DNA of 64,000 nt from Deltaproteobacteria bacterium (lineage in GTDB: Bacteria > JAGRBM01 > JAHCIT01), in assembly GCA_026129095.1 (NCBI GenBank), contig JAHCIT010000005.1, positions 124,001 through 188,000 of the forward strand, given 5' to 3'. The translations under genes were made by a program, and so were the position numbers. This document shows, piece after piece, positions 1 through 64,000 of the stretch (positions are counted from its first letter, which is position 1; every line of letters starts with the position of its first letter). The notes under the pieces are model-generated. The model made no database searches, had not been told where the DNA came from, and worked only from the letters and a program-made list of their open reading frames with translations.

Positions 1-369
1 GGCGACTACCTTTCGGATGCGGCCGCCGCGCAGGTGGGCGGCCTCGGCATTGCGCCGGGAGCGAACATCGGCGACAAGGCGGCGGTATTCGAGGCCACCC
101 ACGGCACCGCTCCCAAATACGCGGGCCAGGACAAGGTGAACCCCGGGTCGGTGATCCTGTCGGGAGTGATGATGTTCGAATACATGGGGTGGGATCGTGC
201 GGCACAGCTCATCACGGCCGCGATGGAGAAGACCATCTCCGAAAAGACCGTCACCTACGACTTCGAGCGCCAGATGCAGGGTGCGAAACTGCTGAAGTGC
301 TCGGAGTTCGGCAAGGCGGTTGCGAAGAACATGGACGCCGTGATTGGCTCCATCAACACTCAGAACTGA
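1..369 (+). CDS. icd: Isocitrate dehydrogenase (NADP-type), C-terminal part, cut by window start
   Basis: The reading frame is open from base 1 and ends with TGA at 367-369, so only the last 122 residues are present. The stretch containing [19 protein letters not shown] and NPGSVILSG is the conserved C-terminal part of prokaryotic NADP-isocitrate dehydrogenase, including the segment that binds the adenine phosphate of NADP. The enzyme converts isocitrate to 2-oxoglutarate in the TCA cycle. It lies 33 bases upstream of mdh on the same strand, and the two TCA genes are probably co-transcribed. Family assignment is firm. Cofactor preference cannot be settled from this fragment. Confidence 0.95.
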
Positions 370-399
370 TCCGGCCTCAAGAACCGGGAAGGCAGGTAA

Positions 400-2294
<1,895 letters not shown>

Positions 2295-2358
2295 GGGTGA
2301 AAGGGCTCCCGGCGGCGCCTGACGCCGGACCGTTCATAGTTCCCCGGAAACCAAAGCG

Positions 2359-3168
2359 CTAGCGCCGTTCTCCAGACTGGATCCGTACATCCAGCCGGTC
2401 CCGCAGGGCTTCACCGGCAAGGTTGAAACCAAGCACTGCCGTGGCGAGCACTGCCCCCGGCACCAGCCCCACGTGCGGCGCGATGAGCAGGTAGTCGATG
2501 CCGCTGTCGAGCATCGACCCCCATGAAGGACGGCCGGGAATGCCGAGCCCCAGAAACGACAGGGAACTTTCGGTCAGCACCGCTGCCCCCAGGGCGAATG
2601 CCCCCTGTACCGCCAGCAGGGCGTACAGGTTGGGGAGCAGGTGGCGGACCATCACGGACAGTTCGCCCGCGCCGGTCACCAGCGCCGCCTGAACGAACTC
2701 GCGCTCCCTCAGCTCCAGGACCTGCCCGCGCACGAGCCGCGCATATCCCACCCATCCAAGGGCCGACATGGCGGCGATAAGATTGATGAGCGATGGCCCC
2801 AGCACGAAGGCAAGCCCCAGGGCAAGCAGGATTCCGGGGAACGCCTGCAAGAGGTCTACCGTCCGCATCAGGGCAAAGTCCCAGGTGCCACGCCTCCACC
2901 CGGCCCAGAGCCCGACGGCAGTTCCCACGGTCATCGAGATCAGCACGACGGGAACGCTCACGAGGAGTGACACCCGCGCCCCGGCCAGCACCCGTGCCAG
3001 AAGATCCCGGCCCAGTTCGTCGCAGCCCAGCCAGTGGGCGGCGGAGGGCCCCGCCAGTTCCAGTTCCAGGTTCGTCTCGGACGCCCCGTACGGAACCAGC
3101 CACGGCCCGGCGATCGCCAGCACGCACCAGCCGCCGATGATCCACAGTCCCGCAGGAATCCGCCTCAC
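2359..3168 (-). CDS. Peptide/oligopeptide ABC transporter permease (DppC/OppC-like)
   Basis: A 269-residue inner-membrane permease. The segment GCDELGRDLLARVLAGARVSL near residues 49-70 is characteristic of DppC/OppC-type permeases, and ESSLSFLGLGIPGRPSWGSML lies near the C-terminus. The cytoplasmic loop that contacts the ATPase is in the central part. Its start overlaps the stop of the upstream permease by four bases, which indicates translational coupling. It is the last gene of a three-gene operon (binding protein, DppB-like, DppC-like). No DppD/DppF ATPase gene follows; the next gene downstream is the TerC-type gene. Confidence 0.9.
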   Translation of the reverse strand: MRRIPAGLWIIGGWCVLAIAGPWLVPYGASETNLELELAGPSAAHWLGCDELGRDLLARVLAGARVSLLVSVPVVLISMTVGTAVGLWAGWRRGTWDFALMRTVDLLQAFPGILLALGLAFVLGPSLINLIAAMSALGWVGYARLVRGQVLELREREFVQAALVTGAGELSVMVRHLLPNLYALLAVQGAFALGAAVLTESSLSFLGLGIPGRPSWGSMLDSGIDYLLIAPHVGLVPGAVLATAVLGFNLAGEALRDRLDVRIQSGERR

Positions 3169-4100
3169 CCGCCGCCCCCCTTGCCGCCGGACCGGATGCG
3201 CGGATCGGCCGCGCCATAGGCGATATCGGTCAGGACATTCACCAGCACGTAGGTCGTGGAGATGACGATGATGACGCCCTGAACGACCGGAAAATCCCTC
3301 TGGAGGATTCCATTGATGAGCAGGGTTCCGATACCGGGCCAGGCGAACACCTTTTCGGTAATGATCGCCCCGCCCAGCAGCACGCCAAACTGGAGCCCCA
3401 GCACACTGATCACCGGGAGCAGCGCCGCCCGGAGGGCGTGCGTCCAGATGACCGCCCGCTCGGCAAGCCCCTTGGCCCGTGCCGTACGGACGAAATCGGC
3501 TGACAGCACATCCAGCATGCTCACGCGAACGATGCGCGACAGGCCCGCCGCGAGGGCCAGGCCGAGCGTGACGGCCGGCAGGATGACCGACGCGCTGCTG
3601 TCAAACCCGCCCATCGGCAGGAGGCCGAGATGGACCGCAAACAGAAGAATCAGCACCGGACCCACCCAGAACGTCGGGAGTGAGACACCGAGCAGGGAAA
3701 CCCCCAGCAGCATCCGGTCTATCCAGGTCCCCCGGAACCGCGCCGCCAGCACCCCCAGAGGCAGAGCGAACAGTATCGAGAACGCAAGGCCCGCCAAGGC
3801 GAGCCACAGGGTCGCCAGGTAGCGGTCGGCGATGAGGCGGCTTACCGGCATTCCGGCAGCGATGGATATTCTCAGGTCGCCCCTCGCCAGGTCGGCCATA
3901 AACCGTCCGTACTGAACCATCACCGGCTGGTCCAGATGATACTGCTGCCGGATGGCCTCGAGATTCGCGGCCGTGGCCCTCTCCCCCGCGATCACGGCGG
4001 CCGGATCACCGGGAAGCATGTGCAGGGCAAAAAAGACCAGTGTGGAGACTCCCCATACGACGGGGAGCGCCGCCAGAAGCCGCCGCCAGATGACGTTCAT
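3165..4100 (-). CDS. Peptide/oligopeptide ABC transporter permease (DppB/OppB-like)
   Basis: A 311-residue permease with an N-terminal helix followed by LPGDPAAVIAGERAT, the typical start of DppB/OppB permeases, and about six membrane segments. The segment FVRTARAKGLAERAV is the EAA-type loop that docks to the transporter ATPase. The start ATG overlaps the stop of the upstream binding-protein gene by four bases, and its own stop overlaps the next permease. With its neighbours it forms the channel of an ABC importer for peptides or related solutes. The exact substrate cannot be read from sequence. Confidence 0.92.
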   Translation of the reverse strand: MNVIWRRLLAALPVVWGVSTLVFFALHMLPGDPAAVIAGERATAANLEAIRQQYHLDQPVMVQYGRFMADLARGDLRISIAAGMPVSRLIADRYLATLWLALAGLAFSILFALPLGVLAARFRGTWIDRMLLGVSLLGVSLPTFWVGPVLILLFAVHLGLLPMGGFDSSASVILPAVTLGLALAAGLSRIVRVSMLDVLSADFVRTARAKGLAERAVIWTHALRAALLPVISVLGLQFGVLLGGAIITEKVFAWPGIGTLLINGILQRDFPVVQGVIIVISTTYVLVNVLTDIAYGAADPRIRSGGKGGGG

Positions 4101-5602
4101 CTGGCCTCCTTGCGGATGTTTTCGATCATCCAGAAGGAAGCGGCCGGGTCGGGCTCCACTCCCCGGATGCCCGGCTGGGCAACGGCGATATTGTCGCGCC
4201 AGAAGAGCGGCACGTACGGGAGATCGCGGGCGGTGATCTCCTGAACCTCTCCGTAAAGCCCGGCCCGGCGCTCCGGGTCGATCTCGGTGCGGGCATCTTC
4301 CAGCAGGCGGTCAACCTCCGGGCTGGAGTAGTAACCCCGGTTCTTGCCGCCCCGGTCCGGCGTCTCGCGGGAATGGAAGATCGAATACATCATGTCCGGA
4401 TCGGCGATGGCGACCCAGCTCAGGGTAAACACCTGGAAATCGCCCCGGACAATCTGGTCGAACAGGGCCGCCCATTCATAGCTTTTCACCTTCACGCGGA
4501 TGCCGACGGCCGCGAGGCTCTCCTGCATCACCTCGATGTTGCGGAGCGCCTCCTTGTTGGTCGAGGTTTTCCACTCAACCTCGATGCCGCCCGGATAACC
4601 GGCCTCGCCGAGCAGCGAGCGGGCCCGGTCCGGATCGAATCCATAGGTGACGGAAGGCTGGCGCCACGCCCAGTGAAAACCGGGAAGATATCCCGTCGCC
4701 ACCGATGCCATTCCCCGGAGGCGGTAATGCACCAGCCGGTCGCGGTCGATGGCATGGGCGAACGCCTGCCGGACGCGCGGATCCTTCAGCACCGGATCAC
4801 GGAGATTGAAAGCGAGGTAGGTGTAGTTGGCGCCGGGACCGGTGACGACCTGGAACCCCTTGTCCCCCAGATGCCGGGCATAGAGCGGCGTGATATTGTT
4901 GATGGCAAGGTCTACCGATCCGTGCAGGAGCCCCAGAACCCGGCTTGTCTCGTTCGGAATGACCTGCATGACGACCCGCCGCATTGCGGGCGGCGGCCAG
5001 TTGCCGCCCTCCTCCACGGCCTCCAGCACCACCTTTTCGGACGGAATATATCCGGCAAGCCGGTAGGGTCCGGTCCCGACCGGCGTGCGCTTCAGCGTGT
5101 CCGGCGCTACGTGGGCCGGCGGAATGCCGATCGTGAGATCGGAGAGAAACGACGCTCTCGCCTGCTTCAGCCGGAACCTGAACTCGTAGTCGCCCAGAAC
5201 CTCGATCGACTCGATATTGTCGAATGTACCCCGGAGCGGGGAAACGGAATCCGGATCCAGGATGATTTCAAACGTACGTGCCACGTCACGGGCCGTCAGC
5301 GGTGTGCCGTCATGGAACCGGACGCCTGGACGGAGCAACATGTGCCAGGAAACCGGCGTCTCGGCCGTATAGGCCGCCACAAGCCGGGGCACCGGGCGGC
5401 CGGACCGGTCCACGCGGAACAGGCCGTCATAGACCAGCTTGTTCACGTTGTCGGAATAGATGTCGCGGGCGAACCGGGGATCGAAATTCGTGGGATTGGC
5501 CTCCAGTGCGACCACAAGAGTGCCGGCATTCGTCCGGGGCGAATGGCATCCTCCGGCCACCACCAGCCAGATCAGCCACAGCAAGTATGAAAAGGTTTTC
5601 AC
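4097..5602 (-). CDS. Solute-binding lipoprotein of peptide ABC transporter (family 5)
   Basis: The protein begins most sensibly at GTG 5602, giving the signal peptide VKTFSYLLWLIWLVVAGGC with the lipobox VAGGC. A longer in-frame ATG at 5671 would bury the signal. The mature part shows family-5 binding-protein features: an early region with LEANPTNFDPRFARD, LRPGVRFHDGTPLTARDV in the middle, and a later segment with RQAFAHAIDRDRLV. It would capture peptides or similar ligands outside the inner membrane and hand them to the two permeases encoded immediately downstream with four-base overlaps. It is divergent from dacB. Ligand specificity is unknown. Confidence 0.92.
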   Translation of the reverse strand: MKTFSYLLWLIWLVVAGGCHSPRTNAGTLVVALEANPTNFDPRFARDIYSDNVNKLVYDGLFRVDRSGRPVPRLVAAYTAETPVSWHMLLRPGVRFHDGTPLTARDVARTFEIILDPDSVSPLRGTFDNIESIEVLGDYEFRFRLKQARASFLSDLTIGIPPAHVAPDTLKRTPVGTGPYRLAGYIPSEKVVLEAVEEGGNWPPPAMRRVVMQVIPNETSRVLGLLHGSVDLAINNITPLYARHLGDKGFQVVTGPGANYTYLAFNLRDPVLKDPRVRQAFAHAIDRDRLVHYRLRGMASVATGYLPGFHWAWRQPSVTYGFDPDRARSLLGEAGYPGGIEVEWKTSTNKEALRNIEVMQESLAAVGIRVKVKSYEWAALFDQIVRGDFQVFTLSWVAIADPDMMYSIFHSRETPDRGGKNRGYYSSPEVDRLLEDARTEIDPERRAGLYGEVQEITARDLPYVPLFWRDNIAVAQPGIRGVEPDPAASFWMIENIRKEAR

Positions 5603-5689
5603 GCTGTCAGCCGGTTTCCGCGCCCTGCCTGCACTTGAAACGAGTCTATTTCTGGACCCGCCGGGGAGCAATCGCTACAGTGACTTCCG

Positions 5690-7168
5690 ATGAGAAAGGT
5701 TCTTCTTCCTGCTGCCATAACCGTTGCGCTTCTTGTCTCAGGCGTCAGTCTTGCCCAGGAAAGCCCAAAACCGGTTGCCGTTCCCGAGCCCAACTGGACC
5801 GAAGTCGCCCGGAAGGAGTTCAGCGGGAAACCCATCGGACAGACCCGCTGGAGCTTTTACGCCGAGGAACTCCCCACTGGCCGTGTGCTCGCCTGCGCCC
5901 AGTGCGATGAAATGCGGATTCCGGCCTCGACCCTGAAGCTGCTGACAGGTGCGGCGGCGCTGGACCGCCTCGGTCTCGGCTACCAGTGGGAAACGAAGCT
6001 CTTTGCTGACAAGCCGGCAAGCAAAAGGAAAATCGAGGGGAACCTTTACCTCAAGGGTTACGGTGACCCGGCCCTGATTACCGAGCGCCTGCTCCTCATT
6101 GCCGCCGACATCCGGAACCGCCTTTTTCAGGAGGTCACGGGCGATCTGGTCGTGGATGCGACCTATTTCGATAACGAGCTGCTGAACCCAGCCTGGGGAG
6201 CGATGGCCGACAACAGCGACCGGAGCTACGTGGCCGCGACATCGGCCGTCAGCATCAATTTCAACAGTTTCACGGGTGTCGCCGTTCCGGGTGAAAAAAT
6301 GGGCGATCCGGCCCTCGTCTACATGGAACCGGTCACCCGGTTCGTCCGGGTAGACAGCACTGCAACCACCGGCGGCCCCAGGGCTCCCCTGACGCTGGTC
6401 GCCAGCCGCATCGGCACGGCCGCCAGACCAGTCATGCAGGTGAAAGGCTCCATTCCGTCAAGCCTCGCGGCCAAGCGTTTCTACAAGCAGGTGCCCGACC
6501 CGGCTCTCTACGCAGGCCATCTGCTCAAGGAGTTCCTGGAGCGCGAGGGCGTGAAGTTTGGCGGCACGGTACGGGTGGCAGCGACGCCGGAGGGCGCTCA
6601 GATAGTCCAGACGTTCACCGGTCCGCCGCTTTCCGAGGTCATCCGCTACCTGAACAAGCACTCGAACAACTTTGTTGCGGAGATGCTGCTCAAGACACTG
6701 GGGGCCCAGCAGAAGGGCGAGCCCGGCACCACGGCCAAGGGGCTGGAAGTGGTGAAGGAGTTCGCCGCCGATATCGGCCTCAATCCGGGTCAGGTGGAGA
6801 TTTACGACGGCTCCGGGCTCGCCCGGAAGAACCAGATGACCGCCCGGCAGCTCGGGAAGGTTCTGGACTGGGTGTTTCACAACGCGGAGATATTCCCCGA
6901 ATACGCGGCCTCGCTGCCGGTGGCCCAGACAGACGGCACCATCCGCCGCCGGCTGAGAAACCCCAAGGTCGCGCAGCGTATCCGGGGCAAGACGGGGCTG
7001 CTTGATGGGGTGACGACCCTCGCCGGTTACATGTTCCCGCTGGGGTCAAAGCCCATCGGATACGTCTTTTTCGTCAACGGCCCCGGCGCGCTCGGCGACA
7101 TCGAAGCCCAGCAGGACCGCCTGATGATGCAGATGATGGACTTCTACACGCTGGAGCAGGCGCCCTGA
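5690..7168 (+). CDS. dacB: D-alanyl-D-alanine carboxypeptidase/endopeptidase, PBP4 type (S13)
   Basis: A 492-residue exported penicillin-binding protein. After a signal peptide ending near LAQE, the three serine-penicillin-recognising motifs are present: S80-T-L-K83, S325-N-N327 and K434-T-G436. The large insertion between the first two motifs fits the S13 (DacB) family. It would trim D-Ala or cleave cross-links in periplasmic peptidoglycan. A TACAGT hexamer at 5676-5681 lies only 8 bases before the ATG and no Shine-Dalgarno sequence is visible, so the mRNA may be leaderless. It converges with the HAD phosphatase gene, with 7 bases between the two stops. Confidence 0.93.
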   Translation: MRKVLLPAAITVALLVSGVSLAQESPKPVAVPEPNWTEVARKEFSGKPIGQTRWSFYAEELPTGRVLACAQCDEMRIPASTLKLLTGAAALDRLGLGYQWETKLFADKPASKRKIEGNLYLKGYGDPALITERLLLIAADIRNRLFQEVTGDLVVDATYFDNELLNPAWGAMADNSDRSYVAATSAVSINFNSFTGVAVPGEKMGDPALVYMEPVTRFVRVDSTATTGGPRAPLTLVASRIGTAARPVMQVKGSIPSSLAAKRFYKQVPDPALYAGHLLKEFLEREGVKFGGTVRVAATPEGAQIVQTFTGPPLSEVIRYLNKHSNNFVAEMLLKTLGAQQKGEPGTTAKGLEVVKEFAADIGLNPGQVEIYDGSGLARKNQMTARQLGKVLDWVFHNAEIFPEYAASLPVAQTDGTIRRRLRNPKVAQRIRGKTGLLDGVTTLAGYMFPLGSKPIGYVFFVNGPGALGDIEAQQDRLMMQMMDFYTLEQAP

Positions 7169-7175
7169 GCGGCGC

Positions 7176-7862
7176 CTACCCTCTCGTACGGCTGGTACTG
7201 TGAACAGGCCATGAACGCGCGCGGGCGATGTCGTTCAGCTCTCCGCGCGGATTGATGCAGATCGGGAATCCCACTTCGGACAGCACGGCCGCATCAGCCG
7301 GCGAATCGCCCAGATAAACTGCATCCGAAAGCGGTATGCCGAGCTCGCCGCAAACCTTTTTGACAATTTCCAGCTTCCCATTGCCGTGGGGGACCGGGCG
7401 AATGGGCCGGTCGGTCATCCGGCCCTGCGCGTCTATTTCCATTTCGGTCCCAACGGCCCGGGTGGCGCCAACCGCCTCCGCGATCATCTCGACGGCAGGT
7501 TGCGGTGCCGTCCCCATCACCACCACCGGGACACCCCGGCCGCTGTAGAGCCGCAGCGCGGCCTCGGTTTCCACGTAGATCTTGTGCAGGCAATGGCGGC
7601 GGGTTCCCTCGCGGACACGGGCATATCCCGAAATCTTGTCCTCGCCCCTGAAGGCGGCGCTGGATGCCTGGATAAAGTCGTCCATCTGGGCCCGGCCTGC
7701 CAGGTACATCGCCATCGTCGCGGTCAGACGCGGGATGATCTTCAGCGCCTTCAGGCCGCTCAGCAGGTGCCGGGCGATATCGATTCCCATCGTGCCGCCA
7801 TACAGGGTGTTATCGAGATCGCAGAAAACAATCCGGGCCTGCGGGTAGTCGGGAATGGCCAT
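7176..7862 (-). CDS. HAD-superfamily phosphatase (HAD-IB, SerB-like)
   Basis: Starting at ATG 7862 gives about 228 residues beginning MAIPDYPQARIVF. A longer frame to 7952 has a non-conserved N-terminus. Motif I is CDLDNTLYGG with the nucleophile Asp15 and acid-base Asp17, motif II is VVVMGT, and the C-terminal motif is YLGDSPADAAVL. This order and the helical cap after motif I match HAD subfamily IB, which includes phosphoserine phosphatases and related small-molecule phosphatases. The substrate is not evident. It is transcribed divergently from the DUF4388-receiver gene and converges on dacB. Confidence 0.85.
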   Translation of the reverse strand: MAIPDYPQARIVFCDLDNTLYGGTMGIDIARHLLSGLKALKIIPRLTATMAMYLAGRAQMDDFIQASSAAFRGEDKISGYARVREGTRRHCLHKIYVETEAALRLYSGRGVPVVVMGTAPQPAVEMIAEAVGATRAVGTEMEIDAQGRMTDRPIRPVPHGNGKLEIVKKVCGELGIPLSDAVYLGDSPADAAVLSEVGFPICINPRGELNDIARARSWPVHSTSRTRG

Positions 7863-7946
7863 AAGCGCCGTGAGCGTAGCACACCCGGCGGGCAGTCTAG
7901 AGAGGGATATGCTGTGAAACGGAACCCGGAGCAAGCCATGTTCCCA

Positions 7947-7977
7947 TTGCACTGGGCCGTTGCTTGGGCAATATACT
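7947..7977 (+). promoter_or_regulatory. Candidate promoter of the DUF4388-receiver gene
   Basis: TTGCAC at 7947-7952 and TATACT at 7972-7977 resemble -35 and -10 elements. The spacer of 19 bases is longer than ideal. The predicted transcription start lies within a few bases of the ATG at 7991, and no Shine-Dalgarno sequence precedes that ATG. The transcript would therefore have almost no leader. Confidence 0.4.
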
Positions 7978-7990
7978 GTCCCAAACCCGT

Positions 7991-9091
7991 ATGGCCATTG
8001 TCACCAAGACGTCAGACCCAAACGAACTCCTCGGCATGATCGAGGATGGCTCGATTCTCGAAATCGTGGAACCGGTCTGCCAGACCAAGGCCAAGGTCGA
8101 GGTCGCCATCTGGGATGACGAGCGGGTGGCCAAGTTCTACTTCGACGGCGGCCGGATGGTTCACGCCGTCAGCGGAACCCGCAAGGGCCGCGACGTGGCC
8201 TACAACCTGATCCAGTTCCGCCGGGGCGTATTCAAGTTCCGCCGGGACGTGACGGCACCGGAACAGACGGTCGATATCCCCTATGACGCCTTTTTCGACC
8301 AGTTCCAGATCGGCATGGCCGAACTGTTCAGCCAGATTGCCGTTGCCCTGGATGACCGCCCCGTGGCCGCCGAACTCCGTTCCCACAAGGGAGCCCTGAT
8401 TGCGCGGTGGTCGAACTCCCTCGCCCTGGGGTCAAGGCTCGGCAAGCTTGAGCATTTCTCTCACGAGCAGGTCCGCAAGCTCATCGACGCTATCGGCTCC
8501 GACCGGCCCGACACCTTCCGCCCGCTGGAGGGGGTTCTCGAGTACCTGCGCCGTCTCCAGAGCTTCAAGGCAGTGGTCCGGATCATCTACACAGATGTCG
8601 AGCAGACACCCCGGCTCCGCCAGTGGATCGACGACAACCTGGAAGGGGCCGTCTCCCGCGCCTTCAGCGACGCGCTCCGGAAGGCCGACCGGTTCGTCAC
8701 GGCGCGCAAGCCCCTTATTCTTCATATTGACGACGACTCGAACATCCACATGCTGGTCAAGTTTGCCCTCGCCAACGTGGATGCGGAAATCATCACGGCA
8801 CGCGACGGCCAGGAAGGTTTCCGCCGGGCGCTCAAGGATTCGCCCGACCTCATCATCCTGGACCTCGCCATGCCGGGGATGAACGGCTTCGAGGCGTGCG
8901 AAAAGCTGAAGGAGCACGAGAAAACGAAGGGCACGAAGATACTGGTCCTGAGCGGTTCCGACACGGAGGTAAACCGCGAAATCGTCCTCGGAAACCTCAA
9001 GGCCGATGCATTTCTCGCCAAGCCGTTCGACCGGCGCCAGCTGGTGATGACCGTGCTTTCGCTGGGCCGGTTCGAGATGAAGAAACGCTAG
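7991..9091 (+). CDS. DUF4388 (PATAN-like) protein with C-terminal response-regulator receiver
   Basis: The protein of about 366 residues starts best at ATG 7991 (MAIVTKTSDP). The N-terminal region resembles DUF4388/PATAN domains, with a glycine-rich turn around FYFDGGRMVHAV. The last 120 residues form a receiver domain: acidic DDD near PLILHIDDDSN, phospho-acceptor Asp in LIILDLAMPGMNG, then a serine in LVLSGSDT and the conserved lysine in FLAKPFD. There is no DNA-binding output domain, so phosphorylation probably modulates the N-terminal region or a protein partner. DUF4388 plus receiver fusions are frequent in deltaproteobacterial-type genomes. No partner kinase is adjacent. Confidence 0.85.
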   Translation: MAIVTKTSDPNELLGMIEDGSILEIVEPVCQTKAKVEVAIWDDERVAKFYFDGGRMVHAVSGTRKGRDVAYNLIQFRRGVFKFRRDVTAPEQTVDIPYDAFFDQFQIGMAELFSQIAVALDDRPVAAELRSHKGALIARWSNSLALGSRLGKLEHFSHEQVRKLIDAIGSDRPDTFRPLEGVLEYLRRLQSFKAVVRIIYTDVEQTPRLRQWIDDNLEGAVSRAFSDALRKADRFVTARKPLILHIDDDSNIHMLVKFALANVDAEIITARDGQEGFRRALKDSPDLIILDLAMPGMNGFEACEKLKEHEKTKGTKILVLSGSDTEVNREIVLGNLKADAFLAKPFDRRQLVMTVLSLGRFEMKKR

Positions 9092-9107
9092 CAGGGCTTA
9101 CGGAAAC

Positions 9108-10157
9108 CTACTTCACGCTCCGGGCGATGCGAATCAGCTCCGGGTAAGGGTAGTTCCCGACCAGCGTGAGCTGGGTGTTCCCCTGGATCCACATGACCGA
9201 AGCGAAGCTGCCGTTGAAATTGAGGTACCCGTCCCGGTCGCCGATCCGGACCTTCTTGCCGAGCATCTGTGGCGTGATGTCGCCCGCCGCCCGGTTCTGG
9301 GTCAGTGACAGGTAGCTGGCATCCCTGCCCATGATGAACGAAACCATCGGCAGGCAGTGTTTCGACCGGATGATCTTTTTCTGTTCCACACCCGGCGGGA
9401 GATATTCCGGCAGGCGTATGTCGAAGTTCATGGTCGCCTTCGCCTCTTCCATGGTAATTCCCTCGTCGCGGTGGTCCCACTCGAAGACGACGGCGTTCCG
9501 GGGGAACTCGAAGGTGAAATCACCGGGCTCCAGGGCGACATCAAATCCCGCCTTCTCAAACTCCATGCGGTACCAGAGTTCCCCTTTCGGAGTGGTGATT
9601 TCGACCTTCAGTGGAAGTGAATAACGGTTATACACTGACGAGACATACGGATAGAGGTAGTCCAGTTTTTCCATCGGGACTGCCTTCCATGGGGTCGCCT
9701 CGTAACCGGCAATCTTCAAGGGTTCCCGCATCTGCCAGGCGTAGTTTTTCATGTTGTAGCGGGTGAGAAGTTCCACATGGTCACGGATCTGCGGGACGGG
9801 CGGGTTTTCGAGGCCCCGGACCCGGATACCGAACAGCTCGTTCGGGTACCAGAAGATCATCGTCTCTCCGTCATAGATGAACAGGTCGCCCGCCCGGCTT
9901 CCGGGTTCGAGAACTTCCGACCGGACCTTCCAGGGTTTCTGGTAGACGACCTTCCGGACGACCTTCGCCTTCGGATCCGTCTGGATGAGACCCGTTTCGG
10001 CGATCTGGGCACGGTAGCTTTCCAGTGCCAGCAGATTGTTGACCATCTGGTCGGATATGGCCTGCGCGAACAGGTTGGTGCAGGCGGTCAGGCATAACAC
10101 GACGGCTGGCGGCAGGAGCCGGCGGATGAACCGGTGGCTGATACTGGATGCTTTCAT
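9108..10157 (-). CDS. LolA-like lipoprotein with C-terminal DUF4367-like domain
   Basis: ATG 10157 is preceded by AGGAG at 9-base spacing and starts a signal peptide with lipobox-like LTAC. The N-terminal half (YRAQIAETGLIQTDPKAK, then VYQKPWKVRSEVLEPG and DLFIYDGETMIFWYP) has the strand pattern of LolA/LolB outer-membrane lipoprotein carriers. The last about 110 residues (EYLPPG, LSLTQNRAAG, WIQGNTQLTLVGNYP) match the layout of DUF4367, known from sporulation and anti-sigma-type proteins. It probably acts in the periplasm on a hydrophobic ligand. It lies 50 bases downstream of the hydroxylase gene and is likely co-transcribed with it. Confidence 0.7.
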   Translation of the reverse strand: MKASSISHRFIRRLLPPAVVLCLTACTNLFAQAISDQMVNNLLALESYRAQIAETGLIQTDPKAKVVRKVVYQKPWKVRSEVLEPGSRAGDLFIYDGETMIFWYPNELFGIRVRGLENPPVPQIRDHVELLTRYNMKNYAWQMREPLKIAGYEATPWKAVPMEKLDYLYPYVSSVYNRYSLPLKVEITTPKGELWYRMEFEKAGFDVALEPGDFTFEFPRNAVVFEWDHRDEGITMEEAKATMNFDIRLPEYLPPGVEQKKIIRSKHCLPMVSFIMGRDASYLSLTQNRAAGDITPQMLGKKVRIGDRDGYLNFNGSFASVMWIQGNTQLTLVGNYPYPELIRIARSVK

Positions 10158-10207
10158 ATGCGATCTCTCCTGCCGGGCCGTCATCAGCGGCTACCGGCCT
10201 GTTCAGG

Positions 10208-11029
10208 CTATGCGGATCTGAAGACCCGCCGGAACCAGCTTATCCACTCATCGAATGCGGCATGAACCGGATTGTTGACCGGACGGCCTGCGCCAATCCC
10301 GAAACGGACCGGGTCGGAGGTCTCCCGGGCGAAGCTCCCGAACAGCCGGTCCCAGACGATCAGCACGCCGCCGAAGTTCCGGTTCAGGTAAGGGCTGTTC
10401 TCGCCATGGTGAACCTTGTGGTGCCGGGGGGTGTTGAGGACCCATTCCAGCGGGCCCAGATTCAGCGGAACCTGCGTATGGAGCCATGACTGGTAGAAAA
10501 GGCTCGCTGCCTGCGCGAACAGGACCATCAGGGGGTCGAAGCCGAGGAATACCAGCGGCAGCCAGAAGATCATGGCGGTCATGGGAACCCAGGTCTGGCG
10601 CAAGGCGACGCTCAGGTTGAAGTGCTGCGACGAATGATGGGTAATATGAGAAGCCCAGAGCCACCCCACGTGATGGCTGGTCCGGTGAAACCAGTAGAAA
10701 CAGAAGTCTTCTGCGATGAACAGGAGCAGCCATTCCCACCGGAAGCTGCTGCTCCCGAACGTCCAGCCGGGTGTCCACAACTGGATGACCGGGCGCTCCG
10801 CCGCCCACAGATAGATCCGGAGCAGCACTGGCACCCAAACCAGATTGATCAGGAAGTAGCCCGCATAGAGAGACAGGTTGGCAAAGGTGTCCGCAGGGTC
10901 GTAGAGGCCGGGCCGGCATTTGCGGCTCCAGAGCCACTCCACGAGTATCGCCAGCCCGAAAAGACCAAGCCCCCAGGCGTAGACGTCACGCAGGGGGCTT
11001 GTAAGCAGCGGGGCCAGGATATCTTTCAT
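10208..11029 (-). CDS. Sterol desaturase / fatty-acid hydroxylase family membrane protein
   Basis: A 273-residue protein with four or five membrane segments and the three histidine clusters of the family: HRTSHH, HITHHSSQHFN and HKVHHG. These histidines bind a diiron centre that inserts oxygen or a double bond into lipid chains or sterol-like molecules. The reaction needs O2 and electrons, and the 2Fe-2S ferredoxin encoded at 23.9 kb is only one possible donor. The gene follows the ferritin-like diiron protein gene by 34 bases. Two different diiron proteins side by side suggest a shared oxidative lipid pathway, though the substrate is unknown. Confidence 0.88.
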   Translation of the reverse strand: MKDILAPLLTSPLRDVYAWGLGLFGLAILVEWLWSRKCRPGLYDPADTFANLSLYAGYFLINLVWVPVLLRIYLWAAERPVIQLWTPGWTFGSSSFRWEWLLLFIAEDFCFYWFHRTSHHVGWLWASHITHHSSQHFNLSVALRQTWVPMTAMIFWLPLVFLGFDPLMVLFAQAASLFYQSWLHTQVPLNLGPLEWVLNTPRHHKVHHGENSPYLNRNFGGVLIVWDRLFGSFARETSDPVRFGIGAGRPVNNPVHAAFDEWISWFRRVFRSA

Positions 11030-11063
11030 GGGCGGCCATCCGGCCGGTTCCAGATGGAGGTTT

Positions 11064-12059
11064 TCAGGCCGTCGCTTCCCAGTCCTCGAACTTGAGGATG
11101 TCGAGCTCCCGGAACCGCTCGCGCAGCTTGGGCGTCAGCAGGCCCACGCGCTTCAGGTTCGGTACGATCTTGGAAAAAAGGATTTTCCTGAACTCCTTCA
11201 TGGCCGGGGAGTTGAGCATGTGCTCCAGGCACTCCTCCTTGGGATATCCCAGCGTCTCCCAGACCTCCTGCATCAGGAACCGGTCGCGCATCAGGATACA
11301 GGCCTCGTAGATCCAGTCCTCGCGGTCGCGCAGCTCGCTCGCCGCCATGTCGTCGTAGTAGCCCTTCAGCGACAGGACTCCGAAGGCCACATGGCGGGAT
11401 TCGTCCTTCATCACGTAGTGGGTGAGATCCTTCACCAGCGGTTCGCGGGTGAAGTTGTACGTCATCTGGAAGGCGGCGAGCGCCAGCCCCTCGACGAGTA
11501 TCTGCATCCCCACGTACTTGAAGTCCCACCGGGACTCGGTGAGGATCGAATCGAGCAGTTTCTTCAGGTGCGGCGAGATGGGGTAGGTGAGTTCGTACTT
11601 CTCGTTCAGGTATCTGGCGAACACCTCCACATGCCGGGCCTCGTCCATCACCTGCGTCGAGGCGTAGAACTTGGCGTCAATGCTGGGCACGGCCGTAACG
11701 AGCTGGGAAGCCGTCAGCAGCGCGCCCTGCTCCCCGTGCAAAAACTGCGAAAGCGACCATGAACCCGAGTGGTGGCGGAGCTTGCGGATCTCCTTTTCCG
11801 ACAGCCTGCGCCAGATGTCGGTATTGTAGAGCGCATGCATGGCGTCGGGATTGTTCTCGGACTCGGGATCGACGCTGGTGTCCCACTTGAGCGTCTCGCC
11901 CGACTCCCACTGGTCGCGCTTGGCCTTTTCATAAAGTTCGCGCAGCTCACGCACCTGGACCTCGTAGTTCCAGTTGTAAAGGGTGTCGTACTTGCTGAGA
12001 ACCCGCTCGATCTCCTCGTGAAGCGGCAGTTCCTGGGCAGCGGTTTCCGGAGGCGTCAT
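11064..12059 (-). CDS. Ferritin-like diiron protein (RNR R2/AurF-like fold)
   Basis: A 331-residue, mainly helical protein with two E...ExxH modules: Glu in HGEQGAL with DEARHVEVF, and Glu in VEGLALAAF with KDESRHVAFG. This is the ligand arrangement of ferritin-like carboxylate-bridged diiron enzymes such as ribonucleotide reductase R2-like oxidases and AurF-type N-oxygenases. No radical-site tyrosine can be assigned by eye, so I would not call it a ribonucleotide reductase. It is the first gene of a minus-strand trio with the sterol-desaturase-type hydroxylase and the LolA-like protein. The substrate is unknown. Confidence 0.78.
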   Translation of the reverse strand: MTPPETAAQELPLHEEIERVLSKYDTLYNWNYEVQVRELRELYEKAKRDQWESGETLKWDTSVDPESENNPDAMHALYNTDIWRRLSEKEIRKLRHHSGSWSLSQFLHGEQGALLTASQLVTAVPSIDAKFYASTQVMDEARHVEVFARYLNEKYELTYPISPHLKKLLDSILTESRWDFKYVGMQILVEGLALAAFQMTYNFTREPLVKDLTHYVMKDESRHVAFGVLSLKGYYDDMAASELRDREDWIYEACILMRDRFLMQEVWETLGYPKEECLEHMLNSPAMKEFRKILFSKIVPNLKRVGLLTPKLRERFRELDILKFEDWEATA

Positions 12060-12153
12060 GACAAAACTCCCGTTCTGGCAACGGAGCGGCTTGGAGGGCC
12101 GTTCGGTCTGTAAGTCCTGACATTGTGACCGGATGACCCGGACGGGACAAATG

Positions 12154-12182
12154 AAAACCGGCCACCCTGAAGTGGCCGGTTT
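12154..12182 (-). terminator. Rho-independent terminator of the cytochrome bc operon
   Basis: An 11-bp perfect stem (12155-12165 with 12172-12182) encloses a 6-base loop. On the minus strand it is followed by TTTTCATTT. It sits about 30 bases after the stop codon of the octaheme cytochrome gene, the last gene of the operon. Confidence 0.85.
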
Positions 12183-12211
12183 CCGGGCTTTGGACGGGAT
12201 TTTACGAAGCC

Positions 12212-15200
12212 CTAGAACCCGAACCCGTCGTCTCCGCCTTCATCGCCGCCTGCCTCACCGGACGGACCGTAGGAGGGTTCCTGGCCGGGAATACCCGTAA
12301 CCGGCTGATAGGCAGCTGGCGGAAGCTGCCCGGCGCGGGCGGCGGCCAGGTTCGCATTGAATGTCGAACCGACGGCGCCCTTGACCTGGGCCTCGCGCCC
12401 GTAGACCAGCAGCCAGTCGGAAACACCCTTTATTTCCTTCCAGTTCTGGATGATCTGCTCGGCTTCATCCGGGCTGGCCCTGGCCGGGTCATAGATGGTG
12501 AGTCCGTCCTCAGTCTGGGGGAACGACCAGAACGAGGGCATCACGATACCCGGGTACATGTGCATCGGGTTCCGGGCGAACCGCTGGACCCAGTCGGGCT
12601 TGAGTTTCTCCCAGGCGATCCGGAGGTCGGGAGCGAGCTGTCCCACCTGCCCCTTCACGATCTTGGGATTGACCTGGTGGCAGCTCGTGCAGGCGTTCCG
12701 CTCGAACACCTGCTTGCCGAGCGCCACGCTCGCCGGATCGAGCGGGCCCACTTCGGTTGGCGTCAGGTTGGCCAGATCGCCTGCAACACCGCTGAAATAG
12801 TTGACCACCTTGAAGTGCTCGCCCTCCTGCCAGCCGAACGTCGGCATCCGGATCTCCAGCCACGGGCGGACTTCAAACGGATTCAGCAGGAACCTGGTCA
12901 GCCAGTCCGCCTGGACCTTGGCGCCGAGGAAGGTGAGGTCCGGCGGGCCGAGCCGCTGGTTATCCTCATAGTACCCCAGCACACGGCCGCCACGGCGGTC
13001 CACGATATGACAGGCCTTGCAGTTGTAATACTCGACCAGCCGCTGGCCCTCGTCGATCGCCTGCTGCCGGGCCGTGCCGCCGGCCTGCCACTGACCGGTG
13101 ACCCGGATATTGGTGAAACCCTTGACCAGCACCATCAGGCGGTGGGCCTGATCGTCCGTAAATCCGTGCTCGCCAGTCTCCGGGTTGTAGCCGAACTGCG
13201 GCATCTTCTGGAGGTTCCGCTCGTCACGGTAACCACGGGGGTTCTGGACCTTCCCGAGGAACCAGGATTCCCAAGTCCGCTCGACCTGGGTCGCCGGTCC
13301 GAACGCCAGCTCGTGCGCGCCCTTGAGCGCAAACTCGGTCAGTTCCGGCGCGACCTTCTGCTCGTTCTCGAAACCCTTGATCGTGTGGCAGCCGAAGCAG
13401 CCGTAATTCCGGACGATCCACTCGCCCTTGGCGATCATCTCCTCGTTCGACAGCGCCTCGGCAAGGCCGTCCACTGCCGGGAACTCCATCTCGCGCTTGC
13501 CCATCAGGAACGTGGTGAGATCCCGGGCCTCGTCGTCGGAAAGCCGCAGCGACGGCATGGCCGTTTCGTGCGAATAGCCTGACGGGTTCTTGAGCCAGTG
13601 ATAGAGCCACTTGGCGTTGACCTTGCTCCCGACCGTGTAGAGGTTCGGCGCGCTGTCAAACTCCTTGTAGAAGGGGCTGTCCCGATCGTAGTACCCGGCC
13701 GGGCGCGCATTGGCGAAGTCGGAGGTCGCCACATGGCAGGCCTTGCAGCCAATGGAATCAAACAGCTTCTCGCCCTTGCCCGCACTGCCAGCCGTGAACC
13801 ATGACTCTGCGCGATTGTCGCTGTTTTTGGCCGGGTAGGCATCGTCAGCCTGGCTCCAGATGAACGCCACCAGCGACTTGATCTCGTACTCGCGCTGTTC
13901 CTCGTAATCAGGCGATGCGGGATCGGCGCCGTAATCCTGGAAGTAGGGCATCCGCGTCTTGGGCAGGATCTTGTGGGGATCCTTGATCCAGGCATACAGC
14001 CATTCGGGCGTCGTCTTGGCCTGAATACGGGTCAGGCTCGGCCCCGGCTTGTGGCCCAGTTCATCAAGAACCTCGAACCCCTTCGCCTGGTGGCAACCCC
14101 AGCAGCCCAGCTTCTCGAACGACTCGCGTCCGTTGTTCAGCTCCTGGGCGTAATCAATGTATTTCTGGTACGGAATGCCGGTCCATGGATCGGGCGCACG
14201 GCTGGCGACCTGGAGCTCGGTCTTGTGGCACTTGACACACGACGACTGGACCATCGTCGGGTCATAGTGGGAATCGTAGTGGTACCCGTCAGGCAGCCGC
14301 TTGCGGCCAAGCAGCGGCCAGTCCCAGTAGTGAATCGTGCCATGAGCCTCGTCCACCGGCTCCAGAGCATAACCCTGTCCCTGGTGGCAGGAGGTGCAGC
14401 CGAACTGCTCGGGCGGATGATCACCGAAGATCGCTTCCATGTGCGGGTGCGACCGGAAGAGTTTCTTCTCTTCCTTCTCCCAGCCCAGCTTGTCAATGGC
14501 GTAGTGGCAGGTCGAGCACCGGTCCACGGCATACTGCTGCTCGTTAAACTCGTTGAGCCGCGTCCCGCGGATTACGTACTGGACGACGTCGTCATCGCCG
14601 AAGAACCACCAGAAGACCCCCTTCGAACGGCGGTGAATGCGGTCGTAACGCGACTGGACCTCGCCGATCCGGTCGCTCACGCGAACATGCATCTGCTGCC
14701 ACTTGTCCACATCAGACATGATTTCGGCACGCTCGGCAGCGAGCTTTTCAAGCTCGGCGCGGATGCCCCGCAGGATGCCGCCCGTCCGCTCAATCGCAGC
14801 GGCGATCTCGTCCAGACGCTTGCGGGCATGCTCAAGGCCCTTGGCGTCACCCAGATCAAGAGCGTGCGTGAAGTGGTACCACCATTCCAGATCCTCGGAC
14901 TTGGCGTTCTGGAACTCGATATTGGCCAGATACTCCCGGCGCTGGGTCGCCGTAATGCTGCTTTCGATCTTCGAGAGACGGCTGCGATCGACCTTGGCCC
15001 ATGCGGCGGCCAGTTCCTTCTCGATTTCGGCGAGCGGCGGGAACTGCCTGGCCTTTTCGATCTCTTCCTCGGGCCAGCTTTCGGGGAACTCGCCGTGGAT
15101 CAGGGCCTTGCGGGTTTCTTCCAGTTCCCTGGCCGCGCGGTCCAGTTCGAGCGTCTTGAACTCGCGCTGGTAGACCTTCCAGTCCCGGCGCAGGACGAAC

Positions 15201-15295
15201 TCGTCCAGCAGCGACCACGATGCGATCAGCAGCATCAGCACCGACAACGCGAAGAACGGTACTTTCAGCGACTCTTGTTCAACCGGCTTTGCCAC
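12212..15295 (-). CDS. Octaheme c-type cytochrome of a cytochrome bc-type complex
   Basis: A 1027-residue protein anchored by one N-terminal membrane helix (residues about 14-33), then a charged, probably coiled-coil region to about residue 230. Eight CxxCH haem sites follow: CSTCH, CTSCH and CVKCH close together (about residues 260-355), then CWGCH, CKACH, CFGCH, CKACH and CTSCH spaced about 110-125 residues apart. Each of the last five is followed by a Met-Pro ligand motif (TRMPYF, TAMPSL, QKMPQF, IRMPTF, IVMPSF), so they look like five tandem class-I cytochrome c modules. It lies 60 bases after the cytochrome b C-terminal subunit gene and probably takes the electron-accepting role of cytochrome c1. 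Confidence 0.93.
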   Translation of the reverse strand: MAKPVEQESLKVPFFALSVLMLLIASWSLLDEFVLRRDWKVYQREFKTLELDRAARELEETRKALIHGEFPESWPEEEIEKARQFPPLAEIEKELAAAWAKVDRSRLSKIESSITATQRREYLANIEFQNAKSEDLEWWYHFTHALDLGDAKGLEHARKRLDEIAAAIERTGGILRGIRAELEKLAAERAEIMSDVDKWQQMHVRVSDRIGEVQSRYDRIHRRSKGVFWWFFGDDDVVQYVIRGTRLNEFNEQQYAVDRCSTCHYAIDKLGWEKEEKKLFRSHPHMEAIFGDHPPEQFGCTSCHQGQGYALEPVDEAHGTIHYWDWPLLGRKRLPDGYHYDSHYDPTMVQSSCVKCHKTELQVASRAPDPWTGIPYQKYIDYAQELNNGRESFEKLGCWGCHQAKGFEVLDELGHKPGPSLTRIQAKTTPEWLYAWIKDPHKILPKTRMPYFQDYGADPASPDYEEQREYEIKSLVAFIWSQADDAYPAKNSDNRAESWFTAGSAGKGEKLFDSIGCKACHVATSDFANARPAGYYDRDSPFYKEFDSAPNLYTVGSKVNAKWLYHWLKNPSGYSHETAMPSLRLSDDEARDLTTFLMGKREMEFPAVDGLAEALSNEEMIAKGEWIVRNYGCFGCHTIKGFENEQKVAPELTEFALKGAHELAFGPATQVERTWESWFLGKVQNPRGYRDERNLQKMPQFGYNPETGEHGFTDDQAHRLMVLVKGFTNIRVTGQWQAGGTARQQAIDEGQRLVEYYNCKACHIVDRRGGRVLGYYEDNQRLGPPDLTFLGAKVQADWLTRFLLNPFEVRPWLEIRMPTFGWQEGEHFKVVNYFSGVAGDLANLTPTEVGPLDPASVALGKQVFERNACTSCHQVNPKIVKGQVGQLAPDLRIAWEKLKPDWVQRFARNPMHMYPGIVMPSFWSFPQTEDGLTIYDPARASPDEAEQIIQNWKEIKGVSDWLLVYGREAQVKGAVGSTFNANLAAARAGQLPPAAYQPVTGIPGQEPSYGPSGEAGGDEGGDDGFGF

Positions 15296-15355
15296 AGGCG
15301 TTTTGCTCCCCGTTCCGAAATCAGTCTCTCAACGGCGTCCTGCCACGTCTCCGGC

Positions 15356-16321
15356 TCAGACGTTGAACCAGGGTGTCACCCAGATGTATTTCACATGCAG
15401 CGTCCACCGCATCACCATCTTGAGCGGCAGCAGCATCATCGTCAGGAAGAAGAAGGCGGTTACGCCGTACCTCGCGACCCCCATCTTCTGCAGCGTGGGC
15501 GACTTGTCCTTGTAAAGCTGCCAGTACGCCACACCGGTCGCATAGAAGGCCGCGAGGAACAGGGCGCCAACGAGATCAACCCCCATTACCTTGATGTGAG
15601 GCGAGATACTCTTGATGAATCCGAGATCCACCAGGTTCACGTTCGTCAGTGCCACGACCTTGTGCGAATCCCACGGCTCCCATGGCAGGAAGAAGTTCCA
15701 GCCGGGGCCCCGGAGGAACACGCCGATGATGATGAGCGCGATCCACAGCACCACGTATCCGAACAGGAAGGTGTTGATGGCGAACTTCCGTTCCTCGTAA
15801 CAGTAGTAACCGTTACCCTTCGGGTTCACATCGACGTACGGAAGCACCATCAGCCCGGCGATGATGAAACCGGGGAAGATCACGCCCGCAAGCCACGGAT
15901 CGAAGTAGACGAGCATCTCCTGCAGGCCGAGGAAATACCAGGGCGCTTTCGACGGATTCGGCGTCTTGCTGGGGTTGGCAGGCTCTTCCAGCGGCGCATC
16001 CACCACCAGCGACCACAGCATCAGGATGACCAGCGTTGCCAGCGTCGCGATGAACTCCGCCCGGACCAGATAGGGCCACACATAGATGCGGTCCTTGGCC
16101 ATCTGGCGCGACAGTTCCTCGTCATCAACCACATACACGTTCTGTGCGGGGGGCGTCTGCGACTCCACCGGGCGAAGGGTGCCGGGCTCGGCGGCCAGCG
16201 GAGTCACGGGCCGTGCGGCGATCGCCGCACGGGCGCGCATGGCGCGGGCACGGGCGGCGGCCTTGGCCGCTTCCAGGTCCATCTCGGCCCCTTTGGGCTT
16301 GCTGTCTTTTTCGTCTGCCAT
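15356..16321 (-). CDS. Cytochrome b C-terminal subunit (subunit IV-like)
   Basis: A 321-residue membrane protein. An alanine/arginine-rich N-terminus precedes a membrane part with about six helices. NPSKAPWYFLGLQEML near residue 125 corresponds to the PEWY-containing Qo-site loop of cytochrome b, with the glutamate position replaced (APWY). The quinol-oxidation glutamate is therefore not at the canonical place. The variant APWYFLGLQE also occurs in split b-type complexes of other bacteria as far as I recall. It lies between the haem-binding cytochrome b gene and the octaheme cytochrome gene, and is larger than chloroplast subunit IV. Confidence 0.9.
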   Translation of the reverse strand: MADEKDSKPKGAEMDLEAAKAAARARAMRARAAIAARPVTPLAAEPGTLRPVESQTPPAQNVYVVDDEELSRQMAKDRIYVWPYLVRAEFIATLATLVILMLWSLVVDAPLEEPANPSKTPNPSKAPWYFLGLQEMLVYFDPWLAGVIFPGFIIAGLMVLPYVDVNPKGNGYYCYEERKFAINTFLFGYVVLWIALIIIGVFLRGPGWNFFLPWEPWDSHKVVALTNVNLVDLGFIKSISPHIKVMGVDLVGALFLAAFYATGVAYWQLYKDKSPTLQKMGVARYGVTAFFFLTMMLLPLKMVMRWTLHVKYIWVTPWFNV

Positions 16322-16381
16322 CGTCCCTGTTTCCTTGTGATCCCGCCCGTCCGGGGATCTCCCGTCTGGACCGCCCTGCGA

Positions 16382-17224
16382 TCAGAGCGGACCCGAGATG
16401 CCCCCGTCCTTCCGGATCCGCCAGAAGTGAAGGATCATGAGAAGCGCTGCCGCGATGGGAACCACCAGGCAGTGCAGGATGTAGAACCGGAGCAGTGTCG
16501 CCGGCGCCACGATCGTGCCGCCCAGCATGACCGTGGCGGCGTCATAGCGGCTCCCAATGCCAAGCTGCTCGGCGAACGGGCCCGCCTGTCCGAGCAGCGG
16601 CGTCGCCCGGGCCATGTTCGAGGCCACGGTGATGGCCCAGATGGCGAGCTGGTCCCACGGAAGCAGGTATCCGGTGAACGACAGGAGGAGTGTGAAGGTG
16701 ATCAGCAGCACGCCGACAATCCAGTTGAACTCGCGCGGCGGCTTGTAGGAACCGGTCATGAAGACACGGAACATGTGAAGCATGACCGTAATGACCATCG
16801 CGTGCGCGCCCCATCGGTGCATGTTCCGGACGACGGCGCCGAACGGGACGTCGTGCATCAGGTATTTCATGTCGATGTAGGCGTATTCGCCGGTCGGGCG
16901 GTAGTAAAACATCAGCACCACACCGGTGATCGTCAGGACGAGGAACAGCAGGAATGTGATCCCGCCCATGCACCAGGTGAACTTCACGCGCACGGCATGA
17001 CGGCGCATCTTCGGCGGATGCAGGTGCAGCCACACGTTGCCCAGGATCATGAGCTGGCGGTTACGGCCGGTATCGGCGTAACCGTGCCGGAACGCGCTCT
17101 TCCAGACCTGGGAGTTGAACACCTCGTCCGCGGCCTTCGCGGCCCCTGACCGTGTATCAGGCGCCAGCGGCTTCGGCGTGTCGCCCGCCTCCGGCTTGCC
17201 CTGCTCGTTCTTTTCTTCTGCCAC
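16382..17224 (-). CDS. Cytochrome b6-type subunit (haem-binding half of cytochrome b)
   Basis: A 280-residue subunit with four core membrane helices. The two b-haem ligand pairs are visible: His in NMHRW with His in MLHMFRVF (14 apart), and His in ILHCLVV with His in ILHFWRIRK (15 apart). The 15-residue second spacing is the b6 type rather than the bc1 type. FTGYLLPWDQ is the conserved Qo-side segment. The protein ends with KDGGISGPL, a typical b6 C-terminus, so cytochrome b is split as in b6f-type complexes. It lies between the Rieske and subunit-IV-like genes with gaps of about 60 bases. Confidence 0.95.
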   Translation of the reverse strand: MAEEKNEQGKPEAGDTPKPLAPDTRSGAAKAADEVFNSQVWKSAFRHGYADTGRNRQLMILGNVWLHLHPPKMRRHAVRVKFTWCMGGITFLLFLVLTITGVVLMFYYRPTGEYAYIDMKYLMHDVPFGAVVRNMHRWGAHAMVITVMLHMFRVFMTGSYKPPREFNWIVGVLLITFTLLLSFTGYLLPWDQLAIWAITVASNMARATPLLGQAGPFAEQLGIGSRYDAATVMLGGTIVAPATLLRFYILHCLVVPIAAALLMILHFWRIRKDGGISGPL

Positions 17225-17284
17225 TTCTGCTCTCTCCCGAAACGCTCGAAAATTCCGATACCTGATGCCGCCAGCTTCCGGCCG

Positions 17285-17983
17285 TCAGGCTATGAACACC
17301 GATCCCGGCTTGCCCCACTCGCCCTTTTCCCACCGGTAAATGATGCTCTTGTCGATGAGGAGCCGTCCGTCTTCGGCCTTCTGGATCCGGTACCGCTCCA
17401 GCGGGCGCGGTGCCGGTCCCTCGAAGTGGATCCCCTCGCGGGTAAATCCGGACCCGTGACACGGGCACTTGAACTTGTCCTCGGCCGCCAGCCACCGGGG
17501 TGTGCAGCCCAGATGGGTGCAGATGGTCGAAATCGCCACGATCCCTTCATCCAGATGTGCAATCCAGACCTTCTGGTCGCCCTGGTATTTCGTGGAGATG
17601 GTCCCCTTCGGGTACTCCTCCGGATAGCCGGCCTTGAAGGTCTTGACCGGCTCGAAGAGAACACGCGGGAACAGGAAGCGGTGGATGGCCGCGATGCTGA
17701 TCTGGAGCACGCCGCCGATGGCGCCCCAGCCCATCAGGTTCAGCAGGTTGCGCTTGGTGAGCGCCAGCCCCCAGATGTGGTTTTCGGTCAGCTTGTCGGG
17801 CGGGAGGCCCACGACCACTTCCGGCTTGGGCTTGCGGGTCGGGACCGGGCCGGCGGGAGCCGCCGGTGCGGTGGCCTTGGGGGCCGGCTTGGGCGCCTCG
17901 GCTTTGGCAGCCTTGGGCTTGGGCCCTTCGGTCCGGAGCTTATTGAACTTTTCGAGGAGTTCTTTCTTTCGTGCGTCGTCCAT
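17285..17983 (-). CDS. Rieske iron-sulfur protein of the bc-type complex
   Basis: A 232-residue protein. An unusual lysine-, alanine- and proline-rich cytoplasmic N-terminus of about 70 residues precedes one membrane helix (GWGAIGGVLQISIAAIHRF). The Rieske cluster motifs CTHLGC and CPCHGSGF supply two cysteine and two histidine ligands for the 2Fe-2S centre and the disulfide pair. It carries electrons from quinol at the cytochrome b subunit to the c-type haems. It is the first gene of the four-gene operon Rieske, cytochrome b6-like, subunit IV-like, octaheme cytochrome. Confidence 0.95.
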   Translation of the reverse strand: MDDARKKELLEKFNKLRTEGPKPKAAKAEAPKPAPKATAPAAPAGPVPTRKPKPEVVVGLPPDKLTENHIWGLALTKRNLLNLMGWGAIGGVLQISIAAIHRFLFPRVLFEPVKTFKAGYPEEYPKGTISTKYQGDQKVWIAHLDEGIVAISTICTHLGCTPRWLAAEDKFKCPCHGSGFTREGIHFEGPAPRPLERYRIQKAEDGRLLIDKSIIYRWEKGEWGKPGSVFIA

Positions 17984-18376
17984 CGGCGAACTGAGGCTCC
18001 CCCATCGTTTTCACGCCTGAAAATCCCAAGTCCCGCTGCGCCACCAAAGGAAACGGCGTTGCTCCGGACCGGACGGCCTGAAACCGACCATTTTCGGCCT
18101 CCCCCGAACCCGGCCTTTCCGGCCCAATTCACGGGAGTTTCCGGTGCCTTACCGGATAACCTGCAGAGCGCTCCGGTGCTGGCACGGGCTACGTTCTAGC
18201 CACAAACGGGCAACCTAGCCAAGTGCCCCCCAACAAAAATCGTATACAGTCCACAGTCGACACCGGCTGTCCTCTCGCAGGGGATGCGGGGTGCCTATTG
18301 GAAAATCCCGGCACGCGAGAAATTTCCCCTGGTTTCCCCTCGCACCGGGGCCTGTTCCGGCTAGGCTGCCGGTCCC
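17984..18376. other. Intergenic region between Rieske and cation-exchanger genes
   Basis: This 393-base gap lies between two divergent genes and should hold the promoter of the cytochrome operon and that of the exchanger. An AT-richer patch with TATACA around 18244 is the best promoter-like piece, but I could not fit a convincing -35/-10 pair. TAGGCT at 18362-18367 lies 9 bases before the exchanger ATG. No small gene or RNA is evident. Confidence 0.5.
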
Positions 18377-19354
18377 ATGGTGCTTTCAGTTTTTGCGGTT
18401 GTATCGGGACTGGCAATTCTTGGATGGAGCGCAGGGCTCTTTGTGGACGGGGCCTCCCTGACAGCCCGTTATCTTGGGATGCCGCCTCTGCTGATCGGCA
18501 TGGTCATTGTCGGCTTTGGCACTTCCGCTCCGGAGATGCTGGTGTCGGCCCTGTCGGCGATCCAGGGAAGCCCCGGAATTGCACTCGGAAATGCCTACGG
18601 CTCCAACATAGTCAACATCGCCCTGATACTGGGAGTGACGGCCCTCGTAGCCCCTGTTGCCGTACACTCCCGCATCCTGCGTTCGGAACTCCCGGTCCTT
18701 GCCGCCGTAACGGCACTGGCTGCCTGGCAGCTCCATGACCGGGAACTTTCCCGGACAGACGCAGGGGTGCTTCTCGCCGTGTTCGGAGTACTGGTGGTGT
18801 GGAGCGTTCTGCAAGCCCTCCGGCACCGGTCCGATTCGCTCGGCAGCGAAATGGAAGGAGAACTGGAGGCCCGTCCTCTGGGGCCCGGTCCGGCGATCCT
18901 CAGGCTTGTGGCGGGACTGGCACTTCTTATCGCCAGTTGCCGGCTTCTGGTCTGGGGGGCCGTGGAAATCGCCAGAACCCTTGGCCTGAGCGATCTGGTG
19001 ATCGGACTGACTATCGTGGCCATCGGAACGTCACTACCGGAACTCGCTTCTTCCATCGCTGCCATCCGGAAGAACGAGCCGGATATCGCCTTCGGGAATG
19101 TCCTGGGTTCCAACCTGTTCAATACCCTGGCGGTCGCGGGAATCGCCGGCGTGATCCAGCCCGGCGCGATAAGCCCGGATCTATATGAACGGGACATCCT
19201 GACCATGGGAGCCCTCACGATATCCCTGTTCCTGTTTGGCTACGGTTTCCGGGGGCCGGGCCGCATCAACCGGTTTGAAGGCGGCGCCCTTCTGGGCGCC
19301 TACATCGCCTATACGGCCTGGCTTCTCCACGGCGTCATCGAACAGCTGAAATAG
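18377..19354 (+). CDS. Na+/Ca2+ exchanger-family membrane antiporter (CaCA, YrbG-like)
   Basis: A 325-residue protein with about ten membrane helices arranged as two inverted repeats. Each half carries an alpha-repeat: GFGTSAPEMLVSAL with GNAYGSNIVN in the first and AIGTSLPELASSIAA with GNVLGSNLFN in the second. The acidic and asparagine residues in these motifs form the ion-binding site in the family. It probably exchanges Ca2+ or another cation against Na+ or H+ across the inner membrane. The start at ATG 18377 has no clear Shine-Dalgarno sequence. It converges with the epimerase gene at 19363. Confidence 0.93.
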   Translation: MVLSVFAVVSGLAILGWSAGLFVDGASLTARYLGMPPLLIGMVIVGFGTSAPEMLVSALSAIQGSPGIALGNAYGSNIVNIALILGVTALVAPVAVHSRILRSELPVLAAVTALAAWQLHDRELSRTDAGVLLAVFGVLVVWSVLQALRHRSDSLGSEMEGELEARPLGPGPAILRLVAGLALLIASCRLLVWGAVEIARTLGLSDLVIGLTIVAIGTSLPELASSIAAIRKNEPDIAFGNVLGSNLFNTLAVAGIAGVIQPGAISPDLYERDILTMGALTISLFLFGYGFRGPGRINRFEGGALLGAYIAYTAWLLHGVIEQLK

Positions 19355-19362
19355 CCGGGCGG

Positions 19363-20403
19363 TCACGGATGCGATGGCCGGGAGCACTCCGCCACCAGCC
19401 CCGAAATCCCGGCGTCGGGACTGACGGCCGGCTGCCAGCCAACCGCTTCACGAAGCCTGGCGGAGTCGGTCACGTAAACCCGCTGGTCGAACATCCGTGG
19501 AGGATGAAACTCCAGATTCGCGGCGGGCGCTGCATCCAGTGACGGGTGGTTCACCACGTCCAGGAACGAGCGGGCGAAACCGGGGCCACCGCCGGCATTC
19601 CAGATGCCGCCCGGAACATCACGGGTCACCAGCAGCTCCACCAGGGCGCAGGCATCGTCCACATGCAGCAAGTCCCGCACCTGCCGGCCGTCACCAAACA
19701 CGCGGACCGGACGGCCTCCCGACCGGGACCGGACGACATGACTCACCCACCCCTGATCCTCCACGCCTGACTGGCCGGGCCCGTAAATGCACGAGCAGCG
19801 GAGCACATGGCCCCTGAAACCGTGACGCCGCGATCCGTCCAGAACGTATCCCTCCGCCGCCCGTTTCGAGCAGCCGTAGGGCGTGAGGCCTGAATCGGCC
19901 ACCGGGAACAGTTCCGAAATTCCCTGCTCCCACCGGCCCGTGAGCCCCAGACGGCCACCTGGCAGTTCGGCGACAAACCGGTTCACCGCATCGCCATAAA
20001 CCTTGTTGGACGAAAACAGCACCAATGGACCCCGGTCGTCCCGTCCGGCCAGCGCCTCAATGAGAGCGACCGTCCCGATCACGTTGTTCCGGGCGTCTTC
20101 AACCGGGTCCGCCAGGCTGGCGCCGATCCCCACCTGTCCGGCACAGTGAATCGTGGCGGAAACGGCTGGAAGCCCCGCGAGCAGCCGGGCCGCATCGCAC
20201 ACATCTCCATCCACGACCCGGATTCCCTCCACCCGGTCCAGCCCGCGCCAGCGGCCGGGGTCCGGTGCGCCCGGCCTCCCATCCCCCAGAAGGCGTGCGC
20301 GCGAGTGGTTGTCGATCAGCGTCACCCGGGCGCCGCGGGCGATGAACCGCCGGGCCAGGTTCGACCCGATGAAGCCCGCACCGCCGGTAATCAGAACGTG
20401 CAT
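19363..20403 (-). CDS. NAD-dependent sugar-nucleotide epimerase (CDP-paratose 2-epimerase-like)
   Basis: A 346-residue extended short-chain dehydrogenase. GGAGFIGSNLAR at the N-terminus binds NAD and the catalytic YxxxK is YGCSK. SSNKVYGD resembles the NKVYGD motif of CDP-paratose/tyvelose 2-epimerases, as does CIYGPGQSGVEDQGWVSH. It would alter a nucleotide-activated sugar for envelope polysaccharide. It is transcribed divergently from the glycosyltransferase gene, which supports a role in surface glycan synthesis. The exact substrate is a guess from the motif. Confidence 0.85.
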   Translation of the reverse strand: MHVLITGGAGFIGSNLARRFIARGARVTLIDNHSRARLLGDGRPGAPDPGRWRGLDRVEGIRVVDGDVCDAARLLAGLPAVSATIHCAGQVGIGASLADPVEDARNNVIGTVALIEALAGRDDRGPLVLFSSNKVYGDAVNRFVAELPGGRLGLTGRWEQGISELFPVADSGLTPYGCSKRAAEGYVLDGSRRHGFRGHVLRCSCIYGPGQSGVEDQGWVSHVVRSRSGGRPVRVFGDGRQVRDLLHVDDACALVELLVTRDVPGGIWNAGGGPGFARSFLDVVNHPSLDAAPAANLEFHPPRMFDQRVYVTDSARLREAVGWQPAVSPDAGISGLVAECSRPSHP

Positions 20404-20432
20404 GCCGCTCCCGTCAGAAAAGCCGTTTCCGG

Positions 20433-20468
20433 TATACTATCCTGCCGCCTGAACATTCCAAACGGAGG
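20433..20468 (+). promoter_or_regulatory. -10 box and ribosome-binding site of the glycosyltransferase gene
   Basis: TATACT at 20433-20438 is a good -10 hexamer; no clear -35 was found. GGAGG at 20464-20468 is a strong ribosome-binding site. It lies 6 bases before an in-frame CTG (20475) and only 2 bases before an out-of-frame ATG (20471), which bears on the start of the next gene. Confidence 0.55.
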
Positions 20469-20474
20469 CTATGT

Positions 20475-21197
20475 CTGCCCTCGCCAACTGCCCATATCCA
20501 TTGTCTCGCACCTGTGTTCAACGAGGAGTGCGCCGTCGCACGGTTTATCGAAACCACGGCCGCCGCGCTCTCGGCCACCGGACACCCGTTCTCGATCGTC
20601 CTGCTGGACGATGGCTCCACGGATTCGACTGTCAGGCAGGCGCAGGCCCTTTCCGGCCAGTACCCGGTACGGGTGCTGGAGTTCCCGCATCGCGGAATCG
20701 GCGCCATCCTGCGTGAACTCATCCGGTTCGCCCGGACGGCCGCTCCGGACGACCGGATCGTGTTTACCGAAGGAGACGGCACCTGCGACCCTTCCTTTAT
20801 TGCCGCCGCCCTGCCACTGATTGACGGTGGCGCGGATATCGTGGCCGGAAGCCGGTACCTGCCCGGCTCGCAGGTGACCGGGTTCCCTCTCCGGCGGCGG
20901 CTGCAAAGCGCCGCCGTCAACCGCCTGTGCGCCTGGCGGGCGGACACGGCGGGCGTGTCTGATTATTCGCTTTTCGCCCGCGTCTACCGGGCAGGGATGC
21001 TTGCGTCGGTGGATGAAAAGGCGCTCACGACGGATGGCTTCGAAACGAACGCAGAACTGCTGATGGTGATGCTCTCCGGCGGGGCCGCCGCCGCTGAAGT
21101 GCCGGTCAGCTACCGGTATGATCTGAAAGAGGGGCCAAGCAAGCTGCCGACGGCAAGAACCATCGCCGGGTACCTGAAGCTGCTCCGGCGGAAATAG
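20475..21197 (+). CDS. Family 2 glycosyltransferase
   Basis: A GT2 fold starting with a nucleotide-binding strand (HIHCLAPVFNEE), then LLDDGSTDST with the conserved aspartates, EGDGTCDPSFI as the DxD-like metal site, and AGSRYLPGSQV. It would transfer a sugar from a nucleotide donor, probably to a lipid carrier or cell-surface glycan. The first strand lies upstream of the earliest usual start codon (GTG 20514), so the gene probably begins further up. CTG 20475 has ideal spacing from GGAGG 20464-20468, while ATG 20471 is out of frame. I chose CTG; a sequencing error is the alternative. Confidence 0.82.
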   Translation: MPSPTAHIHCLAPVFNEECAVARFIETTAAALSATGHPFSIVLLDDGSTDSTVRQAQALSGQYPVRVLEFPHRGIGAILRELIRFARTAAPDDRIVFTEGDGTCDPSFIAAALPLIDGGADIVAGSRYLPGSQVTGFPLRRRLQSAAVNRLCAWRADTAGVSDYSLFARVYRAGMLASVDEKALTTDGFETNAELLMVMLSGGAAAAEVPVSYRYDLKEGPSKLPTARTIAGYLKLLRRK

Positions 21198-21207
21198 CCC
21201 GCCTGAG

Positions 21208-21858
21208 CTACTCCGCAGCGGGTGTTTTTGCCGGCTTCTGTTCCGCCTTCGCACCCGCATCGGCCGCAGGTTTTGGTTTCGCCTTGGCCTTGGCTTTCGC
21301 ATCCGGCTTGCCGGGCAGCGGGGCCACGATCATGAACAGGTTGCGGCCTTCCATCTTCGCCTGATGCTCGACGGTGGCGGTCTCCTTCAGATCTTCAATC
21401 ATGCGCTGGATCAGGCGGTGGCCGAACTCCGGATGCTGCATCTCGCGGCCGCTGAACATGATCGTCACCTTGACCTTGTTCCGTTCCTCAATGAACCGGC
21501 GCGCATTGCCCAGCTTCACCTGATAGTCATGATCGGCGATCTTGGGGCGGAGCTTGACCTCTTTGATCTCGACGTGATGCTGGTGCATCTTCGCTTCGTG
21601 CTGCTTCTTCTTCTGAAGATATTTGAACTTCCCATAGTCCATGATCTTGCAGACGGGCGGCTGCGCGGTGGGTGAAACCTCGACCAGATCCAGCCCCTTT
21701 TCACGGGCGAGGGCCAGCGCCTCGCGCGGCGACATGAGGCCAAGCGGCTCGCCGGCTTCGCCGACGACGCGGATCTCCGGGATCCGGATCTGTTCGTTCT
21801 TGCGGGGTTCGTCCGAGTTGGGGCGCACAACCCGGCCTCGAAAATCACGTGGAAGGAT
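21208..21858 (-). CDS. infC: Translation initiation factor IF-3
   Basis: The protein shows both IF-3 domains: an N-terminal part with RIPEIRVVGEAGEPLG and PPVCKIMDYGKFKY, and a C-terminal part with HDYQVKLGNARRFIEE and FSGREMQH. It binds the 30S subunit and checks initiation. A GTG at 21828 is possible, but an AUC codon at 21858-21856 lies 8 bases after a strong GGAGG (21867-21871) that overlaps the thrS stop codon. Rare AUU/AUC starts are a known hallmark of infC autoregulation, so I chose it. The alanine/lysine-rich tail extends beyond the usual C-terminus. rpmI and rplT do not follow. Confidence 0.93.
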   Translation of the reverse strand: MLPRDFRGRVVRPNSDEPRKNEQIRIPEIRVVGEAGEPLGLMSPREALALAREKGLDLVEVSPTAQPPVCKIMDYGKFKYLQKKKQHEAKMHQHHVEIKEVKLRPKIADHDYQVKLGNARRFIEERNKVKVTIMFSGREMQHPEFGHRLIQRMIEDLKETATVEHQAKMEGRNLFMIVAPLPGKPDAKAKAKAKPKPAADAGAKAEQKPAKTPAAE

Positions 21859-21863
21859 AGGAA

Positions 21864-23651
21864 CTACCTCCGGGCCGCGGCTTCGGCGCGGCAGAATAAA
21901 ATGAACTCATCAACGCTCTGGGTGTCAAGCTGGATTTTCCCGCGGCCACGGGGGGCGACCTTGCCCTCGGCCATTTCCTTGTCGCCGGTGACGAGGACGA
22001 ACGGTATCTTGCGGACCTGCGCCTCCCGGACCTTGAAACCCAGCTTTTCGTTACGCAGGTCGGCTTCTGCCCTTATACCTGCTTCCTTGAGTTTCTTCAA
22101 CACAGTCTGGGCGTAGTCCGCCTGGGCGTCGGTGATCGTGGCTACCAGTACCTGCACCGGCGCGAGCCAGAACGGGAACGCCCCCGCGTAGTGCTCCACG
22201 AGGATGCCGAAGAACCGCTCGATCGAGCCGTAAATGGCCCTGTGTATCATGATCGGGCGGACCTTTGCGCCGCCCGAATCGGTGTATTCCAGCTGAAAAC
22301 GCTCCGGCAGGTTGAAATCGACCTGCACGGTCGAGCACTGCCACTGGCGGCCGATGGAGTCCCTGATTTTAATGTCAATCTTGGGCCCGTAAAATGCGCC
22401 GCCGCCCTCGTCCACCAGATACCTGAGGCCGCGCTTTTCGAGCACTTCCCTCAGCGCCGCCTCGGCCTTGTTCCAGACGGCCAGCTCGCCCACGTATTTC
22501 TCCGGCCGCGTCGAAAGGTTCACCTCGAAATCATTGAACCCGAACGTGCTGAGCACCTGGGTCATCAGGTCCAGGATCGCGTTGACCTCGCCGGCGATCT
22601 GGTCCTCGCGGCAGAAGATGTGCGCGTCATCCTGGGTAAAGCCGCGCACCCGCATGAGGCCGTGCAGCACGCCACTCCGCTCGTAGCGGTAAACAGTACC
22701 CAGCTCGGCATAGCGCACCGGAAGGTCGCGGAAGCTCTTGGGCTGCGAGCGGAAGATCAGCACGTGGAACGGACAGTTCATCGGCTTCAGCTGGTACTGC
22801 TCGTCCTCGACCTCCATCGGGCGGAACATGTTCTCGGCATAGAAGTTAGTATGGCCCGACGTGTTCCACAGGTTCAGATGGCCCACATGCGGCGAATAAA
22901 CGAAATCGTAGCCCGACTGCTGGCAAAGGTCTTTCAGGTAGTCCTCCAGCAGCTTGCGGATCATCGCACCGTTCGGATGCCAGAAAATGAGCCCCGGCCC
23001 CGCACCATCGGGCTGGATCGAAAAGAGATCGAGTTCCTTTCCCAGTTTCCGGTGGTCGCGTTTTTCGGCTTCTTCAAGCCTCTGGAGCCAGTCCTTCAGT
23101 TCTTTTTCCGTCGCGAAGGCGGTGCCGTACACCCGCTGGAGCATCGGGTTCTTCTCGTCGCCGCGCCAGTAGGCGCCAGCGAGCTTCAGGAGCTTGAGGG
23201 CCCGGAGCTCACCCGTCGATTTCACATGCGGGCCGGTGCACAGATCAATGAACTCCCCCTGCGAGTAGGCGCTGATAATTTCGCCCTCGGGGATTCCCCT
23301 GATGATTTCCACCTTGAAATGCTGCTTGAGGCCCTCAAAGAGCCGGATCGCGTCCTCGCGGGAAAGCTCGCGCCGCTGGATCGGGTCGTTGCGGGTGATG
23401 ATCTCCCGCATCCGCTGCTCCATCTTTTCCAGGTCTTCGGGCGTGAACTGCCGCTCGTAGCCGAAATCGTAGTAGAAGCCGGTATCGATGGCCGGGCCGA
23501 TGGTGATCTGGATGCCGGGGAACAGTTCGCTCGCCGCCTGCGCCAGCAGGTGCGAGGTCGAGTGGCGCAGGATTTCGAGGCCCTCGGGGGTCGTGTAGTC
23601 CACCTGACGCCCGTCGGTGAGCACTCCGGTCGTTGCCTTGTCCTTGCCCAT
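21864..23651 (-). CDS. thrS: Threonyl-tRNA synthetase lacking the N-terminal TGS domain
   Basis: A 595-residue class II synthetase. The editing domain is present (RHSTSHLLAQA with its histidine pair, and CTGPHV). Catalytic motifs follow: FRDLPVRYAELGTVYRYE (motif 2 region), the zinc-site cysteine in KPMNCPFHV, GFTQDDAHIF, and MIHRAIYGSIERF (motif 3). The anticodon-binding domain is at the C-terminus. Compared with the usual about 640 residues, the N-terminal TGS domain is missing; the protein enters almost directly at PEGLEILRHST. ATG 23651 has no adjacent Shine-Dalgarno; an AGGAG lies 32 bases upstream, beyond a hairpin. infC follows closely. Confidence 0.95.
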   Translation of the reverse strand: MGKDKATTGVLTDGRQVDYTTPEGLEILRHSTSHLLAQAASELFPGIQITIGPAIDTGFYYDFGYERQFTPEDLEKMEQRMREIITRNDPIQRRELSREDAIRLFEGLKQHFKVEIIRGIPEGEIISAYSQGEFIDLCTGPHVKSTGELRALKLLKLAGAYWRGDEKNPMLQRVYGTAFATEKELKDWLQRLEEAEKRDHRKLGKELDLFSIQPDGAGPGLIFWHPNGAMIRKLLEDYLKDLCQQSGYDFVYSPHVGHLNLWNTSGHTNFYAENMFRPMEVEDEQYQLKPMNCPFHVLIFRSQPKSFRDLPVRYAELGTVYRYERSGVLHGLMRVRGFTQDDAHIFCREDQIAGEVNAILDLMTQVLSTFGFNDFEVNLSTRPEKYVGELAVWNKAEAALREVLEKRGLRYLVDEGGGAFYGPKIDIKIRDSIGRQWQCSTVQVDFNLPERFQLEYTDSGGAKVRPIMIHRAIYGSIERFFGILVEHYAGAFPFWLAPVQVLVATITDAQADYAQTVLKKLKEAGIRAEADLRNEKLGFKVREAQVRKIPFVLVTGDKEMAEGKVAPRGRGKIQLDTQSVDEFILFCRAEAAARR

Positions 23652-23653
23652 GG

Positions 23654-23688
23654 AAAAACGGGGCCTGTATACCCCGTGCGTTACTCCT
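23654..23688 (-). promoter_or_regulatory. Hairpin between Shine-Dalgarno and thrS start codon
   Basis: On the minus strand, AGGAG (23688-23684) is followed by a stem-loop of ACGGGG and CCCCGT (23677-23672 with 23663-23658, 8-base loop). Four or five T residues and then CC precede the ATG. Read as DNA this is a small intrinsic terminator abutting the start codon. Read as RNA, folding would bring the Shine-Dalgarno to about 12 bases from the ATG. Either way it may control thrS. Confidence 0.45.
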
Positions 23689-23732
23689 GTGTCGTATCCC
23701 GCCGGCTTCCGGGCCGAAGCCGGACCGGAAAT

Positions 23733-23807
23733 TGGTAGGCGCAGGCGGTCTCGAACCGCCGACCTCTACCGTGTCAAGGTAGCGCTCTACCCCTGAGCTA
23801 TGCGCCT
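23733..23807 (-). tRNA. tRNA-Val (anticodon GAC)
   Basis: The minus strand folds as a full cloverleaf. The acceptor AGGCGCA pairs with TGCGCCT, followed by discriminator A and an encoded CCA (23733-23735). The D arm is GCTC...GAGC and the anticodon arm is CTACC-TTGACAC-GGTAG. The T arm is GGCGG-TTCGAGA-CCGCC. Anticodon GAC reads GUC and GUU valine codons. It lies 81 bases upstream of thrS on the same strand and could be co-transcribed with it. Confidence 0.96.
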
Positions 23808-23925
23808 GTATGGACCGGTTTTGCCAACATCCGCCGGTTCCGCAGCCATGCGGACTGCCAGCGGGGCGGACAACGTAGAGGGACCGGCGCGGAGCGTCAA
23901 GACGGGCCGGGGAATAAGGGCCCCG

Positions 23926-24207
23926 CTAGCCGTTCTCGACCACCAGTTCGCCGTCAGCGACGATTTCCGACTGGCAGGCAAGGCGGCAGCCCTCGCGCAC
24001 CCTGCTGTCACCAAGGCGGTTCCGCTCGAACAGGTTGACCTTCGAAAGCATCTCCATGCCCTTCAGGACTTTCACGGTACAGGTGCCGCAGGTGCCCACC
24101 TTGCAGCCGAACGGGAGCGAAACCTGGTTCGCCTCGCAAACATCCATGAGGGGCCCCTTTGGAGCCTCGACGGTCTTGCCATCGGTGACGAAGGTGACTG
24201 TGGGCAT
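23926..24207 (-). CDS. 2Fe-2S ferredoxin (adrenodoxin/plant-like fold)
   Basis: Starting at ATG 24207 gives about 93 residues (MPTVTFVTDGKTVEAPKG), a normal ferredoxin length. A longer frame to 24276 adds a non-conserved extension. The four cluster cysteines are in PFGCKVGTCGTCTVKV (three) and CRLAC (last). It carries one electron at low potential in the cytoplasm. No dedicated reductase or oxygenase gene is adjacent; the window does contain diiron enzymes that need such electrons. It is divergent from the dehydratase/epimerase gene at 24419. Confidence 0.9.
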   Translation of the reverse strand: MPTVTFVTDGKTVEAPKGPLMDVCEANQVSLPFGCKVGTCGTCTVKVLKGMEMLSKVNLFERNRLGDSRVREGCRLACQSEIVADGELVVENG

Positions 24208-24326
24208 GGGCGGCCTTTCCTGCTCGCGTCCGGAAGCTGGCGCGCATCCTAACCCGGCAAGCGGAACAAAGGGCAACGATAATGTCCCGCAAAGCCCGTT
24301 CTTCCCCCAAACACCCGTTGGACTTT

Positions 24327-24344
24327 ACCGACCGATTGGTTAGT
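24327..24344. promoter_or_regulatory. Imperfect palindrome resembling a TetR-family operator
   Basis: The 18-mer ACCGACCGATTGGTTAGT matches its reverse complement at 12 of 18 positions. The symmetric core is AC..ACC.AT.GGT..GT, a pattern common for TetR-family repressors. It lies between the ferredoxin gene (minus) and the epimerase-like gene (plus). No TetR gene is in the window. Confidence 0.4.
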
Positions 24345-24418
24345 AGTGCCGCAGGACGGGCGGGCGGGATTTTCTGAACCGGCCTCACCCGCACAGGCAC
24401 CGAAGGAGCAGGCACAAA

Positions 24419-25441
24419 ATGGGCAAGACACTCGTTACCGGCGCGGCCGGATTCATCGGATCGCATGTCGTACGCGAACTGCTGGCGAAGAACCGGCAGG
24501 TGAAGGCGATGATCATGCCGGGCGAGAACACCAAGAACCTCGAAGGTCTCGACGTGGAAAAAATCGAGGCGAACGTGCTGGATCCTGCCGCCGTCCGCAA
24601 GGCGATGGAGGGCGTGGACCGGGTATTCCATCTCGCCGCCGTCTACGCGATCTGGCTTCCCCGCCGCGAGAAGATGTACGAGGTGAACTGCGTGGGTTCG
24701 CTGAACCTCCTGTGGGCCGCGCTCAAGGGGAACGTCGAGCGCGTTGTCTATACGTCCAGTATCGCCGCCGTCGGCGTACGCGGGAACAAGGAACCGAGCA
24801 ACGAAACCGATACCTTCAACAAGATGGGCCACGCCAACGACTACGTCTATTCCAAGTGGCTGTCGGAGGAGGAGGCCAAGACGTTCGCCAACAACGGCCT
24901 CGATATTGTTTTCTGCAACCCCGCCTTTCCGTTCGGCGCACGCGACATTGCCCCGACCCCGACGGGACAGATCCTGCTCGATATCGTGAACGGCAAGAAC
25001 ACCTTCTACTTCGACGCCGGGTTCAATGTCGTGGACGTGGAGGATGTCGCCCGCGGCCACGTCCTCGCCGAGGAAAAAGGAAAGAAGGGGGAGCGTTACA
25101 TCCTCTCCAACCAGAACGTCGAGATGAAGGAGTTCTTCAACGTTATCGCCCGCGTCACCGGCGCCGAGTTCAAGCCCCGGCGGCTTCCGATCAACGTCAT
25201 CATTCCGGTCGCCGACTGGATGGAGTACCGGGCCGACACCGTGACCCGCAAGCCGCCGCTCTTTGCAGGCAGTGCGCTCCGGTACGCCAAGAGCTACCTT
25301 TACTATGACAATGCCAAGTCCCGGCGGGAACTGGGCTATTCTCCCCGGCCCATCGAGGAGTCCATCCGCCGCGCTGTCGACTGGTACGCCGAGAACGGGT
25401 ACATCACGAACAAGAAGTTCCTGAAGCAGTACCGCCGGTAG
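24419..25441 (+). CDS. NAD(P)-dependent epimerase/dehydratase (HpnA/dihydroflavonol-reductase-like)
   Basis: A 340-residue extended SDR protein. The N-terminal GAAGFIGSHVV binds the nucleotide cofactor, TSSIAAVG precedes the active site, and the catalytic YxxxK is YVYSK. NPAFPFGARDIAPTPTG and the overall layout resemble the dihydroflavonol-4-reductase-like group that includes hopanoid-associated HpnA. No other hopanoid gene is nearby, so a lipid-related role is only a suggestion. A GAAGGAGC purine tract precedes the ATG. The palindrome at 24327 lies about 75 bases upstream. Confidence 0.82.
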   Translation: MGKTLVTGAAGFIGSHVVRELLAKNRQVKAMIMPGENTKNLEGLDVEKIEANVLDPAAVRKAMEGVDRVFHLAAVYAIWLPRREKMYEVNCVGSLNLLWAALKGNVERVVYTSSIAAVGVRGNKEPSNETDTFNKMGHANDYVYSKWLSEEEAKTFANNGLDIVFCNPAFPFGARDIAPTPTGQILLDIVNGKNTFYFDAGFNVVDVEDVARGHVLAEEKGKKGERYILSNQNVEMKEFFNVIARVTGAEFKPRRLPINVIIPVADWMEYRADTVTRKPPLFAGSALRYAKSYLYYDNAKSRRELGYSPRPIEESIRRAVDWYAENGYITNKKFLKQYRR

Positions 25442-25528
25442 CAGGCGAGGCCTGCCGCGCCCGCCGGCACAGGCCTCTGGAAACCGCCAGCTTGTCGAAG
25501 GACCGGCGGCGGCCCCACTATAGCGGCC

Positions 25529-27190
25529 GTGATCGCCGACATTGCCATCGCGTTCCCGGCCGCCGTGCTGGCGGCCATCCTGCTCTGGCCGCTGAACGAC
25601 CCGGTACGCGGCGGTCTCGCCGGAAAGTCGCTTCTCGTTCTGGCGGTCACGCTCGCCCTGGCCGCGCTGTTTACCCCGGCTTTCGACGGCTACCGGTCGG
25701 ATCTCTGGGTCTATCTCGCCGTTTCTGAGCGGATCGCCGCGGGCGACTGGCTCCTGGGCCGCGAGCCTTTCCGGCTGGAACCTCCCGCCGGTCCCCACCA
25801 CTCCGCCATCTGGATTCTGACCGGCCTCCTGAACCGGTGGCTGCACATTCCCGTACACACCCTGGCGAGGCTGGCCGGAATCCTCGGCATAGGTCTTGCC
25901 CTTTTCGCCGGATGGCGGCTGGCATCAGCGGCGCTCCCGGAGCGGCGCGCCCTGGCATCCGCCCTGTTCCTGCTTTCACTGAGTGGCCTGTGGGCGGCCA
26001 TCGGCCTGAACCGTAACGTCGCCATCCCGCTGGCGATGCTCGCCGCGGCCGAAACCCTGAAACCCTCCGGGCGCTTCCCGCTCGCCTCGCTCTGGATCGC
26101 GCTCGCCTTCTGGGTCCATTTCTTTGGCGGACTTCTTGCCTGCGGGGCGTTTGCGCTCGCCGTCATGGCCGCCAGTAACGGCCCGCCGCCATTTCCCTGG
26201 AAACGCCATCTCCTTGCACTAGCTGCTGGACTGACCGGCGCGCTGCCACCGCTTGCCTACCATCTCTCCAATGCAGGAACGCCTGTGCTGAACCCCGACT
26301 ATCTCTGGGGGCCCGGCCAGTTCACGTGGAACGGGCTCCGCCTGCTGAACCCGCTGCAACTTCTCCGCGAGATTCCGCCCACGCTGCTGGTCCTGGGAAT
26401 GGCGGGGCTTCTCACCTCCCGGTGGAGCGGACCGCTCCTGCCATCCGGCCTCAGGCTTTCCCGGTATGGAAGCGCCGCCGTGGCCCTCCTGCTGCTCACC
26501 CCGCTCTACCATCTGTTCTCGGAGCACTTGGGCGGCTGGCTCGCCCTGAGAACCGTTCCGCTCGCCTTTCTGTGGCTCCCGGCCGCGGCGGCCATTGCCA
26601 CGCTTACCCGGCCGGAACAGGGACTCCCGGCGAGACTGGCCGCCACCCTTCTCGCCGCCTGCATCTTCTGGCAGGGGGCGGCCCGGGTGGTGCGGGATTT
26701 CCGGCACGACGGCCTTCACTTCCCCTTTTCCGCCGGGGCGCAGGCAGAAGCCCGGTCATTCAGGCCCCTTCTGGAAGGACGTCACTACCTGTCGATCGAG
26801 GGTATCGCCTACGCCCTCGCCGCCCCCACGCTTGGCCATCCGGCCGCCGTGACACCCGGCCGCGCCTCGCCCTTTCATCCCTGGAAGCGCCGGGCCGCCG
26901 ATCTCTCGATGGCCTTCTCTGCGAACAGCGTCGCCTGCTGGGCGGAGTTTTTCCGCCGCCATCCGGAGACAGAGTATCTCGTCACTCCGTCGCCGGAAGC
27001 GGCGGTCGAGAGGCAGCTCTGGAATGAACTCCTGCCGGGGATATCGCCGGAATCGGTGCGCGAAAAGTTCATGGAGCCGGGTGCACTGGATCCGGCGGCC
27101 GAGGGCCGCTGGTTCATCGTGGACCGGATTGATACCGGCCGGATCGTGACCGCGGAGAGCGGAACGTGCGCCGCACTGCAGGCTGAATGA
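25529..27190 (+). CDS. Polytopic membrane protein of unknown function, glycosyltransferase-like topology
   Basis: A 553-residue protein with about ten or more hydrophobic helices and a hydrophilic C-terminal domain of about 140 residues. The large loop after the first helices (FDGYRSDLWVYLAVSERIAAGDWLLG) recalls the acidic first loop of polyprenyl-phosphate-dependent (GT-C) mannosyltransferases, including an Asp and an ExFrLEP-like stretch. I cannot confirm the family from sequence alone. TATAGC at 25519-25524 ends only 4 bases before the GTG start, so the mRNA would be leaderless. It lies after the epimerase gene and before tRNA-Cys. Confidence 0.6.
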   Translation: MIADIAIAFPAAVLAAILLWPLNDPVRGGLAGKSLLVLAVTLALAALFTPAFDGYRSDLWVYLAVSERIAAGDWLLGREPFRLEPPAGPHHSAIWILTGLLNRWLHIPVHTLARLAGILGIGLALFAGWRLASAALPERRALASALFLLSLSGLWAAIGLNRNVAIPLAMLAAAETLKPSGRFPLASLWIALAFWVHFFGGLLACGAFALAVMAASNGPPPFPWKRHLLALAAGLTGALPPLAYHLSNAGTPVLNPDYLWGPGQFTWNGLRLLNPLQLLREIPPTLLVLGMAGLLTSRWSGPLLPSGLRLSRYGSAAVALLLLTPLYHLFSEHLGGWLALRTVPLAFLWLPAAAAIATLTRPEQGLPARLAATLLAACIFWQGAARVVRDFRHDGLHFPFSAGAQAEARSFRPLLEGRHYLSIEGIAYALAAPTLGHPAAVTPGRASPFHPWKRRAADLSMAFSANSVACWAEFFRRHPETEYLVTPSPEAAVERQLWNELLPGISPESVREKFMEPGALDPAAEGRWFIVDRIDTGRIVTAESGTCAALQAE

Positions 27191-27208
27191 GTTTCCGGGG
27201 AGAAAACA

Positions 27209-27284
27209 TGGAGGCGGCTATCGGATTCGAACCGATGGATGACGGTTTTGCAAACCGTTCCCTTAACCACTTGGGTAAGCCGCC
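27209..27284 (-). tRNA. tRNA-Cys (anticodon GCA)
   Basis: The minus strand gives acceptor GGCGGCT with AGCCGCC, discriminator T, and an encoded CCA (27209-27211). The anticodon arm is ACGGT-TTGCAAA-ACCGT and the T arm is ATCGG-TTCGAAT-CCGAT. Discriminator U73 and anticodon GCA are the identity marks of tRNA-Cys. It lies 65 bases before the restriction-modification cassette's left repeat. Confidence 0.96.
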
Positions 27285-27348
27285 CCGGAGCGGAGAACTG
27301 TCTTAGCGGCTGGGCCGGGGGCAAGACAAGGGACACCGTACTTCAGGA

Positions 27349-27411
27349 TTCAGGGCGCCGCGAGCTCGGCCGTGGCGGTTTCCTCCAGCGTGTCGAGATC
27401 GAAAGCCGATA
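27349..27411. repeat. Left copy of the 63-bp direct repeat flanking the R-M cassette
   Basis: Bases 27349-27411 match 29484-29546 at 59 of 63 positions. Read on the minus strand, the copy encodes the last about 20 residues (SAFDLDTLEETATAEL then AAP) and stop codon of the beta-propeller lipoprotein encoded at 29485-31647, but here nothing of that gene lies upstream. It is an isolated gene-end fragment beside tRNA-Cys. Confidence 0.95.
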
Positions 27412-27433
27412 AGAGTTCGGGCAAGGCGGCAAT

Positions 27434-27459
27434 ACTTATAGTCTCTGTATTCCTATACT
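27434..27459 (+). promoter_or_regulatory. Controller-box-like operator and -10 element before the C gene
   Basis: ACTTATAGTC at 27434-27443 matches the core of known controller-protein boxes (GACTTATAGTC). A weaker copy TCCTATACT follows at 27451-27459 and includes TATACT, a good -10 hexamer. The centres are 17 bases apart. The start codon of the controller gene is 21 bases further on. Confidence 0.65.
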
Positions 27460-27480
27460 GCTTCTTCCTACAGTTTCTGC

Positions 27481-27702
27481 GTGCCTGCTCCGCAACAGGT
27501 TCTTGGTAAACGGATCCGCCATCTTCGCGAGCAGCGGGGTTGGACGCAGGAAGACCTTGGCCGCAAGGCCCGAAAACACCCCACTTATATTGGCGGGATT
27601 GAGCGTGGTGAACGGAATGCAACCGTTCAGGTTCTTGCGGATATTTCCAAGGCGCTCGGAATCAGCATCGCTGATCTGTTTACAGGGGATTCAGGCCAGT
27701 GA
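27481..27702 (+). CDS. Restriction-modification controller protein (XRE-type HTH)
   Basis: A 73-residue single-domain helix-turn-helix protein. IRHLREQRGWTQEDLGRKA and YIGGIERGERNATVQVLADIS give the five-helix XRE fold, and the size and position match C proteins of type II R-M systems. Such proteins activate the endonuclease gene after a delay and regulate themselves through C boxes. The GTG start has no Shine-Dalgarno sequence. Its stop overlaps the endonuclease start (GTGA), so the two are translated together. The box-like site at 27434 supports autoregulation. Confidence 0.88.
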   Translation: MPAPQQVLGKRIRHLREQRGWTQEDLGRKARKHPTYIGGIERGERNATVQVLADISKALGISIADLFTGDSGQ

Positions 27703-28253
27703 GTCCTCCACATCCGATCGAAAGATTTTTCAATGCGAGTGCCGACGATATCATGTCGGCAATCGAGCACGGTTTTCGTGCACAAGTAGACGTTAAGGGA
27801 AAGCTTGCGGAACTGTTTCTGCACCGACAGCTGTGTGCTCTTGAAACTGGCGGCACAATTTCCAGACTCCAATGGCTCGATAGAGACAATCAGCCGGATT
27901 TTATATTTACCGCTCGCCAACATACGTTCCGTGTCGAGTGTAAGAATGTCCGAGCTGGCAGGGATCAAAGATATAGACAAAGCCCGCATCAGGAATGGTT
28001 CAAAGTCGAACTTCAGAAGACACGTTCCGGAACCGACAGGCAGGGGAACCGGACCCGAGGATACAGAACAGACCGGTTTGATATCCTTGCGGCGTGCCTG
28101 TTCAATCAGACCGGCCAGTGGAACTTCCTCTATGCTCACATACGTGATCTTGCCCACCGAAGAGACCTGCCAAGTATCTTGGAAATTATGCATCCGGTAC
28201 CTCCCGTTTCACAGGGAATATGGAAGGCCGATATCGAAGAGTTCCTCCGATAG
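27699..28253 (+). CDS. Putative type II restriction endonuclease (PD-(D/E)xK)
   Basis: A 184-residue protein with a PD-(D/E)xK-type active site: P66-D67 in QPDFIF, then E80-C-K82 in FRVECKN, 13 residues apart on adjacent strands. It sits between the controller and methyltransferase genes, overlapping the former by four bases, which is the standard place for the endonuclease. I do not recognise the specificity group. It would cut unmethylated DNA at a site protected by the downstream methyltransferase. The sequence is AT-richer than the chromosomal flanks. Confidence 0.82.
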   Translation: MSPPHPIERFFNASADDIMSAIEHGFRAQVDVKGKLAELFLHRQLCALETGGTISRLQWLDRDNQPDFIFTARQHTFRVECKNVRAGRDQRYRQSPHQEWFKVELQKTRSGTDRQGNRTRGYRTDRFDILAACLFNQTGQWNFLYAHIRDLAHRRDLPSILEIMHPVPPVSQGIWKADIEEFLR

Positions 28254-28276
28254 GAGCCATTTCTCTGAGACACCTC

Positions 28277-28289
28277 GTGACCTATACTC
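28277..28289 (+). promoter_or_regulatory. C-box-like promoter of the methyltransferase gene
   Basis: GTGACCTATACTC matches the known controller-box half-site GTGACTTATAGTC at 11 of 13 positions and contains TATACT (28283-28288) as a -10 hexamer. It ends 6 bases before the GTG start of the methyltransferase, so the transcript would be leaderless. A controller protein bound here would cover the -10. Confidence 0.6.
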
Positions 28290-28295
28290 TGCTCC

Positions 28296-29345
28296 GTGAA
28301 CAAATCGCCGCTGGATCATATTGAAGTCAATTACGCTACTGAACTGGGGCGTGCCTACTGTGGCAATGCGGAGCAGTTGCTTCGGTTGTTGCCCAAGGAG
28401 TCCGTAAACCTCGTATTTACATCTCCTCCGTATGCACTAGAGTTCAAAAAGGAATACGGTAACGTTGCAAAATCCGAATATGTTAGCTGGTTTCTAAAAT
28501 TTGCTCGCCACATCCACACGGCACTTGCCAATGACGGCAGTTTTGTCCTGAATATCGGTGGCAGTTACCAAGCGGGTTCTCCAACCCGTTCCCTATACCA
28601 TTTCAAGCTGCTTTTGGCTCTCTGCGAGGAGGTCGGTTTTCATCTCGCTCAGGAACTATTCTGGTATAACCCAGCAAAGTTACCAGCCCCTGCCGAGTGG
28701 GTGAACGTAAGACGAATCCGGGTCAAAGATTCAGTTGAATACTTGTGGTGGTTTTCCAAGGGATCTTTTCCCAAGGCTAATAACAAAAACGTCCTGAAGC
28801 CTTATTCGCCGGATATGGAACGTCTCATGGAGAGAGGATACAAGGCCAAGCTTCGGCCGTCCGGACATAACATCACAAACAAGTTCGACACGCGTCACGA
28901 AGGCTCTATCCCGTCTAACCTGCTGGAGCATGGGAACAACGACAGTAATGGGTTTTACCTGAAAGCCTGCCGCGAAGCCGGACTCAAGGTTCATCCGGCA
29001 AGATTTCCTCCTGCATTACCCAACTTTTTTATTAAACTGTTAACGAATCCTAGTGATCTGGTTCTGGATCCGTTTGCGGGCAGTAATACTACGGGTGCTG
29101 TAGCGGAAAAACTTGGCCGACGGTGGATCGCGTTCGAGCTGAATGAGGAATATCTGAAGGGCAGCCGTTTCAGGTTCGAACCCAATAAAACCGGGCAGCC
29201 GCCTAGGGAAGCTAGCCCGAAAAATTCAGCAGCCAGCAATAAATCCCAACTTTCATTTATGATTCGCGAAGAACCTCCCCCCTTGGCCAAATCTCCCAAA
29301 ACACCAGCAAAAAGAATGGCGAAACATCATCGAACCGTGCGCTAA
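28296..29345 (+). CDS. DNA methyltransferase of the R-M system (beta class, N4-cytosine type likely)
   Basis: A 349-residue methyltransferase. Motif IV is TSPPY at residues 42-46 and motif I is [10 protein letters not shown] beginning at residue 258, so the order IV then I defines the beta class. TSPPY is typical of N4-cytosine enzymes, with N6-adenine as the alternative. The region between them holds the target-recognition domain. It methylates the site cut by the upstream endonuclease. It begins at GTG 28296, 42 bases after the endonuclease stop, and appears to have its own promoter. The last about 50 residues are a basic low-complexity tail. Confidence 0.93.
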
Positions 29346-29483
29346 AGCCTGCCGCCGGACGAGTATGCGATCAGAATGTACAAGAACTATAGCGAATGGG
29401 GAGCAGCGATCTCGCTCCCCGCTCCTGCTGATCAGATTCCATACGGTTCGTCTGTAGTCGGGTTCATCCACCCGCAGCTGTAT

Positions 29484-29546
29484 TTCAGGGCGCCGTGAGT
29501 TCCGCCGTGGCGGTTTCCTCCAGCGTGTCGAGATCGAACGCCGATA
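29484..29546. repeat. Right copy of the 63-bp direct repeat (end of the propeller gene)
   Basis: Bases 29484-29546 match 27349-27411 at 59 of 63 positions. Here the repeat is the genuine 3' end of the beta-propeller lipoprotein gene, so the gene is intact despite the neighbouring cassette. Three of the four differences do not change the encoded residue; the fourth exchanges Thr for Ala. Confidence 0.95.
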
Positions 29547-31647
29547 CCCGCACCGTGCCGATCAGGTAGACATGGTCGCCGACAAACACCGACCGGCGGA
29601 CCCGGTTCGGCATGCAGTAAAAGAGGGGGTCCTCGCACTCGCCCGCCTCGGCATCCTGGGCGAGGCTGCCCGCGTGCGAGAGGGTACCGCCATCAACCTC
29701 GACAAGCTCCAGTGTCGTCGAATACTCGTAGTCGTCAGAATCGAAACGGTACCGCTCCATCGGGATGGCCAGCAGCGAATGGGGCGGCCAGTACTGGAAC
29801 GCCTTGTGCTCCCAGGTGGCCTCACTCCATCCGCCGCCCAGGAGCGCGCCGAGGTCCAGCGTGTCCGACTGGACCGGCGCGGCAAAGTCGCTGACATCGA
29901 ACAATGCCACCTGCGTGGACCAGTCGAAGGTTTCCGTATCGACGGCGAAGCCGACCGTGAGCAGCCGGTCCCCCGCCAGCGGATGGATGTAAGTGGAAAC
30001 ACCCGGCACCTCGACATGCCCGGCGACTGACGGCGCAGCCGGATCTGCCAGATCGATCGCCCAGAGCGGATCGATGTTCCGGAACGTCACCAGGAACGCC
30101 TTGTCCTCCAGAAACCGCGCCGCCCAGATGCTTTCACCCCTGGCGATGCCGCCCAGATGCCCGGTCACTTCGAGCGAATCCCCGCCTTCCATCACATAGA
30201 CATGATTGACCGGCTCCACGCGCCGGACTCCCCACCACCAGGGGAAGCCGCCGCTCGTCACGGCAATCCGCACACGGTTCTCCCGCTCCGAGAGCGCAAA
30301 CGGGCCGTACAGGGTCCCCTCCACGCGGCCGCTTCCGGTATAGGCGGTATTAGCCCCGTCCAGATGGAAACGGTGCAGGTTGGTATGGCCGGGCAGTATC
30401 TCCTGATCCCAGAACCACCACGAGGCGAACGCCTCGTCGGCGACCAGCAGCGTGTCCCCGCTGGAATAGACATGACTCGCGCCCGTGGCGACCTGCAGGA
30501 CCGGCGATTCCGCGAGATCGCCCGACAGGTCCAGCGTCCGGATCGTGGTGAAGCTGCGGGACCAGGAGTCCTCCGGGAGCGCGAAGTTCTGGCAGTTCTC
30601 CCCAGAAAGGCTCTCCAGATCGTACCCGCCGTCACCATCGCTCACGGCCGACTGCGGCGCGAAATCGGCCAGGCCCATGCGTGCAATGATCCGGTCGTTC
30701 TTCCCGATCGCCTCGATGACCGCGCTGCGGATAGCCGCCCATCTCTGGAGATCGCTGCCGCCGCCTTCCCAGAACCAGTCCGGAAGCTCCGGCCAGTAGT
30801 TGAGGGCGTCGGCCGCCTTGCCCCCGAAGGTGACCACCCGCACCACTCCATCCGTGAGCCGCGCCGCCCGGTAGTCGCCCTCCGTGTAGATTTCGTGCAG
30901 CACCGCCGGACCCGTCCGGTCGGTAACATCCAGAACGGCGATCTTGATGATGCTGTTCCACCAGTAGCCGGGCCCCGCGATGTCGATGGCCGGTTCCGCG
31001 CCGGGCGACCCAGGCGAACTGCCCCAGTCGCCAAGGCCAATGCCACCGGGCTGGGACCGGAGCGGATGGCCTTCAGGGAGATCCCACGGACTTACCGCCG
31101 AAACCACCACCGCCGTGTTCCCGTCCAGCAGGAGTTCCAGCGGCCAGCCCTCGACTGCCGTACGCGAACGGACGGCAAGGTCCCCCGGCTCCGGGATCTC
31201 CAGGATCACGATGTCCGTGGGGCCAAGGACATAGAGGTAGGTCCCGTCGGTCTTGACGATATCGCCCTCGTCAGCCGCCGCCTCCTGGTTGTTGGTACCC
31301 GAATAGGCCGGTCCGTCACTGCGGCCCGCGCCGCCGAGCGCCATGTCCACTTCCGCTCCGCCCAGTACCGGCACCGGAATGCCACCGCTCATGCTGCCAC
31401 GAAGGGCCTGCTCGGCCTGGAGTAGCATCACACGCATCTCCTGGCTGAGTCCGCGGCGAAGCCGCTCCTCCAGTTCGCTGCACGATGCCGGGACCGTGAG
31501 CGCCGCACTCGTCATCACGCGAGGCTCCAGATCGACCGGCTCCAGGGCAAACCCGCCGCCTGACGAACAGGCGGCCAGCGCGCACATGATTGCAAAAAGA
31601 ACGGGGAGCGGCGCTCCCGCTCCCCGTTTCTTCTGGCCGTGCATCAT
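29485..31647 (-). CDS. Beta-propeller lipoprotein (secreted propeller family, COG4880-like)
   Basis: ATG 31647, preceded by GGAG, starts a signal peptide with lipobox ALAAC; the longer frame upstream runs into the preceding gene. The 720-residue protein carries the family segment NNQEAAADEGDIVKTDGTYLYVL, followed by repeated four-strand blade sequences such as LYGPFALSERENRVRIAV, and a long acidic and tryptophan-rich body. It is predicted to be anchored in an outer or inner membrane leaflet facing the periplasm. Function is unknown. It is the last gene of a three-gene operon, and its 3' end carries the right copy of the R-M repeat. Confidence 0.85.
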   Translation of the reverse strand: MMHGQKKRGAGAPLPVLFAIMCALAACSSGGGFALEPVDLEPRVMTSAALTVPASCSELEERLRRGLSQEMRVMLLQAEQALRGSMSGGIPVPVLGGAEVDMALGGAGRSDGPAYSGTNNQEAAADEGDIVKTDGTYLYVLGPTDIVILEIPEPGDLAVRSRTAVEGWPLELLLDGNTAVVVSAVSPWDLPEGHPLRSQPGGIGLGDWGSSPGSPGAEPAIDIAGPGYWWNSIIKIAVLDVTDRTGPAVLHEIYTEGDYRAARLTDGVVRVVTFGGKAADALNYWPELPDWFWEGGGSDLQRWAAIRSAVIEAIGKNDRIIARMGLADFAPQSAVSDGDGGYDLESLSGENCQNFALPEDSWSRSFTTIRTLDLSGDLAESPVLQVATGASHVYSSGDTLLVADEAFASWWFWDQEILPGHTNLHRFHLDGANTAYTGSGRVEGTLYGPFALSERENRVRIAVTSGGFPWWWGVRRVEPVNHVYVMEGGDSLEVTGHLGGIARGESIWAARFLEDKAFLVTFRNIDPLWAIDLADPAAPSVAGHVEVPGVSTYIHPLAGDRLLTVGFAVDTETFDWSTQVALFDVSDFAAPVQSDTLDLGALLGGGWSEATWEHKAFQYWPPHSLLAIPMERYRFDSDDYEYSTTLELVEVDGGTLSHAGSLAQDAEAGECEDPLFYCMPNRVRRSVFVGDHVYLIGTVRVSAFDLDTLEETATAELTAP

Positions 31648-31651
31648 CAGT

Positions 31652-32470
31652 TCACTCCGCAACCGCTCCGGAAGCTTCGATTGCCGTGGCCAGCACGCTC
31701 TCGATATCCGAGCAGTCGCCCGTACCATTGGCGATCGTGAGCACATCACCCGACAGTTCCAGGTCCTCGCTGGCGACGCAGGCGGTGAGCGGCAGACCGG
31801 CAAACCAGTCCGTCACTTCCATGGCCAGCCTGAAATCGCCCGTGTGCGGCAGCGACACCGGCCCCGGCAGGACTACCGGCAGCGGATCGCTGATCCCAAG
31901 GGAGAAGAAAGTCCCGTCACCGGGATCGCCGAAGGAGCCGCTCGCCACGAGGGATTTCCCGTTGAGGGGCGAACCGGCATCGATCAGGCCGTCAGCCGGA
32001 TCGCCCGGCTCCAGTTCAAACAGGACGCTGCCGAAAACGGTGAGCGGCAGCGGGACATCGGCCAGTGACGGCGTGATGCGGCCGGAACGCAGGTTGACCC
32101 GGAAGGGCCCGTTGATGCTCACCAGGCCGGCATCGCAGGTAACCAGCGGAGCGACCATGATCTCGCTGAACCGTCCGCACGTGACATCGGACGGGAGCTC
32201 CAGCACGATCCGCTTCAGGTAGGCCGCCGAGGCGTCGAACCGGAACGGCGCGCCGTCACTGTCCCGTGCGACCGGCACCCCGCCGTCTGTCTCATCCGAA
32301 ACCAGCCGGAACGTCACGCGGGTATAGAGCCCATAGACGCCGCCGCCATCGATGACCGGATCGAAACCGACCGGCTCTATCCCGTTGCCGGTCCAGGTGC
32401 CATCGCAGGAGAGCGCCACCGCCAGCAGCGGCAGGGCGAGCAGGTGAAACAGGGAGCGGTTCAATCTCAC
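31652..32470 (-). CDS. Lipoprotein of unknown function
   Basis: A 272-residue protein with signal peptide and lipobox VALSC, beginning MRLNRSLFHLLALPLLA. The mature part is glycine-, valine- and aspartate-rich with predicted beta strands and four to six cysteines (for example DVTCGRF, LVTCDAG, LTACVAS, GDCSDI), suggesting disulfide bonds in the periplasm. I do not recognise a domain. Its start overlaps the end of the TIGR02147 regulator gene by four bases and its stop lies 4 bases before the propeller gene start, so the three are translated as one unit. Confidence 0.75.
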   Translation of the reverse strand: MRLNRSLFHLLALPLLAVALSCDGTWTGNGIEPVGFDPVIDGGGVYGLYTRVTFRLVSDETDGGVPVARDSDGAPFRFDASAAYLKRIVLELPSDVTCGRFSEIMVAPLVTCDAGLVSINGPFRVNLRSGRITPSLADVPLPLTVFGSVLFELEPGDPADGLIDAGSPLNGKSLVASGSFGDPGDGTFFSLGISDPLPVVLPGPVSLPHTGDFRLAMEVTDWFAGLPLTACVASEDLELSGDVLTIANGTGDCSDIESVLATAIEASGAVAE

Positions 32471-33333
32471 GGCTTTTTTCCTCCTGTCACGGCGAAAAGC
32501 TGCATACCGAGCACATAGACCTCTCGGGGCTCGTCTCCGCGCGGGGCGTCTTCGATCCGGTTCAGCAGGTTCTTGCCGAACTCCTCGATTTCACGGCAGA
32601 TAAGTTCGTACTGTTCCCGCGTCAACGCGATCGTCACCGAAGTCACGTTACGTTCTTCCCGCGGCAGGTTATCCATGCTGCTGGCCGCCAGGGTGAGCAT
32701 CTCCCGGTGGTAGTTACGGGCCGCCAGGAGCTCGACCGGGGATTCGGCCGACAGTTTGGGCGAATCGAGTTCGAGTTTCCCGTCGCCGTTGCGCCTGACG
32801 AGCCCCAGATCCTCCAGGCGCGTGAGCGCCTTCTGTGCTTCGCTCCTGGTGACCGGGGGTTTCAGCCTTTTGGCGATCCACTCGGGGTCTTCACGGAAGT
32901 CAGGCAGCAGGAACATCTCGCGCACGGGGATATTGTGCCAGGCCGAATACACCTCGTACTGGCTGCGCTTCATCTTCGCCGCGCTGGTCACCGGGTGCGG
33001 GGACCGGCGAAGCTGCTGGTAATACCGGTTCCGTTCATCGTCGGTCCCGGCCTGGCTGAACATGACGAGCGCCTCGAAGGCGTCGCGCTCCCGGGCATCC
33101 AGTCCCAGTGCCTTGGAGAAGCGGCCAATCGAGTCGGCCGTGAGGTTCCGCTTGCCGTCGATCACCAGCTTCAGGAAGCTGGAGGTGTTGAACCCGGCCT
33201 TGCGGGCAAACTGGCGGTGCGAGAAGCCCGGCCCGCTCTCCTTGAGGAACTGGATCATGTCCCTCAGGTAGTCCCGGTAGTCATCGTAGGCGGCCGGACT
33301 GGGGCGCTCGGGCGTTGTTCTCTCGTCAGCCAT
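32467..33333 (-). CDS. TIGR02147-family regulatory protein with N-terminal HTH
   Basis: A 288-residue protein. The N-terminal part (YRDYLRDMIQFLKESG, then FSHRQFARKAGFNTSSFLKLVIDGKRNLT) is the HTH of the TIGR02147 family, followed by a helical region with EAQKALTRLEDLGLVRR. In Fibrobacter and Bdellovibrio-type genomes these proteins often sit directly upstream of secreted or lipoprotein genes. Here the gene overlaps the next lipoprotein gene by four bases. It likely controls its own operon, possibly through the inverted repeat at 33375-33390. Confidence 0.85.
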   Translation of the reverse strand: MADERTTPERPSPAAYDDYRDYLRDMIQFLKESGPGFSHRQFARKAGFNTSSFLKLVIDGKRNLTADSIGRFSKALGLDARERDAFEALVMFSQAGTDDERNRYYQQLRRSPHPVTSAAKMKRSQYEVYSAWHNIPVREMFLLPDFREDPEWIAKRLKPPVTRSEAQKALTRLEDLGLVRRNGDGKLELDSPKLSAESPVELLAARNYHREMLTLAASSMDNLPREERNVTSVTIALTREQYELICREIEEFGKNLLNRIEDAPRGDEPREVYVLGMQLFAVTGGKKP

Positions 33334-33374
33334 GAAAGTCAGCTTAATGATCTACAAAAACTCCAGTAATGTAA

Positions 33375-33390
33375 AGAGGTTAGTGCCTCT
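33375..33390. promoter_or_regulatory. Inverted repeat upstream of the TIGR02147 operon
   Basis: AGAGG and CCTCT flank a 6-base centre (TTAGTG) at 33375-33390, 42 bases upstream of the TIGR02147 gene's start, within an AT-rich patch. On the minus strand it lies just ahead of TTTACA, a possible -35 element. It could be an operator for the operon's own HTH protein, or a chance palindrome. Confidence 0.3.
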
Positions 33391-33532
33391 AAATGTTTTC
33401 TTTCCGAGAACACTTTAAGTCACAGATGGTCAGGTTTCCTGCCATTCCCGTTGATGCCGGTGGACCAGTCGCCGGCCGAAGTGCCAGATTGGCCCCGGCC
33501 TGAAACTGCCAACCTGCGGTAACCATTGAGCT

Positions 33533-34843
33533 ATGCCCATCGACATCTCCAGGCTTGATCTTGGCGGAGCCGCCGAAATCCCCGACGAACCGGACTACCT
33601 CGTCATCGGGGCGGGACCGGCCGGTTCCAGCGCCGCCGCCCGGCTCGCGCAAGCCGGGAAAACGGTTTACCTCGCCGATTACGCCCGGTTTCCCCGCGAA
33701 AAAGTGTGTGGCGACGGCCTTTCGCCCAACGCCGTCAGCTCCCTGATGGAGATCGGCATCGGCCCGGAACAGTTCGAGGGGCATTACACCCCCATCACCC
33801 ACGTCCGGCTCGTGGCCCCTTCCGGCCGGGGTTTCGTGGCGGCCTATCCCGAAAACGGTCGGGCAAAAGTCCGCTCCGGTTATGTGGTCCCGCGCCGCGA
33901 ACTGGACGCGCTGATCCTCGCCCATGCAGTCAGGAGCGGAGCCAGGTTCCGCACCGGCGTCCGCCTCCGGAAGGCCGAATGGGAAAACGGCCAGCCGGTG
34001 CTCACCGTGGACGACAACGGAACCATCCGCCGCCTGACCCCCCGGAACCTCATCGCCGCCGATGGCGAGTTCAGCCTCATCCGCCGGGGGCTCGTGCAGA
34101 AATCCCGCGAGGTCCAGTCCCTCGCAATCCGTGCCTACTACGAAGGCTGCACGGCCCCGGCGCACATGGAAATCCACTTCCCGGCGGAACTGAAACCCGG
34201 CTACGGCTGGATATTCCCCGAAACGGACGGACGGCTCAATGTGGGCGTCTATGTCTACCAGCACACGCTGGACAAAGGCCTCGACATCCACGAGGCGTTC
34301 CGGTTCTTCACCGGACAGTACGAGCCGGCACTCCGCTACCTGAAGGGCGGCCGCATCTGCGGCAATCCCCGGGGCTATCCGATCACCTTCTACGAACCTT
34401 CGCGGGAACCCGGCTGCCGGCGGGTGCTGCTCGCCGGAGACGCCGCCGGGGTGGCCGACAACCTGACCGGAGAGGGTATTTTCCAGGCGATCCGCACCGG
34501 CATTGATGCCGCCGGTGCCCTGCTCCACTCGCCGGAGACCGCCGTGGACGCCTATCAGGCGAAGCTCGCCGGGCAGTTTTCGGAAGCCCGGACGCGGGGG
34601 CGGTTCATCGGCTGGGTGCTGGAACACTTCGCGTGGTTCATCAACTTCCTGTTCCGCCGGTGCGAGGCAAACAGCTACGTGAAGGACCGCGTGTTCCGGG
34701 TGGTGAACGCCGATGCCCCGCTCTGGCACTTCTTTACTCCCTCCCTGTGGCTCCACATCTTCGCCGGGGGCAGCGACCGGAAACTGCCGGATACGGGAAC
34801 CGGTGCCGGAAAACCCCGGTCCCTAACCTCCTGTAAACCCTGA
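33533..34843 (+). CDS. FAD-dependent geranylgeranyl-reductase-family oxidoreductase
   Basis: A 436-residue flavoprotein. The N-terminal GAGPAGSSAAARLAQAG is the FAD-binding Rossmann motif, FPREKVCGDGLSP is typical of the geranylgeranyl reductase group, and LLAGDAAGVADNLTGEGI is the second FAD motif. Members saturate the isoprenoid chains of quinones, chlorophyll or membrane lipids, or act on other hydrophobic substrates. No isoprenoid gene is adjacent. It stands as a single gene divergent from the TIGR02147 operon. No Shine-Dalgarno is obvious before ATG 33533. Confidence 0.88.
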   Translation: MPIDISRLDLGGAAEIPDEPDYLVIGAGPAGSSAAARLAQAGKTVYLADYARFPREKVCGDGLSPNAVSSLMEIGIGPEQFEGHYTPITHVRLVAPSGRGFVAAYPENGRAKVRSGYVVPRRELDALILAHAVRSGARFRTGVRLRKAEWENGQPVLTVDDNGTIRRLTPRNLIAADGEFSLIRRGLVQKSREVQSLAIRAYYEGCTAPAHMEIHFPAELKPGYGWIFPETDGRLNVGVYVYQHTLDKGLDIHEAFRFFTGQYEPALRYLKGGRICGNPRGYPITFYEPSREPGCRRVLLAGDAAGVADNLTGEGIFQAIRTGIDAAGALLHSPETAVDAYQAKLAGQFSEARTRGRFIGWVLEHFAWFINFLFRRCEANSYVKDRVFRVVNADAPLWHFFTPSLWLHIFAGGSDRKLPDTGTGAGKPRSLTSCKP

Positions 34844-34863
34844 TAAACGGACCCTTTCCCGCG

Positions 34864-34893
34864 TTGACGCCCCCTTTGCCGCCGCTGCATACT
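34864..34893 (+). promoter_or_regulatory. Candidate promoter of the IPT/TIG lipoprotein gene
   Basis: TTGACG at 34864-34869 and CATACT at 34888-34893 are separated by 18 bases. The ATG at 34910 lies 16 bases after the -10, and no Shine-Dalgarno is visible, so the 5' leader would be only a few bases long. Confidence 0.5.
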
Positions 34894-34909
34894 GGTCCCC
34901 AGTAAACCT

Positions 34910-36256
34910 ATGCGAAGCGTTTCCGGCAGGTTCCTTGACGGTATCCGGGCGGCTGTCCTTGCGGGCGTGCTGCTTGGAGCGGCAGCCTGCGTGAACGAGC
35001 AGCGCATACTTTCCGACACTGACGATCCCAACGCCCCGACCCGCGCCCCAACCATCACGACAGTGATAGCCCCGGCGGATCAGGGGCTCGCCCCGGCATC
35101 CTGCGGCAACCCGATCGAGCCATGGGGACCGGCCGGCGGCAACACCGAGATCATCGTCAGCGGCGACAACTTCCTCTCCGGGGCCTCGTTTTTCGTGGGC
35201 GGACAGCCCGCACAGGTGTCCGGAACCGTGCAGACGGGGCAGGCGCGTATCATCACGCCACCGGGACGGCCCGGTGCCGTTGATGTCATCGTGGTAAACC
35301 CCAACGGCACCCTGGGAAGAAAACCCGGCGCGTTCGTCTACTGCGCCGAGCCCGCCAGGGTTTGCCTGAACTTCCTGACGGGTTCCGGTTGCCCGATACC
35401 CGTCGATGACGACGAGGATGGCGTCTTCTGTCCCGTCGATTCGGTCACGGCATTATCCTGCCCCGTGGGGCCTGACGACCTGAATCCGAAGGTGGAAGTG
35501 GGCGGCATTTTCCCGGTGCGCGTGCGCGTCCGGAACCTGCCGGGCGGGGATGACCTCCGCGGCGTGGAGTTCTGCGCCGCCCCACCCTGCGATCTCGACA
35601 ACTCGGATGACATCGATGTGGCGGTGACTGCCTCCGACGGCGCTTCCATCGCCCTGTTTGCCGGCCCGACGCCCACCTCGCGCGACCTGATGGTCGGCGA
35701 AACCGGCGTGTTCCGCTACGATTTTGCCGCGCTCACCCCGGGCTCCATCGGCCTCGGCGTAAGGATTTCCGGATACAACGACCGGCTGAACTCGATCCTG
35801 CTGTTCCCTGCCGGGGGACCGGTGCAGCATCCGGCCACCTTCCGGCTGACGCCGCTCCAGGCGATCGTGTCGGTCAACTCCGAGCGGGTGTCGGCGGGTG
35901 ACCAGATCCGCGTCACCGTCAACATCGGAAACGCCGGCCCCCGGGCGCTTGCCCAGGTGGCGCCGAGTACTCCCACTTGCAACGGCGATGGCGATGCGAC
36001 GCTGCGCTTTTCCAGCGTGCCCACGGAAGCGGAGGCCCTGCCGGTGCTGCCGCCGTTCGGCGTAACCGAATTCATCCTGATCTATGAGGCCCGCTGCGAG
36101 GGCTCGCTCTTGTTCTCCTCCATCGCCAGCGCCCTGGACATCGAACTGGCCGATCCGGTGGTCGAGGGCGTCGAGCGGACGAGCCCCCTCATCACCATCG
36201 AAGGTTCGCTCGAAAGCTGCGATCTGGAACCCGAACGGATCGACTGTCCGCGCTAG
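34910..36256 (+). CDS. Lipoprotein with IPT/TIG immunoglobulin-like domain
   Basis: A 448-residue protein with a signal peptide ending in lipobox GAAAC. Residues about 45-145 form an IPT/TIG domain: GPAGGNTEIIVSGDNFLSG and RPGAVDVIVVNPNGTLG are the family's typical strands. The rest has several more beta-sandwich-like stretches with paired cysteines and an aspartate-rich loop (VDDDEDGVFCP) that might bind calcium. It should be anchored to a membrane facing the periplasm or cell surface. The function is unknown. It converges on the adenosyltransferase gene. Confidence 0.78.
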   Translation: MRSVSGRFLDGIRAAVLAGVLLGAAACVNEQRILSDTDDPNAPTRAPTITTVIAPADQGLAPASCGNPIEPWGPAGGNTEIIVSGDNFLSGASFFVGGQPAQVSGTVQTGQARIITPPGRPGAVDVIVVNPNGTLGRKPGAFVYCAEPARVCLNFLTGSGCPIPVDDDEDGVFCPVDSVTALSCPVGPDDLNPKVEVGGIFPVRVRVRNLPGGDDLRGVEFCAAPPCDLDNSDDIDVAVTASDGASIALFAGPTPTSRDLMVGETGVFRYDFAALTPGSIGLGVRISGYNDRLNSILLFPAGGPVQHPATFRLTPLQAIVSVNSERVSAGDQIRVTVNIGNAGPRALAQVAPSTPTCNGDGDATLRFSSVPTEAEALPVLPPFGVTEFILIYEARCEGSLLFSSIASALDIELADPVVEGVERTSPLITIEGSLESCDLEPERIDCPR

Positions 36257-36261
36257 AAAAC

Positions 36262-37095
36262 TCAGATCAGCACGACTGAACCGCCGGGCCGTATCTTCCA
36301 GTGCGAGGCGAACGATGCGCCCTGGGCCGCCAGTTCCCAGAACCCGTGACTCCCCACGAGAATCCCCTCGCCCCTGTCGGGCAGGTCCGAATAGGTCCTG
36401 ACGATCGGGAGTGTCCGTATCCTGCCGCCGCTGGAAACTTTCACCGAGCCCTTCTCGAACGGGAACTCGTTCGGGCCGATCGGCAGGATGACGTTTCCGA
36501 ACCGGTCGATGGCCGCCGGAACGACACGGATGCCGTTGCGGCTCCGCACCGGCTCGGCCAGTTCGACCCGCACCGGCGAGCCAAGCGCCGGACCGGCTGT
36601 TTCGGGCTTATCCCCGGCGGCCAGCCGCGCCGCCACACGGGCGAACACGTCACGACCGTGGAAGGTTGTGGAAACGGCCGCACCCAGTTTTTTCAGATCG
36701 ATCTCCCGGGCCCCGCGGCCGAACCCCTTCAGCAACGAGAACACACCGTTGTCGGGCCCCACCAGCCACCCGTTGCGCCACGGGTGAATGAGTCCCCGCC
36801 GCCCGGAACCGACTCCGGGGTCAACGACCATCACGTGGATCGTCCCCTCCGGAAAGTACGGATAGGCCGACCGGGCGAAAAATGCCGCGTGCCGGATATC
36901 GTGTGCCGGCAGTTCGTGTCCCAGATCCATGATCCTCGCCAGCGGCGCGTGCTGGAGGATCACGCCCTTCATGGCGGCGACATAGCCGTCCTCGGTGCCG
37001 AAGTCGGTGGCGAGCGTAATCACCGGCGGCGGTGGAGTTCGTTTCTTCACGGGCGTCTCTCCTGTCCGGTTCAGAGGAACTTTTCCAGCGGGCAA
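36262..37095 (-). CDS. SAM hydroxide adenosyltransferase (DUF62 family)
   Basis: A 277-residue protein with the N-terminal LATDFGTEDGYVAAMKG, then DLGHELPAHDIRHAAFFARSA and VVDPGVGSGRRG, all hallmarks of the family first noted as DUF62. It uses water to attack S-adenosylmethionine, giving adenosine and methionine, and is related to the fluorinase fold. Its cellular role is not settled. The start overlaps the end of the glycosylase gene by 25 bases, so the two are probably coupled. It converges with the IPT lipoprotein gene. Confidence 0.92.
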   Translation of the reverse strand: MPAGKVPLNRTGETPVKKRTPPPPVITLATDFGTEDGYVAAMKGVILQHAPLARIMDLGHELPAHDIRHAAFFARSAYPYFPEGTIHVMVVDPGVGSGRRGLIHPWRNGWLVGPDNGVFSLLKGFGRGAREIDLKKLGAAVSTTFHGRDVFARVAARLAAGDKPETAGPALGSPVRVELAEPVRSRNGIRVVPAAIDRFGNVILPIGPNEFPFEKGSVKVSSGGRIRTLPIVRTYSDLPDRGEGILVGSHGFWELAAQGASFASHWKIRPGGSVVLI

Positions 37096-37763
37096 CCTTC
37101 ACACCGAGGCGAGGGCCGGCAGTGCCGGTTCCCTACCGCCACCAGCGCGGCGTGGAACTCATTATAGACGCTGACGGAGGCCGGAATCCGCTCCATCGAG
37201 AACCGCCGCAGGGGTTCATAGGAAATATCCGGTTCCACGAGGTTGTGCCGGGCCAGGATGCGCCGCGTGTAGGCGTCCACCACGAAGGACGGCTGCCCGG
37301 CCGCATAGCAGAGGATCGAGTCGGCCGTCTCCGGACCGACGCCATGGACCTCCAGAAGCTCCGCCCGGAGCGCCTCCATCGGCTGGCCGAACATCGCCTC
37401 CAGCGAGCCGTGCCGGCTGACGACATGCCGCACCAGCGACTTCAGTCTCCGGGTCTTCACGTTGAAATAGCCCGCCGGCTTCAGCAGCCGGGCAAGCTGC
37501 CGGTCCGGCAGGCGGTCGATCGAGTGCAGGTCGAGCACCTTCGCGCCTTTCAGGTTTGCGATCGCTTTCTCGACATTCTTCCAGGCCGTGTTCTGCGTCA
37601 GCACGGCCCCGACGAGCACTTCGAAGGGCGACTCCCCCGGCCACCAGCCAAGCGGACCATAGTGCGCGGCAAGGTGCGTCCGCAGATCGTCCAGCGGAAC
37701 CTTCCGCCGGGTGAGCGGGCCATGTGGATGGGCCTGGCGGGCCTTTGGCATGGCGCCAATCAT
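37071..37763 (-). CDS. HhH-GPD DNA glycosylase (endonuclease III-like, MagIII-type)
   Basis: A 230-residue protein with the helix-hairpin-helix VHGVGPETADSIL and the catalytic aspartate in FVVDAYTRRIL. The position of the endonuclease III catalytic lysine is Glu in this hairpin, pointing to a monofunctional glycosylase. The C-terminus has CRPSPRCEGC, only three of the four cluster cysteines, with the protein ending six residues later. This suggests alkylated-base excision (MagIII-like) rather than thymine-glycol lyase activity, and an incomplete or modified iron-sulfur site. It is divergent from the TrmJ-type gene. Confidence 0.82.
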   Translation of the reverse strand: MIGAMPKARQAHPHGPLTRRKVPLDDLRTHLAAHYGPLGWWPGESPFEVLVGAVLTQNTAWKNVEKAIANLKGAKVLDLHSIDRLPDRQLARLLKPAGYFNVKTRRLKSLVRHVVSRHGSLEAMFGQPMEALRAELLEVHGVGPETADSILCYAAGQPSFVVDAYTRRILARHNLVEPDISYEPLRRFSMERIPASVSVYNEFHAALVAVGNRHCRPSPRCEGCPLEKFL

Positions 37764-37805
37764 AGCCGGTCCGGGGGAACTTTCCCCCGCGCCCGTCCGT
37801 CGTCT

Positions 37806-38588
37806 ATGGCAGGTGGCGTGACTTCTGACGGAACATCTCCGGTATCCCGTCTGGACCTCGGCCGGGTTGTGACCGTGCTGGTGCGTCCCATGTACGCGGG
37901 AAATATCGGCCAGTGCGCGCGGGCCATGATGAACATGGGGCTCACCCGCCTGCGGCTGACCGACCCGCCCCGCGACTGGAAGGGACCACAGGCAAGGGCC
38001 ATGGCCGTGGGCGCCTGGGATGTACTGAAGAAGGCGGAAGTCTATCCCAACCTGCCGGGAGCGCTCGCCGACGTGAGCTTCGCCGTGGCGCTCACCGCCT
38101 CCTACCGGCGGACGATCGACATCGTGCCGTTCGGTACAACCATCTCACGGCTTGCCGGGGCCTCGCAGACCGGGACGGCGGCGATCGTGTTCGGTCCCGA
38201 ATCCCACGGACTCACCAACGAGGAAGTCGCCCGCTGCCACGTCGCCGCCGAGCTGCCCACGGGAACGGAGTTCCCTTCGATCAACCTGTCGCAGGCGGTG
38301 ATGGTAACAGCCACGTTGCTCCAGCTTGCCGTCCATGAGCCCCGGCCGCCGGCCCGCGAGGCCGAACTGGCCACCGCCGCCGACCTGGAGGGATACCTCA
38401 CCCATCTCCGCCGCGTACTCGACCAGGTGAACTTCCTGCCGTCCGACAACCCCGACAGCGTTTTCATCCGGCTTCGCCGCATCTATGCCCGAGCCGGCCT
38501 CGAAAAGGGCGAGATCAACCTGCTCCGTGGGATTCTCTCGAACGTCGAATACGGCCTGGGAACCCGGAAGCTGAAGAAGAAAGAGTAA
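37806..38588 (+). CDS. trmJ: tRNA 2'-O-methyltransferase of the SPOUT family (TrmJ-like)
   Basis: About 260 residues from ATG 37806 (GTG 37818 is the alternative; a longer frame upstream is antisense noise). LVRPMYAGNIGQCARAMMNMG is motif 1 of the SpoU/TrmH group. FGPESHGLTNEEV is motif 2 and NLSQAVMVTATLL motif 3; together they form the deep trefoil knot that binds SAM. The C-terminal extension with a helix-rich region fits TrmJ, which methylates the ribose at position 32 of tRNAs. Divergent from the HhH glycosylase gene and upstream of amt-glnB. Confidence 0.9.
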   Translation: MAGGVTSDGTSPVSRLDLGRVVTVLVRPMYAGNIGQCARAMMNMGLTRLRLTDPPRDWKGPQARAMAVGAWDVLKKAEVYPNLPGALADVSFAVALTASYRRTIDIVPFGTTISRLAGASQTGTAAIVFGPESHGLTNEEVARCHVAAELPTGTEFPSINLSQAVMVTATLLQLAVHEPRPPAREAELATAADLEGYLTHLRRVLDQVNFLPSDNPDSVFIRLRRIYARAGLEKGEINLLRGILSNVEYGLGTRKLKKKE

Positions 38589-38610
38589 GACTTTTTCCAC
38601 ACCCCCGTTT

Positions 38611-38626
38611 TGGCCTCCCCCTTGCT
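38611..38626 (+). promoter_or_regulatory. Sigma-54 promoter of the amt-glnB operon
   Basis: TGGC at 38611-38614 and TTGC at 38622-38625 have exactly the spacing of the -24/-12 consensus TGGCAC-N5-TTGC. The predicted transcript starts near 38637, about 50 bases before the amt start. Sigma-54 control fits the nitrogen role of both genes. No NtrC site could be identified by eye. Confidence 0.72.
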
Positions 38627-38686
38627 CTGGTCCGGTAGCTGCCACCCGATCCCGGGTGGACAAAAACGGATGCGGAGGATGCAACA

Positions 38687-40024
38687 GTGGAAACGCGCAG
38701 GCTTGGAAATCCCGGCCGGGGAAAACTTTTATCCATAATTTCAGCAGGTTGTCTGGGGGCAGTCGCCCTCCCGGCGGTGCTGTGGGCTGCCGAGGAAGCC
38801 CCCGCCATCGACAAGGCGGATACCGCCTGGATGCTCATTTCTTCAGCACTGGTGCTCTTTATGACGCCAGGGCTGGCCTTCTTTTACGGCGGGATGGTCC
38901 GCAAGAAGAACATTCTGTCGACGCTGATGAAGAGCTTTGTCGCCATGGGCGCACTGGCTGTCGTCTGGGCACTGGTGGGCTTTTCGCTCGCCTTCGGACC
39001 CGGAAACGCCTTCATCGGTGATCTTTCCTACCTGGGCCTGAACGGGGTGGGTGGAGCCCCCGGCCCGAATGCCGACAACATCCCGTTCCTCGTCTTCATG
39101 GTGTTCCAGGGGATGTTCTTCGTCATCACCCCGGCGCTCTTTTCGGGCTCGATCGTGGAGCGGGTACGGTTTTCGGCCTATCTGGTCATCATCGTCCTGT
39201 GGGCGCTCATCGTCTATGCCCCGCTCTGCCACATGGTCTGGGCACCGGGCGGATGGCTGCTGGAAGACGGCGCGATGGACTTTGCCGGTGGCACCGTCGT
39301 GCACATCAGTGCCGCCACGGCCGCGCTGGTACTGACGCTGGTTCTGGGCAGCCGCCGGGAGTATCCCAAGGAACCGATCATTCCTCACAACCTGCCCCTG
39401 TCGGTGCTGGGCACCGGCATGCTGTGGTTCGGATGGTTCGGCTTCAATGCCGGCAGCGCACTTGCCGCCAACGAAATCGCCGCCAATGCGTTTGTCACCA
39501 CCAACCTGGGTGCGGCCGCCGCCTCCCTCGGGTGGACCTTCTGGGAATGGTTTCACCGGGGCAAGCCGACGACCCTGGGGTTCATATCGGGTGCCGTGGC
39601 CGGACTGGTCATCATCACCCCCGCCTGCGGCTTTGTCTCCCCGATGGGCGCCATCGTCATGGGGTTCTTCGGTGCCATTGTTTGCTACCAGGCCGTCGTG
39701 CTGCGTCAGAAACTCAAACTGGACGATTCCCTCGATGTTCTCGGGGTGCATGGTGCCGGTGGCGCGATTGGTGCATTACTGACCGGGGTGTTCGCGACGA
39801 CAGCCGTGAACTCCGGCGGTCAGGACGGCCTGCTGTATGGCGGAGGGCTGGGCCCCCTGCTGAAGCAGCTGGTTGCCGTGGGCTTCACGATCGTATTCGT
39901 GGCCGCGCTGACCTTCGTGATCGCCAAGGCCGTGGACGCCCTGATCGGGCTCCGGGTCGACGACGAGTCGGAGCTGGAGGGCCTGGACCTCAGCCAGCAC
40001 GACGAGGTGGGCTACAACTTCTGA
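38687..40024 (+). CDS. amtB: Ammonium transporter (Amt family) with N-terminal signal-like segment
   Basis: A 445-residue membrane protein with eleven to twelve helices. A signal-peptide-like N-terminus precedes DTAWMLISSALVLFMTPGLAFFYGG, then NIL..LMKSF; later GTVVHISAATAALV and GVHGAGGAIGALLTGV are Amt signatures. The twin pore histidines lie in VVHISA and LGVHGAGG. It conducts ammonium/ammonia into the cell. The GTG start has GGAGG at 8-base spacing. The PII gene follows 92 bases later on the same strand and would block the channel when nitrogen is sufficient. Confidence 0.95.
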   Translation: METRRLGNPGRGKLLSIISAGCLGAVALPAVLWAAEEAPAIDKADTAWMLISSALVLFMTPGLAFFYGGMVRKKNILSTLMKSFVAMGALAVVWALVGFSLAFGPGNAFIGDLSYLGLNGVGGAPGPNADNIPFLVFMVFQGMFFVITPALFSGSIVERVRFSAYLVIIVLWALIVYAPLCHMVWAPGGWLLEDGAMDFAGGTVVHISAATAALVLTLVLGSRREYPKEPIIPHNLPLSVLGTGMLWFGWFGFNAGSALAANEIAANAFVTTNLGAAAASLGWTFWEWFHRGKPTTLGFISGAVAGLVIITPACGFVSPMGAIVMGFFGAIVCYQAVVLRQKLKLDDSLDVLGVHGAGGAIGALLTGVFATTAVNSGGQDGLLYGGGLGPLLKQLVAVGFTIVFVAALTFVIAKAVDALIGLRVDDESELEGLDLSQHDEVGYNF

Positions 40025-40059
40025 CCGGACCGGTGGAGTCCACCGGCCGGCCGGGCTAG

Positions 40060-40455
<396 letters not shown>

Positions 40456-40499
40456 AGGCAGCAAACGGGAAGGCGGTCACAAACGGCCGCCCCGGCGTG

Positions 40500-40537
40500 A
40501 AACCCCGAGCCTTCCGGAAGTGAAGGCGCGGGGTTTT
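40500..40537 (+). terminator. Rho-independent terminator after glnB
   Basis: CCCCG (40503-40507) pairs with CGGGG (40529-40533), and the inner GCCTTC pairs with GAAGGC. The hairpin is followed by TTTTGTGTTT. It lies 45 bases after the glnB stop codon and just before the end of the convergent kinase gene. Confidence 0.85.
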
Positions 40538-40561
40538 GTGTTTGAAACCTTCTGCCCCGGC

Positions 40562-42355
40562 CTATCCGCGGGCCCGACGCTGGTAAAAGAGATCCAGCCG
40601 GCGCTCCAGTTCGTGGGCAGTGCCCGATTGCCAGCGGACGTAGTCATCAAATCCGCTTTCAAGGGCGGCGCGGTCTTCCTCGTCGCCCAGGGTCAGCGCC
40701 ACCACCGGCACATGGGAGGTCCGGGGCGAAGCCCGGAGACTCCGGATCAGTTTCTGGGCAGCCGGGCTCTGCGGATCGGTCAGTTCCATCACCACGACAT
40801 CGGGATCGAGAACCGCCATCCAGACCCCGGGGCCTTCGGCCGGGTCGATCTCCGCCGCGTCGATAAGGCCCGTGTGGTGCCCGGCCTCACGGAGCGTCTG
40901 CTCCAGCGCCGACGCACGGCCGGGATTTTCGGCCAGCACGGCGGCGCGGGGACGTTCCACCGGGAGCGAGACCGTCACCCGGCAGCCGTCCTTCAGGTTC
41001 TCGATCCGGAGCGAGCCGCCATGCCGCTGGAGCCAGTAACTGGCCAGTGTGAGTCCCTGTGTCCGCACCGGTGGTGTTCCGTAGGCCGGCAGTTCATCCG
41101 CTCCCGCGCCGAACCGGCCGACCAGTTCCGGCGGGAACCCGGGCCCCGTGTGCATCACCTCGATTTCGTGGACCGGCTGCCCGCGGAACAGCTGGCGCGT
41201 CCAGACGGCCACTTCGCCGCCGGGGGGCGTGTGACCGAGCGCGCTTCCTACAAGCTGGGCGATCACCTGGCGGAGCCGGTGGAAGTCGTAACGGCCCACC
41301 AGCATTGTCTCGCCGTCGAACCGCATCCGGACACGCCGGACACGGGCCACCGGGCGGAATGAATCGACGATCTCGCGCACGAGCGATCCGACCACCACCG
41401 GCGAGCGGTGCAGGGGTTCCGCCGCGCCGTCGAGAGCCGCCACGTCGGCAAGCCGGTCCACCTCATCCAGCGCCCCCATCAGCGACCGTTCCGAAAGCTG
41501 GAGTGACGAATCGGCCCACCGGAAGGCGTCATTTCCTGCACCGGTTTCGGCTTCAGACGGCTGCGGTTCCAGCCCCCGCAGGATATCGCGTGCCGACTTC
41601 GACAGATGCCATGCGCTCGTAAGCTGTCCCCGGATCATGACCGAGCAGCTGTGGGCGAGCCGGTTCTTGAGAGCGACGAGATCGGTCAGCTTCGCGTTCG
41701 AATCGGCCAGCGCCACTGACTGCACCTGGAGGGCCTCCACCAGCGTTCCGGCGAGCATCACGCCGAGGCCGGTCCACACGGCCAGAATGAAAAGACTCGG
41801 CAGGTACACCCCCGGCGAGCGGTAGAAATGGTCCATCGGGACCGACGAGAGCGGCGCAACCGGAAGCCGGCCGGTAACCTCAAGGAATCCCGTCACGAAA
41901 ACGGCCAGAACCGTTATCGCGCTCCAGAGCGCGGCACGCCTCAGGCCGAACAACGCCGCCGCCACGGTTGCGAGCACCGGCACCGCGACAAGACCCACCG
42001 TGCTCATGAGCCCCAGAAGATGCGACGTCCAGACAGTAATAAGGCACACCCACCCCATGAGGAGATGCGGAACCGGCGTCCCCAGGTGCACCGGACGGTC
42101 ACGGAGCGACCAGGCGGCGAAAAGGATCGCGAGATTCCCCGCAAAGGAGATCATCAGCAGCTTCTGTATTTCCCAAACGGCGGACGGCTCGAACACGTTG
42201 GCCGCGCCCGGTGCCACGGGTGAAACCACGCCGATGAAAAGCCACAGGCCGGAAATGATGACCGCCAGCACCGCGACGACGAGCGATTTGTCCGCATCGC
42301 TCCGGGTAAGAAACCGGATCAGGAAGGTGGAGAGCCGGGCCAGTTCGATCTTCAT
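40562..42355 (-). CDS. Degenerate membrane histidine kinase with C-terminal receiver-like domain
   Basis: ATG 42355 with GGGAGG at 8 bases is the likely start (597 residues; an ATG 99 bases upstream gives a non-conserved extension). About six membrane helices occupy residues about 15-230. The dimerisation region has LAHSCSVMIRGQLTSAW, not a canonical H-box. The ATPase part has VGSALGHTPPGGEVAVW where Asn is expected, so the N-box is altered. A receiver-like domain forms the last about 130 residues. Kinase activity is doubtful; it may sense and signal through protein contacts. It converges on amt-glnB. Confidence 0.65.
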   Translation of the reverse strand: MKIELARLSTFLIRFLTRSDADKSLVVAVLAVIISGLWLFIGVVSPVAPGAANVFEPSAVWEIQKLLMISFAGNLAILFAAWSLRDRPVHLGTPVPHLLMGWVCLITVWTSHLLGLMSTVGLVAVPVLATVAAALFGLRRAALWSAITVLAVFVTGFLEVTGRLPVAPLSSVPMDHFYRSPGVYLPSLFILAVWTGLGVMLAGTLVEALQVQSVALADSNAKLTDLVALKNRLAHSCSVMIRGQLTSAWHLSKSARDILRGLEPQPSEAETGAGNDAFRWADSSLQLSERSLMGALDEVDRLADVAALDGAAEPLHRSPVVVGSLVREIVDSFRPVARVRRVRMRFDGETMLVGRYDFHRLRQVIAQLVGSALGHTPPGGEVAVWTRQLFRGQPVHEIEVMHTGPGFPPELVGRFGAGADELPAYGTPPVRTQGLTLASYWLQRHGGSLRIENLKDGCRVTVSLPVERPRAAVLAENPGRASALEQTLREAGHHTGLIDAAEIDPAEGPGVWMAVLDPDVVVMELTDPQSPAAQKLIRSLRASPRTSHVPVVALTLGDEEDRAALESGFDDYVRWQSGTAHELERRLDLFYQRRARG

Positions 42356-42574
42356 GGGTGAGCCTCCCGCCGGTTCCGGCCAGCGGCTTCGGGTAGCCGC
42401 CGCTGAATGCACTTCATTTGGTTTACATTTTATCATATGAACGGCTGGCCGCACGCAAATTCATCGTAAATAAATCCAGAAAATTCAGCGTGTTAGACGC
42501 ACCGGGCCAGCGCAGAGCGTCATGCGATCCATCAAGACAGCAGTCCGTCACAGAAAATCCCGCGTGAAACCGGT

Positions 42575-43573
42575 ATGCTCGGCACCATGAGCCGCCAAAT
42601 GCTTCCACTGGCCGGGGTTGCCGCCGCGCTGCTGCTGGCAGCGTTGTGGGCCCTGCTGCCCCGGGCCGGAAACCGGCAGGAAGGGACGCCCGGCGGCTCC
42701 GGGGCCGGGCATACTCCGCAGCCGGCGACCCCGGAACTGCACCGGACTGCAGCCACAACGCCAGGGCTTCTGCCGGGTACGGATTCAGCCGGGGAACCGG
42801 CGCACACGGCATCGGTCCTGCCCGCCCCAGTCATCCCGGCAGTTCCGGCCGCGGAAGAAGCCGCTCCGTCCCTGGAGCCGCAGCCGAAACGGAAAGGTCC
42901 GAAGGGGCCGAAGGCCGGCAAAAAAGAAGACCCGATGAACATGATCGTGATCCCGCCTCCGCCAGTAACCGGCAGCGCGCCGCCCGTTCACGGCACCCGC
43001 GAGCCCGACCACATCCAGGGTTCGGAAAGTTCCGATACGATCCACGGCGGCACAGGTGATGATCTGATCGAGGGTGGCCCCGGCGACGACTGGATCGACG
43101 GTGAAATCGGCGACGACATCATCTACGGCGGTCCCGGCAACGACACGCTGCAAGGCGGCGATGGCGACAACTACCTGGACGGCGGCCCCGGCGACGACTG
43201 GCTTTATGCCGAGCACGGCATCGACACCCTGCGCGGCGGCCCCGGCGCCGACATGCTCCGGGGCGGCGGCGACGCCGACGTATTTCTCTACGAGGCTGGC
43301 GATGCCGAGGGCGGCATGGACCGGATCGAGGACTTCAATCCGGCCGAGGGCGACGTGCTGGTCCTGACCGGCCTGCTCGCCTCGCTCGGATACAGGGGAG
43401 ATGGCAGCGCGGCATCGCTCGCGCCGTTTCTCAGAATGAACGGGACCGTGCTGGAGATTTCCTCGAACGGCCGGGAGTTCCAGCCCCTCGTTGACCTGAA
43501 GCAGGCCTATACGCTTGAAGCACTTGTCACTGGCGGCAACCTGCGCGCCACCGCACCAGGCTCCCGCCCTTAA
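42575..43573 (+). CDS. RTX/haemolysin-type calcium-binding repeat protein
   Basis: A 332-residue protein (a start at ATG 42587 is equally possible). A hydrophobic N-terminal anchor (LPLAGVAAALLLAALWALL) is followed by a proline-, alanine- and lysine-rich linker, then about five tandem GGxGxDxxx nonapeptides between residues about 150 and 235 (GGTGDDLIEGG, GGPGDDWID, GGPGNDTLQGG, GGPGDDWLY, GGPGADML). Such repeats bind calcium in beta-rolls outside the cell. No type I secretion genes are nearby. The last 100 residues (MDRIEDFNPAEGDVLVL) resemble the serralysin C-terminal domain. Confidence 0.85.
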   Translation: MLGTMSRQMLPLAGVAAALLLAALWALLPRAGNRQEGTPGGSGAGHTPQPATPELHRTAATTPGLLPGTDSAGEPAHTASVLPAPVIPAVPAAEEAAPSLEPQPKRKGPKGPKAGKKEDPMNMIVIPPPPVTGSAPPVHGTREPDHIQGSESSDTIHGGTGDDLIEGGPGDDWIDGEIGDDIIYGGPGNDTLQGGDGDNYLDGGPGDDWLYAEHGIDTLRGGPGADMLRGGGDADVFLYEAGDAEGGMDRIEDFNPAEGDVLVLTGLLASLGYRGDGSAASLAPFLRMNGTVLEISSNGREFQPLVDLKQAYTLEALVTGGNLRATAPGSRP

Positions 43574-44172
43574 GGACCGTCCCGCTTCTCCCGCGCCACC
43601 AGGTACAGCTCGGCCGACTCCTGCCGGGTCGCCTTCGGCCGCGTCATCCTCACGTCGCGGAAGTGCCGCTTGGCCTCGGACACCAGTTCATGCGGTGTCG
43701 CACCAGGGAACACCTTGGCGCAGAAATGGCCGCCGGGCCTGAGAAACCTGAGCCCCGCCTGCATCAGGTCGAGCGTAAGCTGCTGGGATCTGGCGTAGTC
43801 GGCATGGTGGACGCCGGTGAGGTTCGGGGCCGCATCCGAAAACACGGCATCCACCGGACGCCCGGACAGCAACTCCGATACTTTTGCCGCGATCTCCGGC
43901 GAGGTGGCGTCGCCTTCCAGAATACGGATGTTCGGGGCCGCCACGCCCGGCATCGGCTTCAGGTCCACGGCAATCACCAGTCCCTGACGGCCCACCGTGC
44001 GCGAGAGGGTTTCGGTCCACCCGCCCGGGAACGCGCCGAAATCAAGCACGGCATCACCCGGCCGTGCGAGCCGGAACCGGTCGAGCAGTTCGTCCAGCTT
44101 GAAGGCCGCCCGCGAGCGGCGTCCTTCGGCCTTGGCCTTGCGGTAAAAGTGGTCCTTGCGCTGGTAGGCCAC
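43570..44172 (-). CDS. rlmE: 23S rRNA 2'-O-ribose U2552 methyltransferase (FtsJ/RlmE)
   Basis: Starting at GTG 44172, with GGAG 9 bases upstream, gives about 200 residues. AVLDFGAFPGGWTETL is the SAM-binding motif, DAVFSDAAPNLTGVHHAD holds the catalytic Asp, HFCAKVFPG the catalytic Lys and SAELYLVAREKR the final Glu, completing the K-D-K-E tetrad. It methylates the A loop of 23S rRNA late in 50S assembly. The stop codon overlaps that of the RTX gene tail to tail. A longer reading frame to 44259 overlaps the next lipoprotein gene and is unlikely. Confidence 0.9.
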   Translation of the reverse strand: MAYQRKDHFYRKAKAEGRRSRAAFKLDELLDRFRLARPGDAVLDFGAFPGGWTETLSRTVGRQGLVIAVDLKPMPGVAAPNIRILEGDATSPEIAAKVSELLSGRPVDAVFSDAAPNLTGVHHADYARSQQLTLDLMQAGLRFLRPGGHFCAKVFPGATPHELVSEAKRHFRDVRMTRPKATRQESAELYLVAREKRDGP

Positions 44173-44206
44173 GGAACGGGGCTCCAGCCCCCTTGTGGAA
44201 TGCCGG

Positions 44207-45028
44207 TTACTGGCCGTCGAACAGGGAAAAATCGCTGCCCCGCCCGGCGGCGCGATCACGGGCGTCGGCCTTCTGGTCTGCCGACAGATCCGTCGGGATC
44301 TCGATCGTCACGTCCTTGGGCACCCGGTCCGGATCCGGAATCCGGTCCTTGTTCATGTCGTAAATCGCCGGCCACAGGCGCGAATCGCCGAGCTGGTCAC
44401 GGGCGATCTTGCCAAGCGTGTCATACCGCTGGGTCGTGTATGACCGCGTGCTGCCACGGTAGCTTTCCGAATAGGCCGCCTCGCGGCGGGCGGGCGGCTC
44501 TGGAGCACGGCGGGCCGAGTATTCCTCCACCGGCTTCGGGGCGGCCGCCACGGGAGCCGGCGGAGGCGGTGGAAGTTCCTCTTCGGGCTCCTGCGCCTCC
44601 AAGGCCGCCATCTCGGCCTTCAATGCTTCCTCGCGGATGCGGGCTTCTTCCTCGGCGCGGCGGCGGGCTTCTTCTTCCTCGGCCTTGCGGCGAATCGCCT
44701 CTTCCTCGGCACGACGGGCGGCGTTTTCCTCGAAAATCTTCTTGTTCCGCTGGGCGGTTTCCACCGCCTGCGCGGCGGCGGTGTTCGCCTGGAGCGCCCG
44801 CTGGCGGGCGATATCGTACTTGCCGGCCTGGCTCGCCTCGCGGGCATCCTTCAGCAGCCGCTCGGCGTTGGCCAGCTCCGGGCGGGCGAACTTGTGCGCA
44901 TCGGCCTGCTGGGCCTCGCGGATCACATTCTCGGCCTGCTGCATCTCCTGTTCGGGCGGCTTGCCACACCCTGAGAGGGCGAGCGGAATCACGGCGGCGA
45001 GCACTAGGCCAAGGCGGTTGCGTATCAT
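44207..45028 (-). CDS. Coiled-coil lipoprotein with DUF4398-like N-terminus and LysM-like C-terminus
   Basis: A 273-residue protein with signal peptide and lipobox LSGC. Residues about 28-90 (AENVIREAQQADAHKFARPEL, ANAERLLKDA) resemble DUF4398. A charged EEEARRRAEE coiled coil and a proline-rich linker follow. The C-terminal part (RYDTLGKIARDQLGDSRLWPAIYDMNKDRIPDPDRV) resembles a LysM peptidoglycan-binding domain. It would span from membrane to cell wall. A good promoter lies about 90 bases upstream. The gene is followed by rlmE. Confidence 0.8.
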   Translation of the reverse strand: MIRNRLGLVLAAVIPLALSGCGKPPEQEMQQAENVIREAQQADAHKFARPELANAERLLKDAREASQAGKYDIARQRALQANTAAAQAVETAQRNKKIFEENAARRAEEEAIRRKAEEEEARRRAEEEARIREEALKAEMAALEAQEPEEELPPPPPAPVAAAPKPVEEYSARRAPEPPARREAAYSESYRGSTRSYTTQRYDTLGKIARDQLGDSRLWPAIYDMNKDRIPDPDRVPKDVTIEIPTDLSADQKADARDRAAGRGSDFSLFDGQ

Positions 45029-45117
45029 GCGTTTCGGTCCAGTCCTTCGGAAGCGGGGTACTTCCGGCTGCGGTCCCCCTTTGGAAAACGGGAAGCCGCG
45101 CCGGGGAACCCCGGAAT

Positions 45118-45146
45118 TAAATAAGAAACCCGTGGGATTCTAGCAA
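45118..45146 (-). promoter_or_regulatory. Promoter of the coiled-coil LysM lipoprotein gene
   Basis: On the minus strand TTGCTA (45146-45141) and TATTTA (45123-45118) are separated by exactly 17 bases in an AT-rich patch. The predicted transcript would have a leader of about 80 bases before ATG 45028. Confidence 0.6.
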
Positions 45147-45197
45147 CTTAAGCGGGCAAGGCAAAACACCCGGAAAATACGGCCTAAACCCGCCGCT

Positions 45198-46169
45198 TTA
45201 CCGCACCAGCACAAAGTCGATCCGGTTGTTGACCTGATGCGAGGCCGGGGTGTCCGGCGGGACGAGCGGCACCTCCCGGTCCCGCACCTTGACGGTGATC
45301 CGGTCGGCCCCGATACCCCATTCGGACACGTACCGGCGCAACGCGCCGCCGCGGCCCACGGCCAGAGCTTCGGGGCCCAGCGCCTCCGGCGGCTTCTGGC
45401 CCTTTCCCGCCGGCAGCGGCGGTTCCGGGAACACATGGACCTCGATCAGGAGCCCGATGTTCTTGAACTCGCGCATCTTGAGGATGATCGGGTTCAGGCT
45501 GTCCATGGCCGTGGTGTTTTCGAGCTGGTTCGGATCGCCCGGCCGGAACCGGACTCCCTGCGGAATCCCCCACGCCGTGACCAGCCCCACCTCCGGCCCC
45601 GAGGCGATCAGCATGTCCCATGATCCGGTGAACCTTTCGATCATGTCGTTATAGGCGGACTGCCAGATACCCCGCAGGTGCTTTTCAAGCGGCCCCTCCA
45701 CCGGGCGTGAAACACGGGTGCGAAGGTCGAACTCGGCGAGCTTGCGGCGGCGCGAATCGTATACCCTGACCGGCGCCTGCAAGAGCAGCGTGGGCGGTTC
45801 GTTCTCGGTCTTGGGCGGTGGCACCCGGAGCGTCACGGCCCCGGCGAGAGTTTCGGGATAGGCGGATGTCTCGGGGTCGGACTCCAGGGGAACGATCCGG
45901 AATCCCCGCCGCCGGAGTTCCCGGACCAGCGCGCCTTTCAGGTCTTCGCCTGCGTTGATCCGGTAGCTGCTCTCCTCGAAACGCCAGTAGGCGGTGCGTA
46001 TCTCCGAGGGAGTGTCAACATAAAGCCCCAGCGGCGAACCACCCGGCGGGACTTCCGGCTGCGCCGCCGCCCTGAGGATCACCTCCGGCCGGCCGGAAGA
46101 AGTGGGCGTGCAGCCCGCCGCGAGAAAAACCACACAGCAAATCAGCACGCGGACCGGATAGCGGTTCAT
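45198..46169 (-). CDS. OmpA-like lipoprotein
   Basis: A 323-residue protein with signal peptide and lipobox AAGC. The middle (residues about 50-200) has repeated beta strands of unclear fold. The C-terminal part (about 215-323) resembles an OmpA-type peptidoglycan-binding domain: ILKMREFKNIGLLIEVHVFPEP, RRYVSEWGIGADRITVKV and HQVNNRIDFVL. The classic N-x2-L-x2-R motif is altered, so binding is likely but not certain. It could tether the outer membrane to the wall. It lies between the promoter at 45118 and the Ppx/GppA gene. Confidence 0.75.
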   Translation of the reverse strand: MNRYPVRVLICCVVFLAAGCTPTSSGRPEVILRAAAQPEVPPGGSPLGLYVDTPSEIRTAYWRFEESSYRINAGEDLKGALVRELRRRGFRIVPLESDPETSAYPETLAGAVTLRVPPPKTENEPPTLLLQAPVRVYDSRRRKLAEFDLRTRVSRPVEGPLEKHLRGIWQSAYNDMIERFTGSWDMLIASGPEVGLVTAWGIPQGVRFRPGDPNQLENTTAMDSLNPIILKMREFKNIGLLIEVHVFPEPPLPAGKGQKPPEALGPEALAVGRGGALRRYVSEWGIGADRITVKVRDREVPLVPPDTPASHQVNNRIDFVLVR

Positions 46170-46181
46170 GGCTCTCTCGTA

Positions 46182-47144
46182 TCACGATCCGGCGGCGAGC
46201 TTCAACAGCACGCCGTCCAGAAGGCCGCCGTCAGAGGCGACGATCCGGTCCGCGCCGAACCGGCGCATCACCTCCAGCACGATGTAGCTCCCGGCGATGA
46301 TGAGATCCTCGCGCCCCTTGAGAAGCCCCGGCAGTTCCACGCGCCGGTGGACCGGAAGGTGGCGGAGCTGCTCCAGCAGTTCATGGGCGCGGCCGAAGGA
46401 GATGGGATGGTTGTTGATCCGGTCCGGGTCGAAGCTCCGCTGCTCAAGGTCCAGCGCCGCCAGCGAGGTCACGGTCCCCGCCGTGCCACAGATGCCCGGC
46501 ACGGTCCGGTCCGGCAGGTGCTGCCGGAAACGCGAGAGTGGTTCCAGGTCGGCGGCCACCCGCGCCGCGAGGGCCCGGCACTCGGCATCGGTGGGCGGAT
46601 CGGATTTCAGGAACGTCTCGGTCAGGACGACGACACCGGTATCCAGGCTCATGTGGTCGGCGATCTCGCCATCACGCACCAGGATGAACTCGGTGCTGCC
46701 GCCGCCCACATCGAACACCACCTGCCAGCCGGGCGGGTGGTGGAGACGGAGCAGGACGCCGGCCGTCGCCAGTTGCGCCTCGGTGTCGCCGTCGATCAGC
46801 TCGATCCCGACACCCGCCTCCCGGCGGAACCGCTCCAGCACCTCGTCGCGGTTTGCGGCCCGCCGGAACACGCTCGTCCCGACGGCGCGGTACCTGTCAA
46901 CGCCGAGCTGTTCGAGCTGGCCGCGAAATCCTCGCACCGCTTCCAGCGCCCGGCGGAGCGGCTCCTCGCCAATGCGACCCGTATGGATGATCCCCTCGCC
47001 AAGCCGCGTGAACACGCGGTCGAACCTGAGGGGCTTCATCGTGCCGCCGGGAACGGTCTCGACCGCCTTCATGCGGAAGGCGTTTGTGCCCAGATCGAGG
47101 GCGCCCAGCCTGCGAACCCGGCCGGAAGAAACATTACCGGTCAT
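46182..47144 (-). CDS. Ppx/GppA-type exopolyphosphatase / pppGpp phosphohydrolase
   Basis: A 320-residue ASKHA-fold protein. GALDLGTNAFRMKAVE is the phosphate-1 loop, GVGIELIDGDTEAQL is typical of the family, VFDVGGGSTEFI is the phosphate-2 loop, and GTAGTVTSLAALD follows. It hydrolyses polyphosphate or the stringent-response nucleotide pppGpp; sequence alone does not separate the two. At 320 residues it is the short form without the C-terminal HD domain. It follows the cyclic-nucleotide-binding protein gene by 4 bases. Confidence 0.9.
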   Translation of the reverse strand: MTGNVSSGRVRRLGALDLGTNAFRMKAVETVPGGTMKPLRFDRVFTRLGEGIIHTGRIGEEPLRRALEAVRGFRGQLEQLGVDRYRAVGTSVFRRAANRDEVLERFRREAGVGIELIDGDTEAQLATAGVLLRLHHPPGWQVVFDVGGGSTEFILVRDGEIADHMSLDTGVVVLTETFLKSDPPTDAECRALAARVAADLEPLSRFRQHLPDRTVPGICGTAGTVTSLAALDLEQRSFDPDRINNHPISFGRAHELLEQLRHLPVHRRVELPGLLKGREDLIIAGSYIVLEVMRRFGADRIVASDGGLLDGVLLKLAAGS

Positions 47145-47148
47145 GGTT

Positions 47149-47622
47149 TCAGGCCTTGGATTCCAGGGTACGGCCGAAGCCGTCCATCAGGATCTGCTCA
47201 AGCCCCCGGATCTTCTCGGCGCAGGAGCGGCCCATCTCCCATGCAAACCTGAACGCGGCGACCGCGTTCCTGTCGGCGAACTTGAGGAAATCCTTGCGGC
47301 GGAGCATGAGGAGCTGGCAGTCCTCTTTTGTCGTGGCCGTCACCTGCCGGATGCCCGACTCGAACAGCGAGAACTCGCCCAGGAAGTCGCCCTCCTCGGC
47401 CTCATAAAGCTCGACCGGACCGCCGTCCGGGCCCTTGCGGGTAATCCCCACCTTGCCTTCCATGATGAAGAAGACCGTCTCGCCCTTCTGGTCCTCAAGG
47501 AACAGGTGAGTGCCCGACGGCACGGCCTTTTCGATCAGGATGCCGGCCAGCGCCTTGACGATATCCTCGTCCAGTTCGCAAAAGACGTTCAGCGTGAGCA
47601 AGCTGTCGGGGTTAACCGGCAC
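47149..47622 (-). CDS. Cyclic nucleotide-binding-domain protein
   Basis: A 157-residue single-domain protein. LFLEDQKGETVFFIMEGKVGIT and EGDFLGEFSLFESGIRQVTATTK form the beta-roll and phosphate-binding cassette of the Crp/PKA type. The expected R in the cassette (GE-x-AL-x-RA) is not conserved: the sequence is GEFSLFESGIR, so ligand binding may be altered or absent. No DNA-binding HTH follows, unlike Crp. Its start overlaps the carbonic-anhydrase-like gene by 11 bases, suggesting co-translation. Confidence 0.85.
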   Translation of the reverse strand: MPVNPDSLLTLNVFCELDEDIVKALAGILIEKAVPSGTHLFLEDQKGETVFFIMEGKVGITRKGPDGGPVELYEAEEGDFLGEFSLFESGIRQVTATTKEDCQLLMLRRKDFLKFADRNAVAAFRFAWEMGRSCAEKIRGLEQILMDGFGRTLESKA

Positions 47623-48190
47623 GGAACTGCTTTCCTTCCCCGGCCGCCTCGCGGAGGGTCCGGCCGCTCACTCCGGTACCGGATGCCAGATATTCCATCG
47701 CGGTCCGGTGGTAGTGGGGCGGCGTCATTATTATCCGCTGGCGCTCCCGGTCTTCAAGGGGCCGTTTCACGCGGGCAGGCGAACCCATGACGAGCGACCC
47801 GGCCGGAATGACCGTCCCGGGCGTCACGAGCGACCCGGCCCCAATCAGGCAGTCGTCGCCGACCACCACTCCGTCCAGCAGCACCGCTCCCATGCCGACC
47901 AGGACGCGGTTGCCGATCCGGACTCCATGAAGCACCACATGATGCCCCACCGTGCAGTCCTCGCCAATGGTGGTCACGAAACCCTGCCCGCTGTTGGAGT
48001 GGATCATGGACAGGTCCTGGATGTTCGTGCGCCGCCCGATCCGGATCGGCTCCACGTCGCCCCTCAGCACGCAGTTGAACCAGACCGAGCTCTCCTCGGC
48101 CAGTTCCACGTCGCCGATCACCTGGGCGGAATCCTCCACCCAGGCATTGTCGGCCAGCTTCGGCATCCGTTCGCGCCAGGGTCGCAGCAC
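47612..48190 (-). CDS. Gamma-carbonic anhydrase family hexapeptide protein
   Basis: A 192-residue left-handed beta-helix protein with hexapeptide repeats. The family landmarks are VWFNCVLRGDVEPIRIG, NIQDLSMIHSNSG and GHHVVLHGVRIGN, giving three metal-binding histidines (SMIH, GHH, VLH). It starts at ATG 48190 (MLRPWRERMPKL), which matches typical members. Many members bind zinc or iron, but not all hydrate CO2. It is translated just before the cyclic-nucleotide-binding gene and follows cdsA. Confidence 0.88.
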   Translation of the reverse strand: MLRPWRERMPKLADNAWVEDSAQVIGDVELAEESSVWFNCVLRGDVEPIRIGRRTNIQDLSMIHSNSGQGFVTTIGEDCTVGHHVVLHGVRIGNRVLVGMGAVLLDGVVVGDDCLIGAGSLVTPGTVIPAGSLVMGSPARVKRPLEDRERQRIIMTPPHYHRTAMEYLASGTGVSGRTLREAAGEGKQFRAG

Positions 48191-48205
48191 AGTCCGGTTT
48201 CCTTC

Positions 48206-49312
48206 CTAGTTCCCGCTCACGTACCGGGCGAGATAGTCGGCCAGATCCCGCAGATCGGACTCGGTCCGCGGCGAGAACACCCAGTAATAGTAGAGCTTCA
48301 CGTAGTAGTAGGTCATGGGGATCGCGAAATTGATCGAATCGAGACGGTCCAGGAACCCCCCGTGTCCGGGGAGCAGGCCAGAGGCGTCCTTCACCTGCGC
48401 GTCACGCTTCAGCATCGACTCGTACAGGTCGCCGATCAGTCCCAGCACCGCAACCAGTACGCCCAGGATGACACAATGGGTGTAGGGGAAATCTGCGCTA
48501 TAGGGGGCATCGCCGAATATCCAGGTGGTGAAGACGAACCGGGCGGCCGTGGCACCGGCGATCGCTCCCACGATCTGCCCCACGAATCCTTCCCACGTCT
48601 TTTTGGGGGAAATGCTGGGCGCGAGCTTGTGGCGCCCGAAGGCGCGGCCGAAGAAGTATCCGCCCGTGTCGGCCAGGAACGTCGCCGCGACACCCATGAA
48701 CAGGAAATACATGCCAATGTCGGCGAAACCCGGGGCTGCATGCGCCGCACCCGCCGCGTTGGCGAAGTATTTCACCTGCAGCTCGCTGCCGATGTTCCGC
48801 AGCCAGACCAGGTGCGACGTCAGCCAGCCGACATAGATCACGCCGAACACCGTGACTGCCGATCCCGTGATGGCCGCCGATATCTCGCGCTTCCTCAGCT
48901 GCCGGGTGAACCCGGTCAGCATGATGACCGTGAGGATCAGCGTCGAGAAATACTCGTTCGAGAACGACGCCCCGAAAACGAGCGCGAGACTCCCCACCAT
49001 GCCGGTGCCCTTCGACCCCCGGAGCCCCTTGGCATCCATGAAGTTGAAAAACTCCCAGGTGGCGGCAGCCGCGACCACGGCGACGATAGCCGTCCAGATC
49101 GCCCCGCCCTTGATGATCCCGAGAATGATGACCGGCACCAGCACGATGGCCGTGGCGACACGGGCCTTCAGGTCGCTCTTCTTTTTCGCCGCATCCGGGA
49201 GCTGGGCGCGGCCGATCGGGTAGTCGGCGCCAGGCTGCGATTCGATCGCTTCGACGAGCCGTGACTGCGGCAGCGTCTCCGGCGTATGGGGCGTGTGGGG
49301 CGTGTCGGTCAT
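48206..49312 (-). CDS. cdsA: Phosphatidate cytidylyltransferase
   Basis: A 368-residue membrane protein with about eight helices. A soluble proline/threonine-rich N-terminus of about 45 residues is an addition to the usual form. The C-terminal signature runs DLYESMLKRDAQVKDASGLL then PGHGGFLDRLDS, the CDP-alcohol-forming motif. It makes CDP-diacylglycerol from phosphatidate and CTP at the inner membrane, the branch point for phospholipids. It lies between the bifunctional-nuclease-type gene and the gamma-carbonic-anhydrase-like gene. Confidence 0.94.
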   Translation of the reverse strand: MTDTPHTPHTPETLPQSRLVEAIESQPGADYPIGRAQLPDAAKKKSDLKARVATAIVLVPVIILGIIKGGAIWTAIVAVVAAAATWEFFNFMDAKGLRGSKGTGMVGSLALVFGASFSNEYFSTLILTVIMLTGFTRQLRKREISAAITGSAVTVFGVIYVGWLTSHLVWLRNIGSELQVKYFANAAGAAHAAPGFADIGMYFLFMGVAATFLADTGGYFFGRAFGRHKLAPSISPKKTWEGFVGQIVGAIAGATAARFVFTTWIFGDAPYSADFPYTHCVILGVLVAVLGLIGDLYESMLKRDAQVKDASGLLPGHGGFLDRLDSINFAIPMTYYYVKLYYYWVFSPRTESDLRDLADYLARYVSGN

Positions 49313-49329
49313 CCGGGCAGAGTCCCTGC

Positions 49330-49938
49330 CTACATCTTGTATTTCGACAGGTGCTCGGGCTTGAGCTTTTCAAGCAGTTCGGTCCACTTGTCCTTGTTGG
49401 AATCGTCAAACCGGACGGCCTGTTCCTCGGGCTCCGGCGTTGCGGGTTGTGAACCGGAGGAACCGGTCGGCGCCGGCTGCGCCTCCGGAGCCGGCGCATC
49501 CTCGCCGTCGCCTTCGTCCTCTTCTTCCTCGATGTCGCCCATCGGGATCCTGGCCGCCTCGAACACCTGCTGGCTCATGTAGACCGGGGCATCAAACCGG
49601 ACGGCCAGCGCCACGGCATCCGAGGGCCGGGAGTCGAGTTCCACCTCGCGTCCGCCGGCCTCGACGAATACGGCCGCGAAATAGGTGTTTTCCTTGAGCG
49701 CGGTGATCTCGACGCGGACGATCTTGGCGTTCAGCCGCCTGAGCGCATCGGCGAAAAGATCATGCGTCACCGGGCGCGGCCCCGGCTGCGCGTCCAGGAT
49801 CATGCGGATCGAATCGGCCTCGAACGGGCCGATCCAGATCGGCACGCCGGCCTGCGTCTCCGGGTCGCGCAGGATCATCACCGGCGAACGGGTCACGGGA
49901 TCCATGGCCAGCCCGGCCACTTCCATTCGTCGTTTCAT
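49330..49938 (-). CDS. Bifunctional nuclease family protein (DUF151)
   Basis: A 202-residue protein. MEVAGLAMDPVTRSPVMILRDPE, LPIWIG-type segment (VPIWIGPFEADSI) and SRPSDAVALAVRFDAPVY are the family's typical stretches. Members have been reported to cut both DNA and RNA. A proline- and glutamate-rich acidic C-terminal tail (EEEEDEGDGEDAP) is added. Its start overlaps the end of miaB by four bases, so the pair is translationally coupled, and cdsA follows. Confidence 0.88.
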   Translation of the reverse strand: MKRRMEVAGLAMDPVTRSPVMILRDPETQAGVPIWIGPFEADSIRMILDAQPGPRPVTHDLFADALRRLNAKIVRVEITALKENTYFAAVFVEAGGREVELDSRPSDAVALAVRFDAPVYMSQQVFEAARIPMGDIEEEEDEGDGEDAPAPEAQPAPTGSSGSQPATPEPEEQAVRFDDSNKDKWTELLEKLKPEHLSKYKM

Positions 49939-51293
49939 GCGGCCTGGTCTCCTTCGCCTGCTCCCGTGATCTCCCCCCGGAGCGTATGCGCCATCTTCTG
50001 CGTGATACGGACCGTGGAGGTCCGGCCTGTCCGCCAGAGCGGCGCCGGGACATTGACAGCGATATTCGACGGCGTCCGGCCCATCAGCTCGTTTTCCGCC
50101 TGCCGGGACGGGCCTTCAAAGAGGACCGGCTGGCCGGAACCCACCATCGCGGCCAGCTTTTCGTCGGCGATCTCCGCCGCCAGCTTCTGCACACGCTGGA
50201 GCCGTTCGGCCCCCACTTCCGGCGGCAGCTCGCGATCGAGCTTCAGCGCCGGGGTGCCGGGCCGGGGACTGTAGGCGAACGAGAACAGCGAATCGAACCG
50301 CACTTCCTCCACCAGCGATATCGTCGCCTCGAAATCGGCGTCCGTCTCTCCGGGGAAGCCGGTGATGATATCCGTCGTGATGGCAATGCCCGGCACCGCC
50401 TCGCGGAACCAGCCCACCACCTCAAGATACCGCTCGCGGCTGTATTCGCGCTTCATCCGCCGGAGCACCCGGTCCGAGCCCGACTGCACCGGAAGGTGGA
50501 TGTGCGGCATCACCTTCGGTTCCGCCGCCATCACCTCCACGAGATCGCGCTGCACGTCGGCCGGGTGGGACGTGGTGAACCGGACGCGCTCCAGTCCCTC
50601 CACGGCGGCAACGAGACGGAGCAGCCCGCCGAAACCGGTCCCGCCGGCAAACTGCTTTCCGTAGGAATTCACGTTCTGGCCGAGCAGCGTCACCTCGCGG
50701 ACTCCCTGCTCCACGAGGCCGCGCACTTCGGCGAGAATGTCTTCCGGCCGCCGGGACATCTCCGACCCGCGTGTGGCGGGGACGATACAGTAGGTGCACT
50801 GGTGATCGCAGCCGATCGACACATTCACGAAGGCCGTCACCTTCCGCTCCGACGGGCGGACGGGCGACTGGAATATCCTCTCGTCGTCGTAGGTGAAGTT
50901 GGCGCGCACCACCGGGTGTCCGGTGGCGCGGCGCTCGCCAATCATGCCGGGCAGTTCGTGGATATTGTGCGTCCCGCAGACAAGGTCGAGACCCTTCACC
51001 CGAGCCAGGGCCTCGGCACCTGCCTGCTGGGCGACGCAACCGGCCATGCCGACGAGGAGTTCCGGGTTCCGGCTTTTCAGCAGCCGGTATTTGCCCAGTT
51101 CCGAGTAGGTCTTCTGCTCGGCGCGGTCGCGCACCGAGCAGGTGTTGATGAGAATGAGGTCGGCCGTCTCCGGCTCGGAAGCAAACCCCCAGCCGTGCTG
51201 CTCCAGAAGTCCGAGAATCGTCTCCGAATCCCGAACGTTCATCTGGCAGCCGTGGGTCTCCAGATAGACCTTCTGTGGGCGCGTCATCTGCAT
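49935..51293 (-). CDS. miaB: tRNA-2-methylthio-N6-dimethylallyladenosine synthase
   Basis: ATG 51293 (MQMTRPQKVYLETHGCQMN) is the likely start; a longer frame to 51371 has no conserved sequence. The N-terminal UPF0004 domain has three cluster cysteines (HGCQMN, NTCSVR, AGCVAQ). The radical SAM site is GCDHQCTYCIVP, and a C-terminal TRAM domain follows. It adds a methylthio group to i6A37 of tRNAs reading U-starting codons. The product is about 450 residues, normal for MiaB. The next gene overlaps by four bases. Confidence 0.95.
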   Translation of the reverse strand: MQMTRPQKVYLETHGCQMNVRDSETILGLLEQHGWGFASEPETADLILINTCSVRDRAEQKTYSELGKYRLLKSRNPELLVGMAGCVAQQAGAEALARVKGLDLVCGTHNIHELPGMIGERRATGHPVVRANFTYDDERIFQSPVRPSERKVTAFVNVSIGCDHQCTYCIVPATRGSEMSRRPEDILAEVRGLVEQGVREVTLLGQNVNSYGKQFAGGTGFGGLLRLVAAVEGLERVRFTTSHPADVQRDLVEVMAAEPKVMPHIHLPVQSGSDRVLRRMKREYSRERYLEVVGWFREAVPGIAITTDIITGFPGETDADFEATISLVEEVRFDSLFSFAYSPRPGTPALKLDRELPPEVGAERLQRVQKLAAEIADEKLAAMVGSGQPVLFEGPSRQAENELMGRTPSNIAVNVPAPLWRTGRTSTVRITQKMAHTLRGEITGAGEGDQAA

Positions 51294-51458
51294 CGGACTC
51301 TTCGGGGTTTCCGCCTCTGGATCTTCCGCTTGTGTCCAGTGGTACACAATCAGGGGGCTATGCAAAGCCAAGAAGGTGATTTTTTGCCCCGCCTGGGGAG
51401 CGGACCCCTATGTAGACCGCCTTCGCCACTTTGCCAAAGTCATCTTAACTGTCTGATA

Positions 51459-52178
51459 TTACTTTGGTTTCAGCTCGACCCGGTGAAACTGCACCCGCCG
51501 GGGCAAAATCACGACCGGCAACTGCTCGGTCCGGTATCCGGCCTGGGCGATCTCCAGCATGTGGATGCCCGGCTCCAGCCGGATCGTGTTGGCCGAGGGC
51601 ACCAGAACAGGGGCACCGTCCACCCGGATCGACGCCAGCCGGGGCTTGACGTCGAGCTGGAGCTGTCCGTCGAGCAACGCCTCGCGGGGGATGAACAGCT
51701 GGATGGCGAAAAAGACAGCCAGCGACGGCAGGTGGATCTCCCCGCCCCGCCACTGGAACTCCTGCCGGGCGATCACCTCGCCCGACTCCGTGCGGACCCG
51801 CTCCAGCACCAGTTCCGCCCGGTCCGGGCGCCCGCTCACCCCGCCGTGGATATACTCCACCGCCCCGGCTGCACGGGCCACGCGGGTCCGGCAGTCGACG
51901 TCCGAGCACTCCGGCAGCCGGCCCACGCCCAGTATCTGCTTCAGTTCGTCGCCATAAAGGATGTTGTAGTAGGCGAGCGCCGCCAGTTCCCGCGAGACGG
52001 CATAGTTCAGGCTGATCTGCTCGGTGTATTCGAGGCCGGGGGCCGGAAGCTCGAACAGCACGATCCGCTCTCGCGGGACATAGACCGGCGCCTCGTCGCC
52101 GAACCACTCGCTCGCCCCGGCGCGGACCGCCGGGAACGCGGCAGAGAGAAACAGGACCATGCACACCGCGAGCCGCAT
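51459..52178 (-). CDS. Exported PEGA-domain protein
   Basis: Starting at ATG 52178 (MRLAVCMVLFLSAAFPAVRA), preceded by GAGAGG, gives about 239 residues with a signal peptide. The C-terminal 70 residues (QLQLDVKPRLASIRVDGAPVL, RLEPGIHMLEIAQAGYRTEQ) form a PEGA domain, a surface beta-sandwich. The middle has a cysteine pair (LPECSDVDCRTR) and resembles a small nucleotide-free sensor. It probably acts in the periplasm. It lies downstream of the rhodanese gene and 165 bases before miaB. Confidence 0.8.
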   Translation of the reverse strand: MRLAVCMVLFLSAAFPAVRAGASEWFGDEAPVYVPRERIVLFELPAPGLEYTEQISLNYAVSRELAALAYYNILYGDELKQILGVGRLPECSDVDCRTRVARAAGAVEYIHGGVSGRPDRAELVLERVRTESGEVIARQEFQWRGGEIHLPSLAVFFAIQLFIPREALLDGQLQLDVKPRLASIRVDGAPVLVPSANTIRLEPGIHMLEIAQAGYRTEQLPVVILPRRVQFHRVELKPK

Positions 52179-52239
52179 CGAAGGGAACCTCTCTTCCAAC
52201 CGCCCGTAACCGGACCATGCGGGGGATTTCAAACCGGGG

Positions 52240-52695
52240 TCAGGCCGGGCGCCAGCGGGAGATGCCGCCGTCCACCGAGTAGACGCGGGTGAACCCACGC
52301 ATGTAGAGCAGGCAGGCGGCATCGAGCGAACGCACCCCGGCGGCGCAGTAGATGACGATCTCGCGGTCGGCGGGGATCTCGTCCAGCCGCCGCTCCAGCT
52401 GGCCGACGGGTATCACCCTGGCGGCCGGGACAATGCCGTGGGCGGTTTCGTAGGGCTCGCGCACATCGAGCACAAACGCCCCGGCCGCCCACTTCTCGGT
52501 GGCATCGGCCGGCGCGATGATGATCTCGTCCACGGGCGGAATCCGCCGTCGCATCTCATCGTCCAGCCGCGCCTGCTCTTCCTGCCGGAGCCGTTCGCGC
52601 TCGCGGGCGAGTTTCTGTTCCTCCTCGCGCAGGCGCGCCTCGGCCCGGCCAGTCACGCGGTCCACGAGGCGTCCGAAAAAGCTGCGGGCTGGCAT
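52240..52695 (-). CDS. Rhodanese-domain protein with N-terminal coiled coil
   Basis: A start at ATG 52695 follows the previous stop codon by one base and gives about 151 residues. A charged coiled coil (EARLREEEQKLARERERLRQ) precedes the rhodanese domain. FVLDVREPYETAHGIVPAARVIPVG and the active-site loop CAAGVRSLDAA, with Cys as the sulfur carrier, are present. Such single-domain proteins transfer sulfur or act as redox switches. It is the fourth gene of the MoxR-VWA-SRPBCC group. Confidence 0.85.
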   Translation of the reverse strand: MPARSFFGRLVDRVTGRAEARLREEEQKLARERERLRQEEQARLDDEMRRRIPPVDEIIIAPADATEKWAAGAFVLDVREPYETAHGIVPAARVIPVGQLERRLDEIPADREIVIYCAAGVRSLDAACLLYMRGFTRVYSVDGGISRWRPA

Positions 52696-52696
52696 G

Positions 52697-53152
52697 TCAG
52701 GCGGCATTGCGCTTGCGGAACTTCGCTTCGAGATCATCCGCCCACTGGCGGTCGAACCGGTCGATCATGCCCTTCAGCGGGACCATGAGCGGCGCGAGCA
52801 GCCCCTCGGCGAACTCGTGGTTGCGGATGCGGCAGCGGCCGGGACCGAGCGGCTCGAAGTGGAACCGGTGGATGACCGTGAGCAGGCCGAGCGGCCACTT
52901 GACCCCCCAGCCGATCAGCCGGTGCTCCTCGTACTCATGCATGGTGATCCTGAGCGGAATGGCCGGGGCAAAGCTGGCGTGCATGGTGAACCGGTAACCC
53001 ACACGCCAGTCGCCCGTGTCGGTGCGTTTCGTCTTGCGGATCGCCCGCGTCCAGCTGGGCCACTCCTCGATCCGCTTGAAGAAGGCGAAGATCTCCCCGG
53101 CCGGAGCGTCAATCTCGTTGGTGAAGTCGGTAAAGTCCCTGTGAAACGCCAT
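52697..53152 (-). CDS. SRPBCC/polyketide-cyclase-like ligand-binding protein
   Basis: A 151-residue protein with the START/SRPBCC pattern: an N-terminal strand (FTNEIDAPAGEIFAFFKRIEEWPSW), repeated beta strands (GYRFTMHASFAPAIPLRITMHEYEEH) and a long C-terminal helix (APLMVPLKGMIDRFDRQWADDLEAKF). It forms a hydrophobic cavity for a lipid or cofactor. The family includes CoxG, and its position after MoxR and VWA genes recalls the coxDEG module. No carbon-monoxide dehydrogenase genes are present, so the ligand is unknown. Stop and next start are one base apart. Confidence 0.8.
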   Translation of the reverse strand: MAFHRDFTDFTNEIDAPAGEIFAFFKRIEEWPSWTRAIRKTKRTDTGDWRVGYRFTMHASFAPAIPLRITMHEYEEHRLIGWGVKWPLGLLTVIHRFHFEPLGPGRCRIRNHEFAEGLLAPLMVPLKGMIDRFDRQWADDLEAKFRKRNAA

Positions 53153-53179
53153 GCGTGCAGCCCTCCGGTCGCGCCAGCC

Positions 53180-54598
53180 CTACCTGAACCCCTCAATCAC
53201 GATCCGGTCAACCACACTGACCAGATCGTTCAGGTTGCCCACCACCTCGGCCCGCGTGACGTGCGGCAGGTAGCGGAACATCTCCGAATCGCCGAAGCCC
53301 CAATTCCCCCGGCCTTCGGGATTGAGCCAGGTGACCGATTTCGCCCGCTGCTTGATGTCCTTCAGCACCCATTCGTTCGGCGCGTTGTAGTTGTTCCGCC
53401 CGTCGCCGATCACGATGACGTGACTCTTGTCGTTCACCACGTGGAAGTGGTCGCGGTGGAAGATCTTCAGCGCCATGCCGTAGTCGGAATGGGTATAGGG
53501 GTTGATGATATCCCCCCACAGCGCTTCCTCGATGGCGCCCGAGACATCCTGGTTCTTGAACAGCGGCGTGATCTCTCCCAGTTCCGCCACGAAGATGTAG
53601 CTCCGCACGCGGGTGAAGACCGACTGGATCGAGTAGATGAACTGGAGGAAGAACCGCGACATGGACCGCACCGAGTCGGAAATGTCGCACAGGATCACCA
53701 GTTCCGGCTTGTCGATGATCCGGTCGTTGAACACCAGCCGGAACGGGACCCCGCCATACTGGATGTTCTTGCGGAAGGTGCGCTTGGCGTCGAACTTGCC
53801 GCGCTTCATCTTCTTGCGCCGGGCCTGCACGACCGACTTCAGCCGCTCGGCGAGCCGCTGGACGATCTCGCGCATCCGGCGCTGGTCCTCCTGGTTCAGC
53901 GAATAGAAGCTCTTCTGGAACAGAAGCTCGTTCTTGAACTTCTCCACCTGGTCGAAGTTCTCGAGCTCAAGCTGCCGCTCCACGTATTTCCGCACCGCCT
54001 CGCGGAACCGCTCCAGCCGCTCGTCGAGCCGCCGGAATCCCTCCTCGACCAGTTCGTTGGAAAGCCCCCTGGCCTTCATCTGCTCCCGGATCTTGCCGAG
54101 GCTGTCCTCCACCCGGTCCAGGTTGAGCCGCTGGCGGATCCGCTGGGTGAAGACGCCGATCTGGAGGATCGTCTCGATCTCGCGGACCTCGGCCTCCTCG
54201 CCCGCCTGCCGGAGCAGCCGGTCCAGCGTGCCGCGGTCGTTGCGGACGAGCGAGATGGTCAGTTCGTCCAGCTCGTTCGCCAGTTCCCCCATCGCCTCGC
54301 CGAGCGCCTCCAGGAACTTTTCCATGTCCACCGGCGGCCCGTCCCCGCCGGGACCGGCTTCCTGGGAATCGCCCATGAGCTCGCCGACCCCGGAAAAGAA
54401 CAGGTCGAACAGCTCGTCGTAGGTGGCGATATCCACGTGGCGCTTGACGACCGATGCCCGGAGCGCGTCGCGGAACGGCACCCGGTCCTGGATTCCGATC
54501 AGCCGGGCCGACTCCAGCGCATCCACCGATTCGGACAGGCTCACCCGGACCCCGTTCTTGCGGAGCACGTTGAGGAAATCGACCAGCACGTCGTCCAT
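53180..54598 (-). CDS. VWA-domain protein (CoxE-like)
   Basis: A 472-residue protein. A helical N-terminal region with RLIGIQDRVPFRDALRASVVKRH is typical of CoxE-type proteins. The C-terminal VWA domain has its MIDAS motif D-I-S-D-S near residue 302 (LVILCDISDSVRSMSRFF) plus later VIVIGDGRNNYN. With a MoxR AAA+ partner upstream (15-base gap), such pairs remodel or insert metals into large enzyme complexes. The start at ATG 54598 has no unusual feature. The target enzyme is not encoded in the window. Confidence 0.9.
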   Translation of the reverse strand: MDDVLVDFLNVLRKNGVRVSLSESVDALESARLIGIQDRVPFRDALRASVVKRHVDIATYDELFDLFFSGVGELMGDSQEAGPGGDGPPVDMEKFLEALGEAMGELANELDELTISLVRNDRGTLDRLLRQAGEEAEVREIETILQIGVFTQRIRQRLNLDRVEDSLGKIREQMKARGLSNELVEEGFRRLDERLERFREAVRKYVERQLELENFDQVEKFKNELLFQKSFYSLNQEDQRRMREIVQRLAERLKSVVQARRKKMKRGKFDAKRTFRKNIQYGGVPFRLVFNDRIIDKPELVILCDISDSVRSMSRFFLQFIYSIQSVFTRVRSYIFVAELGEITPLFKNQDVSGAIEEALWGDIINPYTHSDYGMALKIFHRDHFHVVNDKSHVIVIGDGRNNYNAPNEWVLKDIKQRAKSVTWLNPEGRGNWGFGDSEMFRYLPHVTRAEVVGNLNDLVSVVDRIVIEGFR

Positions 54599-54613
54599 GG
54601 GAAACCGCTCCGG

Positions 54614-55591
54614 CTAGTTCAGGAAGTCCTTGCGCGGATCTCCACTCGGCGCGTCCTTGTCAGTAACGGCCGCCTTGGCCTTCTGCCGCTCGATATAGGA
54701 GGCCATTTCCTTCTGCGCCTTGAGGACATCGCCTTCGTACTTGAGGATCGCCGAGAGCGTGTCCTTCACCACCTCGTCGCCGAGCGACCTGGCGTTCAGG
54801 ACGGTGAGCGCACGGGCCCAGTCGAGCGTCTCCGAGATGGACGGGATCTTCTTCAGATCCTTCTTCCGCAGCTCGCCCACGAAATCGACGACTTCATTGG
54901 CCAGCTTGGCGCTCGCCTCGGGAACCTTCAGCCGTACGATCTCCAGCTCGCGGGACTTCTCCGGGTAGTCGATAAAGAGGTGCAGGCAGCGGCGCTTCAG
55001 CGCGTCCGAGAGCTCGCGCGTGTTGTTCGACGTGAGGAACACGAGCGGCTGGTGCCTGGCCTTGATGGATCCCAGTTCGGGCACCGTCACCTGGAAGTCG
55101 GACAGGACTTCCAGCAGGAACGCCTCGAACTCCGGGTCAGCCTTGTCGATCTCGTCCACCAGCAGCACGACCGGTTTCTCGGACGAGATCGCCTGCAACA
55201 GGGGCCGGGGGAGCAGGAACCGCTCGCTGAAGAAAACGTCGTCCTGCTTACCCAGGCTGTCCACCGCCTCGGTGAGACTCCTGGCGCTGCCCACCACCTC
55301 GCTGATCTTGTCCTTGAGGATCTGCGTGTAGAGAAGCTGCTTGGCGTATTCCCATTCGTAAAGGGCCTTCGCCTCGTCCAGCCCCTCGTAACACTGGAGC
55401 CGGACCAGTTCGCGTCCCAGCGCGGCGGCCACGACCTTCGACAGGTCCGTTTTACCCACGCCGGCGGGGCCCTCGATCAGGACCGGCTTGCCCAGTTTCG
55501 CGGCCAGGAAGATGACCGTCGAAATGCGTTTGTCGGAAATGTAGTTCTGGTCGGCGAGCTTCTTGCCCACCTCGTCAATCGATTTGAACAC
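54614..55591 (-). CDS. MoxR-family AAA+ ATPase (CoxD-like)
   Basis: A 325-residue AAA+ protein. The Walker A motif is GPAGVGKT at residues 41-48, Walker B is VVLLVDEIDKAD near residue 146, and sensor-1 is VFLTSNNTRELSD. MoxR-type ATPases work with VWA partners as chaperones for maturation of enzyme complexes. The gene is the first of the minus-strand MoxR-VWA-SRPBCC-rhodanese-PEGA group. The 332-base region upstream separates it from the divergent HTH-repeat gene. Confidence 0.92.
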   Translation of the reverse strand: MFKSIDEVGKKLADQNYISDKRISTVIFLAAKLGKPVLIEGPAGVGKTDLSKVVAAALGRELVRLQCYEGLDEAKALYEWEYAKQLLYTQILKDKISEVVGSARSLTEAVDSLGKQDDVFFSERFLLPRPLLQAISSEKPVVLLVDEIDKADPEFEAFLLEVLSDFQVTVPELGSIKARHQPLVFLTSNNTRELSDALKRRCLHLFIDYPEKSRELEIVRLKVPEASAKLANEVVDFVGELRKKDLKKIPSISETLDWARALTVLNARSLGDEVVKDTLSAILKYEGDVLKAQKEMASYIERQKAKAAVTDKDAPSGDPRKDFLN

Positions 55592-55923
55592 GCACTGCTC
55601 CTGCCTGCCGGCGGCCCCTGATTTGGAAGGCTGGGCCCGTCCAGCGACTCCCCGACCGTAGCACCCGCGCCGGAGCCGGTCGATAACTCACCCTGGCAGT
55701 GGTCATCCGGAACCAGACCTGCCCGTCGCGGGCCTCTATAAGGACATGCCAGCTGATGGCTGCATCGAGCAAGTCCGTTGCTCCCAGAATTGGCAGGCAG
55801 CCTGAAAACCCGCCATTAAAGCCGGTTTAATGCGGCTTTTCGGCCCCTTGACACCGTAGAGGCATAAACTAACATTCATGCACGGACTGTTCTGGTCCTC
55901 GTTATAAATGAGGAGTATGCCCT
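55592..55923. promoter_or_regulatory. 332-base intergenic region with hairpin and promoter
   Basis: Two features stand out. A hairpin at 55812-55840 (CATTAAA with TTTAATG around GCCGG, extended by GC pairs) is followed by CTTTT on the plus strand and GGGTTTT on the minus strand, so it could terminate or attenuate in either direction. TTGACA at 55848-55853 and TAACAT at 55870-55875, 16 bases apart, form a good promoter for the gene at 55924, whose ATG has AGGAG at 8 bases. The rest, upstream of the MoxR gene, shows no clear motif. Confidence 0.55.
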
Positions 55924-57195
55924 ATGCCCGTCAACACAGCCGCCACCCCACCGGCCGAACCGGCCCGTTCCCAGACCATTCCTTCAGTGGACCGTCGCGT
56001 ACTGCCCATCGATGGCCATGTGCGCAACATCCTGGGACTCTACCTCTCGATGTTCCGCAACTATGACGAGGCGGCACGGGCGATCCAGATATCCAAGGAC
56101 ACCGTGGCCAAGTATTTCGAGGGCAACCCGAACATCGCTCTCTATGTATTCGACCGCATGTTCGCCGTGTTGCAGGAAAAGGGCGGTTCCGAGCGCCTCA
56201 AGGCGGCCATGGATGGCGCCACCTACGAGGAAGTCGTCTCACGCGCCCGCGAGCGCAACGGCCAGCAGATCGACAACGTGATGTACAAGATGACCCCGCG
56301 CCTGAGGGACATCCTGACCCTGTACACCAACTCGTTCCCGAGCCGGGCGCGTGCGGCAGCCAAGATCGGCATCAACCCGCGCACGTTCAAGGCATACGTG
56401 AAGGGCGATATCGCCAGCTTCCCGCGCGGGAGGTTCGAGCAGGTGGTGGCCGTGCTGCGCGAGAAGGGGCACACCGAAAAGGAACTGCTACAGATCGCCG
56501 GCGTCTCCGACTGGTCGGAGCTTGTCGCTCCCCGTGCCCGTGCCGAAACGGCCTCGATCTCCGAGAACGACATCATCCAGGAGGTCCTGACACGCTTCGA
56601 GGCGGGCACGCTGAACACCCGCACGCTCGACAAGAACTTCCAGGCGGCTGCCGCCCGCATCTTCGGGGACTTCGGCAGCGCGATCCGGGCGGCGATGAAG
56701 CAGCTGGAGGAAAAACTGGGTCGCCAGATCGAGAATGCCATCTCCAAGGGGAACTTCATCGACGCCTTCAAGGATATCCGCCGCCTGGAGCAGTTCATCG
56801 GCACCTATGCAATGCGTGAACGCACCGTGAACCGCACTGCGAGCTACGGACGCAAGAAGGAGTGGTCCGACGACGTGAAGACCATGCGGGACCGCAAGAA
56901 CCGCCTGAAGCTGCAGGTGTTCAAGGCCCTCCGCATCTACGACTTCCCCGATGACCGGCCCGACCTGGTGGAAAACATCCGCACGCCCGACATCGAGCAC
57001 GAGGTCAGTGCCTACGATCCCGGCTCCCGCTACGAGGCCGGCGACATGCTCAAGCACCCGGAGTTCGGCGTAGGCCGTGTGCTGAAGGTGGCCGAGCCGC
57101 GCATGGTGCAGGTGACCTTCGGCCCCCGTACGGGCGAGAAGTTCCTTGTCATGAACGCCAACGGTCCCCGTCCCGAAATCCGCACTTTGCAGTAG
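55924..57195 (+). CDS. Unrecognised protein with two HTH-like repeats and Tudor/CarD-like C-terminus
   Basis: A 423-residue soluble protein. Residues 33-88 and 127-183 align with each other: both begin R-(N/D)-I-L, continue with a helix-turn-helix-like AA..I.I...T...Y..G segment, and end VLxEKG. A third helical region (residues 215-270) has NTRTLDKNFQAAAARIFGDF. The C-terminal segment 368-412 (EAGDMLKHPEFGVGRVLKV, then VQVTFGPRTGEKFL) resembles the Tudor/CarD-type fold at the end of UvrD/PcrA. This suggests DNA binding, but I do not recognise a family. A strong promoter precedes it. Confidence 0.7.
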   Translation: MPVNTAATPPAEPARSQTIPSVDRRVLPIDGHVRNILGLYLSMFRNYDEAARAIQISKDTVAKYFEGNPNIALYVFDRMFAVLQEKGGSERLKAAMDGATYEEVVSRARERNGQQIDNVMYKMTPRLRDILTLYTNSFPSRARAAAKIGINPRTFKAYVKGDIASFPRGRFEQVVAVLREKGHTEKELLQIAGVSDWSELVAPRARAETASISENDIIQEVLTRFEAGTLNTRTLDKNFQAAAARIFGDFGSAIRAAMKQLEEKLGRQIENAISKGNFIDAFKDIRRLEQFIGTYAMRERTVNRTASYGRKKEWSDDVKTMRDRKNRLKLQVFKALRIYDFPDDRPDLVENIRTPDIEHEVSAYDPGSRYEAGDMLKHPEFGVGRVLKVAEPRMVQVTFGPRTGEKFLVMNANGPRPEIRTLQ

Positions 57196-57199
57196 GGAA

Positions 57200-58357
57200 C
57201 TATCCCCTTCCCGCTTCGGTCGGGTCCGTCTTTCCCCAGGCGGTCTCCCCTCCATGCTCGCGGACGAGCGCCGAGAGGCGCTGGTGGCGCTCGCAGCCGA
57301 TCACCCCCGGCGGCACCCGGCCGGTGCCTGCGGCGGCGAACTTCCGCTTGAACGCGAGCACCCGCCCGGCGGCCCGGCGCACAAGCCGTTCGGACAGTTC
57401 GCCGTCGCGGACCGCCTTCAGGACCGCCTCGACATAAAGCGGCTGGCTGTCGAAGTTCGCGCAGACGAGCAGCACGTCGCACCCCGCCTTGAGGCAGTCC
57501 ACCGCCACACGGCCGGGTTCGCGCCCCTGGCTGATCCCCGCCATCATCAGGTCATCGGTGAACACCACGCCCCTGAAGCCCAGACCCCGGCGCAGGATGT
57601 CCCGCTGTATCCTGCGCGAAAGCGTCGCCGGGACGCCAGGATCCACTGACGGGAACACGACATGCGCGGTCATGATGCTGGCTACGCCGGCACGGATGGC
57701 GTCGCGGAAAGGCGGCCACTCGGTCCGGGCGAGCGATGCCACCGGCCGGTCCACCACCGGCAGCGCGATGTGGGAATCCTGGCTCGTGTCGCCGTGGCCG
57801 GGGAAGTGCTTCGCGCAGGCGGCGATGCCCGCCGACTGGAGCCCCCCGATGAACAGCGCGCCCAGCCTGCCCACCCAGGCCGGATCGTCGCCGAAACTGC
57901 GCGGCCCGATGATCGGGTTCTTCGGATTGGAGTTGACGTCCACCACCGGCGCGAAGTCGGTGTTGAACCCGGCGGCGTTCAGTTCCAGCCCGATCGCCCT
58001 CCCCACGTCGAATGCCAGTTCCGGGCGGCCCAGTTTCCGGGCGGCGCGGCTGATGGAGAGATTGCCCGTCCATTCGGTAAACGGTTTCTGGAGCCGGGTG
58101 ACCAGCCCTGCCTCCTGATCGACGGAGATAACGGGCGGCAGGTGCCGGGGATGGAGGGAGCGGATCTCGCCGGTGAGGTCACGCACCTGGCCGGGGTTCT
58201 GGATGTTCTGGCGGAACAGGATAGTCCCGCCGATACCGTAATTCCTGACGAGTCTCCGGTAGCTGTCTGCCACCGCCGGGCCGGCGAAGCCCATGACGAA
58301 AAGCTGGCCCACGAGGGCCTCGGCGGGTTGGCGACGGTAGCACGCCGGCCGGTTCAA
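57200..58357 (-). CDS. nagZ: Beta-N-acetylhexosaminidase (glycoside hydrolase family 3)
   Basis: A 385-residue GH3 protein. VISVDQEAGLVTRLQ, CAKHFPGHGDTSQDSH (the KH-x-PGxG motif that positions the catalytic histidine loop) and VVFTDDLMMAGIS (catalytic Asp as nucleophile) are present. It removes N-acetylglucosamine from peptidoglycan fragments in the cytoplasm for wall recycling. At this length it is the compact single-domain NagZ form with a short C-terminal extension. It converges with the HTH-repeat gene with 4 bases between stops. Confidence 0.9.
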   Translation of the reverse strand: MNRPACYRRQPAEALVGQLFVMGFAGPAVADSYRRLVRNYGIGGTILFRQNIQNPGQVRDLTGEIRSLHPRHLPPVISVDQEAGLVTRLQKPFTEWTGNLSISRAARKLGRPELAFDVGRAIGLELNAAGFNTDFAPVVDVNSNPKNPIIGPRSFGDDPAWVGRLGALFIGGLQSAGIAACAKHFPGHGDTSQDSHIALPVVDRPVASLARTEWPPFRDAIRAGVASIMTAHVVFPSVDPGVPATLSRRIQRDILRRGLGFRGVVFTDDLMMAGISQGREPGRVAVDCLKAGCDVLLVCANFDSQPLYVEAVLKAVRDGELSERLVRRAAGRVLAFKRKFAAAGTGRVPPGVIGCERHQRLSALVREHGGETAWGKTDPTEAGRG

Positions 58358-58380
58358 GACAGGTGTTCAGGCAGGGGCCG

Positions 58381-58770
58381 TCAGCCGGCCATGTCCCGCT
58401 CGCCGCGCTCCTGCTCTTCCTTGCAGGTGATGCAGAGCGTGGTGACGGGCCGGGCCTCAAGACGCTTCAGGCCGATCGGTCCGCCGCAGGATTCGCAGGT
58501 GTTGTAGGTGCCCTTGTTCATCCGCTCGATGGCGAGATCGATCTTCGAGAGCAGCGTCCGCTCGCGGTCGCGCAGCTTGTGGATGATCGCCTTGCTCACC
58601 TCGTTGGTGGCGACGTCCACCTCGTCCTGCAGGTCATCGGTCGTGGAGTTCTTCTCTTCGTCGGTCGCCTCGGCGGCGAGCTGGATGATCCGCTGGCGCT
58701 CGGCTTCAAGCTGCTCCAGGAAGCGTTTCTGGTCGGTCTTGCTCAGTTTGGTCGATTCGGTCTTGGCCAT
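58381..58770 (-). CDS. DksA/TraR-type zinc-finger protein
   Basis: A 129-residue protein. A long coiled-coil hairpin with RFLEQLEAERQRIIQLAAEATDEEKN and ATNEVSKAIIHKLRDRERTL precedes the zinc finger CESCGGPIGLKRLEARP then CITC (four cysteines). DksA-type proteins insert the coiled coil into the RNA polymerase secondary channel and act with ppGpp. The coiled-coil tip aspartates of canonical DksA (DxxDxA) are not clearly seen, so it may be a DksA paralogue. It follows nagZ on the same strand. Confidence 0.85.
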   Translation of the reverse strand: MAKTESTKLSKTDQKRFLEQLEAERQRIIQLAAEATDEEKNSTTDDLQDEVDVATNEVSKAIIHKLRDRERTLLSKIDLAIERMNKGTYNTCESCGGPIGLKRLEARPVTTLCITCKEEQERGERDMAG

Positions 58771-59016
58771 TGCTGCTCTAGTCTCTGGTCTCTTCCGTGT
58801 TATTGGCTTCCACCCCAGGGGAAACCGGCCTCACCATGTACATCCGGCCCCCTGCCGATGCAACCACGGCCGCCCAGACCCGCCGTTTGACGCATCCCGG
58901 CACCGGGTTTTACAGTATCCAGAGCCGCCGGAGAACCCGTTAATCCATTCCCGGCAGTTTCCCGTGAGTCACCCCTCCGGTGGCCGGGCCCGACAGGAGC
59001 CCGACACGGTACATTC

Positions 59017-59994
59017 ATGGCCGAAGGCCCACATACGGTCCCCGTCCGGCTGGACCCACCCCGCCAGGTGACGGACAAGACACCCTGGCAGCGGTTCACG
59101 ACCAGCGGCCCCATGCTCCTTTTTGCCGCCAGCATCTGCTTTGCCTGGATGGCCGTCTCGGTCCGCGGCCTCACCCGGTTCTCGCCGAGCGAGACGACCT
59201 TCCTCCGGTTCGCCATCGGCCTCGTTGTGCTGGTGATCTTCCACCGGCTCACGCTGATGCCGCTCAGGTTCGTCAATCGCCCGATGCTCGTCGTCCGCGG
59301 GCTGCTCGGCGCCGGGGCCGTGATTCTCTATTTCACCTGCATCCAGCGGACCAGCGCCGCCACGGCGACGCTGCTCAACAACTCCTATCCGCTGTTTGCA
59401 ATGATCGCCGGGTTCTTCGTCGGGACGGTGACGGTGAACCTGCGGCTTCTGGCCCTCGTCGGGATGTCGCTGGCCGGCATGGTGATCGTCGCCAACCCCG
59501 CCTGGGGAAATGTTGGCACGGGAGCGGCTTATGGCATCGCGTCGGCGGCGATGGCCGGCGCCGCGCTGATCGTGATCGAGAAGATCCGCGAGACCGACTC
59601 CGCGCAGGCGACCTTTTTTTCCATGTGCGTGGGCGGCGTCATCATCGGGCTTGCCGGCATGGTGTTCCATGACCGGGGGATGCTGGTGCCCACCGGGCCC
59701 GAATGGGGCTGGATCATCCTCCTCGGACTCACCTCCACGGCGGCGCAGCTCATGATGAACCACGCCCTCTTTTACGTGAAGGCGACACAAGGGTCGGTCG
59801 TCTGCGTGACGACGACCGCCTTCACCGCCGTCTTTGCCTATTTCACCTTCGGCGAGAAAGTCGCGTGGAACTTCTATCCTGGCGCCGCGCTCATCCTGAC
59901 GAGCGCCGTCATCTCGGCGCTCACGATGGCCCGCCACCCGGCGGAAAGGCCCGCCGAGCCGCCCGCCGCCGAACCGGAGCGGAGCGCCGCCTAG
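59017..59994 (+). CDS. EamA-family transporter (drug/metabolite superfamily)
   Basis: A 325-residue protein with about ten helices in two EamA repeats: LLFAASICFAWMAVSVRGL at the start of the first and a second from about residue 160 (GAAYGIASAAMAGAALIVIEK). EamA transporters export amino acids, nucleosides or other metabolites; the substrate is not evident. ATG 59017 is preceded by an AGGAG at about 18 bases and no close Shine-Dalgarno. The stop overlaps that of the Lon-domain gene. A proline- and glutamate-rich tail ends the protein. Confidence 0.88.
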   Translation: MAEGPHTVPVRLDPPRQVTDKTPWQRFTTSGPMLLFAASICFAWMAVSVRGLTRFSPSETTFLRFAIGLVVLVIFHRLTLMPLRFVNRPMLVVRGLLGAGAVILYFTCIQRTSAATATLLNNSYPLFAMIAGFFVGTVTVNLRLLALVGMSLAGMVIVANPAWGNVGTGAAYGIASAAMAGAALIVIEKIRETDSAQATFFSMCVGGVIIGLAGMVFHDRGMLVPTGPEWGWIILLGLTSTAAQLMMNHALFYVKATQGSVVCVTTTAFTAVFAYFTFGEKVAWNFYPGAALILTSAVISALTMARHPAERPAEPPAAEPERSAA

Positions 59995-60653
59995 TTCAGG
60001 TTTTCCGGGTCGGTGGGGAACAGTTCGGGAAGTTCCTGGCGGCGGACCTGGAGCTTTTCATGCAGGATCAGGTAGCGCTCAACGATGGTGGATGATTCCA
60101 GCATCTGCTGCTTTTCCATTCCCGACAGGTTCAGCACCTGGGCCGCCACGGCGCCAAACTGCGCGTCGTCGAGCTTGAGGAGCCGCTCGCCGAACTCCCC
60201 GTCGGCAAGCACACGCGGATCGATGAACCGGGGGATCGTCTCCAGAAGGTCGCGGCGGATCGCCTGGATGCTCGCCTGCTCCTCGGCCGTCGCGTTCACG
60301 TATTCATGGTTGATCGCCACCTGACGGTAGCTCTTCGCGCCCGGCAGCTCGCGGTCGATGCGGAACCGCTCGATGCCGAGCAGCCAGATGAGGAACCGGC
60401 CGTCCGCCAGCTCCTGGTGCCGTGCGATCAGGCCCGCGCACCCCACATCGCGCACCGGCGGCGCGCCGTAGTAGTCGCGCTCGTAGCCCGGTTGCAGCAG
60501 GACCATCCCGATCACCCGGTGGGTGTCGAGCGAATCGCGCACCATGTCGCGGTAACGGGGTTCAAAAACGTGGAGCGGGAGGACTTCGGAAGGAAGCAGT
60601 ACGGTTTCCGGGAGGGGGAAGATCGGAATGACGTCGGGCACGTTGGAAATCAT
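59991..60653 (-). CDS. Lon substrate-binding-domain protein (LON family, no protease)
   Basis: A 220-residue protein with the N-terminal PIFPLPETVLLPSEVLPLHVFEPRYRDMV, the hallmark of the LON (PUA-like) substrate-binding domain, then GMVLLQPGYERDYYG and VGCAGLI. There is no AAA+ or Lon protease domain. Stand-alone members are widespread but of uncertain function, possibly in protein quality control. It overlaps the EamA gene stop by 4 bases on the opposite strand. The terminator at 60742 separates it from the aldolase gene. Confidence 0.88.
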   Translation of the reverse strand: MISNVPDVIPIFPLPETVLLPSEVLPLHVFEPRYRDMVRDSLDTHRVIGMVLLQPGYERDYYGAPPVRDVGCAGLIARHQELADGRFLIWLLGIERFRIDRELPGAKSYRQVAINHEYVNATAEEQASIQAIRRDLLETIPRFIDPRVLADGEFGERLLKLDDAQFGAVAAQVLNLSGMEKQQMLESSTIVERYLILHEKLQVRRQELPELFPTDPENLN

Positions 60654-60741
60654 CTCGGGCGTTACTCCTCTGGCTGGCTTGCCGGTTTCCTGCTGGTGTC
60701 CCTCCCGAACGCTTCTTCTCGATACGAGGACATTATAAACC

Positions 60742-60768
60742 CAAAACAGGCTCCGTGTCGAAGCCTGT
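60742..60768 (-). terminator. Rho-independent terminator after the aldolase gene
   Basis: On the minus strand ACAGGCT and AGCCTGT (60768-60762 with 60752-60746) form a 7-bp stem with a 9-base loop, followed by TTTTGGG. It lies about 30 bases after the aldolase stop codon and ahead of the Lon-domain gene. Confidence 0.65.
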
Positions 60769-60795
60769 GTGTGCGCTAAATCAATAAGTAACGGA

Positions 60796-61728
60796 TTAAA
60801 CCGCGTCCAGAAGGCGGGTGACTTCGGTCACGATCTCCTGCGCCTTGGGCTTGGTGCGCTTCCACATGTTGCGGCCGATGATGAACCCGAAGCATCCTCC
60901 CGCGACGCAGGCCTTCGCGTTCTCGATCACCGTCTCGGTGGAGGCTCCCTCGCCGCCGGAGAACAGCACCGGGATGCCGGTCGCCGCCTTCACCACGCGC
61001 CGGGCGCGCTCGGCCGCCTGCGCGGCCGGGTCGAGCCGGAGGAGCTGTTCCTCCAGCTCGCGGTAATACTTCGGCACCTTCTCGTTTTTCACGAAGTCGG
61101 GCTTGGCCGCCTTGGGCAGGTTGCTCTTGACGATCGTCGCGCCCATCTCGACGGCGAGCCGCGCCGCCGACTCCAGCGCATAGGAAGTCTCCTTGCCGCC
61201 CTTGGCGTCGATCGCCTCGCCACGCGGGTAGGCCCAGACGATGAGCGGCAGGCCGAACCGCTCGCAGGCGGCGCGCACCCCGGCCATCTGCGGCAGGTCT
61301 TCGTCCTGCCGGGGCGAGCCGTAGTAGAGCGTGTAGCCGATGCCGGTGGCGCCGATCCGCACGGCGTCCTCGACGAACGACGTGGCTGTCGAGAGCGCCT
61401 GCGCGTCGGACGGAATCGACGTCTTGCCGTTCACCTTCAGGATCAGCGGGATGCGCCCCTCTGTCTTGGTCCAGAACCGCCGGGCGACGCCGTAGTGGAC
61501 GGCCACGGCGTTGAAGCCGAGGTCGATGCCCAGTTCCATGATGTAGTCGGGATTGCCGGCGTCGCTCTCGGCCTCCAGATGGCGGCAGTCATGCTCGATG
61601 AACTGGTCGTAGGGGAGGATGATCGACGTGCCGTTGCCGCGCGTAATCTGGCTGACCCGGGCCATCTCGCCCGGTCCCAGGCGAACGCGCCGGAAAAATC
61701 TCAGGGGGTCTTTACGCATGTCCTGCAT
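60796..61728 (-). CDS. Class I fructose-bisphosphate aldolase, DhnA/FbaB type
   Basis: A 310-residue TIM-barrel protein. ILPYDQFIEHDCRHLE, GIGYTLYYGSPRQDE, LPLIVWAYPRGEA and AEMGATIVKSNLPK (the Schiff-base lysine region) fit the archaeal-type class I aldolase family FbaB/DhnA. GVLFSGGEGAST and CFGFIIGRNMWKR hold phosphate-binding glycines. It catalyses cleavage or formation of fructose 1,6-bisphosphate. No other glycolytic gene is adjacent. A terminator follows and a 66-base gap separates it from the unknown membrane protein gene. Confidence 0.88.
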   Translation of the reverse strand: MQDMRKDPLRFFRRVRLGPGEMARVSQITRGNGTSIILPYDQFIEHDCRHLEAESDAGNPDYIMELGIDLGFNAVAVHYGVARRFWTKTEGRIPLILKVNGKTSIPSDAQALSTATSFVEDAVRIGATGIGYTLYYGSPRQDEDLPQMAGVRAACERFGLPLIVWAYPRGEAIDAKGGKETSYALESAARLAVEMGATIVKSNLPKAAKPDFVKNEKVPKYYRELEEQLLRLDPAAQAAERARRVVKAATGIPVLFSGGEGASTETVIENAKACVAGGCFGFIIGRNMWKRTKPKAQEIVTEVTRLLDAV

Positions 61729-61794
61729 GGGAAACGGTCCTCCATCGTCAGGCCGGTTCCTATCCGGCAGAAGGCGGGTAATTCAACACATTCC

Positions 61795-63456
61795 TCACGG
61801 CCCCAGCACCGGAATGCCCACCGTCCCGGCGAGGCCCCGGATGCCGAGCGTGACGGCCGGCAGGTGCACCGCGCCCGGCCCGACCTCGAACGGTCCGATG
61901 GGCGTCCCCTCCTCGATCAGGTACCGCTGCCGCTTTCCCCTCAAGACGACGGCCACGAGGTAGTTCCCCTCCGGCACGTTCTCGAAAACAAAGGGATCGG
62001 CGAAATCCGCCCGCGGTTTCGACGCCGCCACGAGCCGCGGAATCAAAAACGCCGTCCACTCCGGACTGGTCGCTTCCGGCCGGGGGAGCGTCTCGCCAGG
62101 TTCCAGCGAGAGGAGTACGAGTCTCAGCGCCTCGGCGCCGAGAACGCCCGCCTTCATCGTGATCGTGGCGGCGCCGTCCTCGCCCTGCCGGGCGAAAGCC
62201 CGCTCCACGGCCGATTTCGCCTCCGGGGTGAGACGGAACTTCGCGGGATCGAGAAAGGCATAGAGAAGCCCATCGTTGTCCCGGTCCCTCATTCCCCGCC
62301 CGAGGCGGTCCAGAAGCAGCGTGCAGGCGGGCGGACGCTTGAGGCCGAAACAGCCCTGCACGAGCCCCGCCGTGATCTCCTCCGGCAGGGCGGCCGCCAC
62401 GCCGCTCGCCGCGTGGATATCGTCCACGTAGGGCTTCAGTTCCGGGGCAATGGCGATCCGCCGGTCCCAGCGGCCGAACGAGAGGGGCCGGACCGGCATC
62501 CCCTCGATCGTGCTCCAGACCTGTTCGGGCAGCATCCGGGGCGTGAGCCGCTTTTTCTGCCCGCCGCCGGATGTCTCCTCCTGTTCATCGTGCTCGTCGT
62601 GAAGGATCACCAGCGTGGGACTCCCCGCTGTCTCCAGCGGAACCCCGGCCATGAACTGCCGGGGGCCGCTTTCGGCGGGCAGCGGAGCCCGCGCCGCCTG
62701 CGCCTGCGACATCCCGCCGGCGGCGATCACGGGCAGAAGCGCCAGCGCCGACTGCCGCCAGTCCCGCACGGCCAGCCGCCACACGAAGAGAAAGAGGCCG
62801 GTCGTCCAGAGCACAAGCACCACCGACCGTTCCAGCACCGGACCCCAGAACGGCGCGCCGGGCCGGGACACCAGATCAAGCCGTGATGCCTGGTGCGCAG
62901 CCACGTGGCCGCTGGTGAGAAGCATGAGGACGCCGAGCGAGAGCGCGCTCCCCGCCAGCACGAGCAGCGGGAGCGGCAGCGGGCGCACAAAGACGGACTC
63001 TTTCGGCGGTTTCAGGGCCATCCAGACGCCGAGCCCCGCGAGCGCGCCCGGCAGCATCGCCCAGGCCATCGAGCCCCCCGACTGGAGCCACGGGGCCCAG
63101 GAGCCAAGCAGCATCGAGTGGAAGACGGCGGCGATGGCGAACGAGAAGTCGCTCACCGATTCGGGCCATGGCTTTACTTCCAGTTCCGGCGGCCGGATGC
63201 CGGAGGTGAAAAGCCGCGCCCCCAGCAGCGCGAGCCCGGCAAACAGGCCCACCGACAGGGCGACGAGCGGCAGGCTCCGGAGCCAGCCGGTCATCCCAAG
63301 CACCGGCTCCCACGCATACGCCTCCACCGGCACCACGCCCGTGTCCAGCGGCGGAACCACCTGCGCCGCCGAGATGAGACTCACCCGGAGTTCGTGGAGG
63401 AAGTGGGGAACGGCGAGGAGCACGAGGCCCCAGACGATGCGGCGGCGGCTGGTCAC
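61795..63456 (-). CDS. Large membrane protein of unknown function
   Basis: A 553-residue protein. The N-terminal half has about seven membrane helices (for example LPLVALSVGLFAGLALLG, FWGPVLERSVVLVLWTTGLFLFVW). The second half is soluble, with a loop rich in histidine and acidic residues (LHDEHDEQEETSGGGQ) that might bind metal, and a C-terminal beta-rich segment of about 80 residues (YLVAVVLRGKRQRYLIEEG, GPGAVHLPAVTLG). I do not recognise a family. It is divergent from the toxin locus and upstream of the aldolase gene on the same strand. Confidence 0.6.
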   Translation of the reverse strand: MTSRRRIVWGLVLLAVPHFLHELRVSLISAAQVVPPLDTGVVPVEAYAWEPVLGMTGWLRSLPLVALSVGLFAGLALLGARLFTSGIRPPELEVKPWPESVSDFSFAIAAVFHSMLLGSWAPWLQSGGSMAWAMLPGALAGLGVWMALKPPKESVFVRPLPLPLLVLAGSALSLGVLMLLTSGHVAAHQASRLDLVSRPGAPFWGPVLERSVVLVLWTTGLFLFVWRLAVRDWRQSALALLPVIAAGGMSQAQAARAPLPAESGPRQFMAGVPLETAGSPTLVILHDEHDEQEETSGGGQKKRLTPRMLPEQVWSTIEGMPVRPLSFGRWDRRIAIAPELKPYVDDIHAASGVAAALPEEITAGLVQGCFGLKRPPACTLLLDRLGRGMRDRDNDGLLYAFLDPAKFRLTPEAKSAVERAFARQGEDGAATITMKAGVLGAEALRLVLLSLEPGETLPRPEATSPEWTAFLIPRLVAASKPRADFADPFVFENVPEGNYLVAVVLRGKRQRYLIEEGTPIGPFEVGPGAVHLPAVTLGIRGLAGTVGIPVLGP

Positions 63457-63513
63457 GGGCCGAGCCTAGTTGGGCCGCGGGCGGAGAGGGAAGGAGGGGG
63501 TGAACAGCAGGAC

Positions 63514-63542
63514 TTGGATGATATAGGACTCAGTGCTATAGT
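63514..63542 (+). promoter_or_regulatory. Promoter/operator of the toxin-antitoxin locus
   Basis: TTGGAT at 63514-63519 and TATAGT at 63537-63542 are separated by 17 bases, a good promoter. An inverted repeat TATAG-N9-CTATA (63522-63540) overlaps the -10 and is a plausible site for autoregulation by an antitoxin. The GTG start lies 6 bases after the -10, so the toxin mRNA would be leaderless. Confidence 0.6.
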
Positions 63543-63548
63543 TTCCCC

Positions 63549-63940
63549 GTGGCTGCCGCCTTCAAGACACGGGGATTTGCCAAGCAGGCCCGAAAGGCAG
63601 GGATCACCGATACGGCGCTGGTAAATGCCGTGGAAGAGATGAAACGCGGGATAGTCGATGCCGAGCTTGGCGGAGGTGTCGTAAAGAAGCGGGTACCTCT
63701 GCCGGGACGCGGCAAGCGTGGTGGAGCTAGAACGCTGCTCGCCACTAACCGGCACGACCGGTGGATATTCCTCTATGGTATGGCTTCGCCAAGAACGAGA
63801 AGGAGAATGTGAGCGAGGCCGAACTGGAGGCTCTCAAGCTGCTGGCGAAAGATTTGCTTGGACTGACGGCGACCGAACTGGCCCGGGCCATCGAAGCCGG
63901 AGAACTGCTGGAGTTGTGTGATGAAAAAGACCACCACTAG
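63549..63940 (+). pseudogene. RelE/HigB-type toxin gene, frameshifted by a 5-bp tandem duplication
   Basis: The frame from GTG 63549 encodes KTRGFAKQARKAGITD and GGGVVKKRVPLPGRGKRGG, typical of the HigB/COG4737-type toxin family, but after LYG it shifts and ends early (codon at 63810-63812). The duplication TATGGTATGG at 63774-63783 causes this: removing one TATGG restores 51 further codons beginning FAKNEKENVSEAELEALK and ending with TAG at 63938-63940, giving 128 residues. Those residues include LLGLTATELARAIEAGELLEL, as in intact homologues. The antitoxin gene overlaps the last 20 bases. In this sequence the toxin is inactive unless corrected. Confidence 0.9.
63774..63783. repeat. Tandem duplication TATGG-TATGG in the toxin gene
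   Basis: Two adjacent copies of TATGG interrupt the reading frame at the codons for Tyr-Gly. The copy number here is two; one copy would give an intact gene. Slipped-strand mispairing readily adds or removes such repeats, and a sequencing or assembly error is the other possibility. Confidence 0.95.
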
Positions 63941-64000
63941 AAAGACCGGGAGCCGCATTCTCGCCGCCGTCCATGAAACGGCCAGCGGGCTCCATCGCGC
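63921..64000 (+). CDS. Antitoxin of the HigA/XRE type, N-terminal part only
   Basis: ATG 63921 opens a frame that runs to the window end: MKKTTTRKTG then SRILAAVHETASGLHR. The segment SRILAAVHETASGLH matches the start of XRE-type antitoxins paired with this toxin family. It overlaps the end of the disrupted toxin by 20 bases, toxin first, as in HigBA loci. The HTH domain lies beyond base 64000, so identification rests on this short stretch and on position. Confidence 0.75.
   Translation, partial: MKKTTTRKTGSRILAAVHETASGLHR

Follow-up and report, generated by a model that had tools for sequence, protein, structure and literature searches.

A restriction-modification (R-M) unit in a deltaproteobacterial genome has very probably been inserted, as a foreign block of controller, endonuclease and methyltransferase genes (C-R-M), at the end of a beta-propeller gene without breaking that gene, and the extra copy of the gene's 3' end that lies on the far side of the cassette is one of five scars of this form that can be recognized in the same genome around cargo of unlike kinds. 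The locus lies in the 64-kb stretch of DNA that was analyzed, which is referred to here as the window; its features and the gene-end repeats found elsewhere in the genome are collected in Table 1. The explanation that is favoured here, to which we would give roughly an even chance of being correct, is a homology-anchored capture, in which the end of an orthologous gene arrived with the insert and recombined in the resident gene.

Table 1. Features of the R-M locus (positions in the window) and the five gene-end repeats of the genome (for cases 2 to 5, contig handle and positions of the two copies)
Feature	Position	Strand	Length	Support or description
tRNA-Cys (gca)	27209..27284	-		ARAGORN; outer neighbour of the distal repeat copy
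Distal gene-end copy	27349..27411	-	63 bp	59/63 identical to the gene's own end
Inserted cassette	27412..29483	+	2,072 bp	GC 0.506, against 0.639 for the window
C-box-like operator (predicted)	27431..27446	+		AATACTTATAGTCTCT; upstream of the controller gene
Controller (C) protein	27481..27702	+	73 aa	HTH_3, PF01381 E 1e-16; PADLOC Control_protein E 2.5e-15
Endonuclease (predicted)	27699..28253	+	184 aa	PD-(D/E)XK fold by model
DNA methyltransferase, M.PvuII-like	28296..29345	+	349 aa	PF01555 E 3e-46; 1boo; PADLOC MTase_II PDLC03323
Gene-proximal repeat copy	29484..29546	-	63 bp	final 59 nt ahead of the stop, the stop codon and 1 nt past it
Beta-propeller lipoprotein-like gene	29485..31803	-		PF09826 E 4e-103; intact, convergent with the cassette
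Case 1	window		63 bp	propeller gene end; brackets the C-R-M cassette
Case 2	C4 188896/189748		81 bp, 95%	brackets Gp49/RelE-type toxin and HTH antitoxin
Case 3	C4 54026/55617		214 bp, 98%	end of B12-binding radical-SAM gene; GC 0.554
Case 4	C2 248695/249673		44 bp, 95%	MFS gene end; brackets MPAB_Lcp_cat (MpaB-type) oxygenase gene
Case 5	C1 225005/226068		66 bp, 83%	DUF2779 gene end; brackets DnaB_C (DnaB-like) gene

The direct repeat that flanks the R-M unit is long, fits tightly around it and is unique to the locus. A repeat search of the window returns two copies of 63 nt, of which 59 are identical, at a spacing of 2135, and re-computation reproduces the coordinates and counts that had been given in a preliminary description of this DNA. 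When the 64-kb window is compared with itself by BLAST (direct repeats of at least 25 bp and 80% identity, no more than 12 kb apart), the pair has an E-value of 2.8e-20 and the runner-up pair one of 0.007, and in an ungapped 63-nt comparison over all spacings from 200 to 5999 in the window it scores 59, against a best score of 41 at any other spacing. The segment has exactly two copies in its own genome (E 1e-26 and 2e-21), the next match having an E-value of 0.1. The preliminary description had also held that the repeat is the 3' end of the propeller gene, stop codon included, and that the gene is left unbroken; both points stand, since the right copy contains the stop codon (29485-29487) of this minus-strand gene and the frame is open over its 772 codons. 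The distal copy still reads SAFDLDTLEETATAELAAP followed by a stop in the propeller frame.

An origin unrelated to insertion, whether by chance, by an assembly join or through paralogous gene ends, is exceedingly improbable. The assembly is in 23 contigs, and four of the repeat pairs scanned on C4 do lie at lipoprotein-like paralogs, but chance and paralogy are opposed by the difference between 59 and 41 matching positions and by the restriction of the segment to two copies in the genome, while a join at an identical word would be an unnatural source of the repeat because the same gene end stands at both junctions, with four differences between the copies.

The composition of the cassette sets it apart from its surroundings. 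GC3 is 0.51 for the three cassette genes and 0.79-0.85 for the five neighbouring genes that were measured, and this, together with the overall GC values in Table 1, bears out the earlier remark that the cassette is AT-richer than its flanks. The genes are ordered controller, endonuclease and methyltransferase on the plus strand, and they are predicted from their sequences to be a complete type II R-M unit, because a controller gene with a C-box-like word, a PD-(D/E)XK endonuclease model with invariant residues and an M.PvuII-like methyltransferase occur together, and because such a methyltransferase also lies near relatives of the endonuclease. The word AATACTTATAGTCTCT is identical upstream of the controller gene in a related locus from a Phycisphaerales metagenome-assembled genome (L143) and has one change in a further locus (L139); apart from the window, these are the two loci ordered C-R-M. 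By the literature on C proteins, we take the word to be a C-box, the predicted operator. The methyltransferase is closest among solved structures to M.PvuII (PDB 1boo, E 3e-103 over 287 residues) and matches the PADLOC MTase_II profile PDLC03323 at E 9e-118, and a scan of viral contigs with it found no relative. The palindrome CAGCTG, which a PvuII-type system would be expected to recognize, is rare (0.44, rank 6 of 64 palindromes), but several other palindromes are under-represented too, so that its rarity is no proof of the recognition sequence.

The middle gene, whose start overlaps the end of the controller gene by 4 nt, has no match at E 0.001 among the Pfam, NCBIfam and PADLOC families, and its product matches no PDB chain at E 1 in a phmmer search; a profile of its family finds weak matches in the PDB to I-Ssp6803I and GabR chains (E 0.66-0.89), with I-Ssp6803I first at E 0.66. 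The structure model, built on 24 sequences, has a pLDDT of 93.3, and its best match among solved folds is again the homing endonuclease I-Ssp6803I (2ost; Foldseek E 3.5e-5; Z 12.8, rmsd 3.5 over 133 residues). Holliday-junction resolvases, SPARDA nuclease chains and restriction enzymes come next, with lower Z, and we take all of these, like I-Ssp6803I, to share the PD-(D/E)XK fold. Residues E38, D67 and K82 are the same in all 24 sequences. On the evidence of the model, the middle gene is the cognate endonuclease, with a PD-(D/E)XK fold and a predicted cleavage activity. The PvuII system has a controller gene and a C-box operator, and the cassette resembles systems of this type in its controller gene, its C-box-like operator and a methyltransferase of the same family, but differs from PvuII in that the best fold match of its endonuclease is a homing endonuclease. 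The plasmid pH6Ac of Methanothrix harundinacea (NC_016637.1) offers a further parallel, in that a relative of the endonuclease, 47.5% identical and annotated as hypothetical, is encoded near a PvuII-like methyltransferase; the two arrangements differ, since that of pH6Ac is plasmid-borne and has a divergent gene order with a 64-codon ORF in between.

The genome that contains the window was scanned over 2,567,667 of its 3,668,516 bases (70%) for direct repeats of at least 28 bp and 80% identity with 500-12,000 bp between the copies. This gave 33 pairs, 13 of which were mechanically flagged as coinciding with an ORF end (3' or 5'); eight of these were dropped by eye and five kept. A pair was kept if one of its copies forms the 3' end of an intact gene, the body of this gene falls outside the bracket and there is no sign of paralogy, dispersal or a terminator. 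In the 2.57 Mb each of the five repeats is present exactly twice, and they show no similarity to one another. The gene whose end is repeated around the toxin-antitoxin pair has a JAB-like match that falls short of Pfam's cut-off, and a type III R-M system abuts the distal copy of this repeat; the 214-bp repeat brackets an Rhs fragment that carries an AHH nuclease domain, together with one more ORF, which may be the immunity gene of the fragment; the MpaB-type oxygenase insert has host-like GC. The oxygenase and DnaB-like cases were recognized after the idea of gene-end scars already existed; the oxygenase pair had been among the repeats listed at first, whereas the DnaB-like case was found at the lower threshold only. 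As for rejected pairs, the one at C1 133775 was dropped for a terminator-like hairpin and T run, and the one at C1 252410 also has a terminator-like look; those at C2 283098 and C4 247994 involve repetitive genes, those at C4 26, 840, 3237 and 4138 lipoprotein-like paralogs, and the one at C5 36485 belongs to a dispersed repeat with five copies.

These scars do not support a reading of the repeat as specific to R-M systems, because brackets of the same form surround a toxin-antitoxin pair, an Rhs toxin fragment, an MpaB-type oxygenase gene and a DnaB-like gene, and since the last two of these inserts carry neither a toxin nor an R-M system, nothing specific to R-M is needed to produce the scar. 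For the same reason, addiction through a toxin and its antidote, which would have covered all three of the cases found at the first threshold, was dropped as a sole explanation.

A further question is whether the repeat is simply a long duplication of the target, as would be produced if the cassette went into a break that was staggered or gapped, with the 63 bp being duplicated to either side and the copies drifting apart later. Such an origin predicts that the stop codon can fall anywhere in the repeat and that the spare copy decays as non-coding DNA. The repeat in fact runs past the stop codon by 1, 11, 56, 16 and 0 nt in the five cases from this genome, and by 0 nt in L143; relative to a uniform position of the stop, its nearness to the outer edge has P 0.0003 for all six cases, 0.002 for the five and 0.012 for the first three, in a test that, like the one on synonymous differences, is post hoc and has n = 5 or 6. 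The coding differences between the copies of the five pairs comprise 13 that are synonymous and 6 that are not, which in this second post hoc test has P 7e-5 against random decay, where about a quarter would be expected to be synonymous, and P 0.012 against the decay of one copy while the other is under selection, where the expected fraction is about 0.4. The ratios of synonymous to nonsynonymous differences for cases 1 to 5 are 3:1, 0:2, 1:0, 1:0 and 8:3, so that the toxin-antitoxin pair runs opposite to the bias; if the DnaB-like pair is left out, the ratio is 5:3 (P 0.027 for random decay and 0.17 for selection on one copy), and the window pair taken alone has P 0.062. The synonymous bias and the stop at the outer edge, small as the tests are, point to two orthologous gene ends having been brought together.

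Insertion of R-M genes with long target duplication is said to have been described by Nobusato et al. in 2000 and by Furuta et al. in 2010. Target duplications of long and variable size, of the order of 100 bp, are established for R-M units by genome comparison (PMC3874152, PMC3031569 and PMC1643837), and the preliminary description was correct in making this connection. Because such insertions have been published, the window adds one more case to a known kind, a compact R-M unit between long direct repeats of resident DNA; it differs from the published kind in that the repeated segment is a gene's 3' end, with the stop codon lying at the margin of the repeat, and in that inserts without R-M genes in the same genome are flanked likewise. 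Target duplication has a precedent (PMC3874152 and PMC1643837), and it is also favoured by locus-unique repeats around related cassettes in other phyla, which are described below. The edge position of the stop, the synonymous bias and the scars around other cargo all count against it, and we consider it rather unlikely for the window. The inspection by eye of the 30-nt ends of the cassette revealed no inverted repeats. What survives of the insertion-linked duplication that was first proposed is that a foreign unit was inserted and that the repeat belongs to that event; its plain form as an R-M-specific target duplication is not supported as it stands, given the other cargo in the same genome and a synonymous bias over the five pairs that a decaying non-coding copy would not be expected to give.

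A scan of genome contigs yielded 45 loci with a relative of the endonuclease, and in 39 of these a PvuII-like methyltransferase is encoded close by. Left and right flanks of up to 700 bp were compared in the 32 loci, the window included, that have the methyltransferase and at least 300 bp on each side, 14 of the 46 being left out. Four loci stand out, namely the window, L143, L176 and L155, with flank scores of 54-108, and the next scores among the 32 are 17.6 and 17.4. As a control, 600 pairs of left and right flanks from different loci were scored, of which one pair, drawn twice, reaches 37 (the left flank of the window, which holds tRNA-Cys, against the right flank of L162), and the others do not exceed 16.2. 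Locus-unique long repeats are present in two of the 31 other cassettes, and one of these two repeats is the 3' end of a gene. The gene-end example is L143, where a C-R-M cassette is convergent with a CHASE2/cyclase gene, as the cassette in the window is with the propeller gene, and where the last nucleotides of the gene stand on both sides, with an identical core of 75 nt whose edge falls inside the stop codon; the core contains just the first base of the stop, and the copies read TGA and TAG. No other full-length copy was found among the 40 of 45 candidates that were scored, and there is one weak match of 49 nt (E 4e-4). The 75-nt core, being identical, is uninformative about a diverged donor; a possible continuation of the distal copy outside the core, in the form of a diverged homologue (70% over 52 residues), is weak and was not used. 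The other example, L176 from a Planctomycetia metagenome-assembled genome, has a repeat of 80 nt and 91% identity, which consists of the leader of a flavin-reductase gene, ends directly past the start codon and has no other full-length copy found in its genome.

A search of the 45 loci (412,209 bases) gave seven repeat pairs, of which three bracket the R-M genes tightly and one (L173, 43 bp) loosely. The 130-bp repeats that flank the genes in L155 were rejected as a further example because they are present at 34 or more places of that genome, counted among 40 scored candidates out of 52, which makes them a dispersed repeat. Two others that do not bracket the R-M genes are not counted, namely an 80-bp repeat in L141, with inverted ends and shorter extra copies in the locus, and a 93-bp repeat in L145 that begins at a stop codon and whose second copy reaches the contig end.

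The synonymous bias would also be expected if the repeats were the attL and attR sites of a site-specific integration at the 3' end of the gene, with the integrase acting in trans or since lost, because such an event would likewise bring orthologous ends together. Att sites restore gene ends, and the genome contains an element with a tyrosine-integrase gene whose 71-bp, 89% repeat, overlapping tRNA-Lys, is similar in length and divergence to the repeats considered here. The five gene ends, however, share no sequence, and the inserts hold, by eye, cargo alone, so that we regard site-specific integration as distinctly improbable. A tblastn search with this one tyrosine integrase as query, which is a weak test, found no relative in the window or in the 45 loci. 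Inverted-repeat att cores did not rise above shuffled sequence, and this test has no power because the tRNA-Lys element, used as a positive control, likewise gave none.

Relatives that might carry the site without an insert were sought at three loci. The propeller protein has matches in six of 60 genomes, its own included, the other five being 28-37% identical, and within the phylum (two genomes, again including its own) its own alone matches. The cyclase gene of L143 is present in 24 of the 27 genomes of its family, its own included, with the nearest relatives 58-60% identical; a search of 20 cyclase loci (one of them that of L143) and their 1.5-kb flanks for its left neighbour, a DegP-like gene, gave no convincing match and two short, weak ones only; at such a distance these relatives would not reveal an empty site. 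The flavin reductase of L176 occurs in 63 of 95 genomes, its own included, and is at most 45% identical in the others.

Homology-anchored capture would proceed as follows. The incoming DNA, from a putative donor, would have included the terminal part of an orthologous propeller gene beside the cassette, and this gene end would have served as the anchor, recombining with the resident propeller gene by homology. The other junction may have been formed without homology, or the incoming DNA may have been closed into a circle and integrated by a single crossover, either being a conceivable route of transfer. The product would be a full-length gene beside the cassette, with a spare gene end at the far side, next to tRNA-Cys. 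Against capture, neither a donor nor an empty site was seen, and the repeat of L176 is a gene leader, which a conserved coding anchor leaves unexplained and which fits target duplication better. Among the proposed mechanisms we tentatively put homology-anchored capture first, before both plain target duplication and site-specific integration.

Products of the kind that capture would give are known from Escherichia coli. In a test of homology-facilitated illegitimate recombination (HFIR) by conjugation, 56 of 60 recombinants gave a PCR product diagnostic of a duplication of the homologous gene end, and in 14 sequenced clones the duplications measured 109-950 bp and were explained by a single crossover of a circle (PMC3240628). 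That study classes the duplications as single crossovers, expects HFIR proper to give deletions and counts true HFIR as the minority (PMC3240628). HFIR has also been proposed for toxin-immunity modules and arrays (PMC5361080). Capture in the window would resemble these events in having one junction formed by homology, with a duplicated gene end as in the commonest E. coli product (PMC3240628), and it differs from them in that the case is known from sequence alone and the donor is a presumed one.

It is possible, although we lean against it, that this is a general route in the genome, by which orthologous gene ends that travel with incoming DNA catch it at resident 3' ends. On that reading, which we hold just as tentatively for the published cases, the long target duplications of R-M systems would be a special case of homology-anchored capture rather than the result of a transposition-like activity of R-M systems, and R-M, toxin-antitoxin and Rhs genes would be frequent among the scars because a cell that loses them through recombination between the two copies may die. 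Should the general route be real, ordinary genes would be caught as well, and each capture would leave a gene-end scar unique to its locus.

In the literature searched, to which the founding papers on R-M duplications do not belong, we found no mention of a gene-3'-end scar that recurs in one genome around unlike cargo. The occurrence of this form around such cargo, with the marks of an imported gene end that the sequences carry, suggests that the present case goes further than the known kind. It has long been asked how small R-M and toxin-antitoxin modules can move when they have no transposase, and with five like scars in one genome and two in R-M relatives from other phyla, the mechanisms become testable by strain comparison. 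Synonymous differences between the copies and a stop codon at the repeat edge provide simple read-outs that separate target duplication from capture, and the gene-end scar is a cheap marker by which recently captured genes can be found where a genome lacks close relatives.

At the 3' end of the JAB-like gene of the bacterium's own genome (G000, 3,668,516 bases), two modules seem to have been collected: the toxin-antitoxin pair (Gp49/RelE-type toxin and HTH antitoxin), which lies between 81-bp copies of that gene's end, and a type III R-M system. On the far side of the pair, the res stop codon overlaps the distal copy of the gene end at its first bases. In the Rhs fragment found at the end of a radical-SAM gene, the pieces appear by eye to be permuted, with the tip and toxin at the start and a core-repeat piece at the end, and the ORF that accompanies the AHH nuclease domain is a possible immunity gene. 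The 71-bp repeat of the integrase element overlaps tRNA-Lys, and the element also contains a gene that is DnaB-like by eye.

Features in the window, the bacterium's own genome (G000; contigs C1, C4, C5 and C9) and locus L155 of another genome
Feature	Location	Setting
Type III R-M, mod and res	L020 (G000:C4:176500-193000) 7631-12402	Adjoins distal gene-end copy of toxin-antitoxin pair
Rhs fragment (AHH nuclease domain), candidate immunity gene	L045 (G000:C4:40001-60000) 14026-15830	Between two 214-bp radical-SAM gene-end copies
Element of ~4.8 kb, tyrosine integrase gene	L034 (G000:C5:100001-120000) 8174-13059	Bracketed by 71-bp repeat
130-bp dispersed repeat, two copies	L155 5553-5682 and 7383-7512	Either side of R-M cassette
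Dispersed repeat of ~260 bp, five copies within 40 kb	G000:C5 36485, 40592, 57265, 67413, 75051	
36-bp repeat pair, copies identical	G000:C9 about 119357-121100	
Gene pair in two copies (by eye)	Window 31652-33333 and G000:C1 253463-255216	

The repeat at L155, which holds a relative of the window's cassette, has inverted ends, GGTTCTTCGAACC / GGTTCGAAGAACC (second copy), and since it is dispersed, occurring at 34 places in its genome, it is perhaps a MITE-like carrier of the cassette. Two copies of the C5 repeat flank a 10-kb stretch whose genes resemble, by eye, a molybdoenzyme cluster. The C9 repeat pair is perhaps a CRISPR array; the adjoining ORFs resemble cas1 and cas2 by eye. The duplicated gene pair consists, by eye, of a DUF4423-type regulator, for which the window copy has a Pfam match, followed by a small lipoprotein-like gene.

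CAGCTG, the PvuII site, occurs at window 29475-29480, separated by 3 bp from the proximal copy of the repeat, and again at 27828, within the endonuclease gene; these placements are probably due to chance. The 3.67-Mb genome holds ten PF01555 methyltransferase matches above the cut-off, including that of the window; one adjoins a terminase-like gene, and several may be parts of further R-M systems.

Follow-up and report, generated by a model that had tools for sequence, protein, structure and literature searches.

A 423-residue protein combining duplicated helix-turn-helix units with a UvrD/PcrA-class Tudor tail, probably an adaptor between DNA and the transcription or repair machinery

The stretch of DNA analysed here (the window; 64,000 nucleotides of contig JAHCIT010000005.1 from a Deltaproteobacteria bacterium) contains a gene for a protein of 423 amino acids, in which two related helix-turn-helix (HTH) units are followed by a basic helical segment and a C-terminal Tudor tail. 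The features of the locus are given below in window positions, with the basis of each assignment in brackets.

55848..55875, + strand: predicted sigma-70-like promoter, TTGACA-16-TAACAT (10/12 consensus matches)
55911..55916, + strand: ribosome-binding site GAGGAG, 7 nt 5' of the ATG (direct sequence reading)
55924..57195, + strand: whole gene, 423 aa (exact open reading frame; ATG at 55924, stop ending at 57195)
55999..56223, + strand: HTH unit 1, residues 26-100, recognition-type helix 58-65 (repeat statistics, profile-profile comparison, AlphaFold, Pfam NUMOD1 at E 5.3e-5)
56278..56523, + strand: HTH unit 2, residues 119-200, recognition-type helix 152-160 (repeat statistics, profile-profile comparison, AlphaFold, orthologue alignment)
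56551..56943, + strand: basic helical segment, residues 210-340, pI 9.9 (AlphaFold model; common to the G349 protein)
57007..57159, + strand: UvrD/PcrA-class Tudor tail, residues 362-412 (profile against PDB, shuffle scores, PcrA residue matches)

The search for sigma-70-like promoters found one site against 0.2 expected in shuffles, and it is plausible from its sequence that the TTGACA-16-TAACAT element serves as promoter of the 423-aa gene. An earlier note on this DNA had ascribed a strong promoter to the gene; the candidate agrees with this as far as the presence of a promoter is concerned, but its strength finds no support, and comparison of the orthologues' upstream DNA by eye revealed no clear counterpart of the TTGACA-type element. 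An inverted repeat, AAAGCCGGTTTAATGCGGCTTTT, lies upstream of the promoter candidate at 55818-55841 and looks terminator-like, though the gene upstream of the repeat is transcribed away from it.

Both genes flanking the 423-aa reading frame are on the - strand and the gene is therefore probably transcribed alone. The opposite-strand flanks comprise an AAA/MoxR-type gene, a CoxE-like VWA gene and a glycosyl hydrolase family 3 gene, followed by a DksA/TraR-type gene. Different neighbours surround the orthologues in genomes G001 and G256, and operon context was rejected as a clue to the pathway because of the opposite-strand flanks and the lack of any neighbour conserved across the window, G001 and G256. 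A RuvC gene is located near the G001 orthologue, and neighbourhoods vary between the genomes.

The gene is present as a single copy in its own genome, where the N-terminal profile used alone also recovers no other gene. An orthologue with 52% identity was found in G001, which belongs to the same order and is the only other genome of the comparison set closer than domain level. Another phylum contributes a second orthologue with 29% identity (G256; L006 479-1759), one of the two genomes of that phylum being positive. With either the full-length or the N-terminal profile, no orthologue was detected in a sample of about 380 further genomes from across the domain; the survey with the latter returned weak matches at E 0.003-0.01 which are not credible. 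No relative was found in phage and plasmid records or in scans of genome contigs and viral contigs. Both phyla that have so far yielded the full-length protein are little-sampled, and a wider distribution is possible since genome sampling is sparse.

No family model of PHROGs, NCBIfam, PADLOC or Pfam covers the whole protein, and the profile libraries gave no strong match to a characterised full-length family, in keeping with its description in the earlier note as unrecognised. A role in anti-phage defence was considered and rejected, nothing credible being returned by PADLOC. Whole-protein Foldseek gave nothing meaningful and is uninformative because the full-length model reaches a pTM of only 0.36.

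The N-terminal half is clearly duplicated. The copies which had been proposed at residues 33-88 and 127-183 have the right boundaries, and are marked by the motifs R34-x-I-L...VLQEKG (82-87) and R128-x-I-L...VLREKG (177-182). Local alignment of residues 25-115 with 116-212 scores 80, as compared to a mean of 24.5 and a maximum of 45 in shuffles (n=2000). The internal repeat scores 59 in the G001 orthologue (reached by 0/2000 shuffles) and 50 in the G256 orthologue (1/2000 shuffles), which is borderline, while unit comparisons across different proteins score 58-85. Profile-profile comparison relates unit 1 to unit 2 with a probability of 97.6% (E 3.8e-12).

The N-terminal regions of the three proteins align without gaps over 183 columns, and AlphaFold run on this alignment gave a model with mean pLDDT of 85 and pTM of 0.49. 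Both units adopt the same order of elements, namely strand, helix, helix, helix, strand, helix, helix (in the numbering of the N-terminal model, E3-6 H9-20 H25-31 H36-44 E48-50 H51-64 H67-74 for unit 1 and E98-100 H103-114 H119-125 H130-138 E143-145 H146-158 H163-170 for unit 2). The two units are thus alike in the structural model, where dissimilarity would have spoken against the duplication, but their mutual placement is uncertain at this pTM. In unit 2 the stretch NxRTFKAY is invariant in the three proteins; N151, R153, T154, F155, K156 and Y158 are kept across phyla.

NUMOD1 is an HTH-type module. Its Pfam model matches the window protein with 23.8 bits (cut-off 22.8, E 5.3e-5) and the G256 protein with 23.3 bits, both above the cut-off, and the G001 protein with 18.1 bits, below it; HTH_3 and HTH_31 stay below the Pfam cut-off in the window and G001 proteins, near it in G001. 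In PDB, the leading Foldseek matches are HTH domains that bind DNA, namely Aca10 (probability 0.93, TM on target 0.72, rmsd 2.4) and the XRE regulator 2ofy (probability 0.94, TM 0.60), with CI and SinR also matched; the E values of these matches are above 0.1 and hence non-significant, despite probabilities up to 0.94. The viral library has an unnamed protein as top match (E 2.2e-4), with HTH proteins and repressors of the CI/LexA type among the others. Matches to ribosomal protein L1, sigma factors and NarL (profile/PDB; E 0.02-0.5) were set aside as chance or generic HTH likeness.

Each unit looks like a NUMOD1 or lambda-repressor-type HTH, and the HTH-like core noted earlier in both copies is supported by the repeat statistics, the NUMOD1/HTH profiles, the orthologues and the AlphaFold model. 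In common with NUMOD1 and the lambda-repressor (XRE) HTH the units possess an AAxxIxISxxTxxxYxxG core, and in fold they may resemble XRE, CI and Aca10. They differ in forming a tandem ungapped pair with two extra helices per unit, and in the lack of a nuclease or repressor effector domain in the protein. HTH folds can bind protein or RNA as well; from the profile and fold matches, DNA binding by these units is likely. The units are basic in nature, as are all three full proteins (pI 9.3-10.5).

The NUMOD1 scores above cut-off in the window and G256 proteins, together with the matches to phage CI-type repressors and HTH proteins, would suit a domesticated derivative of a mobile element or phage, built from NUMOD1-type modules of homing endonucleases or from a phage repressor. 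Such an origin seems quite unlikely, since Pfam scans of the window, G001 and G256 proteins detected no nuclease domain (GIY-YIG, HNH or other), phage and plasmid records and viral contigs hold no relative, and 52% identity between families of one order suggests vertical inheritance.

The pair is followed by a third helical segment, as had been predicted; it is present in the AlphaFold model without similarity to the two HTH units. Helices are modelled at residues 214-227, 237-247, 250-274, 278-302 and 308-340, with the long ones (250-302 and 308-340) at the end of the segment. A third HTH copy was rejected here, the scores of 21 and 27 being within the shuffle range, as was an HNH_repeat/homing-endonuclease repeat (E 0.23, on the consensus only). 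A protein of yet another phylum, G349, has the middle segment and the tail in common with the window protein and is without the HTH pair.

The C-terminal fold had been likened to the UvrD/PcrA Tudor or to the CarD RNA polymerase-interaction domain, and the first of these comparisons holds up best. A profile built from 11 tails (the window protein and relatives) finds UvrD/PcrA-type helicases or fragments, in their C-termini, as its best six matches in PDB (E 5.5e-4 to 0.025). Judged by sequence, the tail belongs to the UvrD/PcrA Tudor class, although PF21196 (PcrA_UvrD_tudor) scores 14.1 bits, below its curated cut-off of 23.9. In shuffle tests the window tail reaches z 12-15 when compared to the tails of zinc-ribbon and DinG-like proteins, and z 4.5-5.8 for those of UvrD. 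Profile searches recover, through the common tail, UvrD-type helicases, Tudor-tailed DinG-like helicases and small zinc-ribbon proteins from many phyla.

PcrA residues H681, W684, K712 and L714 have been mutated to test RNA polymerase (RNAP) binding in pulldowns (PMC5397179). These align with H378, F381, K406 and L408 of the tail. All four positions are kept in G001, with Tyr replacing Phe; the G256 tail has the His and Leu only, its Lys and aromatic contact residues being lost, so that the binding-surface residues are conserved in two of the three proteins. Like the Tudor of UvrD/PcrA (PF21196; PDB 5dma, 7egs, 6yi2), to which it corresponds in sequence class and in these four residues, the tail is C-terminal behind a flexible linker. 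In contrast to UvrD/PcrA, there is no helicase ahead of the Tudor (Pfam and profile scans gave no match to an SF1 helicase domain), the Pfam score is below cut-off, and the host's own RpoB is without the helicase-interaction motif. The genome's own UvrD is a separate gene with its own Tudor, and only these two proteins of the genome carry UvrD-class tails.

The PcrA Tudor grips a TGE hairpin in the SI1 domain of RpoB and in UvrB, and the Glu of this motif is essential for PcrA binding (PMC8318588). The genome's own RpoB is a 1666-aa open frame (1342 in E. coli) with an E. coli-like SI1 domain, in which YIDESTGELI of E. coli aligns with VVNPENGAVI. TGE is thus changed to NGA and the essential Glu to Ala. 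Whole-genome exact pattern search for the helicase-interaction motif gave seven matches, none of them in-frame in RpoB SI1 or UvrB. This lineage, whose UvrD keeps the domain too, either has altered its docking sequence or uses a different partner. This RpoB (L070; G000:C1:111900-117100, - strand) also has a lineage-specific insertion of ~260 aa (residues about 430-700), after the equivalent of E. coli residue 406; the inserted part has no Pfam match.

The idea that the protein bridges DNA and RNAP or a helicase accordingly stands in part. The domain anatomy and the four PcrA residues speak for it, whereas the absence of TGE from RpoB does not, and the bridging itself we infer. RNAP would be only one candidate partner, possible but weakened by the RpoB result even though the tail keeps the four residues. 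Because the tail resembles the helicase's own docking domain, it is expected to bind the partners of UvrD rather than UvrD itself, and with only two such tails in the genome both proteins could compete for one partner.

CarD/CdnL and the RNAP-interaction domain of Mfd likewise join a Tudor-like RNAP-contact domain to a DNA-binding part, and contact RNAP at the beta1 site. The protein might by analogy be an ordinary transcription factor, a CarD/CdnL-like one with added DNA sequence specificity, the HTH pair sitting on promoters and the tail on RNAP beta. Among the profile matches of the tail CarD_TRCF_RID ranks first, though weakly (E 0.0051 in G001 and 0.028 in the window protein; 14.9 bits vs a cut-off of 23, at the C-terminus and not the N-terminus), the HTH units are of repressor type, and the gene has a promoter candidate of its own. 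The search of solved structures, however, returns UvrD/PcrA and not CarD or Mfd. CarD has an N-terminal Tudor and no HTH, so that domain order is reversed, the DNA-binding module is another one and the tail is nearer to UvrD; the RpoB SI1 domain, moreover, lacks TGE (this comparison concerns the SI1 hairpin, CarD and Mfd using beta1). We regard such a factor as a tentative possibility.

UvrD-class Tudor tails bind UvrB too, through the same motif (PMC8318588). A DNA-repair accessory is conceivable on this basis, its tail binding UvrB or another UvrD partner and its HTH/helical part recognising DNA or damage structure non-specifically; the related tails on DinG-like and UvrD helicases and the basic nature of the whole protein would fit. 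No repair gene was found adjoining the gene in the window, the neighbourhood with RuvC in G001 is not conserved, and UvrB shows no match to the strict motif, which leaves this role rather doubtful. Transcription factor and repair accessory are both narrower versions of the explanation that we prefer, differing in the partner.

We prefer to regard the protein as a DNA-binding adaptor that is encoded in single copy on the chromosome and carries a UvrD-type docking tail; we assign this reading a probability of about 0.5. Directly supported here are the domain order, the duplication, the Tudor class, the single copy, and conservation of the residues at the binding surface in two of the three proteins. 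We infer its DNA binding, partner and effect as follows: the duplicated lambda-repressor/NUMOD1-like units would bind DNA, probably at two adjacent half-sites on one duplex face; the long basic helices may serve as a spacer, for dimerisation or for additional DNA binding; and the tail would dock on a beta-hairpin of a partner used by UvrD (RNA polymerase beta, UvrB or similar). The protein might then recruit this partner to its DNA, or compete with UvrD for it. Against such an adaptor count NGA in RpoB, the absence of the motif from UvrB, the losses in the G256 tail, the Pfam scores below cut-off and the lack of a neighbour that names a pathway. A bolder version, which we hold to be doubtful, is a lineage-specific adaptor whose duplicated HTH module would carry a docking domain of UvrD type to selected sites on DNA, in rivalry with UvrD for its partner; where RNAP has lost the usual UvrD docking motif, this would be a separate means of coupling the transcription or repair machinery to DNA.

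The protein is real and uncharacterised, and is probably an adaptor between DNA and the transcription or repair machinery. Its pieces are known individually; what appears to be new is the joining of twin HTH units to a UvrD-type Tudor tail, and the novelty lies in this arrangement of known domains rather than in the kind of system. This Tudor class is familiar chiefly from UvrD/PcrA, where it is the docking domain. Its presence on non-helicases, with twin HTH units here and zinc ribbons elsewhere, suggests a wider and largely unannotated set of proteins using one docking surface, which would make other binders of the UvrD docking site a directly testable question.

The closest sequence relatives of the tail, including a preceding Tyr-x-Pro-like stretch, are uncharacterised zinc-ribbon proteins and Tudor-tailed DinG-like helicases of other phyla (e.g. 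L008, L015, L016), which have an N-terminal zinc ribbon or helicase in place of the twin HTH units. None of the zinc-ribbon proteins scanned reaches a Pfam cut-off or has a credible NCBIfam match. Many phyla contain such small proteins of ~140-210 aa (L008, L009, L011, L013, L015, L018, L028, L031 and others), in which the zinc ribbon is N-terminal and the Tudor tail is of UvrD class, and a C-terminal Tudor tail of the same kind is present in the DinG-like helicase L016 / L035 (G237:C23).
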